Of a DNA stretch of 33,041 bases, positions 1-33,041 are shown one piece after another. Positions within the stretch are counted from its first letter, which is position 1; each line of letters opens with the position of its first letter. Where the stretch lies: NCBI GenBank assembly GCA_016869975.1, contig VGCZ01000049.1:1-33041 (forward strand). The letters run 5' to 3'. The notes under the pieces were generated by a model. That model was given only the letters and a program-made list of their open reading frames with translations, made no database searches and had not been told where the DNA came from. The DNA comes from Alphaproteobacteria bacterium. Lineage in GTDB: Bacteria; Pseudomonadota; Alphaproteobacteria; Reyranellales; Reyranellaceae. Made by a program: the position numbers and the translations under genes.

Positions 1-569
1 GGCTGGTCGTGATCGGCCACCGGCTTGTGCTCGACGGACGGGTCCGCGACGCAGATGTCACCGCGGTCGAAGCGCCCGTGGCCATCGCTGAAGCCGCCGG
101 CAAGGACCAGCGTGTACTCGCTACCGGTATGGCGGTGGGCAGGCAGGCCATGGCCGGCCGCCATGCGTATGACAGTCGCACGGTAACTATTGTCGCCAAG
201 CGGCAGCTCAATCTCCTCGAAGCCACCCAACGCCGCTTGCCAGTGCGCGCCCTCCGGCAGGTAGCGGCGAAGAGGCGCCGGGATCGCGGTACCGACGACG
301 CGCATGGCGTCGTCCTTGGGCCGGATCGGCGGCGGCGGCGCCGGCTCCGCGTCGATACGCGCCAAGGCGCGGGCCAGGGCGTCGTCGGGTAGCGCCTCAG
401 CCGGCATCGAGGCCAACATGTCGCCGGCGACCGCCTCGAGCGCGGCGACATCCGCGCGCGCCTCTTCGCTGTAGGCGAGATGGCTGGCGACCAGCAGCGC
501 CGGGCCCTCGGCCAGGGTACCGCTGGTATAGTCGAGCAGCAGCTCAGACGGTGCGGGGTTGCGTATCAT
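1..569 (-). CDS. ChrR-like cupin anti-sigma factor (3' end outside window)
   Basis: Predicted cytoplasmic anti-sigma factor that would hold the neighbouring ECF sigma factor inactive until an oxidative or singlet-oxygen-type signal. The visible 189 residues comprise an N-terminal anti-sigma domain (about 1-75), a Pro-rich linker (about 75-85) and a cupin domain (about 95 onward). The cupin shows the ChrR-type zinc ligands H145, H147, E151 and H181. In the N-terminal domain the usual H-x3-C-x2-C zinc motif reads H30-LAY-S34-EE-A37, and the first-helix His is also absent, so three of four expected ligands are missing. The ATG at 567-569 overlaps the sigma-factor stop in an ATGA junction, which indicates translational coupling. 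The gene runs off the left edge, so any C-terminal cysteines cannot be seen. Family assignment comes from the domain order and partner gene, compared from memory with Rhodobacter ChrR. Confidence 0.85.
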   Translation of the reverse strand, partial: MIRNPAPSELLLDYTSGTLAEGPALLVASHLAYSEEARADVAALEAVAGDMLASMPAEALPDDALARALARIDAEPAPPPPIRPKDDAMRVVGTAIPAPLRRYLPEGAHWQAALGGFEEIELPLGDNSYRATVIRMAAGHGLPAHRHTGSEYTLVLAGGFSDGHGRFDRGDICVADPSVEHKPVADHDQ

Positions 570-1159
570 GGGGCTTCACTCTGCATCGCCTCGCGCAGGC
601 GCGACAGCGCCAGGCGAATACGCGACTTCACGGTACCGAGAGGGAGCTTCATTTCTTTGGCAATCACGGAATGTGACTTTTCCTGGAAGAAGGCCATGCG
701 CAGCACATCGATCTGATCCGGCGTCAGCTGCTGCATCGCGACGCCGACGCGCTCGCGCACCTCGCGGCCGATCGCGGCGCTGTCGGCACTCTCCGGCGCT
801 TCGGTCGAGAACAGCACGTAGTCCTCGGGGTCGAAGTCAGCGTGAGTGGCTCTGCGCAGGAGGTCGATGCGTTTGTTCCGCGCCATGGTGAAGATCCAGG
901 TGGCCGCCCCGCCACGGCTCCGGTCGAACGTTTCCGCCCGACGCCAGACCAGCACCATCGTCTCCTGCGCAACCTCCTGAGCCATGTCGGGATCAGCACC
1001 GGAACGCATCACGAACGCCTTTACCCTGGGCGCGAAACGCCGGAACAACTCGGCAAAAGCGGCGCGATCCCGGCGCCGCGCCACCGCCTCGATCAGCTCG
1101 GCGGAGTCGTCCACGCCCGGCTTGACGACGGAAGCGGCGACCGGCGCGGTGTCGCTCAC
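566..1159 (-). CDS. ECF-family RNA polymerase sigma factor (RpoE/ECF11-like)
   Basis: Group 4 sigma factor, 197 residues from the chosen start. Sigma-2 spans about residues 33-103: the DMAQEVAQETMVLVWRR segment is region 2.1-2.2, and ATWIFTMARNKRIDLLRR is the 2.3-2.4 DNA-melting and -10 recognition part. Sigma-4 spans about 143-193, with the helix-turn-helix IAKEMKLPLGTVKSRIRLAL that reads the -35 element. It is coupled by ATGA to a ChrR-like anti-sigma, the arrangement of the singlet-oxygen/organic-peroxide responsive RpoE-ChrR system. The start is a GTG at 1157-1159. An in-frame ATG at 1226-1228 is possible, but a promoter-like TGATCC/CGTAAG pair ends only 7 bases before it, so the transcript would begin at or inside that codon. 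The residues between the two starts are low-complexity and not needed for the fold. The regulon cannot be seen here. Confidence 0.9.
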   Translation of the reverse strand: MSDTAPVAASVVKPGVDDSAELIEAVARRRDRAAFAELFRRFAPRVKAFVMRSGADPDMAQEVAQETMVLVWRRAETFDRSRGGAATWIFTMARNKRIDLLRRATHADFDPEDYVLFSTEAPESADSAAIGREVRERVGVAMQQLTPDQIDVLRMAFFQEKSHSVIAKEMKLPLGTVKSRIRLALSRLREAMQSEAP

Positions 1160-1234
1160 GGCCGGCCCCGCTCTGCCCCAGACGTGGGGCAAAAGTATCG
1201 CTGGAACTCGGGGGGCGACAGCAAGCATGCCTCA

Positions 1235-1262
1235 CTTACGGGGCGTCGCGCCGATCGGATCA
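1235..1262 (-). promoter_or_regulatory. Probable ECF11-type autoregulatory promoter
   Basis: On the minus strand, TGATCC (forward 1257-1262) is followed after 16 bases by CGTAAG (forward 1235-1240). This resembles, from memory, the RpoE-ChrR promoter of Rhodobacter (-35 TGATCC, -10 around a TAAG/CGTA core). It lies directly upstream of the sigma gene and would start transcription near 1226-1229. ECF sigma genes often transcribe themselves, which is the inferred role. Confidence 0.55.
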
Positions 1263-1279
1263 TACCCGCTACGCACATA

Positions 1280-2674
1280 TCAGCGCGGCCTCCCCTGCTC
1301 GCCGAGATCCCAGAACAGCCCGGTCATCAGCCGCAGGCCCTCGCGGGCCACCGGCGCCAGCATATGCTCGTTGGGCGCGTGCTGGCTGCATGATGCGTAG
1401 GAATGCGGCACCCAGACCGTGGGCATGCCGAGGATATCGACGAAGACCTCGTTGGGTAGCGAGCCGCCCAGATTGGGGATCACGTCGGGCTTCTTGCCCG
1501 TCGTGCGCTCGATCGAGGCCACCGCCATCTTGGCCCAGGGGCTGTCGGGATCGAGCCGCGTGGCGTTCATCAGCACCTCGCGCATCGAGGCGATCTCGAT
1601 CGCCTGGAAGCCGTGCTTGTCGAGATGGCGGCGCAGCGCCGGCAGGATGTCGTTCGGATCAGTGCCGACGACAAAGCGCAGCTGGCACCAGGCGGTGGCG
1701 CTGGGCGGGATGGCGTTGACCACGCGGTCGGGATTGCCGGTCTTGAAGGCCAGCACCTCGAAGCTGTTCCAGCCGAACACCCGCTCCGGCGGCGTCAGCG
1801 ACTCCTCGCCCCAGTCGCGGTCGATCTGCGGGCCGTCGGGGCCGCCGTCGATCTCCAACCCGGCGAGCGCCATGCGCACCGAATTGGTGAGCGTCTTGGG
1901 CCGCCATTCCGGCACCTTGATCTGGCCGCGGCCGTCGGCGATGCAGGATAGAGCATGCGCCATGATCAGGCCGGGATTGGCCAGCAGGCCGCCCCAATTG
2001 CCGGAGTGATGGCCGCCCTCGCGCATGTCGAGCTTCATGATGAAGTTCAAGGTGCCGCGCGTGCCGCCGAAGATCGCCGGCTTGTGCGGCTGCAGGCGCG
2101 GGCCATCCGAGCCGATCAGCGCGTCGGCCTTCAGCAGATTCTTGTGCGCACGGCAGAAATCGGCGAGGCCGGGCGAACCGGTCTCCTCGCCTGTTTCGAT
2201 CAGGATGGTCGAGTTGAAACCCAGCGCGCCGCGCTCCTCAAGGACCGCCTGCAGGGCGGCGATGTTGATGGTGTGCTGGCCCTTGTTGTCGGCCGTGCCG
2301 CGGCCGTAGATGCGGTCACCCTCGACGACGATGGTCCACGGAGACAGGCCTTGGCGCCACTGATCGTCGAGGCCGCGGATCACGTCGCCATGGCCATAGG
2401 TCAGCACCGTCGGCTTGGACGGATCCTCGATGCGCCGTGCGACCATGAAGGGGCCGAACTTCGGTACCGGATTGTCGATGACCTGGAAGTCGTAGCCAAG
2501 CTTGCTCAGGCTGGGGCCCATCTCCTCGGTGAGATAGGCGCGCAGAGCCGGGCCGCTGTCGGTCTCCTGGCTGGTCGTGGGAATCGCGACGCGCCGTTGC
2601 AGCTCGGCGAGGAAACCACCGTCATCAAAATATTTCTCGATGCGCGCAATTGCGCCGTCACGCGTGCCGGTCAT
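1280..2674 (-). CDS. M20-family metallopeptidase / amidohydrolase
   Basis: Zinc-dependent amidohydrolase of the ArgE/DapE/CNDP dipeptidase group, 464 residues, probably cytoplasmic, cleaving an amide bond in a dipeptide or N-acyl amino acid. The metal and catalytic residues are visible: H95 and D97 in YGHGDV, the bridging D129 in RGTADNKG, E163-E164 in TGEETGSP (general base and metal ligand), D190 in IGSDG, and a late His in SCSQHAPNEHM. The lid/dimerisation domain falls at about 200-320. The ATG at 2672-2674 was chosen because GGAAGG precedes it by 4 bases; a start at 2731 would add an unsupported leader. It is the last gene of a minus-strand run behind a ureohydrolase (67-base gap), so a role in breakdown of nitrogen-rich amides is plausible. 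The exact substrate is unknown. Confidence 0.9.
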   Translation of the reverse strand: MTGTRDGAIARIEKYFDDGGFLAELQRRVAIPTTSQETDSGPALRAYLTEEMGPSLSKLGYDFQVIDNPVPKFGPFMVARRIEDPSKPTVLTYGHGDVIRGLDDQWRQGLSPWTIVVEGDRIYGRGTADNKGQHTINIAALQAVLEERGALGFNSTILIETGEETGSPGLADFCRAHKNLLKADALIGSDGPRLQPHKPAIFGGTRGTLNFIMKLDMREGGHHSGNWGGLLANPGLIMAHALSCIADGRGQIKVPEWRPKTLTNSVRMALAGLEIDGGPDGPQIDRDWGEESLTPPERVFGWNSFEVLAFKTGNPDRVVNAIPPSATAWCQLRFVVGTDPNDILPALRRHLDKHGFQAIEIASMREVLMNATRLDPDSPWAKMAVASIERTTGKKPDVIPNLGGSLPNEVFVDILGMPTVWVPHSYASCSQHAPNEHMLAPVAREGLRLMTGLFWDLGEQGRPR

Positions 2675-2741
2675 TGTGCCTTCCGATGAGCTTACGTGGA
2701 TCACTCTGGAATAGACGCACTGGCGGTTCAAGCGCTCGGCG

Positions 2742-3719
2742 CTAGCTGTCGGTGCGGCCCTTGCGCCGGGCGACCACCTCAGACAACAGGCAGAGGATCT
2801 CCCACATCATGGTGGCGCCGACGAGCGCTGTGTTGCCGGACGGGTCGAAGGGCGGCGAGACCTCGACCACGTCGCCGCCGACCAGGTCGAGCCCGCGCAG
2901 GCCACGCAGCATGCGTTGCGCCTCGTGCGTGCTGAAGCCGCCGACCTCTGGCGTGCCGGTGCCGGGGGCGTAGACCGGGTCGAGGCCATCGACATCGAAG
3001 CTGACATAGGTCGGCTTGTCGCCGACCACCCGACGGGCCTCGGCGATCACCTTCTCGACGCCGAGCTCGTAGTACTCCTCGATGCCGATGACCCGGATAC
3101 CCTGATCGTAGGCCCAGCGCATGTCGTCGGCGTTGTACAGCGAGCCGCGGATACCGATCTGCACGACGCGCTTGGAATCGAGCAGGCCTTCCTCGATGGC
3201 CCGGCGGAACGGCGTGCCGTGCGTATACTTGTAGCCGCCGAAGTAGGTATCCCAGGTGTCGCTGTGGGCGTCAAAATGCACCATGCCCAGCGGACCCCCG
3301 GTGGCGATGGCGCGCAAAATCGGCAGGGTGATCAGGTGATCGCCGCCGGCCGACAGCGGCACGGTGCCGGCGGCATGCACCTTGTCGAAGAACGCCTTGA
3401 TGCGCACCAGGCTGTCGTCGAGGTCGGCGGGATTGACCGGGGTGTCGCCGAGATCGCCGCAGCGCGCCAGCCGATACGGCGCCACGCCGGTGACATGGTG
3501 CACGCGCCGCATCAGCGTGGATTGGTCGCGCATCTGGCGCGGCCCGTGGCGCGCGCCGGGACGATTGGTAGTGCCGCCGTCCCACGGTACGCCGATCAGG
3601 CCGATCTCGACCGCGGCCGGGTCGCGAAACAGCGGCAGCCGCATGAAGGTCGCGATGTCGCCGAAGCGCGGTACGACCATGCCGGACAGTGGTTGCGGGA
3701 ACTTCTCGGACTCGGTCAT
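2742..3719 (-). CDS. Agmatinase/arginase-family ureohydrolase
   Basis: Binuclear manganese hydrolase of 325 residues that releases urea from a guanidino compound (agmatine, guanidinobutyrate, guanidinopropionate or similar). All six metal ligands are present: H128 in AGGDHL, D150-H152-D154 in HFDAHSDTW, and D242-D244 in SFDVDGLDP. The following APGTGTPEVGG is the family signature. The ATG at 3717-3719 has GGAAGAGG just upstream; the longer frame to 3785 would run into the preceding gene. It lies 31 bases after the GT-C-like gene and 67 bases before the M20 gene, probably on one transcript. Motif-level similarity does not separate agmatinase from guanidinobutyrase or guanidinopropionase, so no gene symbol is given. 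Confidence 0.92.
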   Translation of the reverse strand: MTESEKFPQPLSGMVVPRFGDIATFMRLPLFRDPAAVEIGLIGVPWDGGTTNRPGARHGPRQMRDQSTLMRRVHHVTGVAPYRLARCGDLGDTPVNPADLDDSLVRIKAFFDKVHAAGTVPLSAGGDHLITLPILRAIATGGPLGMVHFDAHSDTWDTYFGGYKYTHGTPFRRAIEEGLLDSKRVVQIGIRGSLYNADDMRWAYDQGIRVIGIEEYYELGVEKVIAEARRVVGDKPTYVSFDVDGLDPVYAPGTGTPEVGGFSTHEAQRMLRGLRGLDLVGGDVVEVSPPFDPSGNTALVGATMMWEILCLLSEVVARRKGRTDS

Positions 3720-3750
3720 GCCGTCCTCTTCCGGGGACGCCGGCGTCCCA

Positions 3751-5496
3751 CTAACGCCTCTTGTAGATGCTGTAACGCTCGACATCCATCAGGTGCTGAT
3801 AGCGTTCGAAGGCCTCGGCGAAGCGGGGGTTGCGCTGGAAGTACTCGAGATAGGCGAACTCGCGGCCCTGGCAGCGCGGGATGCCGGGCACACGATCGAC
3901 GATCAGCAGATCGGGCTTCTCGCGGTCGAAGTCTTCCGACACAGACTCGTAGAGGAAGCGCTCGGCGTCCTGCATGTCCTCGGGCGCGGTGTAGAGCGTG
4001 GCGAACTCCTCGCAGTCCGCGTAGATGCCCTGCAGCACCCACATGGTCTGGAAGCGCATCGCCATGCGGGCGTGCGCGTAGTTGATCATCGGGTAATGCG
4101 GGTAGATGCCGGGTGACAGGACGAGCACCTTCCGGTTGGGCGCGTTGCGCTCGACGACATGCAGCAGCACGCCGGTGGGGCTGTCCTGGAAATCGCGCTG
4201 CTTGTGGAATGGCGTCATCGACAGCGCCGCCTGGAAATACAGCAGGATCAGGAAGGTGGCGCCGATCGCCGCCACCGGCCGGCGATGCGCCTCGCGGCTG
4301 AGCGGCAGATACCGGTCGACCATCTGCGAGAGCGTCACGGAGGCCAGCAGGATCGCCGAGCCGTGCGCCGGCATGACGTGGTAGGGCCAGCCTTTGGCCT
4401 GCGCCGCCGCCGCCAGCGCCGCGCCTACGCCGTAGGCCACGATGACGCGCGCCGCCACGGTGCGCGACAGGAAGATCGCCAGCGCGCCCAGCGTCAGCAG
4501 CGCCAGCAAGGTTGGCAGCACCGAGGCGCCCAGCAACACCTGCCGCCAGCTCGTGCCGCCCATCACGGCGTAGGAGTCGAGCATGATCGGCAGCACGAAG
4601 CGCAAGTAGTTCGGCGTCAGCAGGACGATATAGGCGAGATGAGCCACGGTGATGCCGCCGATGAGCCACGGCACCGGATCGCGCAGCATGGGCCTGATGC
4701 CGCGATGCGCCAGCACATAGGCCTCGACCGCCAGCGGGATCAGCATGAAATGCGGCTTCTGCGCCAACACGACGCCGGCCGAGATCGCCACGCTCCAGAT
4801 GAAGAGCCGCGACAGCCGGCCGTCCGCCCCTTCGGCGCGCGCGCTGGCGAGCAGCACGTAGGGCGCCATGGCGATCATCAGCAGATGCTCGCGCTGCCCG
4901 AAATTCTCGTTGGGCAGCACGATGAACAGGAACAGCAGGGTCGGCGGCACCACCGCCTCGGTCAGCGGATGCGCCAGCGAGGGCACGACATGCACCAGCC
5001 GGCGCGAGGCGAAGAACGAGGCGGCGATGGCGACGAAGAAGCAGATCGTCAGCCACGTCATCGCCGTCCATCCGAGGAACGGCGTGGCGCGCGACAGCAG
5101 CTCGGGGATGGCGTGCAGCGCGAAAACCAGCGGCAGGTTCACGTCGATGATGTCGACATAGAGCCGCTCGCCGTTGACCCAGCGATGGGCGATCTCCAGC
5201 AGGCAGCCGACGTCGTGGTTGATCGGCGGATAGAGGTAGCCGACCGCCCAGCCTGACGGCACCAGGATCAGCAGCAGCTTGATCAGCCGCGCGGTGGTGT
5301 CCGACAGCGCGTCGCTGCGGCGCGGTCGAGGCACCCGCCAGCGCGCCAGGCGCGGGCGCGCCGCCTCGACCTCGCGCCGCCGCTCGGCAGGGGCCGGCGG
5401 CTTGGGCGGATCGGGATCGGGCGGGTGGCTGTCCACGAGGGGAGGCGGATTATCTGATGGAGCCGCAGGGTACCAGAGGCCATCCGGCGCTGCCAT
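3751..5496 (-). CDS. Polytopic membrane protein, GT-C (ArnT/PMT-like) glycosyltransferase candidate
   Basis: About 581 residues. A Pro/Arg-rich cytoplasmic leader (about 1-75) is followed by roughly 10 hydrophobic segments (about 80-440) and a soluble C-terminal domain (about 440-581). The first loop after TM1 holds NHDVGCLLEIAHRWVNGERL; an acidic residue there is typical of GT-C enzymes, which transfer sugars from polyprenyl-phosphate carriers on the outer face of the membrane. The divergent neighbour operon encodes the matching lipid-linked sugar enzymes (GT2 and SMR-like protein), supporting such a role. The start is uncertain: ATG 5494-5496 leaves only 28 bases to the divergent gene and has no clear ribosome site; GTG 5434-5436 is an alternative. 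The C-terminal part also resembles no enzyme I can name. Substrate and acceptor are unknown. Confidence 0.7.
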   Translation of the reverse strand: MAAPDGLWYPAAPSDNPPPLVDSHPPDPDPPKPPAPAERRREVEAARPRLARWRVPRPRRSDALSDTTARLIKLLLILVPSGWAVGYLYPPINHDVGCLLEIAHRWVNGERLYVDIIDVNLPLVFALHAIPELLSRATPFLGWTAMTWLTICFFVAIAASFFASRRLVHVVPSLAHPLTEAVVPPTLLFLFIVLPNENFGQREHLLMIAMAPYVLLASARAEGADGRLSRLFIWSVAISAGVVLAQKPHFMLIPLAVEAYVLAHRGIRPMLRDPVPWLIGGITVAHLAYIVLLTPNYLRFVLPIMLDSYAVMGGTSWRQVLLGASVLPTLLALLTLGALAIFLSRTVAARVIVAYGVGAALAAAAQAKGWPYHVMPAHGSAILLASVTLSQMVDRYLPLSREAHRRPVAAIGATFLILLYFQAALSMTPFHKQRDFQDSPTGVLLHVVERNAPNRKVLVLSPGIYPHYPMINYAHARMAMRFQTMWVLQGIYADCEEFATLYTAPEDMQDAERFLYESVSEDFDREKPDLLIVDRVPGIPRCQGREFAYLEYFQRNPRFAEAFERYQHLMDVERYSIYKRR

Positions 5497-5524
5497 CGTG
5501 GCCGGACCGTGGCATGGTGGATGG

Positions 5525-6256
5525 ATGGAGCGCCGCGAGTACGAGCTGATGGCCGCCGTCGAGGACCGCCTGTGGTGGTATCGCGGCCTGCGCGCGCTCG
5601 CCGCCGAGCTTTTCGCGCGCCACGCCTCGGCGGCGCGACAGCCGATCCTCGATGCCGGCTGCGGAACAGGCGGGCTGTTGGCTCGGCTTGCCGCGGCCGG
5701 GCTGCGACCCGCGCCGCTCGGCCTGGAATACGATCGGACGGCCGCCGGCATCGCCGCCGCCAAGAGCGGCCGGCCGGTGGCGGTGGGATCGGTCAACGCG
5801 CTGCCCTTCGCCGATCGGGCGCTGGCGGGCATGTTCAGCCTCGACGTGCTCTGCCATCGCATGGTCGAGCCGGACCGCGCGCTGGCCGAGGCGCATCGCT
5901 GCCTCGAAACCGGCGGAATTCTGCTGCTTAACCTGCCGGCCTATCGCTGGCTGGCTTCGGCGCACGATGCGCGTGTGCACAACGCGCGCCGTTTCGGGCG
6001 GCGCGAGGCTGTCGGTCTGCTGGAGGCCGCCGGCTTCCGCGTCAGGCGCGCGACGCACTGGAACAGCTTCCTGTTTCCGCTCATGGTGCTGCGTCGCCTG
6101 CTGTCGCGGGAGCACGGCGACAGCGACGTGCGGCCCTTTCCGGCGCCGCTCAACGCCTTGTTCGGCGCCGTCGTGGCGGTCGAACGGCGACTGATTGGTT
6201 GGGGCCTCGACCTGCCGTTCGGCGGGTCGATCATGCTGGTGGCGGAGAAGAGATGA
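5525..6256 (+). CDS. Class I SAM-dependent methyltransferase (type 11)
   Basis: Small-molecule methyltransferase, 243 residues. Motif I ILDAGCGTGGLLARL (about 40-55) binds S-adenosylmethionine. An acidic residue follows at the end of strand 2 (GLEYD), then the post-I segment and the SLDVLCHRM motif IV region (about 105). A C-terminal hydrophobic stretch (about 185-200) may touch the membrane. The ATG at 5525-5527 starts a frame whose N-terminus (ERREYELMAAVEDRLWWYRGLR) is typical for methyltransferases found in glycan loci. Its stop overlaps the GT2 start (ATGA), so it belongs to the same operon as the polyprenyl glycosyltransferase. It may methylate a sugar or lipid carrier, but the target is not deducible. 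Confidence 0.85.
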   Translation: MERREYELMAAVEDRLWWYRGLRALAAELFARHASAARQPILDAGCGTGGLLARLAAAGLRPAPLGLEYDRTAAGIAAAKSGRPVAVGSVNALPFADRALAGMFSLDVLCHRMVEPDRALAEAHRCLETGGILLLNLPAYRWLASAHDARVHNARRFGRREAVGLLEAAGFRVRRATHWNSFLFPLMVLRRLLSREHGDSDVRPFPAPLNALFGAVVAVERRLIGWGLDLPFGGSIMLVAEKR

Positions 6257-7263
6257 ACGCGCCCTTCGCGCTCAGTGTCGTGATCCCGGTCTACAAGGGC
6301 GCCGCCAGCATCGGCGAGCTGGTCGAGGCGCTGCGCGCGCTCGACATCGCGGGCGGCCCCGATGGGCGCGGACTCGAGATCGTGCTGGTGGTCGACGGCA
6401 GCCCGGACAACAGCTTCCAAGTCTGCCGCGAGCTGATGTGCCAGCCGGGCGCGCCGATCACGCTCGTCAACCTCAACCGCAATTTCGGCGAGCACAACGC
6501 GGTCATGGCGGGACTGGCGCATGCGCGTGGCGCCTACACCATCACCATGGACGACGACCTGCAGAACCCGCCGGAGGAAGTGAAGCGCCTGTTCGAGCAC
6601 ACGCGCGACGGCGGCTACGACCTTGTCTACACCTTTTACGCCAGCAAGCAGCACGCGGCCTGGCGCAATCTCGGCAGCGCCTTCACCAACTGGTGCGCCG
6701 ACCGGCTGATCGACAAGCCTAAGGGCCTGTACCTCTCGAGCTTCCGCTGCATGAACGCCTTCGTGCGCGAGCAGATCGTGCCCTACAAGGGCCCCTACCC
6801 CTATGTCGACGGCCTGTTGATGCAGGTGACGCAGAACATCGGCCGCCTGCAGGTCAAGCATCTGCCGCGTGCGGCGGGGCGCACCAACTACACGCTGCGC
6901 CGGCTGGTACGGCTGTGGTTGTCGATGTTCCTGAACTTCTCCGTGATGCCTCTGCGCCTGGCCAGCCTCACCGGCATCGGGCTGTCGGCGCTGGGCTTCC
7001 TCGGCTTCGTCTTCATCCTGGCCGAGGCGCTGATCAACCGCGACCTGCCGACTGGCTGGGCCTCGACCATGTCGGCCGTCGTGCTGCTGGCCGGCGTGCA
7101 GCTGCTGATCCTGGGCGTCATGGGCGAGTATCTCGGCCGGATGTTCCTGAGCGCAAACCAGAAGCCGCAATACGTCGTGCGCGAGGTGCTGCGAGCGGAG
7201 AGCGCCAGCCAGAGCGAATCCGACGCGCCCCGTACTTCACCCAACCTGACAGCGGTGCGCTGA
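6253..7263 (+). CDS. GT2 polyprenyl-phosphate glycosyltransferase (ArnC/DPM1-like)
   Basis: Transfers a sugar from a nucleotide donor to undecaprenyl-type phosphate at the inner face of the membrane. The 336-residue protein opens with the GT-A fold signature SVVIPVYKG (8-16), followed by VVDGSPDNS (D48) and the metal-binding DDD at 100-102 in TMDDDLQNPPEE. Further on, RAAGRTNYTLRRL precedes the membrane part, as in ArnC and GtrB. Two hydrophobic segments (about 225-255 and 262-285) form the C-terminal membrane anchor, followed by a polar tail. Start ATG 6253 overlaps the methyltransferase stop, and the next gene begins 2 bases after its stop. With the SMR-like protein behind it and a GT-C protein divergent, it most likely makes a lipid-linked monosaccharide. 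No arnA, arnB or arnD homologue is visible, so aminoarabinose is not implied. Confidence 0.9.
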   Translation: MNAPFALSVVIPVYKGAASIGELVEALRALDIAGGPDGRGLEIVLVVDGSPDNSFQVCRELMCQPGAPITLVNLNRNFGEHNAVMAGLAHARGAYTITMDDDLQNPPEEVKRLFEHTRDGGYDLVYTFYASKQHAAWRNLGSAFTNWCADRLIDKPKGLYLSSFRCMNAFVREQIVPYKGPYPYVDGLLMQVTQNIGRLQVKHLPRAAGRTNYTLRRLVRLWLSMFLNFSVMPLRLASLTGIGLSALGFLGFVFILAEALINRDLPTGWASTMSAVVLLAGVQLLILGVMGEYLGRMFLSANQKPQYVVREVLRAESASQSESDAPRTSPNLTAVR

Positions 7264-7265
7264 CC

Positions 7266-7598
7266 ATGTGGCCCTACTACGCCGCGCTCGCCGGCGGCAT
7301 CATCACCGGTATCGGCGGCCAGATGCTGCTGAAGGTCGGTGCCAGCGCCGAAAACCTGCTCGCCCAGCTGCTGCGGCCCTCGACGATCGTCGGGCTATTC
7401 CTCTATGGCGTGGCGGCCTTCCTCTACATCATCGCGCTGCGCAAGCTGCCGGTCTCGGTGGCGTTTCCCAGCGTCTCGCTGAGCTACGCCATCGTCGCCG
7501 TCATGGGCCACTGGCTGTTCAACGAGCCCTTCGGCTGGCAGCAGATCGCCGGCATCGCGCTGATCATGGGCGGCGTGTTCTTGGTCAACCAGCACTGA
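7266..7598 (+). CDS. SMR/EamA-type 4-TM protein, ArnE/ArnF-like flippase candidate
   Basis: Inner-membrane protein of 110 residues with four hydrophobic helices: about 4-24, 37-58, 62-84 and 90-108. The pattern PVSVAFPSVSLSYAIVAVMGHWLFNE followed by a Q-Q-I-A-G helix is that of single-unit DMT proteins such as ArnE/ArnF, which flip lipid-linked sugars. It begins 2 bases after the GT2 stop and ends the operon. In the Arn pathway two such proteins pair; here only one is present, so it could act as a homodimer or find a partner elsewhere. A drug-type SMR transporter is less likely because the EmrE glutamate in TM1 is not seen. Confidence 0.8.
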   Translation: MWPYYAALAGGIITGIGGQMLLKVGASAENLLAQLLRPSTIVGLFLYGVAAFLYIIALRKLPVSVAFPSVSLSYAIVAVMGHWLFNEPFGWQQIAGIALIMGGVFLVNQH

Positions 7599-7697
7599 GC
7601 TTCCGGGCCTCGGGGGTTTCGCGCTACGGACCGTCGGTCTTCCGCCTCCACCGCCGTCGCGCTAAGCGTGACGCGTGGAATTCGGCGGAGGACGGCC

Positions 7698-8561
7698 ATG
7701 GACTACGAGCAGATCCAGTACGCGGTGAAGGACAACATCCTCACCCTGACGCTGAACCGTCCCGACAAGCTCAACGCCTTCACCGGCCGCATGCTCTCGG
7801 AGCTGCTCGACGCGCTCGATCGCGCCGATCGCGACGACGACGTGCGCGCCATCGTCTTCACCGGCGCCGGCCGCGGCTTCTGCGCCGGCGCCGACCTCTC
7901 GGGCGGCGCCAATACCTTCAACGCCGAGAATCGCGGCCCGGTCGATCCCGGCCTCGACGGCCATCGCGACGGTGGCGGGCTGCTGACCTTGCGCCTTTAC
8001 GAGAGCCTGAAGCCGACCATCGCCGCCTGCAACGGCCCGGCGGTGGGCGTGGGCATCACCATGCAGCTCGCCATGGACGTGCGCATGGCCTCGGAGGCGG
8101 CGCGCTATGGCTTCGTCTTCACGCGCCGCGCCATCGTCATGGAGGCCTGCTCGAGCTGGTTCCTGCCGCGCCTCGTCGGCCCGCAGCAGGCGCTGGAATG
8201 GGTGATGACCGGCCGCGTCTTCTCCGCCGAGGAGGCGCTGAACGGCCGCCTGGTGCGCTCGATCCACAAACCCGACGCGCTGCTGCCGGCGGCCTACGCG
8301 CTGGCGCGCGAGATCGCCGACAACACCGCGCCGGTCTCGGTGGCGCTCAATCGACAGATGATCTGGAAGATGCTGGGCGCCGACCATCCCATGGAGGCGC
8401 ACAAGGTCGACTCCAAAGGCATCTACGCCCGCGGCAAGTCGGCCGACGTCAAGGAAGGCGTGGTCGCCTTCCTCGAAAAGCGCCCGGCGCGCTTCCCGAT
8501 GAAGGTCACCGATGGCATGCCGAGCTACTTCCCGTGGTGGAAGGAGCGGACTTTCAGCTGA
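7698..8561 (+). CDS. Enoyl-CoA hydratase/isomerase family protein
   Basis: Crotonase-fold protein of 287 residues acting on an acyl-CoA thioester, probably in a catabolic pathway. The first oxyanion-hole segment FTGAGRGFCAGADL is at about 57-70 and the second, ACNGPAVGVGITMQLAMD, at about 113-130. An acidic residue (E in IVMEACSS, about 154) sits where the second catalytic Glu of crotonase is expected; the other Glu position is not acidic, so isomerase or hydrolase chemistry is possible. The ATG at 7698 is preceded by GGAGG at good spacing; 10 extra upstream codons were dropped. The C-terminus extends with FPMKVTDGMPSYFPWW, longer than usual. It meets the other crotonase tail to tail, with stops on adjacent bases. 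Confidence 0.9.
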   Translation: MDYEQIQYAVKDNILTLTLNRPDKLNAFTGRMLSELLDALDRADRDDDVRAIVFTGAGRGFCAGADLSGGANTFNAENRGPVDPGLDGHRDGGGLLTLRLYESLKPTIAACNGPAVGVGITMQLAMDVRMASEAARYGFVFTRRAIVMEACSSWFLPRLVGPQQALEWVMTGRVFSAEEALNGRLVRSIHKPDALLPAAYALAREIADNTAPVSVALNRQMIWKMLGADHPMEAHKVDSKGIYARGKSADVKEGVVAFLEKRPARFPMKVTDGMPSYFPWWKERTFS

Positions 8562-9386
8562 TCAGCGCCCGGTGAACTTCGGCGCGCGTTTCTCGACGTA
8601 GTGGGCGACGCCTTCCTTGAAGTCGTCGGCGGCGAAGCTCAGCTCCATCTCGTGGTTGGCCTTCACCGTCGCCTCGGCCAAGGTCTGGAACTGCGCCTCC
8701 CAGATCTGGCGCTTCATCACCGCCAGCGAGCGCGGCGAGACCGTCTCGGCCAGCAGCTTGGCGTAGGTCTTGGTCTCTTTCAGCAGATCGGCGTCGGGCA
8801 GCACGCGGTTGACCATGCCCAGCGCCAGCGCTTCCGGCGCGCGGAACTTCCTGGCCGAGAGCAGCAGGTCCATCGCCGCCGGCAGGCCGACGAAATGCGG
8901 CAGCAGCCACGACACGCCGTGCTCGGCGATCAGGCCGCGCGCGGCGAAGGCCGTCGTGAAGACCGCGTTCTCGGCGGCGTAGCGCATGTCGCAATAGAGC
9001 GAGATCACCAGGCCCAGCCCGGCGCAGGGGCCGTTGATCGCCGCGATGATCGGCTTGGGGATCGACGGGAAGTAAGAATAGTTCATGCGGAAATCGGCGA
9101 TGGCGCTACCGCCCGCCGGCACGTCCTGGGCCTTGCTCGCGCGCTCGGTCACCGCGCCCGCGGCGCCGATCTGCTGCAGCCCACCCATGTCGGCGCCGGC
9201 GCAGAAGCCGCGGCCCGCGCCGGTGAGGATGATCACCCGCACCTCGGGATCGGCGCCCGCCTCGTGCATGGCCCGCTTGAGCTCGTTGTGCATCGTGGCG
9301 GTCCAGGCGTTGAGCCGGTCGGGCCGGTTGAGCGTGATGGTGCGCACGCGGTCGGCGGTCTCGACGAGAATCTGCTCGTAGGCCAT
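8562..9386 (-). CDS. Enoyl-CoA hydratase/isomerase family protein
   Basis: Second crotonase-family protein, 274 residues. LTGAGRGFCAGADMGG (about 56-70) and AINGPCAGLGLVISLYCDMRY (about 115-135) form the oxyanion hole. The segment after them, FTTAFAARGLIAEHGVSWLLPHFVG, carries one Glu (in IAEHG) at the second catalytic position. The ATG at 9384-9386 follows GGAGGGA by 6 bases; the frame upstream of it is not needed. It shares the N-terminal MxYEQI and LTLNRPDxLNA patterns with the gene it faces, so the two are likely related by duplication and divergence. It diverges from the MaoC hydratase gene across a 256-base spacer. The CoA substrate is unknown. Confidence 0.9.
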   Translation of the reverse strand: MAYEQILVETADRVRTITLNRPDRLNAWTATMHNELKRAMHEAGADPEVRVIILTGAGRGFCAGADMGGLQQIGAAGAVTERASKAQDVPAGGSAIADFRMNYSYFPSIPKPIIAAINGPCAGLGLVISLYCDMRYAAENAVFTTAFAARGLIAEHGVSWLLPHFVGLPAAMDLLLSARKFRAPEALALGMVNRVLPDADLLKETKTYAKLLAETVSPRSLAVMKRQIWEAQFQTLAEATVKANHEMELSFAADDFKEGVAHYVEKRAPKFTGR

Positions 9387-9432
9387 GGACGTTCCCTCCG
9401 GAATGGGCGCGTTGCGCCGATGTCTGTTGATT

Positions 9433-9607
9433 CGGGACGCCGTCCATTGTGAGGTGGGCCAAAGCGGCGAACAAGCCGCGCCGACCGCCATACGGGACGC
9501 CGTGACAGATCAGACGCGCCTGGCCGCCGACCCATTCCGCACCCATGGTCTTTATCGACGGCATGAGCCGGTTTCGTTTGCACGACCGGCGGTTCGGCGT
9601 TACGCCG
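9433..9607. promoter_or_regulatory. Divergent control region with direct repeats and a palindrome
   Basis: The spacer between the minus-strand crotonase (start 9386) and the MaoC gene (start 9643) holds CGGGACGCCGT twice, at 9433-9443 and 9493-9503, exactly 60 bases apart. It also holds a perfect 13-base palindrome CGGCGTTACGCCG at 9595-9607, which lies between a weak -35-like TTGCAC (about 9579) and the MaoC ATG. These are visible repeats; binding by a regulator is only inferred. Confidence 0.3.
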
Positions 9608-9642
9608 GACCTTGAGCGATTGCTGAGCAGAGGGAGGACAGA

Positions 9643-10113
9643 ATGGCGAAGCGTACGGTGGACAGCCCGCAGGCGATGAAGGCGCTGGTCGGGCAGGAGC
9701 TGGGCGTCAGCGACTGGCTGGAGATCACCCAGGAGCGCGTCAACATGTTCGCCGACGCCACCGGCGACCATCAGTGGATCCATGTCGACGTCGAGCGCTG
9801 CAAGAAGGACATGCCCGACGGCAAGCCGATCGCGCACGGCTATCTCACCTTGTCGCTGATCCCCTGGTTCAGCCACAACGTCCTGCACGTCAACAACGTG
9901 CGCAACGGCATCAACTACGGCTCCAACAAGGTGCGCTTCACCAACCCGGTGCAGGTCGGCGCGCGGGTGCGCGGCCGGCAGAAGCTGGTGGCCGCCGAAG
10001 ACATGGCCAACAACGGCGTGCGCATGACCTACGAATGGACGATCGAGATCGAGGGCAAGGATCGTCCGGCCTGCGTCGCGGAAACCATGGGCATCGCCTA
10101 CGGCAAGGCATGA
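9643..10113 (+). CDS. MaoC-like (R)-specific enoyl-CoA hydratase
   Basis: Hot-dog-fold dehydratase of 156 residues that adds water to trans-2-enoyl-CoA, or a related thioester, to give the (R)-3-hydroxy product. The catalytic pair is visible as D42 and H47 in ATGDHQWIHVDVERC, matching the hydratase-2 motif, followed by PIAHGYLTLSL. The start at 9643 has a strong AGGGAGGA site. A ChaC-type gene begins 10 bases after its stop, so it leads a short operon with that gene and an EamA exporter, although no metabolic link is obvious. It faces a crotonase gene, and a shared role in fatty-acid or aromatic acid breakdown is plausible. Confidence 0.92.
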   Translation: MAKRTVDSPQAMKALVGQELGVSDWLEITQERVNMFADATGDHQWIHVDVERCKKDMPDGKPIAHGYLTLSLIPWFSHNVLHVNNVRNGINYGSNKVRFTNPVQVGARVRGRQKLVAAEDMANNGVRMTYEWTIEIEGKDRPACVAETMGIAYGKA

Positions 10114-10123
10114 GCGCCAGGAC

Positions 10124-10858
10124 GTGAACGATCACGATCCGTTGTCGAACGACAAGCCCACGATCTGGGGCAAGACGGGCCAGCCGCTGGTCCGCGAGGA
10201 GCTGACGGCGGAACGCATCGATCAGCTGGCCGAGGAGGCGCGCAAGCTCGGCTTCGACTACTTCCTGCCGCGCGAGGACCGCGACCAGCGGCTCACCGAC
10301 TGCCTGGCGAACTGGACCGAAGGCACCGACGCCTGGGTTTTCGGCTACGGCTCGCTGATGTGGAATCCGGCGTTCGACTTTGTCGAGCGTCGGCCGGCGC
10401 GGCTCGAGGGCTGGCGTCGCTCCTTCTGCTTCTGGACGCCCTTGGGTCGCGGCACGCCGGAACGGCCCGGCCTGATGCTGGGCGTCGAGAAGGGCGGCGC
10501 CTGCGACGGCGTCGCCTATCGCATCACCGCCTCGCAGGTCGAGACCGAGATCTCGATCCTGTTCAACCGCGAGATGCTGAGCGGCATCTACGACGCGCTG
10601 TGGGTGGACTGCACCGACGAGGCGGGCGGCGGGCTGCGGGCGCTGACCTTCGTGATCAATCCCGAACATCCCCAGTATTGCGGCGGCATGAGCGTGGCCA
10701 AGAAAGCCGAAAGCATGGCCTTCGCCGAAGGGCGCCGCGGCACCTGCCGGTCGTACCTGTTCGAATGCGCCGACCAGCTGCGCGCCATCGGCGTCGTCGA
10801 TCCCTATCTGGAGTCGCTGGAGAACGAGGTGCTGCGCCTGCGCGGCGGCCAGCGATGA
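10124..10858 (+). CDS. ChaC-type gamma-glutamylcyclotransferase
   Basis: Predicted cytosolic enzyme (244 residues) that cleaves glutathione or another gamma-glutamyl peptide to 5-oxoproline and the remaining part (Cys-Gly for glutathione). The family signature WVFGYGSLMWNP is at 71-82; E150 in NREMLSGIY is the likely catalytic glutamate. The domain continues to PQYCGGMSVAKKAE and ends with the amphipathic LESLENEVLRLRG tail typical of bacterial ChaC proteins. The first 65 residues are an extra leader also seen in proteobacterial relatives. The start is a GTG at 10124 with a weak CAGGAC site. Its stop overlaps the ATG of the following EamA exporter (ATGA), so the two are probably made together, which suggests that the exporter moves a product of this reaction. 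Confidence 0.88.
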   Translation: MNDHDPLSNDKPTIWGKTGQPLVREELTAERIDQLAEEARKLGFDYFLPREDRDQRLTDCLANWTEGTDAWVFGYGSLMWNPAFDFVERRPARLEGWRRSFCFWTPLGRGTPERPGLMLGVEKGGACDGVAYRITASQVETEISILFNREMLSGIYDALWVDCTDEAGGGLRALTFVINPEHPQYCGGMSVAKKAESMAFAEGRRGTCRSYLFECADQLRAIGVVDPYLESLENEVLRLRGGQR

Positions 10859-11781
10859 AGGCGCTCAGGACGTGGTGGGCGGCGCAGCCCGGCAATCTGC
10901 GGGGCATCATCCTGGTCGGCATTTCGGGCGTGCTGTTCTCGGCGCTGAACATCGCCACCTACTATCCGGCGCAGGAGCTCAACTCCTACATGATGGCGTT
11001 CTGCCGCTACCTGTTCGGCGCGGTGTTCCTGCTGCATGTCTTCTACCGCCACGGCCTGATCCGGCCGTTTCATACCCACAAGATCGGCACGCACGCCCTG
11101 CGCGGCGCCTTCCACAGCGCCGGCATGCAGCTGTGGTTCGTCGCCCTGCCGCTGATCACCCTGGCGGATCTGACGGCGCTGGGCTTCACCGGCCCGATTT
11201 TCGTCACCATCGGCGCGGCGCTGTTCCTCCGCGAGGACGTGCGCCTGCGGCGCTGGGCGGCGGTCGTCGTCGGCTTCATCGGCGCCATGATCATCATCCG
11301 GCCGGGCTTTGAGGTGATCACCTTGGGCGCCATCTGCGCGCTGGCATCGACGCCGCTGTTCTCGGCCTCGAACCTGATGGCCAAGTCGCTATCGACCACC
11401 GACCGCGCCGATACGATCGTGATCTACCAGTCGGCGTTCATCGTGCTGTTCGCCGCGCCCTTCGCGATCCTGCACTGGCAGCCGCTGACCTGGACGCATG
11501 TCGGCTGGTTCCTGCTGGCCGGCTTCTTCGGCACCGCCGGCCACTTGATCATGCAGCGCGGCTACCAGGTCGCCGAGATCTCGGCCCTGCAGCCGATCGG
11601 CTTCCTGTCGCTGATCTGGAACACGCTGTTCGGCTTCCTGCTGTTTGCGCAGAAGCCCGGCGTCTGGACCTTCGTCGGCGCCGCCGTGATCTTCGCCAGC
11701 GCGCTCTACATCTCGCACCGCGAGGCGGTGCGCCGCGCCCAGGTGCGCAGCGCCGACGCCAAGGGGCCGCCAGCACCGTGA
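10855..11781 (+). CDS. EamA/DMT-family transporter (copy 1)
   Basis: Ten-helix inner-membrane transporter of the drug/metabolite superfamily, 308 residues, made of two EamA halves (about 18-145 and 165-295). The first half contains LTALGFTGPIF and a RRWAAVVVGFIGAMIIIRPG helix pair; the second ends with ALYISHREA. The ATG overlaps the ChaC stop, giving translational coupling. The same sequence landmarks recur in the next two genes, so this is the first of three tandem paralogues. Characterised EamA members export amino-acid or cysteine-pathway metabolites, but the substrate here is unknown. A hairpin of the CCTTCTCCCC type follows the stop and may end the MaoC-ChaC-EamA transcript. Confidence 0.88.
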   Translation: MKALRTWWAAQPGNLRGIILVGISGVLFSALNIATYYPAQELNSYMMAFCRYLFGAVFLLHVFYRHGLIRPFHTHKIGTHALRGAFHSAGMQLWFVALPLITLADLTALGFTGPIFVTIGAALFLREDVRLRRWAAVVVGFIGAMIIIRPGFEVITLGAICALASTPLFSASNLMAKSLSTTDRADTIVIYQSAFIVLFAAPFAILHWQPLTWTHVGWFLLAGFFGTAGHLIMQRGYQVAEISALQPIGFLSLIWNTLFGFLLFAQKPGVWTFVGAAVIFASALYISHREAVRRAQVRSADAKGPPAP

Positions 11782-11784
11782 CGC

Positions 11785-11812
11785 CCTTCTCCCCGGCCTC
11801 GCGGGCAGAAGG
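11785..11812. terminator. Degenerate CTTCTCCCC hairpin after EamA copy 1
   Basis: Arms 11785-11795 and 11802-11812 pair at 10 of 11 positions around a 6-base loop, with no T-run behind. It is a decayed member of the same palindrome type found at 17050-17081 and 30983-31008, and it lies 4 bases after a stop codon. A role as transcription terminator or RNA-stabilising hairpin is inferred. Confidence 0.5.
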
Positions 11813-11883
11813 CTTGGTTCGCATGGCAGGGTTCCGCACCCGCCGGTAGTGCGCGTGGTGCGCGGCCGACTATAGTCCGCCGC

Positions 11884-12807
11884 GTGTCAAAGGCTCTGCC
11901 CGCCGCGCTGCGCGGCATGCTGTGGATGGCCGCCAGCGGCGCGCTGTTCGCGGCGCTCAACACCCTCATGAAGTGGCTGGCGCACGACCTCGATCCGTGG
12001 GTCGTCGGCTTCCTGCGCTATTTCTTCGGTTTCGTTGTGCTGCTGCCGATCGCGTTGCGGCTGGGCTGGGGCCGCATGCGTACCGGCGCGCCTGGCCTGC
12101 AGGTGCTGCGCGCGCTGTTCCATCTCGGCGGCCTGCTGCTGTGGTTCCTCGCCCTGCCGATGGTCAGCATGGCCGAGATGACGGCGCTCGGCTTCACCGG
12201 GCCGATCTTCATGTGCCTGGGAGCCGTGCTGGTACTGGGCGAGAAGATGAGCGCGACGCGCTGGGCGGCGGTGTTCGTGGGCTTTATCGGCGCGCTGATC
12301 GTCGTGCACCCGTGGACCGCGCCGGGCTTTAGCGGCGTAACCTGGGGCAATGCGCTGCTGCTGCTCGCCGCGCCGACCTTCGCCGCCTCCTTCATCGTCG
12401 CCAAGCTGCTGACGCGCCACGATACCTCCGAGGCCATCGTCATCTGGCAGCACGGTCTGGTGGCGCTCTTCGCCGTGCCCTTCGCCCTATGGGACTGGAC
12501 GACGCCGTCGACCTGGCAATGGGGCTGGTTCGTACTCTGCGGCTTGCTCGGCGCCGGCGGCCACTACTGCGTCAACCAGGCGCTGCGCGTCGCCGACGTC
12601 TCGGCCACCCAGCCGGTCCGCTTTCTCGACCTGCTGTGGGCCTCGCTCGGCGGCTTCATCGCCTTCTCCGCCGTGCCCGAGAGCTGGACCGTCGCAGGCG
12701 GCGTGGTGATCTTCAGCGCCACGCTGTGGCTGGCCCGCCACGAGGCGCGCATCGCCCGGGCGGCCAAGGCGGGCGCGGCCGCGCCGCGACCGGCGCCGGC
12801 CGAATAG
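11884..12807 (+). CDS. EamA/DMT-family transporter (copy 2)
   Basis: Ten-helix transporter of 307 residues with two EamA repeats (about 8-140 and 155-288). It keeps the copy-1 landmarks EMTALGFTGPIF, RWAAVFVGFIGALIVVHPW and a final WLARHEAR, but the second half is distinct (HYCVNQALRVADVSATQPVRFLDLLW). The GTG at 11884 has no ribosome-binding sequence; instead TATAGT at 11871-11876 sits 7 bases before it, so a leaderless message is possible. An ATG at 11917 is a less attractive start because it would cut into TM1. It begins a second unit after the hairpin at 11785-11812 and is followed after 1 base by copy 3. The substrate is unknown. Confidence 0.88.
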   Translation: MSKALPAALRGMLWMAASGALFAALNTLMKWLAHDLDPWVVGFLRYFFGFVVLLPIALRLGWGRMRTGAPGLQVLRALFHLGGLLLWFLALPMVSMAEMTALGFTGPIFMCLGAVLVLGEKMSATRWAAVFVGFIGALIVVHPWTAPGFSGVTWGNALLLLAAPTFAASFIVAKLLTRHDTSEAIVIWQHGLVALFAVPFALWDWTTPSTWQWGWFVLCGLLGAGGHYCVNQALRVADVSATQPVRFLDLLWASLGGFIAFSAVPESWTVAGGVVIFSATLWLARHEARIARAAKAGAAAPRPAPAE

Positions 12808-12808
12808 C

Positions 12809-13735
12809 GTGTCCGCCGCCGACCGCCTGCCCGATCTGCTCGAGCGGCTGATCCCCTCGCGTGCCGCGCGCGCCTTCTCCTTCGCAATCCTCGCCGGCAT
12901 CTTCTTCCAGGGGCTAAACGCCACAGTGCGCCACCTCACGCTCGAGCTGCCGCCGCTGGAGGTGTCGTGGGGCCGCTGGATCGCCGGCCTGCTGTTCACC
13001 GCGCCGTTCCTGGTCAAGGGCGGGCTCGCCTCGCTGCGCACGACGCAGCTGCCGCGTCACCTGCTGCGCTCCGTCTTCCACACCGCCGGCTACGGCCTGT
13101 GGTACTGGGCGATCGCGGCGATCCCGCTGGCGCAGGCGGCGGCGCTGGGCTTCACCGGGCCGATCTTCGTCACGTTGGGCGCCGCCCTCTTCCTCGGCGA
13201 GCGCGTGCGCTGGCGGCGTTGGCTCGCGGTGCTGCTGGGCTTCGCCGGCGTGCTGGTGATCGTGCGGCCATGGAACGCCGGCCTCAATCCTTTCGCGCTG
13301 GTGATGCTCGCGGCGGTGCCGCTGACAGCGGCGTCGAACCTCGTCGCCAAGGTGATCTCCGCGCACGAGAAGCCGGAGGTCGTGGTCTTCTGGCAAAGCG
13401 CGCTGGCCGTAGTCTTCTTCGCGCCGCTGGCGCTGTGGGATTTCCGTATGCCCACGCCCGAGCAGCTCGGCTGGTTCGCCGTCGCGGGCATCACCGGCAC
13501 GATGGGCTATTTCTTGATGACCTGGGCGTTCCGGCTCGCCGACATCTCCTCGGTGCAGACCGTGGGCTTCCTCGGCATCGTCTGGGCGACCTTGCTCGAC
13601 TTGACGGTGTTCGGCCATACCGCCGATCTGTGGACCTTCGTCGGCGCCGCCGTGATCGTCGCCGCCACCAGCTATATCGCACATCGGGAAAGCGTCGCGG
13701 CGCGCTCTGGCGCGAGCCGCGCCAGTACCGTTTAA
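12809..13735 (+). CDS. EamA/DMT-family transporter (copy 3)
   Basis: Third consecutive DMT transporter, 308 residues, ten predicted helices. Its LAQAAALGFTGPIFVTLGAA segment and the final TSYIAHRES make it closer to copy 1 than to copy 2 by eye. The GTG start at 12809 begins 1 base after the copy-2 stop, and no separate ribosome site is visible, so it probably depends on translation of copy 2. A short four-cysteine protein gene follows after 32 bases. The substrate is unknown; tandem paralogues could serve different metabolites or form mixed dimers. Confidence 0.88.
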   Translation: MSAADRLPDLLERLIPSRAARAFSFAILAGIFFQGLNATVRHLTLELPPLEVSWGRWIAGLLFTAPFLVKGGLASLRTTQLPRHLLRSVFHTAGYGLWYWAIAAIPLAQAAALGFTGPIFVTLGAALFLGERVRWRRWLAVLLGFAGVLVIVRPWNAGLNPFALVMLAAVPLTAASNLVAKVISAHEKPEVVVFWQSALAVVFFAPLALWDFRMPTPEQLGWFAVAGITGTMGYFLMTWAFRLADISSVQTVGFLGIVWATLLDLTVFGHTADLWTFVGAAVIVAATSYIAHRESVAARSGASRASTV

Positions 13736-13767
13736 TCGCCCGGCGAAAGGTTCAGGGAGCGCCCACC

Positions 13768-14082
13768 ATGTCACGCACTGTTTGGATAGTCCTCGGCCTC
13801 ATCGTCATCGCCGGGCTCGGCTGGTACGCTTCGCGTTCTGGGGGCGTGTCCGAGGCCCAGTACGCAAGGAACTTCACCGAAGCCTGCGAGGAGTCCGCGC
13901 GCAAGGCGATGATGAACGCCGGCAGGTCGGCGCAGGTCGCGGAGACGCAAGCCAAATCCTATTGTGCCTGCGCGCTCGGAATCATCGCGCCGCTGCCGAT
14001 GTCCGAAAAGCGCGAGCTGGACAAGGGCGGCCCGCGCGCGCAGCAGCTTGCCGGCGAAATGCAGAGAAAGTGCGCGAAATGA
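13768..14082 (+). CDS. Small membrane-anchored protein with four cysteines, unknown function
   Basis: A 104-residue protein with one N-terminal hydrophobic helix (about 5-20, TVWIVLGLIVIAGLGWYA), either a signal anchor or an uncleaved signal. The soluble part, predicted periplasmic, has C40, C66, C68 and C102 in the pattern C-x25-C-x-C-x33-C, which would suit two disulfides. The segment YCACALGIIAPLPMSEKREL resembles many small secreted proteins of proteobacteria that lack a named function. The ATG at 13768 follows GGGAG by 9 bases. It lies between EamA copy 3 and the SDR gene with short gaps (32 and 16 bases), so it is probably co-transcribed. I cannot assign a role. Confidence 0.8.
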   Translation: MSRTVWIVLGLIVIAGLGWYASRSGGVSEAQYARNFTEACEESARKAMMNAGRSAQVAETQAKSYCACALGIIAPLPMSEKRELDKGGPRAQQLAGEMQRKCAK

Positions 14083-14098
14083 TCGGGAAGGTCGGGGT

Positions 14099-14869
14099 AT
14101 GGCGGGACGTCTGAACGGCAAGGTGGCGCTGATCACCGGCGGTGCCTCGGGGCTGGGCGAATGCGCCGGCCAGTTGATGGCGCGCGAGGGCGCCAAGGTG
14201 ATGATCGCCGACATCGCCGAGGAACGCGGCCGCGCCGTCGCGGCGAAGATCGGCGCGGCGGCCGACTTCGTGAAGCTCGACGTCACCAGCGAAGATCAGT
14301 GGAAGGCGGCGATCGCTGCCACGGTGGCGAAGTTCGGCGCCCTGCACGTGCTCCTGAACTCCGCCGGCATCGGGCTCAGCAAGACGGTCGAGGACATCGA
14401 GCTGGAGGAATGGCGCAAGGTGCACGCCATCGACCTCGACGGCGTCTTCCTCGGCTGCAAGCACGGCGTGAAGGAGATCAAGAAGCACACCGGTACGCTG
14501 GGCGGCTCGATCATCAACATCTCCTCGATCTCCGGGATCATCGCCGGCGCCAACATGGCGGCCTACAACTCGGCCAAGGCCGGCGTGCGCCTGCTCAGCA
14601 AGTCCGTGGCGCTGCACTGCGCCAAGTCCGGCTACAACATCCGCTGCAACTCGGTGCATCCGACCTTCATCGACACGCCGATCCTCGACAAGTACCGCGA
14701 CCGCTTCGGCAACGAGCTGATGCAGCAGAAGCTCGGCCGCCAGGTGCCGATCGGTCGGCTGGGCAAGCCGGAGGAAGTCGGCTGGGCGCTGGTCTTCCTG
14801 GCGTCGGATGAATCGGCCTTCATGACCGGCTCCGAGGTTGTGATCGATGGCGGCATCAGCGCGATGTGA
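14099..14869 (+). CDS. SDR-family NAD(H)-dependent oxidoreductase
   Basis: Classical short-chain dehydrogenase of 256 residues, interconverting an alcohol and a ketone. TGGASGLG (13-20) is the dinucleotide-binding turn. D38 at the end of strand 2 (MIADIAEE) favours NAD over NADP. NSAG (87-90), S143, Y156 and K160 complete the active site, with YNSAK as the signature. C-terminal GxxVVIDGG is also present. The ATG at 14099-14101 follows a GGAAGG/GGGG-rich stretch; 45 upstream codons in the same frame overlap the previous gene and were dropped. It precedes an alpha/beta hydrolase and an acyl-CoA dehydrogenase on the same strand, so the three may act on one carbon source. Substrate unknown. Confidence 0.92.
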   Translation: MAGRLNGKVALITGGASGLGECAGQLMAREGAKVMIADIAEERGRAVAAKIGAAADFVKLDVTSEDQWKAAIAATVAKFGALHVLLNSAGIGLSKTVEDIELEEWRKVHAIDLDGVFLGCKHGVKEIKKHTGTLGGSIINISSISGIIAGANMAAYNSAKAGVRLLSKSVALHCAKSGYNIRCNSVHPTFIDTPILDKYRDRFGNELMQQKLGRQVPIGRLGKPEEVGWALVFLASDESAFMTGSEVVIDGGISAM

Positions 14870-14884
14870 CCGGCGCAAAGCGCC

Positions 14885-14912
14885 CGTCATCTTGAGCGAA
14901 GCGAAGGATCTC
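14885..14912. repeat. CGTCATC-TGAGCGAAGCGAAGGATCTC-type dispersed repeat
   Basis: One arm of a short interspersed palindromic element whose consensus (CGTCATCCTGAGC...AAGGATCT, from memory) is scattered through many bacterial genomes. It fills the gap between the SDR stop and the alpha/beta hydrolase; the hydrolase ribosome site (GGGGAGGAAACG) begins 4 bases after its end. A related, two-armed copy is at 29863-29952. Confidence 0.55.
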
Positions 14913-14926
14913 CTGGGGAGGAAACG

Positions 14927-15724
14927 ATGATCTTGAACATCGATAACCGCCGCATCTACTACGATCTGTCCGGTGATCCGGGCGCGCCTACCCTCACCAT
15001 CACGCACTCGCTATCCTCCGACGGCGGCATGTGGGCCGAGCAGATGCCGGCGCTGCTGGCGGCGGGCTTCCGTGTGCTGCGGCTGGACATGCGCGGCCAT
15101 GGCGGCAGCGATCCGGTCGCCGGCGACTACACCATGGCGATCCTGGCGCAGGACGTGATCAAGGCGCTCGACGCGCTGGGCATCGCCCGGACTCACTATA
15201 TGGGTCTGTCGATCGGCGGCATGATCGGCCAGGCGCTGCTGCTCGATCACGGTGCGCGCCTGCAATCGGCGATCCTCTGCGACACCCTGCCCAGCACGCC
15301 GGCCGGCTCGGCCGCATCATGGGACGAGCGCAAGGCGGCGGTACGCGCCAACAATGGCCTGGCGACCCTGGCCGACAGCTCGATGGACCGCTGGTTCACG
15401 CCCTCGTTCAAGACGGCCAACCCGGCGCGCTACAAGCAGATCCATGCCACGATCGTGGGCACCACGGCGCAGGGCTTCCTCGGCTGCGCCTCGGCGATCC
15501 AGAACTTCAACTTCGAGGACCGCCTGCACACCATCAAGACGCCGACTCTGGTGATCTGCGGCGACGAGGATCCCGGCACGCCGCCGGATCGCAACCAGTT
15601 CATCGCCGCCAAGATCCCTGGCAGCCGCTATGTCGGCATCGCGAACTCACGCCACCTGCCCAACGTCGAGCGGCCCGAGCCCTTCAACAAGGCGATGATG
15701 TCGTTCCTCTGGGCGCAACGCTGA
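14927..15724 (+). CDS. Alpha/beta-fold hydrolase, 3-oxoadipate enol-lactonase-like
   Basis: Serine hydrolase of 265 residues in the PcaD-like subgroup. The nucleophile elbow is GLSIGG with S95; the acid is D215 in CGDEDPGTP and the base H243 in NSRHLPNVE. The cap region (about 125-190) with SSMDRWFTPSFKT and the following RYKQIHATIVGTTAQGFLGCASAI is typical of 3-oxoadipate enol-lactonases, which act in aromatic acid breakdown. No other beta-ketoadipate genes are nearby, so the true ester or lactone substrate is open. The ATG at 14927 has a strong GGGGAGGA site. It is followed by a large inverted-repeat element and then the acyl-CoA dehydrogenase. Confidence 0.88.
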   Translation: MILNIDNRRIYYDLSGDPGAPTLTITHSLSSDGGMWAEQMPALLAAGFRVLRLDMRGHGGSDPVAGDYTMAILAQDVIKALDALGIARTHYMGLSIGGMIGQALLLDHGARLQSAILCDTLPSTPAGSAASWDERKAAVRANNGLATLADSSMDRWFTPSFKTANPARYKQIHATIVGTTAQGFLGCASAIQNFNFEDRLHTIKTPTLVICGDEDPGTPPDRNQFIAAKIPGSRYVGIANSRHLPNVERPEPFNKAMMSFLWAQR

Positions 15725-15737
15725 TTTCGGTTTTCCT

Positions 15738-15858
15738 CCCTCTCCCCGCAAGCGGGGAGAGGGTCGGGGTGAGGGGCCGCCGCAAGTGGCGCACCACCGC
15801 CCTGCGCAACTTGAGCCTACCCCTTACCCCAACCCTTTCCCCGCAGGTGGGCAGAGGG
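15738..15858. repeat. Composite inverted-repeat (MITE-like) element between genes
   Basis: A 121-base palindromic element. Its core arms, 15752-15776 and 15820-15844, match at 22 of 25 positions. The left flank adds a perfect 12-base hairpin (15738-15749 with 15752-15763), whose right-hand counterpart (15839-15858) is decayed. The centre (about 15777-15819) is GC-rich spacer. It contains no reading frame, starts 13 bases after the hydrolase stop and ends 20 bases before the acyl-CoA dehydrogenase ATG. It could fold as a cruciform or terminate transcription. Type and mobility are inferred from structure only. Confidence 0.65.
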
Positions 15859-15878
15859 CGTGAAGCCGGAGAGTTCCG

Positions 15879-17045
15879 ATGGATTTCGCCTTCACCGACG
15901 ATCAGCTCGCAATCCGCGACAGCGTCGAGAAATTGTGCGCGCGCTTCGATGACGCCTACTGGCTGAAGAAGGACAAGGAAGGCGGCTTTCCCAACGACTT
16001 CTATGCCGCGATGGCCGATTCCGGCTGGCTCGGCATCGCCATGCCCGAGGAATACGGCGGCGCGGGCCTGGGCATCACCGAGGCGGCGCTCTTGATGCAG
16101 ACCGTGGCCGGCTCGGGCGCCGGCTTCAGCGGCGCCTCGGCGATCCACCTCAACATCTTCGGGCCCAACCCGATCGTGGTGTTCGGCACCAAGGAGCAGA
16201 AGCAGCGCATCCTGCCCGACATCATCAAGGGCAAGGTCAAGGGCTGCTTCGCCGTCACAGAGCCCAACGCCGGGCTCAACACCACGGCGCTCGAGACCAA
16301 GGCGGAGCGCGACGGCAATCAGTACGTTGTGCATGGCAAGAAGGTGTGGACCACCACGGCGCAGGTCGCCGACAAGATGCTGCTGATCGCCCGCACCACG
16401 CCGCGCGATCAATGCCGCAAGGCGACCGACGGCTTGTCGCTGTTCTACACCGACTTCGATCGCGGCAAGATCGAGGTGCGCGAGATCGAAAAGATGGGCC
16501 GCAAGGCGATCGACACCAACCAGGTGTTCATCGACGGCCTGAAGGTGCCGCTCGAGGATCGCATCGGCGAGGAAGGCAGGGGCTTCCACTATCTGCTGCA
16601 CGGGCTGAACCCCGAGCGCGTGCTGATCGCCGCCGAAGCGATTGGGCTGGGCCGCCTGGCGCTGAAGAAGGCCACGCAATACGCCAAGGAGCGCGTCGTC
16701 TTCGGCCGGCCGATCGGCCAGAATCAGGCGATCCAGCACCCGCTGGCCAAGAACTGGATGGAGCTCGAGGCCGCCGACCTGCTGACCTTCAAAGCCGCCT
16801 CGCTCTACGACACTGGCAAGGAATGCGGCGCCGAGGCCAACGCGGCGAAGTATATGGCGGCCGAGGCGGCTTTCCATGCCTGCGAGCGCGCAGTGCTGAC
16901 CCACGGCGGCTACGGCTATGCCAAGGAGTTCCATGTCGAGCGCTACATGCGCGAGATCATGATCGCGCGCATCGCGCCGGTCAGCGCCGAGCTGGTGCTG
17001 TGCTACATCGCCGAACGCGCGCTGGGGCTGCCGAAGTCATACTGA
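15879..17045 (+). CDS. Acyl-CoA dehydrogenase
   Basis: FAD-dependent acyl-CoA dehydrogenase of 388 residues that introduces the 2,3 double bond and passes electrons to electron-transfer flavoprotein. It shows the usual three domains: N-terminal helices (1-120), beta domain with CFAVTEPNAGLNTT (123-136), and C-terminal helices with the FAD-binding ERVVFGRPIGQNQAIQ (271-286). E350 in GGYGYAKEFHVER aligns with the catalytic base of medium- and short-chain enzymes. The ATG at 15879 follows GGAGAG. The hydrolase and SDR upstream could be its partners, although a palindromic element separates it from them. Chain length or aromatic specificity cannot be read from motifs. Confidence 0.93.
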   Translation: MDFAFTDDQLAIRDSVEKLCARFDDAYWLKKDKEGGFPNDFYAAMADSGWLGIAMPEEYGGAGLGITEAALLMQTVAGSGAGFSGASAIHLNIFGPNPIVVFGTKEQKQRILPDIIKGKVKGCFAVTEPNAGLNTTALETKAERDGNQYVVHGKKVWTTTAQVADKMLLIARTTPRDQCRKATDGLSLFYTDFDRGKIEVREIEKMGRKAIDTNQVFIDGLKVPLEDRIGEEGRGFHYLLHGLNPERVLIAAEAIGLGRLALKKATQYAKERVVFGRPIGQNQAIQHPLAKNWMELEAADLLTFKAASLYDTGKECGAEANAAKYMAAEAAFHACERAVLTHGGYGYAKEFHVERYMREIMIARIAPVSAELVLCYIAERALGLPKSY

Positions 17046-17049
17046 CGCC

Positions 17050-17081
17050 TTCCTTCTCCCCGCGCAGGCGGGGAGAAGGAA
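17050..17081. terminator. Perfect 14-bp hairpin between convergent genes
   Basis: Arms 17050-17063 and 17068-17081 pair perfectly around a GCAG loop. It lies between the stops of the acyl-CoA dehydrogenase (17045) and the DAO-type oxidase (17091), so it could terminate both transcripts. There is no strong T-run. The CTTCTCCCCGC arm recurs at 30983-31008. Confidence 0.7.
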
Positions 17082-17090
17082 GAACAAAGA

Positions 17091-18272
17091 TCAGATGATA
17101 TTGCGCTCGATGACCGGGCGGTTCGCGGCGATTCGATCGAAGCCGAACGGCGCGAGGTCGAGACTGACGTAGCGGCCGTGCGCGATCAGCTCGGCGACGG
17201 CGCGGCCGGTCGCCGGCGATTGCTGAATGCCGTGGCCGCTGAAGCCTGTCGCGAAGATCAGGTTGGCGATCGTCGGATGGGGTCCGACGATGCCATTGTG
17301 ATCGAAGGTGTTGTACTCGTAGTAGCCGGCCCAGGCGCTCACCACCTTCACCGACTCGAAGGCCGGCACGCGCGCCGCAAGCGGCGGCCAGACCAGCTCG
17401 TCCCATTCGCTGTGGTCGACCTCGAGCGGCAGGCCGTCGACGTCGTTCTCTGGCTTCGGCGGCGCGCCCGCCAGCCAGTAGCGGCCCTCGGGGCGAAACC
17501 AGATGCCTGACGAATCGATGGTCAGCGGCGCGCCCTCGAAGCGCTCGCGGCAGTCGAAAACGAAGACGCAGCGTCGCCGCGCCTCGACCGGCAGCTTCAC
17601 GCCAGCCATCGCCGCAACCGACGCCGACCATGGGCCGCCGGCGTTGACGACGACGCCCGCCGATACCGACTCGCCGGAACGTAGACGCAGGGTGCTCACG
17701 CGGCTCGCCGACACATCGATGCCGACCACCTCGTCATGCAGGTAGACCGCGCCCTGCGACCGCGCCTTGCGGCGGAAGGCCTGCATCAGCGCCGGGCCAT
17801 CGAACCAGCCCTCGTTGGCGGTACCGAGTGAGGCCTGCACGACACCGTCGAGATTCATCCAGGGATAGCGCGCGACGACGGCGGCGGGGTCGAGCAGCGC
17901 CACGGCACAGTTCTCCGCGCGCTGGATGGCGTGGTTGTCACGCAGCACGCGCTCGCCGGCGGCCGTCGCCAGGAACAGGTAGCCCGGCTCGCGCAGGCCG
18001 AGCACGACGGGCGGCTCGCCTTCGACGCCGAGATACGCGTTGACGTCGCGCAGGAAGCCGATGCCGAAGCGCGACAGCGCGATGTTGAGCGGCGTGGAGA
18101 ATTGCTGGCGGATCGAGGAGGCGCTGAGCGCCGAGGAGGCGCGGGCGTAGGTCGGATCGCGCTCGATCACCGCGACGCGCCCGGCCCAAGCGGGATCGCG
18201 CGTCAGCCAATAGGCGATCGAGCTGCCGACGGCGCCGCCGCCCACGATCGCCACGTCGTAGGTCGCGCTCAT
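17091..18272 (-). CDS. DAO-family FAD-dependent oxidoreductase
   Basis: Flavoprotein of 393 residues in the glycine/sarcosine/D-amino-acid oxidase group. The ADP-binding turn VAIVGGGAVGSSIA is at 7-20 and E38 in VIERD binds the ribose. VVNAGGPWS (about 215) and ATGFSGHGIQQSPATGRAVAEL near the C-terminus are the second FAD-contact motifs. It would oxidise an N-methyl, imino or D-amino acid to an imine with H2O2 or a carrier as electron acceptor. The ATG at 18270-18272 overlaps the TRAP DctM stop (ATGA), so it is translationally coupled to the transporter. The same frame stays open far upstream, but that part is the antisense-free shadow of the TRAP genes. It is the last gene of the hydantoinase-TRAP operon, before a perfect hairpin. 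Substrate unknown. Confidence 0.9.
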   Translation of the reverse strand: MSATYDVAIVGGGAVGSSIAYWLTRDPAWAGRVAVIERDPTYARASSALSASSIRQQFSTPLNIALSRFGIGFLRDVNAYLGVEGEPPVVLGLREPGYLFLATAAGERVLRDNHAIQRAENCAVALLDPAAVVARYPWMNLDGVVQASLGTANEGWFDGPALMQAFRRKARSQGAVYLHDEVVGIDVSASRVSTLRLRSGESVSAGVVVNAGGPWSASVAAMAGVKLPVEARRRCVFVFDCRERFEGAPLTIDSSGIWFRPEGRYWLAGAPPKPENDVDGLPLEVDHSEWDELVWPPLAARVPAFESVKVVSAWAGYYEYNTFDHNGIVGPHPTIANLIFATGFSGHGIQQSPATGRAVAELIAHGRYVSLDLAPFGFDRIAANRPVIERNII

Positions 18273-19570
18273 GACAGGACACGCGGCAGCCACAAGGCGA
18301 TGTCGGGGAACACGGTGATCAGCATGGTGAACAGCACCATAATGATCAGGTAGGGCAAGGTGACGCGCGCGATGTAGCCCAGGCCGTCCTGCGTCAACCC
18401 CTGGATCACGAACAGGTTGAAGCCCACGGGCGGCGTGATCTGCGCCATCTCGACTACCAGCACCAGGAAGATGCCGAACCAGATCTCGTCGAAGCCGGCC
18501 GCCTTCACGATCGGCAGCACGATCGGCAGGGTCATGACGATCATGCTGAAGCCGTCGAGGAAGCATCCCAGCAAGATGTAGAAGGCCATCAGCGCGACGA
18601 TCAGCATGAACGAGGACAGGCCGAGACTCTTCACGAAACCCGCGATGGCGGCGGGGATGCCGAGAAACGCCGCGGCGTTGCCGAGGATCGAGGCGCCCAG
18701 CACGATCATCGCGATCATGCTGCAGGTCAGCACCGAGCCGATCGCCACCTCGCGCAGCGCCCGCCAAGTGAGCCCGCCCTGGGCGCGAGCCACGAGCACG
18801 GCGCCCAGCACGCCGACCGCCGCAGCCTGCGAGGGCGTCGCCAGGCCGCCATACATCGAGCCCAGCACGCAGAGGATCAGGAAGATCGCCGGCGCGAGAT
18901 CGCGCAGCGACGCGAAACGTTGCGACCACGGCATGTGCCGCATCGCGTGCTCGCCGGCCGGCACAAGCGATGGCTTGACCGTGGTGTGGATCATCACCCA
19001 GGCCATGAAGCACATCGCCAGCAGCACGCCCGGGATGAACCCGGCGGTGAACAGCTTCAGCACCGAGACATCGCCCAGCACGCCGTAGATGATCATGATG
19101 TTCGAGGGCGGAATCAGGAATCCCAAGGTGCCCGCGCCGGCGAGGCTGCCGACGGCGATGTCCTTGGAGTAGCCGCGCCGCGTCAGTTCCTCGAGCGAGA
19201 TGCGGCCGACGACCTGGGTCGTCGCCGCCGAAGATCCCGAGATCGCCGCGAAGATCGAGCAGCCGACGACGTTGACGTGCACCAGGCGTCCGGGCAGCAA
19301 CGCCGCCCACGGCGCGAGGCCGGCGAACAGCTTGCGCGAGAGCTGGGTGCGGAATAGCAATTCGCCCATGACGATGAACAGCGGCAGCGCCAGCAGCTCC
19401 TGCGTCGTCAGGATGTTCCAGGTGTATTGCGGCAGCAGGCGTTCGAGCGGGATGTCGCGAAAGACGAAGAGCAGGACGACGCCGGTCAGGCCCAGGGTCA
19501 GGCCGATCCAGATGCCGCCGGCAAGCGCGCTGAACAGCACCGCAAACATGGTCGAGACGGCGGAGAACAT
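18269..19570 (-). CDS. TRAP transporter large permease subunit (DctM-type)
   Basis: Large membrane subunit of a tripartite ATP-independent periplasmic transporter, 433 residues and about 12 helices, which uses the sodium or proton gradient to import the solute presented by the DctP-type protein. Characteristic stretches are AAISGSSAATTQVVGRI (about 110), TLGFLIPPSNIMIIYGV (about 150) and MAQITPPVGFNLFVIQGL near the C-terminus. The ATG at 19568-19570 begins 3 bases after the DctQ stop, and its own stop overlaps the oxidase start, so DctQ, DctM and the oxidase form a tightly coupled block. Confidence 0.95.
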   Translation of the reverse strand: MFSAVSTMFAVLFSALAGGIWIGLTLGLTGVVLLFVFRDIPLERLLPQYTWNILTTQELLALPLFIVMGELLFRTQLSRKLFAGLAPWAALLPGRLVHVNVVGCSIFAAISGSSAATTQVVGRISLEELTRRGYSKDIAVGSLAGAGTLGFLIPPSNIMIIYGVLGDVSVLKLFTAGFIPGVLLAMCFMAWVMIHTTVKPSLVPAGEHAMRHMPWSQRFASLRDLAPAIFLILCVLGSMYGGLATPSQAAAVGVLGAVLVARAQGGLTWRALREVAIGSVLTCSMIAMIVLGASILGNAAAFLGIPAAIAGFVKSLGLSSFMLIVALMAFYILLGCFLDGFSMIVMTLPIVLPIVKAAGFDEIWFGIFLVLVVEMAQITPPVGFNLFVIQGLTQDGLGYIARVTLPYLIIMVLFTMLITVFPDIALWLPRVLS

Positions 19571-19573
19571 CGC

Positions 19574-20206
19574 CTATTCCGCCACGCTGGCGACGCGCAG
19601 CCGCGGATCCTCGAGCGGCAGGCCGCAAACCGCTTGCAGGAACCGCGCGACGAACTGCAACGCGAGCAGCGTGATACCGAAGGTGATCAAAGCCTGCGGT
19701 ATCCACACCGGCGTGTCGCTGTTGATCGACGTGGCGCCGCGCACATAGGAGCCCCAGCTGAACATCACCATCGAGTAGGCGAGGAAGCCCGACATCAGCA
19801 GCCCGGCGAGCGCGGCGACGATCTCGAACAGGCGTCGCCGTCCCGGCGACAGCCGCGCCAGCAGCAAGGTGACTCGGATATGGCCGCCAGCGCGCAAGGT
19901 CATGGCCGCGCCGAAGGTGAAGCTCGCGGCCATCAGGTAGGAGCTGTATTCCCAGGCGTTGGGTACGCTCGCCGGCATGTCGGCCGGCAGCCAGGCGACG
20001 CCCTTGGCGCGCAGCCAGTAGACGCTGTTGGCGACGGCGCTGACCACCACCTCGGTGATCATCAGCATCGTCAGCAGAATCAGGCAACCGCCGGCGATCC
20101 AGCCATCGAGCCGGCCAAGCCGGTCGATGGCGTCGAGCACCGGACGCAGGATCGCGGGCGCGCCCTCGTTGAGGCTCGGCCCGCGAGCCTCGGCGCTATC
20201 GGTCAC
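19574..20206 (-). CDS. TRAP transporter small permease subunit (DctQ-type)
   Basis: Four-helix small membrane subunit, 210 residues. Helices fall at about 37-60, 90-110, 130-152 and 170-192; the family pattern TFGAAMTLRAGGHIRVTLL is visible after helix 2. A GTG at 20204-20206 is chosen as start because GGAG lies 9 bases upstream; a TTG at 20213-20215 is the alternative and would add 3 residues. The N-terminal ~35 residues are a polar cytoplasmic leader. The gene lies 19 bases after the DctP stop and 3 bases before DctM, the normal DctP-DctQ-DctM order. Confidence 0.9.
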   Translation of the reverse strand: MTDSAEARGPSLNEGAPAILRPVLDAIDRLGRLDGWIAGGCLILLTMLMITEVVVSAVANSVYWLRAKGVAWLPADMPASVPNAWEYSSYLMAASFTFGAAMTLRAGGHIRVTLLLARLSPGRRRLFEIVAALAGLLMSGFLAYSMVMFSWGSYVRGATSINSDTPVWIPQALITFGITLLALQFVARFLQAVCGLPLEDPRLRVASVAE

Positions 20207-20225
20207 CGGCCGCAACTCCGCCGGA

Positions 20226-21236
20226 TCAGGCGCGCTTGATCTCGGCGAGATATGCCTTGATCGGCTTCTCCGAGGCGCCGACGCGCTTCATGTAGGCGTC
20301 GAGCAGGCTCGCGGTGCGGCCGCGCAGATCGGTCATCATGGCGGCCGACGGCACGACCAATTGCATGCCGCCCTCGGTCAGCCGCTTGGCACTGTCGGTG
20401 TCGGCCTTCTGGCTGGTCGCCCAGAACTGCGGCTCCATCTTCGCCGCCAGCTCGACCACCGCCTTCTGGTGCGCCGTCGACAGCTTCTTCCAGGCGTCGT
20501 TGTTGACCGTGACGATCTGCGAGGACCACTGGTGGTTGGTCTGGTGGAAGAACTTCAGGAACTCCCAGAACTTGCCGTCGACGCCCGACACCGACGAGGT
20601 CGACACGCCGGCGACCGCGCCCGAGGCCAGCGCCGGGATGGTCTCGCCCCACGGGATCAGCGCCGGCGCCATGCCGATCGCCGCCGTCAGGTCCTGCGAA
20701 TTCTTGTCCGGCACGCGGATCTTGATGCCCTTCAGCGCGTCGACCGTCTCGGCCTTGATCTTGAGGTGCAGGTACTGCGTCGGCCACGGCACCATGTAGA
20801 GGATCGTCTGGTTGTTGCGCGCGGCGACCTTCTCGTACTCGGGCCTGATGTGCTTGTGCAGCGCCTTGAGTTCGTCGGCGTTGCCGACCAGGAACGGCAC
20901 GCCCTCGGTGCCCAGCAGCGGCTCGTCGCCGACCTGCTGCACGTTGAGGATGTCGGCCATCGGCACCAGCCCGTCGCGCACCGCGCGCAGATGCTCGGGC
21001 CCCTTGAAGCCAAGCTGGCCGCCGGCCTTCACCGTGATCTCAAGGGCGCCGCCGGTAACCTTCTTCACCTCCTCGGCGAAGAGCTTGCAATTCTGGGTGT
21101 GGAAGTTGCTGTCCGGCCACACCGTCGACAGATCCCACTTCACCGTCGACTGCGCGCGCGCCACCCACGGCATCGCCAAAGTCATGGTCGCCGCGCCAGC
21201 GCCGATCCGGAAAACCCGCCTGCGTGAAACGCTCAT
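20226..21236 (-). CDS. TRAP transporter substrate-binding protein (DctP-type)
   Basis: Periplasmic binding protein of 336 residues. The signal peptide starts MSVSRRRVFRIGAGAATM and ends near AQS (about 30); the RRxF arrangement fits export by the Tat system, which is used by some TRAP binding proteins. The mature part has the DctP fold. R174 in GIKIRVPD is the conserved arginine that, in characterised TRAP proteins, clamps a carboxylate of the ligand, so the solute is probably an organic acid. ATG 21234-21236 follows GGGGGTGGA by 2-3 bases; an ATG at 21260 overlaps the HyuB stop and would add 8 residues before the signal peptide. It is encoded between HyuB and the two permease genes. Confidence 0.93.
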   Translation of the reverse strand: MSVSRRRVFRIGAGAATMTLAMPWVARAQSTVKWDLSTVWPDSNFHTQNCKLFAEEVKKVTGGALEITVKAGGQLGFKGPEHLRAVRDGLVPMADILNVQQVGDEPLLGTEGVPFLVGNADELKALHKHIRPEYEKVAARNNQTILYMVPWPTQYLHLKIKAETVDALKGIKIRVPDKNSQDLTAAIGMAPALIPWGETIPALASGAVAGVSTSSVSGVDGKFWEFLKFFHQTNHQWSSQIVTVNNDAWKKLSTAHQKAVVELAAKMEPQFWATSQKADTDSAKRLTEGGMQLVVPSAAMMTDLRGRTASLLDAYMKRVGASEKPIKAYLAEIKRA

Positions 21237-21256
21237 CGTCCACCCCCTGTTGTTGG

Positions 21257-22924
21257 TCATTCCGCCGCTTTCAGCGGCAGCCCGTAGACACGCTGGGCCG
21301 TCTCGCGCGAGACCAGCCCTTCCTCGACATCATGTGCAACCGCTTGCGGATCGCGCGACCTGGGATCGCCGATCCCGGCGCCGCCCGGCGTCATCACCAC
21401 GAGCCGCTCGCCCGGCGCGATCTGCTGGAAGCCCTTGCCCTTGAGCTTCTGACCCGTCGTCAAGCCGACATAGCCCGCCGCGCCATCGACGCCGCCGTCG
21501 CGGCCGCGCGGCGGATAGTCGATGCGATCGTAGGCGGCCAGCAGGTCGAACGGCAGGTCGATGCCCGAGGATATCTCGATGATCTGGCCCATGCCGCCGC
21601 GCGTGCGGCCGGCGCCGCCGCTTTCGGGCCGCAGCTCCTTCTTCCAGAAGATCAGCGGCGTGATCGACTCGGCGATCTCCACCGGCGTACCGCGCACGCC
21701 GGAGGGATAGGCCGTCGCCGACAGGCCGTCGGCCGCCGGCCGCGCGCCGGTGCCGCCGTTGCTGGTGATGGCGACGGAGAACCCGTAATTGCCACCGTCG
21801 CCGTCCTTCACCCTGCCGCGCACGTTGATGTTCCACAGGCACGACGTACCCTCGGCCGGCACACGATCGGGAATCGCCTGGCGCATGCAGCCGAACACCA
21901 TGTCCGGCAGCATCTGGCCGATGATATGGCGCGACAGCACAGGCGCGGGCTTCTGCGCGTTGAGGATCGTGCCTTTGGGCGCCGACACGGTAAGCGGCTC
22001 GAGCGAACCGGCGTTGTTGGGAATGCGCGCGCTGACGATGCAGCCCAGGCCGAAGACGGTGTAGGCCGTGGTGTAGGCGTGCGGCACGTTGATGCCGCCC
22101 CTGGCCTGCGGATCGGTGCCGGTGTAGTCGACGTGGATCCCGGTGTCGCTCACGGTGGTCGTCGCCACCAGCTTGATCGGCGCGTCGTAACCGTCGATCG
22201 TCATCTCGTTGCGCCAGCTGCCCTTGGGCAGCTTGGCGATCTCGGCCAGCACCGCGGCGCGGCTGTTGTCGATGACGAAGGTCGCGAGCTCGTCGAGATC
22301 GTCGAGCTTGAACTCCTCCATCATCTCGACGAGGCGGCGGCAGCCGACGTCATTGCAGCCGGCCAAGGAGTAGACGTCGCCTTCGGTGTCGACCGGCGTG
22401 CGCGTATTGGCGCGGATCATCGCCATCAGGGTCTCGTTCATCTTGCCTTGCTCGGCGAGCTTGAGCATGGGGATGTAGAGACCCTCCATGAACACGTCGG
22501 TGGCGTCGGGCCCGAAGCCGATGCCGCCGATATCCATGATGTGGCTGGTGCACGAGAACAGCGCCACCAGCCGGCCGTTCTTGAAGCACGGCGTGGTCAG
22601 CACGAAGTCGTTGGTGTGGCCGGTGCCCATCCACGGGTCGTTGGTGATGTAGATGTCGCCGGCCTTCATGGTCTCGACCGGGAAGTGGCGAATGAAATGC
22701 TTCACCGACTCGGCCATCGAGTTGACGTGGCCCGGCGTGCCGGTGACCGCCTGCGCCAGCATGCGGCCTTTCAGATCGAAGACCCCGGCCGACAAGTCGC
22801 CGGCCTCGCGCACGATCGAGCTGAAAGCCGTGCGCATCAGGGTCTGGGCCTGCTCTTCGACCACCGCGATCAGGCGGTTCCACATGATCTGCAGGTCGAT
22901 TTGGCCAAGGCTGTTGGACGCCAT
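21257..22924 (-). CDS. Hydantoinase B / 5-oxoprolinase beta-type subunit
   Basis: Subunit of 555 residues of an ATP-dependent hydantoinase or oxoprolinase, which opens a cyclic amide. Family landmarks are IVREAGDLSAGVFD (about 37-50), ITNDPWMGTGHTNDF (about 88-102), SHIMDIGG (about 125), DYTGTDPQARGGIN (about 265) and the glycine-rich C-terminal GGYGxx-type block with TPGGAGIGDP. ATG 22922-22924 is 12 bases from AGGAGA. Length and motifs are normal, so it appears functional. It is separated from its HyuA partner by an MFS gene and a palindromic element, and is followed at once by the TRAP binding protein, whose upstream start codon would overlap its stop. Hydantoin, N-methylhydantoin and 5-oxoproline remain possible substrates. 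Confidence 0.93.
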   Translation of the reverse strand: MASNSLGQIDLQIMWNRLIAVVEEQAQTLMRTAFSSIVREAGDLSAGVFDLKGRMLAQAVTGTPGHVNSMAESVKHFIRHFPVETMKAGDIYITNDPWMGTGHTNDFVLTTPCFKNGRLVALFSCTSHIMDIGGIGFGPDATDVFMEGLYIPMLKLAEQGKMNETLMAMIRANTRTPVDTEGDVYSLAGCNDVGCRRLVEMMEEFKLDDLDELATFVIDNSRAAVLAEIAKLPKGSWRNEMTIDGYDAPIKLVATTTVSDTGIHVDYTGTDPQARGGINVPHAYTTAYTVFGLGCIVSARIPNNAGSLEPLTVSAPKGTILNAQKPAPVLSRHIIGQMLPDMVFGCMRQAIPDRVPAEGTSCLWNINVRGRVKDGDGGNYGFSVAITSNGGTGARPAADGLSATAYPSGVRGTPVEIAESITPLIFWKKELRPESGGAGRTRGGMGQIIEISSGIDLPFDLLAAYDRIDYPPRGRDGGVDGAAGYVGLTTGQKLKGKGFQQIAPGERLVVMTPGGAGIGDPRSRDPQAVAHDVEEGLVSRETAQRVYGLPLKAAE

Positions 22925-22976
22925 AGTCTGGTGACTCTCCTGGACGTGGAGCGACGCAAACTCCGTGCCGCGGACC

Positions 22977-24380
22977 TTAGGGGTTTGCGGCGCGCGCCGC
23001 CAGTGCGGTCGTGCGAATGGCGGCAAGGAAGGCGCCGACCGCCAGGGCGGCGGCGACGCCGAAGACAACCATGACGGCTGAAATCATGTCGTCCTGGCTC
23101 GCCGCGCGGGTGAAGCCGGCGAGATTGGCGACCAGGCCGGTGACGGCGCCGCCCACGGCGTAACCCGCTGATTGCACCGTGGGCAGCAGGCCGGAAGCGC
23201 GGTCGCGCTCGCCGTCGCCGGCCGCCTCCATGACGGTCTGGTTCAGGAAGCCCCAGGTGACGCCGAAGCCCGCGCCGACCGCGACCTGGGCCACGACCAG
23301 CAGCGCCACCATTTCGTAGCGGAACGCCAGCAGGGTGCCGACGAACCCAAGCGCCAGCAGGACCGGGCCGGCGCACACTGCGAGGCGCCGGCGGCCTGCG
23401 CTCAAGATGTTGGCGATCGGGATGGCCGCGCCGCTCCACGACAGCGCCATGATCGCGCCGATGGCGCCGGCCAGCGTCGGCGTGAAGCCCCAGAGCTTCT
23501 GCAACAGCAGCACGAGGTAGACGGTGGAAGCCGACTGCGCCATCGGCATCAACAGCACGACCCACAGGCCATTGCCGACGATGGTGCGCAAAGAAAAGGC
23601 GTCGCGCGGCATCAGCCGCGTGCCGCCACGACGATCGAGCAGCACGGCCGAGGTCAGCAGGATCGCGGCCGCCACCAGCAATGCGGCCGAGACCTGGACA
23701 TCGCGCGCGATGCTGGCCAGCGAGACCAGCATGATGCCGACGCCGATGATCGCGAGCCTGGTCATCGGCAACGAGAAGCGGCCGGGCTCCGGCGCGGCGC
23801 GCGGCACGACCCAAAGCACAAGGGCGATGAAGATCGCCGCCAGGGGCACGTTGACGAGAAAGGCGGCGCGCCAGGAGATGTATTGCGTGAGCGCGCCGGC
23901 GAGCAGCGGCCCGCCGAAACCGGCGATCGCCCAGACCACCGCTTCGACGCCGAACACCTTGGGCACGAGCTTGAGCGGATAGAGCTCGATGGTCAGCACC
24001 GAGACCAGGCCGGCAACGATGCCTTGACCCACGCCCTGCAGGGCGCGGCCGACCAGTACTTCGGGCATGGTCGAGGCGACGCTGGCGACGACCGAGCCGA
24101 GCATGAACACCATCGCGGCCGCCGCCAGCGCGAGCCGCGCGCTGAAGCGGCGCTTGAGCAGCGCCGAGGACGCGCCGCTCATGATGGCGAAGACCAGATA
24201 GACCGTGAGCGACCAGGAGATCAGCGCCAGGCCGTCGAGCTCCTGCACCGCGGTCGGCAGCGCCGTGGCCACCAGGAAGGTGTTGAAGGCGTATAGCGCC
24301 ACGCCCAGGCACAACGTCGCCGTCGTCGCCAGATAGGTCGGACGAAATACCTCGCCCCAGCCACCGCGTTCTTCCGCCAT
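22977..24380 (-). CDS. MFS transporter, DHA2 (14-TM drug/proton antiporter) type
   Basis: Major facilitator protein of 467 residues with about 14 hydrophobic helices. The motif GRALQGVGQGIVAGLVSVLTIELYP (about 112-136) is the motif-C-like antiporter helix pair, and the loop-2 region SSALLKRRFSARLAL (about 70-85) is the decayed motif A. The ATG at 24378-24380 begins 27 bases downstream of a palindromic repeat. It lies 52 bases before HyuB on the same strand, so it is probably in the hydantoinase-TRAP operon, acting in either uptake or export. I infer export because the antiporter motif is present. The ligand is unknown. Confidence 0.88.
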   Translation of the reverse strand: MAEERGGWGEVFRPTYLATTATLCLGVALYAFNTFLVATALPTAVQELDGLALISWSLTVYLVFAIMSGASSALLKRRFSARLALAAAAMVFMLGSVVASVASTMPEVLVGRALQGVGQGIVAGLVSVLTIELYPLKLVPKVFGVEAVVWAIAGFGGPLLAGALTQYISWRAAFLVNVPLAAIFIALVLWVVPRAAPEPGRFSLPMTRLAIIGVGIMLVSLASIARDVQVSAALLVAAAILLTSAVLLDRRGGTRLMPRDAFSLRTIVGNGLWVVLLMPMAQSASTVYLVLLLQKLWGFTPTLAGAIGAIMALSWSGAAIPIANILSAGRRRLAVCAGPVLLALGFVGTLLAFRYEMVALLVVAQVAVGAGFGVTWGFLNQTVMEAAGDGERDRASGLLPTVQSAGYAVGGAVTGLVANLAGFTRAASQDDMISAVMVVFGVAAALAVGAFLAAIRTTALAARAANP

Positions 24381-24406
24381 GCCGCCGCGCCTATCGCATC
24401 AGGCTT

Positions 24407-24508
24407 CGACCTCACCCTGAGGAGCGTCACGAAGGGTGGGCAACCTGCTCGATTTCTGTGGCCCATGCTTCAAGACGGCCGCGAAGCGGCCTCCTCAGCA
24501 TGCGGTCG
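24407..24508. repeat. Dispersed palindromic repeat between HyuA and MFS genes
   Basis: Terminal arms 24407-24424 and 24491-24508 match at 15 of 18 positions, and a perfect 6-bp hairpin GGCCGC-GAA-GCGGCC lies at 24477-24491. The pattern (CTGAGGAG ... CTCCTCAG with an internal hairpin, about 100 bases) matches a class of alphaproteobacterial intergenic repeats known to me. It fills the whole HyuA-MFS gap and could attenuate or process the operon RNA. Confidence 0.65.
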
Positions 24509-24520
24509 TGGTAAACCTCG

Positions 24521-26614
24521 TCACGCCCGCCGCCGCTCCAGCGTGATGCCGCCGGCGTTGTCGAGCCAGGCGTCGAACAGCGCCGAGACGAAGGTCGAGG
24601 TCTCGTCCTCGGCGATGATCGCCGGGCCTGGCACGACGCCGCCGGGCTTCATATCGCCGCGCCAATACACCGGCACGTCGACGCGCTTCGACAGGCGCGC
24701 GTCGTAGAAGGCGCGGCTGCCGATCGGCTTGGGTCCCGCGCCGCGTGACGGGTCGGCGACGGCATCAGGCCGCGTCGCCTCGGTCGAGACCGTCACCGAC
24801 CAGCTCAGTACCTCGATGACGGCGTTGGGGATGAAGCGCTCGAAGAGCTGCGCGTATTCCTTCTCGTAGGCGCTGCGCATCGTGGCGGCGTCGGCACCGG
24901 TCAACGGCCGCGCCGGCAGCGGCACGACGATCTCGTGGCCCTGGCCGAGATAGCGCATGTAGGCGACGCGGGTCTCGAACACCGGCCGGCCGGCGGCGCC
25001 GGGCGCCACCAGCGCCTGCGCCTCCGCGCTCATCGCCTCGATCACGGCGTTGGCCGCGGCGGCGTCGAAGCGGTCGAGCCGCATGTAGCGGCTGCGCACC
25101 AGTTCGTAGGCCACCGGCGCGCGCAGGAAGCCCACCGCCGAGCCGACGCCGGCATTGGCCGGCACGACGATGCGGGCGATGCCGAGCTTCTCGGCCAGGC
25201 GCGAGGCGTGCAGCGGTGCCGCGCCACCGAAGGCGATCAAGGTGTGCTCGCCGATCACCGCGCCGCGCTCGACGGCATGCACGCGCGCGGCGTTGGCCAT
25301 GTTCTCGTCGACGATCTCGCCCACGCCGTACGCGGCCGTCTCGCTGCCCAGCGACAGAGGCTGACCGACCGCGCGATCGACGGCGCCGCGCGCCGCCTCG
25401 ACGTCGAGCGCGATGGTGCCGCCGGCGAAGCGCGCCGGATCGATCTTGCCCAGCACGACGTCGGAATCGGTCACCGTTGGCAGCATGCCGCCGCGGCCAT
25501 AGCTCGCCGGGCCGGGCTCGGAGCCGGCGCTGTCGGGTCCGACGGTGATGCGGCGCAGCTCGTCGACGCGCGCGATCGAGCCGCCGCCGGCGCCGATCTC
25601 GACCATCTCGATCACCGGCACGCGCACCGGCAGGCCGCTGCCCTTGAGGAACCGCGCGGCGCGATCGACCTCGAAGGCGCGCGACTTGAACGGCGTGTAC
25701 TCCTGGATCAGGCAGATCTTCGCCGTCGTGCCGCCCATGTCGAAGGACAGCACCTTGCGCTCGCCGCGCTCGGCGGCGACGTTGGCGGCGAGGATCGCGC
25801 CGCCGGCGGGTCCGGACTCGACAAGACGGATGGGAAAGCGCCGCGCCGTCTCCAGCGCCGTGAGACCGCCGCCCGAGGTCATCAGGTAGACCATGCCCTT
25901 GAAGCCTTCGGCGGCGAAGCCGTCGCGCAGCCGCGCCAGGTAGCCCGCCATCAGCGGCTGGATGTAGGCGTTGGCGATGGTCGTCGAGGTGCGGTCGTAC
26001 TCGCGCACCTCCGGACAGACTTCGCAGCTCAGGGTCAGCGACAGCGACGGCAGCATCTCGCGCAGAATCTCGCCCGTCCGCCGCTCGTGCGCCTCGTTGG
26101 CGTAGGAATGCAGATAGGTGATCGCGACCGACTCGACGCCGGCTTCGGTGAGCTTCGGCACCAGCGCGCGCACGGCGGACTCGTCGAGCCCCAGGCGCAC
26201 GGCGCCGTGCACGTCGACGCGCTCGGGCACGGTGAAGCGCAGCGCGCGCGGCACCAGCTGGCGCGGCTTCTCGATGAATACGTCGTACTGGTCGTAGCGG
26301 CTCTCGTAGGCGATCTCGATCGTGTCGCGAAAGCCATCGGTGGCGATCAGCGCCGTCTTGGCCCCCTTGCGCTCGATGATGGCGTTGGTCGCCAACGTCG
26401 TGCCGTGGACGAAGACGTCGATGTCGGCGAAGCCGACTCCGGCGTCGGCGAGGATAGCGCGCGTGCCGTCGAGCACGCCTTGCTCCGGCGCGCGCGGCGT
26501 CGTCAGCACCTTGCGCGTCAAGCGCCTGCCGTCCCGCCCCGCCTCGCCGATTTCCAGCACTATGTCGGTAAACGTGCCGCCGATATCGACGGCCAGACGC
26601 GTGGATGACGCCAC
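24521..26614 (-). CDS. Hydantoinase A / 5-oxoprolinase alpha-type subunit
   Basis: ATP-binding subunit of 697 residues of a hydantoinase or 5-oxoprolinase. The acetate/sugar-kinase-like phosphate motif DIGGTFTD is at 10-17, with VHGTTLATNAIIERKG (69-84) and a second phosphate site FDMGGTTAKI (291-300). EIGAGGGSIA (about 345) and a late FGGAAPLHA (about 465) complete the typical pattern. The start is a GTG at 26612-26614, preceded at 6 bases by AGGGG after an A-run. This is the first gene of the minus-strand operon and diverges from a small lipoprotein gene. The products would phosphorylate and open a cyclic amide, with HyuB giving the hydrolase part. Substrate is not identified by motifs. Confidence 0.94.
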   Translation of the reverse strand: MASSTRLAVDIGGTFTDIVLEIGEAGRDGRRLTRKVLTTPRAPEQGVLDGTRAILADAGVGFADIDVFVHGTTLATNAIIERKGAKTALIATDGFRDTIEIAYESRYDQYDVFIEKPRQLVPRALRFTVPERVDVHGAVRLGLDESAVRALVPKLTEAGVESVAITYLHSYANEAHERRTGEILREMLPSLSLTLSCEVCPEVREYDRTSTTIANAYIQPLMAGYLARLRDGFAAEGFKGMVYLMTSGGGLTALETARRFPIRLVESGPAGGAILAANVAAERGERKVLSFDMGGTTAKICLIQEYTPFKSRAFEVDRAARFLKGSGLPVRVPVIEMVEIGAGGGSIARVDELRRITVGPDSAGSEPGPASYGRGGMLPTVTDSDVVLGKIDPARFAGGTIALDVEAARGAVDRAVGQPLSLGSETAAYGVGEIVDENMANAARVHAVERGAVIGEHTLIAFGGAAPLHASRLAEKLGIARIVVPANAGVGSAVGFLRAPVAYELVRSRYMRLDRFDAAAANAVIEAMSAEAQALVAPGAAGRPVFETRVAYMRYLGQGHEIVVPLPARPLTGADAATMRSAYEKEYAQLFERFIPNAVIEVLSWSVTVSTEATRPDAVADPSRGAGPKPIGSRAFYDARLSKRVDVPVYWRGDMKPGGVVPGPAIIAEDETSTFVSALFDAWLDNAGGITLERRRA

Positions 26615-26784
26615 CCCGGACCCCTTTTTTCATCACGACTTCGTGTCAGCGCGGCGACACTAGTGGCCCAGGCGAGGCGCGGCAACCCGCCGCGCACGCT
26701 CCCGTCATCGTGAGGGAGATTGAGTGGCCGGCGACGCCATGTGCGCGGAGAGTGGAGGCCACGACAAACCCAGGGGTGACCGCC

Positions 26785-26916
26785 ATGGTCCGTGTCCTGC
26801 TCATCGCCATCGTCTCGCTCGCCGCGCTCGGTGCCTGCTCGCAAACCACCGACACCGGGTCGACCAATCGGCACGCCGGCAGCGGCCCGCCCTTCTCCTC
26901 GCGCATCCTGCCGTAG
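26785..26916 (+). CDS. Small lipoprotein, unknown function
   Basis: A 43-residue protein: signal peptide MVRVLLIAIVSLAALGAC with a lipobox LGAC (cysteine at 18), then a short polar tail of about 25 residues ending SSRILP. A good AGGGGTGA site precedes the ATG at 26785. The codons before the ATG in this frame are not plausible. It diverges from HyuA and lies 131 bases before a second lipoprotein with an identical LGAC lipobox. The tail is too short to carry a fold, so the function is unknown; it may be a membrane anchor or an immature or decayed gene. Confidence 0.6.
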   Translation: MVRVLLIAIVSLAALGACSQTTDTGSTNRHAGSGPPFSSRILP

Positions 26917-27047
26917 GGCGGCCGAGACGCGCCGTTACACATTGCCGTCGATCGACCCTGATTTGGTCCCGCGAAGGACTTGATCCGCCGCCACCTTCGG
27001 AGCGTCGGACGCGCTTGGCGCGCGCCGCCACGTCGAAGGAGGACGCC

Positions 27048-27260
27048 ATGTTCCGTGCTGTTGTGATCGCCGCTGGCGCCGCGACCGTGCTCGGCGCGTG
27101 CACTGTCATCAACGAGCCCTATGACGGTCGCGGCACCTACTACAACCCGCCGGGCTGGGTCGACCGCGACCGCGATGGCCGTGACGACCGCGTCGAACGG
27201 CGCGAGCGCTATCAGGGTGGCTACTATGACCGCTGGGGCAACTGGCACCGCTATCGCTAG
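27048..27260 (+). CDS. Small lipoprotein with an EF-hand-like loop
   Basis: A 70-residue lipoprotein: signal peptide with LGAC lipobox (Cys18), then a tail rich in Asp, Arg and aromatic residues. Residues 39-50 read DRDRDGRDDRVE, which fits the 12-residue EF-hand loop (acidic at 1, 3, 5; Gly at 6; Glu at 12), although position 8 is Asp rather than a hydrophobic. The end, GGYYDRWGNWHRYR, is aromatic and basic. AGGAGGA precedes the ATG at a good distance, and a hairpin with a T/C-rich tail follows the stop. Metal binding is inferred from this pattern alone. Confidence 0.75.
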   Translation: MFRAVVIAAGAATVLGACTVINEPYDGRGTYYNPPGWVDRDRDGRDDRVERRERYQGGYYDRWGNWHRYR

Positions 27261-27279
27261 GGCTCGCCGAAGCCGGGAC

Positions 27280-27301
27280 GGGCGCCGCCGACGCGGCGCC
27301 C
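27280..27301 (+). terminator. Rho-independent-type terminator
   Basis: A perfect 9-bp stem GGGCGCCGC / GCGGCGCCC (27280-27288, 27293-27301) with a CGAC loop is followed by TTCTCCTTT. It begins 20 bases after the lipoprotein stop and lies before a convergent MFS gene. Confidence 0.8.
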
Positions 27302-27311
27302 TTCTCCTTTC

Positions 27312-28550
27312 TCAGGTCAGCGCATCCTCGTAAGCGCGCAGTGACGGCACCGCCGAGCACAGGATGGTCGCGAGCTGGATACTGAACCCCGCCGTGGCGG
27401 CCCAGATCGCGGCTTCGACGCCATAGGCACTGCCGATCAGGCCACCGGCCAGCGCGCCAATGAAGCGCGAGCCGTACTGGATGAGGAACTGGATCGCGAT
27501 CACCTGGCCCAGGATCCACGGCGGTGTCACGGTCTGGCGCAGCGTCGTCTGGCCGACCGTCCAGTACATCGGGCCCAGCCCGAGCAGGAACATCGCCACC
27601 GCCGCCTGGACGACGCCGCCGCCGACCAGCGGCGACACCATCAGCACACCTGCCACCGAGATCGCCGGACCGCTGGCGATAAACAGGCCCGCGGGCATGC
27701 GGCGGCCGACATGGCCCGCCGTCAGCGCCGCGACGATCATGCCGGCGCCGTTGGCGGCCAGCATGACGCCGATCGCCGCCGCCGACAGGCCGAGCGTGCG
27801 GCCGGCGTAGAGCACCAGCACCGTCACCAGGATCGACCAGCTGATCGCCCAGCCCATCGCCGTGATCGCGATCGGCCTGAGGTGACGATCGCGGGCGACG
27901 AAGGACAGGCCCGCGCCCAGCTCGCGCCAGCGCGGCAGCCGCTTGCCGCCGGCCGCGACGGCGACGCGCGCCTGGCGCACCAGCTTCGCCGCCGCCGCCG
28001 ACAGCACGCCCGAGATCAGCAGTGCCGCCACGGGCGTGACGATCGACAGCAACAAGCCGGCCAACGCCGGGCCAGCCGCTGTGGCGCCGGCGCGCGCCAG
28101 CTCCATGCGCGCGTTGGCGGCGGCCAGGGCCTCGCGCGGAACCAGGGACGGGACATGCGCTTGCGCGCCCACGCTGAAGACGCAGGTGGTGGCGGCGAGC
28201 GCGAAACCCAGCGCGCCGAGCAATGGCAGGCTCAACCAGCCCGCCCAGGCGAAGCCGGCGCCCAGCGCCAGCAACGCGGCGCGCGCCGCCTCCGACGCCG
28301 CCATCACCTTGGCGCGGTCGAGACGATCGACCAGCACGCCCACCGGCAGCGCCAGCAGCAGCCAGGGCAGGGTCTGCAGCATGTTCAGCGCACCCATGTC
28401 GGCGGCGTCGGCGCCGAGCAGCAGCACGGCGACCAGCGGGATCGCCGCGAAGGCGATCTGGTCGGCGCCATGCGCCAGGGCGGCCGAGATCCATAGCGGC
28501 GCGAATGGCGCGGCTGGACGGGAAGTGGAGGCAACGCTTGTGTCGCTCAT
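27312..28550 (-). CDS. MFS transporter (EntS/MFS_3-like)
   Basis: Twelve-helix major facilitator of 412 residues. Motif A-like LPVGVLVDRLDRAKVMAASE (about 73-92) lies between helices 2 and 3, and SLVPREALAAANARMELARAGATAAGPALAGLLLS (about 135-170) is the pattern seen in the EntS-type exporters. The gene converges on the small lipoprotein gene. An ATG at 28548-28550 is used; a GTG two codons earlier is the alternative, and neither has a clear ribosome site. A second MFS gene is 59 bases upstream on the same strand, so the two may form one transcript. The substrate is unknown; siderophore or drug export is possible but unproven. Confidence 0.85.
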   Translation of the reverse strand: MSDTSVASTSRPAAPFAPLWISAALAHGADQIAFAAIPLVAVLLLGADAADMGALNMLQTLPWLLLALPVGVLVDRLDRAKVMAASEAARAALLALGAGFAWAGWLSLPLLGALGFALAATTCVFSVGAQAHVPSLVPREALAAANARMELARAGATAAGPALAGLLLSIVTPVAALLISGVLSAAAAKLVRQARVAVAAGGKRLPRWRELGAGLSFVARDRHLRPIAITAMGWAISWSILVTVLVLYAGRTLGLSAAAIGVMLAANGAGMIVAALTAGHVGRRMPAGLFIASGPAISVAGVLMVSPLVGGGVVQAAVAMFLLGLGPMYWTVGQTTLRQTVTPPWILGQVIAIQFLIQYGSRFIGALAGGLIGSAYGVEAAIWAATAGFSIQLATILCSAVPSLRAYEDALT

Positions 28551-28609
28551 GGCCACGACATAAGGCCGTCGCCCGCATCGCGGCCATCCGCGATCCGGCG
28601 GTGAACTGC

Positions 28610-29818
28610 TTAACGGTGACGCCTTGCGTAGCGTGCCAGGAGCACCATGGCGATCAGGCAGCCCACCGCCATCGCCAGCCCGGCCCAGGTCATCACATCA
28701 GGCCCCTGGCGCTGCAGCAGCGCCGCGAAGACGACCGGCGAGGCGGCGAAGATCAGGTTCTGCGGTGTCGTCAGCCGGCCGGTCCAGGTGCCGTATTCGC
28801 CGCGCCCGAACAGCGCCAGCGGGATGGTGGCGCGCGCCAGGGTCATCAGGCCGTTGCTGACGCCGTAGCACGCCACGAACATCGCCGCCGCCCAGACCGA
28901 GCCGCCGCCGATCAGCATGGCGACGAAGCCCAGCGGCATCACCGCCGCTGACACGAGCGCGGTGATCGTCGCCGGATAGCGGCCGCCAAACATGAACTCG
29001 ACGATGCGCGCCGCCGCCTGGATGGGCGCGGCGAGCGTGGCGATGAACACCGCGGTCGTCGGCGACAGGCCGCTGGCCTTCAGCAGCTCGATGATGTTGA
29101 GCGCCACGCCCCAGGAGATCATGCCGGCGAAGGCGAGCACCGTGGCCAGCAGCCAGAAGGCGCCGCGTCGGGCGCGCGGCGGCAGTCCCTCTTCCATCGC
29201 CGTGCCGTCGGCCGACAGGCGCACGGGAATCCGGCGACGAAGCACCGCGAGGTGGATCGGCACGCAGATCAGGAGGTGCATGGCCGCGAACAGCAGCGTG
29301 GTATGGCGCCAGCCGATCATCGGCTCGAGCCAGCTGGCCAGCGGCCAGAAGAAGAACGACGGCAAGCCGGTGAAGAACAGCAGCACGGACACCGCGCGGC
29401 GTGCGCTCGGTCCGGCGACCTGCACCAGCGAGGCCTGCGTACCGGCGCCCAGGGTCATCGGCGTGGCCAGCCCGATCAGCGCCCAGCCGATGAAGTAGAG
29501 GATCGGCCCGTGCGCCAGCGCGATCAGGACCAGCGCCACGGCCAGCAGCACGGAGCCGGCGACCATGATGGCGCGCCCGCCCATGCGGTCGATGCGCCGG
29601 CCGACGCGCGGCGCCACCAGGGCGCTGGCCAGGAGCTGCATCGAGATGCCGCCGAACAGCACCTCCATCGAAACGCCGATCGACGGCGCCATCACCGAGC
29701 CGAGTACCGCCGGCAGGTGGAACGTCGTGCCCCAACCGATGATCTGCGTCACCGCCAGCCCGGCGACGGCGCGGCGCGACACGCCGTCGAGACGCCGCGG
29801 ATCCGATCCCTCGTTCAT
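28610..29818 (-). CDS. MFS transporter
   Basis: Twelve-helix major facilitator of 402 residues. The loop between helices 2 and 3 reads APRVGRRIDRMGGRAIMVAG, a motif A variant. The first helix IIGWGTTFHLPAVLGSVMAPSIGVS resembles MFS proteins near amino-acid or aromatic catabolism genes. The ATG at 29816-29818 is used; the frame continues 46 codons further, but that stretch is an interspersed palindromic repeat, so it is not coding. No ribosome site is clear. It lies upstream of a second MFS gene on the same strand. The substrate is unknown. Confidence 0.86.
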   Translation of the reverse strand: MNEGSDPRRLDGVSRRAVAGLAVTQIIGWGTTFHLPAVLGSVMAPSIGVSMEVLFGGISMQLLASALVAPRVGRRIDRMGGRAIMVAGSVLLAVALVLIALAHGPILYFIGWALIGLATPMTLGAGTQASLVQVAGPSARRAVSVLLFFTGLPSFFFWPLASWLEPMIGWRHTTLLFAAMHLLICVPIHLAVLRRRIPVRLSADGTAMEEGLPPRARRGAFWLLATVLAFAGMISWGVALNIIELLKASGLSPTTAVFIATLAAPIQAAARIVEFMFGGRYPATITALVSAAVMPLGFVAMLIGGGSVWAAAMFVACYGVSNGLMTLARATIPLALFGRGEYGTWTGRLTTPQNLIFAASPVVFAALLQRQGPDVMTWAGLAMAVGCLIAMVLLARYARRHR

Positions 29819-29862
29819 TGCCGCGCAGCCTAGAGCAATGTCCGGGCGAGTTGAATCACCTC

Positions 29863-29952
29863 CGTCATCGCGAGCGCGGCGAGGGATCTCTTCGGAAGCG
29901 CCGGCGCGCCTGGGAAGACACCCTTGGACCCCTCGGCGGGCTCGGGATGACA
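29863..29952. repeat. Two-armed CGTCATC...GAGC palindromic repeat
   Basis: Arms 29863-29883 and 29932-29952 pair at 17 of 21 positions. The left arm, CGTCATCGCGAGCGCGGCGAG followed by GGATCTC, belongs to the same type as the single-arm copy at 14885-14912. It lies in the 208-base gap between the RlmM-like gene end and the MFS start, which otherwise shows nothing I can name. Confidence 0.55.
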
Positions 29953-30026
29953 GCAAGCGCAGAGCTGGTGTCGGGCTTGCGTTATCGCGTTGTACGACGA
30001 GAGGAAGTCGAGCTTCCCCCTCGCCG

Positions 30027-30932
30027 CTACCGCAGCAGCGCCCAGGTCAGCTCGTGCTTGTTGTGGTGCAGGTGGAACAGCCGGCTCCCTGCAATCGCGG
30101 CGAAGGCGGCGGCGGTGTCGTGGTCGGTCTCGCCCTGGAACTTGATGGTGCAGACGAAGTTGCGCACGCGACCCTGCTCCATCCAGCGCCGCACCAGCGC
30201 CAGGAGCCGCGCCGGATAGCAGATGATGTCGCTGAACAGCCAGTCGACCGGACCGACGCTCGCCGGGTCGAGCGCGAACGCACTCTCGCCGCGCCAATCG
30301 ACGCCCGGCATCGCCGCGACCTTGGGATCGAGCGGCGCCTTGTCGATCGCCAGCACCGCCGCGCCCAGCGACGCCAGAACCCAGGTCCAACCGCCCGGCG
30401 TGGCGCCGAGATCGAGGCAGCGCGCGCCGGGTCCCGGTCGCACGCCCAGCCGCGTCAACGCTTCCCAGAGCTTCAGATAGGCGCGGCTCGGCGGACCCTC
30501 GCGGTCCTCGACGAAGGCGACTTCACCGTTGGGAAACGGCGACGCGCAGCGCGCCGCGCACAGCAGGCGATCCGGCGCCAGCAACGTCCACGATCCCAGC
30601 GGCGCGGTCGGCGCCTCGGCGGGAAACACCAAGGGCTTGGCGGAGACGTGGGGCAGCCGCTCCTGGATCAGCGCCGCGCGCCGCACGTGGACAGGCGCGT
30701 ACATCGCCCAGTTGCGCTGGATGGCACGCAGCTTCGACGCGGCGTCACCGATGGAGGCGATGGCGATCTCCTCGGCGTCGAGCCAGCTGTTCGCGGCCCA
30801 GGCCGGCATCGCCGCGGCGTCCTCGCACACGAACAGCCGGCCATGCTCGGCGCGCACCGCGACACCAAGACGGCGCAGCTCCTCGCGAAGCTGCGCCTCG
30901 AAGCCTTCGGCGGCGAGATGGGCGCTCGTCAT
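30027..30932 (-). CDS. RlmM-type 23S rRNA 2'-O-ribose methyltransferase
   Basis: SAM-dependent methyltransferase of the FtsJ/RrmJ fold, 301 residues. RlmM methylates C2498 in the peptidyl-transferase centre of E. coli 23S rRNA. LDLGATPGGWTWVL (173-186) is the SAM loop, and the K-D-K-E catalytic tetrad is intact: K154, D235 (FSDI), K264 (TIKFQG) and E294 (KHELTW). The N-terminal 100 residues are shorter than in gammaproteobacterial RlmM (about 360), so the THUMP-like part may be reduced. The ATG at 30930-30932 is used. A perfect hairpin upstream separates it from the TPR gene. A target other than C2498 is possible. Confidence 0.86.
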   Translation of the reverse strand: MTSAHLAAEGFEAQLREELRRLGVAVRAEHGRLFVCEDAAAMPAWAANSWLDAEEIAIASIGDAASKLRAIQRNWAMYAPVHVRRAALIQERLPHVSAKPLVFPAEAPTAPLGSWTLLAPDRLLCAARCASPFPNGEVAFVEDREGPPSRAYLKLWEALTRLGVRPGPGARCLDLGATPGGWTWVLASLGAAVLAIDKAPLDPKVAAMPGVDWRGESAFALDPASVGPVDWLFSDIICYPARLLALVRRWMEQGRVRNFVCTIKFQGETDHDTAAAFAAIAGSRLFHLHHNKHELTWALLR

Positions 30933-30982
30933 CGCCGCCGGTGTGGCGGCGATGACGAGATTCGTCCAGTGCGTTCTTTGTT

Positions 30983-31008
30983 CTTCTCCCCGCCTTCGCG
31001 GGGAGAAG
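30983..31008. terminator. Perfect 11-bp CTTCTCCCCGC hairpin
   Basis: Arms 30983-30993 and 30998-31008 with a CTTC loop lie between the TPR stop (31019) and the RlmM start (30932). The stem equals part of the 17050-17081 hairpin, so they belong to one repeat type. No T-run follows on the minus strand. It probably ends the TPR message or stabilises it. Confidence 0.6.
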
Positions 31009-31018
31009 GATTCTGCTC

Positions 31019-32347
31019 TTACGCGGCCCGGGCCACCGCGCGTGCCCGGTCGAACAGCGCGCGGTTGTGCGGGCTGCTCGGCTTGACCTCGCGGCGTTCC
31101 GCCGTGAGCGCACGGGCCAGCGCGGTGTCGCCGCCGCGCTGCGCCGCCTCGATCATCGTCAGGTCGAGCAGGTCGCGCTGGGCGTGGCTACCGCCGAAAC
31201 GGCTGGCGACGCCGATCACCGGCCGCAGCAGGCAGACGACGCGCTTGTGGTCGCCGTCGCCGAAGGCCTTGAGCGCCAGCGACAGCGGCCGGCCGACGTC
31301 GCGCGTGAACATCGCGTTGTCGTCGTCGCGCGCCATCGCCCTCTCCTGCGCCTCCAGCACCTCGACCATCTGCGCCGTGCGGCCGGTGGCGACGAAGGCC
31401 ATCATGGCGTGCGCGTCGTTGAAGGCGTAGTTGCCGGCCGAGGCGAAGGCCGCCCACTGGTCCGCCAGCGGCCGCCAACGATCGCCGACATCGACGCCGC
31501 GCAGCATCAGCCGCCACAGCATCGCCGAATGGTCGATCAGCTCGAGCGCCACCGCCGAGCGGCCGCCATTGATCGGCCCGTCGTAGAGCTTCAGCACCTC
31601 GTCGATCTCGCCGAGATCGAGGTGATAGAGCGCCAGATGCCACCAATTGTGCACGGCGAAGAAGCTGTCGCGCGTCCAGTCGTCGGGCGCGGCGCGCATC
31701 CAGGCGATACCGTCGGCCTGGCGGCCCTGCATCTCCAGGACATGCGCCACCGCGTGCTGCGCCCAGGAATCGCGCGCGTCGAGCTCGACGGCGCGCCTGC
31801 CCTGGCGCTCGGCCCGGGCGTAGTCGCCGCACTCCTCCAGCCCGAAGGCGTGCATGCCGAGCAGCGCGTGGTAGCCCGGCATGCCGGGGCTCCACTCCGG
31901 CAGAGCGCGCGCGATGCGGTCGCGCAGCAAGCGCGCGTTGCCGGTGAAGAAGTCGACCTGGTGGCCGACCTGCAGCGCCAGCGCGTCGTGCGGATTGTCG
32001 ATGGCGACCTGGGCCAGGGTGCGCGACGCGTCCCACCAGCGATTCTCGATCACCTGGCCGATTGCCGCGACATGGCCCTGCTCGCGCGCCGTGGCCGCCG
32101 CCGCCTTGGCCGCGGCGTGGGCGGCGCGCGCCGGCTCGAAGCCGCCCGGCTCGGTGCCGAGCAGAAACAGCCAGGCCTTCAGCGCATGCGCCATGGCGAA
32201 GCCGGGACTGTCGGCGATCGCGGCGTCCGCCTTGGCCAGCGGGTCGTTGCGGTAGACGCGCAGCAAGTCCAGCGCCGCCTCGTAGTGCTCGCGCGCCGCG
32301 GCCGAGGCGCCGGTCAACGCATTTCCGTGGGTATCTCTGATCAACAT
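31019..32347 (-). CDS. TTC38-type tetratricopeptide repeat protein
   Basis: A 442-residue protein built largely of paired helices, predicted cytoplasmic. Segments such as YHALLGMHAFGLEECGDYARAERQGRRAVELDARDSWAQHAVAHVLEMQGRQADGIAWM (about 155-225) and VHNWWHLALYHLDLGEIDEVLKLYD (about 235-260) match TTC38, a family shared by bacteria and animals and lacking a defined biochemical role. An ATG at 32345-32347 fits GGAG at 6 bases; an ATG two codons earlier would abut the site. It diverges from the terminase gene over a 267-base spacer and ends before a perfect hairpin. The function is unknown. Confidence 0.85.
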   Translation of the reverse strand: MLIRDTHGNALTGASAAAREHYEAALDLLRVYRNDPLAKADAAIADSPGFAMAHALKAWLFLLGTEPGGFEPARAAHAAAKAAAATAREQGHVAAIGQVIENRWWDASRTLAQVAIDNPHDALALQVGHQVDFFTGNARLLRDRIARALPEWSPGMPGYHALLGMHAFGLEECGDYARAERQGRRAVELDARDSWAQHAVAHVLEMQGRQADGIAWMRAAPDDWTRDSFFAVHNWWHLALYHLDLGEIDEVLKLYDGPINGGRSAVALELIDHSAMLWRLMLRGVDVGDRWRPLADQWAAFASAGNYAFNDAHAMMAFVATGRTAQMVEVLEAQERAMARDDDNAMFTRDVGRPLSLALKAFGDGDHKRVVCLLRPVIGVASRFGGSHAQRDLLDLTMIEAAQRGGDTALARALTAERREVKPSSPHNRALFDRARAVARAA

Positions 32348-32569
32348 AGTCATCTCCAGACGGTTGCGCGGCGACGACATGCCCGGGAGCAGATCGTCAC
32401 CACTTCGATGACGAACGACCTACCTCAATCCACCACGCGCCTCTGTTCCCGAGGGCACTAAAATTGTCCCTCTCCTCCGGATGACAGGAAGTGCACGCTA
32501 TCTCCACCGTAACGGCAAGCAAAAGGCCTGTGCCATCGGCATCGGAGGCCTCCATTCGACGCTCGTAGA

Positions 32570-32610
32570 AGCGGAATACGGGGTGTTTTCCGAAGTGGGC
32601 GTATTCTGCT
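32570..32610. promoter_or_regulatory. Dyad just upstream of the terminase small-subunit gene
   Basis: AGCGGAATACG (32570-32580) and CGTATTCTGCT (32600-32610) are inverted copies matching at 10 of 11 positions, around a 19-base spacer. The second arm ends 4 bases before the ATG at 32615. It could be a phage-repressor operator or an RNA hairpin that hides the start; no ribosome-binding sequence is visible between arm and ATG. The rest of the 32348-32614 spacer is lower in GC than its surroundings and holds a GGATGACA end like the dispersed repeats. Confidence 0.45.
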
Positions 32611-32614
32611 CGGC

Positions 32615-33041
32615 ATGAGCGACCAAAACACACCCCTCCCGCCTCTTTCACCCCGTCACGAGCGCTTCGTCCTGGAGTACCTGCGCGACGGCAACGCCAC
32701 ACAGGCCTATATCCGCGCCGGATACTCCCGACGCGGCGCCCAGCCCAGCGCGTCGCGGTTGCTGCGCCAACCGCATATCGAGGCCGCCATCTCAGCCGGC
32801 CAACAGCGCATCGCCGCCGCGCTGGAGATCTCCGTCGAGCGCCTCGGGCGCGAATACGCCAAGATCGCCTTCGCCAATATCGACGACTTCGTGCGCGTCG
32901 AGGCCGATGGCCGCCTGCGCGTCGATCTGGACAAAGCCAGCCAGGCGCAGCGCGCCGGCATCGTCGAGCTGAAGATCGCCAACCATAGCAAACCAGAGCA
33001 AACCGTGACCCTGAAGCTGGGCAAGCTGAAGGCGCTGGAGA
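32615..33041 (+). CDS. Phage terminase small subunit (3' end outside window)
   Basis: The first 142 residues of a TerS protein of the Terminase_2 type, which binds phage DNA at the packaging site and feeds the large subunit. The DNA-binding region is visible: SPRHERFVLEYLRDGNATQAYIRAGYSRRGAQPSASRLLRQPHIEAAI (about 12-60), close to the family pattern with NATQAYIRAGY. The following region carries IAFANIDDFVRVEADGRL, common in these proteins. It is on the plus strand and runs off the right edge, so neither its stop nor the large subunit can be seen. It suggests a prophage or phage remnant beginning at about 32.4-32.6 kb. No integrase or tRNA is seen beside it. Confidence 0.88.
   Translation, partial: MSDQNTPLPPLSPRHERFVLEYLRDGNATQAYIRAGYSRRGAQPSASRLLRQPHIEAAISAGQQRIAAALEISVERLGREYAKIAFANIDDFVRVEADGRLRVDLDKASQAQRAGIVELKIANHSKPEQTVTLKLGKLKALE

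Follow-up and report, generated by a model that had tools for sequence, protein, structure and literature searches.

A conserved HyuA-HyuB-TRAP gene order in Reyranellales with a likely role in importing 5-oxoproline, or a compound close to it, and opening its ring

What might a hydantoinase-type enzyme, a TRAP transporter and a flavoprotein oxidase be doing together in one operon? The question is raised by seven minus-strand genes at 17091–26614 of the window, by which we mean the whole 33,041-nucleotide stretch of DNA analyzed here: HyuA (24521..26614; 697 aa, GTG start), an MFS protein of the DHA2/EmrB-like type (22977..24380), HyuB (21257..22924; 555 aa), the TRAP solute-binding protein DctP (20226..21260), the small TRAP membrane subunit DctQ (19574..20215; TTG start), the large one, DctM (18269..19570), and a FOXRED1-like flavoprotein of the DAO family (17091..18272). 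By their coordinates, HyuA and MFS are separated by 140 bp and MFS and HyuB by 52 bp. The HyuB and DctP reading frames overlap by 4 bp, DctP–DctQ and DctQ–DctM are 10 and 3 bp apart, and DctM and DAO again overlap by 4 bp. The initial annotation had placed the seven genes on one strand and noted that, starting with HyuB, they overlap or almost touch; it was correct on both counts. We found no paper on this operon in the open-access full-text literature.

We asked which of the seven genes stay together elsewhere. Statements about genes in the compared loci rest on tblastn or Pfam matches; gene calls by codon-position G+C include wrong frames and were not the basis of any claim. HyuA and HyuB lie directly upstream of DctP in 33 of the 39 testable Reyranellales loci, the remaining six having DctP without both genes upstream, and in 66 of the 67 named loci that could be tested, most of them from Bradyrhizobium and Reyranella; the two sets overlap. 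The conserved unit is therefore five genes, HyuA-HyuB-DctP-DctQ-DctM, and because this order recurs in other genomes the arrangement is more than chance. Thus, the proposed linkage of the TRAP genes to HyuA/HyuB holds, and in relatives the two sets are kept together rather than unlinked. The complete seven-gene order, for which a search had been suggested, does occur in two further genomes (L039 in one, L041 and L132 in the other), both of the source genus only. Among the loci searched, the MFS gene (PF07690; 95.7 bits to TIGR00711, under its cut-off) recurs only in these same three loci; it is an insertion limited to the source genus among the loci examined. The DAO gene is lineage-specific, found within 9 kb after DctM in 4 of 33 loci of the order, where that region more often carries a glutamine-synthetase-like gene (28/33), a DMGDH-like gene (27/33) or an Fe-alcohol dehydrogenase gene (24/33). 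With the MFS gene genus-limited and DAO replaced in most loci, we discarded the idea of a fixed seven-gene unit, and the earlier proposal that all seven form one pathway was not borne out.

HyuA (PF05378, PF01968 and PF19278) and HyuB (PF02538, E 1.1e-151) are probably the ATP-binding and the metal-site subunits, respectively, of an ATP-dependent lactam hydrolase, as predicted from their sequences. HyuA has the phosphate motifs DxGGTxTD and DxGGT and the adenosine motif GxxPGP, as these are defined for the lactamase A subunit in the available text of PMC8453981, at residues 10, 292 and 364. The phosphate motifs are kept in 101–102 of 102 aligned sequences; in the adenosine motif PGP is invariant (102/102) and the first G is present in 54 of 102. 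HyuB has an Asp-His-Asp-His metal site, D44, H104, D107 and H129 (numbering of protein P0003, which starts one residue ahead of the ATG), aligned to D41, H99, D102 and H124 of CapB. All 110 sequences compared have H104, D107 and H129, and 109 have D44, the other showing a gap there. The catalytic residues are thus intact. The closest solved kin of HyuA are 7hk5 and 6yra, and the N-methylhydantoinase 7hk5 is the best solved match for both subunits. Since both score somewhat higher to N-methylhydantoinase than to caprolactamase (363 versus 334 bits for HyuA, 219 versus 172 for HyuB), sequence alone does not settle which substrate is used. Carboxylases of the acetone/acetophenone type, likewise ATP-dependent, belong to the same superfamily, and the ApcC and ApcA models do match; their scores, however, are far under the cut-offs (260.5 versus 1500 bits) and HyuAB is nearer to the lactam hydrolases, making a carboxylase role highly improbable. 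HyuA and HyuB are also not PxpABC (PF03746, PF02682, PF02626), their Pfam matches being to other families.

The transporter offers a view of the substrate class. DctP, DctQ and DctM, encoded in tandem (PF03480, E 2.5e-32; PF04290, E 3.6e-20; PF06808, E 7.4e-78), make up a TRAP transporter component set, and DctM is also above the cut-off of TIGR00786. We compared an AF2 model of DctP (mean pLDDT 83.4) with solved structures. Its top three matches in both Foldseek and VIA-align were the binders of pyroglutamate (5-oxoproline, the ring form of glutamate) 2pfz, 2pfy and 6wgm, with VIA-align Z of 37.5, 37.0 and 36.3 (next, 34.9) and rmsd of 2.1–2.5 Å over 298–302 residues; a sequence search with DctP ranked the same three first. 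W159, P160, Q162, R182, S222 and D228 of DctP are common to all three, whose other residues around the presumed pocket do not match those of DctP at several positions. In the tree, the solved binders form their own clade (support 0.999) with the DctP of L104, a locus outside the order discussed below, apart from the operon's DctP. On the model, DctP is probably a pyroglutamate-binder-like solute-binding protein. The initial annotation had noted a carboxylate-clamping R174; this is R182 when counted from the first ATG rather than from the ATG at codon 9, and it is invariant in two alignments, of 17 and 25 sequences. The acidic solute proposed from it is supported by the pyroglutamate-binding kin.

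Distant relatives of this transporter bear on the same point. PxpABC is an established prokaryotic 5-oxoprolinase, according to the accessible part of PMC13274462. Among 13 homologous TRAP loci examined out of 15 distant matches, three, from three families, carry PxpA, PxpB and PxpC; in one of these DctP and DctM are 51% and 64% identical to the operon's proteins, with TRAP and PxpABC genes all on one strand. HyuA and HyuB adjoin the DctP kin in four others. Therefore, 7 of the 13, and seven of the eight outside one well-supported clade, pair this TRAP subfamily with an enzyme type credited with 5-oxoproline hydrolysis; the other six of the 13 have neither. The same TRAP subfamily thus goes with two enzyme types that are unrelated to each other, both credited with this reaction.

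We consider it likely that the core operon imports 5-oxoproline or a closely related compound and opens its ring at the expense of ATP. In the scheme that we infer for substrate, reaction, transport direction and flow between the genes, DctP would bind its periplasmic ligand, 5-oxoproline or a five-membered lactam acid much like it, with R182 holding the carboxylate, and DctQM would import it using an ion gradient. HyuA would then use ATP to phosphorylate the lactam, after which ring opening to glutamate or a substituted glutamate would be completed at the HyuB metal site; the MFS protein would not be needed. Several observations weigh against this reading. Every one of the 51 good genomes in the order carries a PxpA-family (LamB_YcsF) gene, as do 73 of the full 76; the operon's own genome has two, and PxpB-like matches flank the gene in both loci examined; therefore, plain 5-oxoproline may be handled elsewhere. 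The separate clade and differing pocket residues of the solved binders, the six loci of the order with DctP but not both enzyme genes upstream, and the six distant loci with neither enzyme count on the same side. ChaC enzymes make 5-oxoproline from glutathione, and a ChaC gene (10124–10858) lies near HyuAB in the source genus and in two further loci. As evidence for 5-oxoproline this nearness is weak: ChaC occurs in 75 of the order's 76 genomes, mostly in two copies, located elsewhere.

The initial annotation weighed 5-oxoproline or a carboxylated hydantoin over plain hydantoin. Of these, 5-oxoproline is favored over plain hydantoin by the pyroglutamate-binding kin and by PxpABC beside homologous TRAP genes, and a hydantoin route is not supported. 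Such a route, through hydantoin or N-methylhydantoin (creatinine-type) with DAO as a sarcosine oxidase, would account for the 7hk5 match of both subunits, the resemblance of DAO to sarcosine oxidase, the TIGR01879-family genes in the genome and a creatininase-family gene about 4 kb from HyuAB in one locus. We nevertheless regard it as quite unlikely, as the ligand of the TRAP kin, pyroglutamate, is a carboxylate, the PxpABC genes next to related TRAP genes point to 5-oxoproline, and in the annotated loci the operon neither contains a carbamoylase, creatinine or hydantoin-racemase gene nor has one as a conserved neighbor. The carbamoylase is indeed missing from the window, as had been remarked; this is no argument either way, because the genome has seven matches to TIGR01879 (hydantoinase/carbamoylase family) at E <= 0.001, at least two above the cut-off.

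The place of the flavoprotein (PF01266, E 1.1e-54) is a separate question. The nine best matches of its fold are the sarcosine oxidase beta subunit, Pyrococcus horikoshii L-proline dehydrogenase and DMGDH (Z 43.4–45.2), followed lower down by glycine oxidase (41.6), monomeric sarcosine oxidase (41.0) and D-arginine dehydrogenase (40.3); it reaches no NCBIfam cut-off. Where present, DAO probably oxidizes a secondary-amine or cyclic amino acid. It is 49.1% identical over 387 residues to what we take to be human FOXRED1. This presumed human sequence fits a length of 486 and eight of eight residue checks, R136 among them. Human FOXRED1 is tied to mitochondrial disease.

DAO may be part of a different module, grouped with genes for a ureohydrolase, an M20 protein, MlrC and an aminotransferase, its position at the operon end reflecting neighborhood only. 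In all nine loci of the order examined, the operon's own and eight others, a ureohydrolase gene lies within about 16 kb of the DAO ortholog, adjoining it or one gene away in six. An M20 gene travels with the ureohydrolase gene. In the window these are an agmatinase/arginase-family ureohydrolase (2742..3785, minus strand; PF00491; TIGR01230 180.8 bits versus a cut-off of 174.3) and an M20-family peptidase/amidohydrolase (1280..2731, minus strand; PF01546; NF005478 above cut-off). Against this stand the overlapping DctM and DAO frames and, among 38 DAO loci examined outside the order, HyuA or HyuB nearby in three, from other families, and a TRAP set just upstream of DAO in one, L104. DAO gene contexts outside the order are diverse. 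We rate the separate module a little short of an even chance; it concerns DAO alone and is compatible with the 5-oxoproline reading of the core.

Alternatively, the TRAP transporter would import a 5-oxoproline carrying an N-substituent (methyl or larger), HyuAB would yield an N-substituted glutamate, and DAO, or the DMGDH-like enzyme in Reyranella, would free glutamate. Both flavoenzymes found after DctM belong to secondary-amine-oxidizing families, L104 pairs DAO with a 6WGM-like TRAP, and plain 5-oxoproline could be left to PxpABC. Moreover, of the 32 genomes with both a DAO and a HyuB-family gene, 5 have them no more than 5 kb apart, where crude random placement, which takes no account of kinship, would give 0.11. 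However, most core loci lack DAO, within the order DAO stays nearer the ureohydrolase gene than HyuAB, the sole solved opine dehydrogenase among the fold matches (7fgp) ranks 41st (Z 37.9), and the proposed substrate is a class rather than one compound. The co-occurrence of DAO and HyuB genes across genomes (32/57 versus 37/232; Fisher p 2.5e-9) is a count that allows for neither kinship nor genome size. We consider this route unlikely. A fuller version, in which the regional ureohydrolase and aminotransferase serve substituents derived from arginine, for example those found in opine lactams (the gamma-lactam pyronopaline is one), and the FOXRED1-like enzyme releases glutamate, is also rather improbable. 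If it were true, the FOXRED1 family would ancestrally have oxidized a glutamate- or proline-related secondary amine, and human FOXRED1 would gain a testable substrate class. We conclude that DAO is accessory and that its link to the HyuAB–TRAP pathway is uncertain; should it share the operon's chemistry, the bacterial operon would be a route to a FOXRED1-family substrate. For the core, the 5-oxoproline reading turns a common 'hydantoinase' label into a testable 5-oxoproline-type uptake-and-opening module in the soil bacteria Reyranella and Bradyrhizobium.

Human FOXRED1 is described as a mitochondrial complex I assembly factor or chaperone, with no substrate named, in the available portions of PMC7887287 and PMC4992684, whereas the gene here ends a catabolic-looking operon. 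The N-methylhydantoinase 7hk5 is a single chain of 1288 residues, compared with two subunits here, and has Gln at the fourth metal-ligand column where HyuB has His. Caprolactamase CapAB of Pseudomonas jessenii (6yra) has two subunits with the same ATP and metal sites (PMC8453981, in the text accessible). Unlike CapAB, HyuA and HyuB score at most half of the 1000 bits required by the NCBIfam equivalog models (492.5 bits to the CapA and 224.4 to the CapB model), and we rejected membership; HyuB has a gap at the columns of the vicinal Cys410-Cys411 of CapB and no Cys-Cys anywhere. A precedent for the core reading comes from Bordetella pertussis, where DctP6 and DctP7 bind 5-oxoproline and a eukaryotic-type 5-oxoprolinase gene is in the vicinity, as given in the excerpts available of PMC13274462 and PMC12344293. 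These proteins share the TRAP fold with the operon's DctP (28–30% identity over the whole domain) and fall in separate clades from it. As in Bordetella, TRAP binding-protein genes lie near an oxoprolinase-type gene; here the genes of both subunits share a single ordered arrangement with those of the transporter, beyond being neighbors. The pxpTABC operon of Corynebacterium glutamicum likewise joins 5-oxoproline uptake to ATP-dependent opening, as predicted here, with an enzyme unrelated in sequence to HyuAB and with PxpT, an APC-superfamily carrier rather than a TRAP transporter (PMC13274462, same portion). We read the operon as a split-gene version of a known pathway type.

All seven genes proposed in the initial annotation were present on a single strand (17091–26614, minus) in the order HyuA, MFS, HyuB, DctP, DctQ, DctM and DAO (a DAO-family flavoprotein), each with Pfam support. 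The tight packing described from HyuB onward was also seen, as the genes from HyuB to DAO overlap or leave gaps of at most 10 bp; HyuA and the MFS gene are separated from the next gene by 140 bp and 52 bp, respectively. The window is one entire contig of a 4.84-Mb genome, whose family also includes Reyranella records. Another HyuA-family gene of this genome is broken across two adjacent reading frames (L083, 8527–10697). About 6 kb off the operon lies a ChaC-family gamma-glutamylcyclotransferase gene (10124–10858, plus strand), and a ChaC-family gene is also close to HyuAB at the loci L143 and L213. A phage terminase small-subunit family protein (PF03592; 32615–33040, plus strand) extends past the contig end, and a Pfam search at E ≤ 0.001 gave no match for a 453-residue reading frame (31019–32380, minus strand).

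DctP was matched in 61 of the 76 genomes of the order Reyranellales (E ≤ 1e-60), and its surroundings were taken from 44 of the 60 other genomes with a match. Loci with at least 4.2 kb of upstream sequence were considered testable for HyuAB, a group comprising 39 of the 44, the other 5 being truncated. HyuA and HyuB lay on the strand of DctP within 4.5 kb in 33 of these 39, one or both being missing upstream in six (L042, L053, which has HyuB only, L055, L072, L073 and L076), and DctQ and DctM followed DctP in 41/42 order loci. When named genomes were scanned, the best 80 of 178 loci, chiefly from Bradyrhizobium and Reyranella and partly from genomes already in the order set, included HyuA and HyuB in 66 of 67 testable cases and DctQ and DctM in 75/75. 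Besides the window, the only examined loci with the MFS gene were L039 and L041/L132 (the latter two from one genome). DAO was found within 9 kb downstream of DctM in just 4 of 33 order loci; the same interval held glutamine-synthetase-like (28), DMGDH-like (27) and Fe-alcohol dehydrogenase (24) genes. Reyranella sp. CPCC 100927 (L053/L198) carries HyuB-DctPQM-DAO without an upstream HyuA; a member of the LamB_YcsF (PxpA) family lies a few genes further downstream. At L045/L137 and L048/L144, a tandem DctP pair precedes DctQ and DctM.

A structure model of DctP (mean pLDDT 83.4, built from a 17-row alignment) had 2pfz, 2pfy and 6wgm, each titled as a pyroglutamate binder, as its top three solved neighbours in both Foldseek and VIA-align (VIA-align Z 37.5, 37.0 and 36.3; next structure 34.9). 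R182, numbered R174 in the initial annotation, was invariant in the aligned sequence sets. Thus, the predicted fold and the arginine agree with those of pyroglutamate binders, a likeness that may not extend to the pocket.

The two Hyu subunits are members of the ATP-dependent lactamase family, with N-methylhydantoinase and caprolactamase as their closest solved relatives. The family hallmarks, as given in PMC8453981, are ATP motifs and an Asp-His-Asp-His metal site. Both were retained across 102 HyuA and 110 HyuB sequences. The exceptions were a single Glu, a single gap and the initial glycine of GxxPGP, present in 54/102 HyuA. Neither protein reached the NCBIfam equivalog cut-offs, and the window HyuB lacks the Cys pair that the caprolactamase subunit CapB possesses. 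Close HyuAB kin without this TRAP also exist; at L216 and L217, for example, HyuAB about 70% identical to those of the window adjoin a proline-racemase-family gene (8314–9327 and 4958–5971, respectively; PF05544 tested in L216).

A distant DctP search of 289 and 398 genomes, excluding the order and five 69–70% relatives in one other family, gave 15 matches, of which 13 loci were retrieved. PxpA, PxpB and PxpC were present at L222, L224 and L232, all on the DctPQM strand at L222, and HyuA and HyuB at L219, L220, L221 (opposite strand) and, on the same strand, L234. L220 (7834–11372) has one HyuA followed by two tandem HyuB. Neither PxpABC nor HyuAB was found at L223 or in the clade of L225–L228 and L233 (support 1.000). 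In the DctP tree, the window protein clusters with that of L222, and the solved pyroglutamate binders form a separate clade (support 0.999) with L104, where DAO is coupled to a 6WGM-like TRAP. Since one TRAP subfamily is paired with two unrelated enzyme types, and PxpABC is an established 5-oxoprolinase (PMC13274462), the pairing points to substrates that would resemble 5-oxoproline. A PxpA-family gene was present in 51/51 good genomes of the order, so HyuAB may act on a substrate different from plain 5-oxoproline. Given also that some relatives retain the TRAP genes without HyuAB and that the nearest solved enzyme is N-methylhydantoinase, the substrate of the operon is one that we infer.

For the DAO model (pLDDT 92.4), the closest folds were those of sarcosine oxidase beta, L-proline dehydrogenase and DMGDH, at Z 43.4–45.2; glycine oxidase and monomeric sarcosine oxidase were among those that came next, and the solved opine dehydrogenase scored Z 37.9. 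DAO is 49.1% identical over 387 residues to a provisional sequence of human FOXRED1, which may be biased toward the window protein. At 486 residues, that sequence agrees with the published length, and it carries the correct residue at 8/8 positions checked, seven of them named in PMC7887287 and the eighth, R136, presumed. Counterparts of the FOXRED1 disease-variant sites R352 and N430 are R in 47/47 and N in 43/47 bacterial relatives. DAO occurs in 69/289 genomes of the class Alphaproteobacteria. Of the 32 genomes with both DAO and a HyuB-family gene, 5 have the two within 5 kb of each other (two of the five in the order, two from one family). By location, a ureohydrolase gene lies within about 16 kb of DAO in 9/9 order loci with this DAO, usually accompanied by M20 and MlrC genes, to which Reyranella adds an aminotransferase gene. 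DAO may therefore be part of a ureohydrolase module rather than of the HyuAB-TRAP pathway.

With DAO placed in the HyuAB-TRAP pathway, a bold reading, drawn from gene neighbourhood and fold only, would be that N-substituted 5-oxoprolines are the substrate, together with a FOXRED1-like amine oxidase. Pyronopaline exemplifies such lactams (PMC4192606), and flavin opine dehydrogenases belong to the DAO superfamily (PMC4575208). Our literature search of open-access text found no paper on a HyuAB-TRAP operon. TRAP receptors for 5-oxoproline with an oxoprolinase gene nearby have already been described in Bordetella (PMC13274462 and PMC12344293), whereas the operon here is of the split-subunit HyuAB-TRAP type. 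What we add is this operon, its conservation in Reyranellales and Bradyrhizobium, and the comparison with PxpABC.
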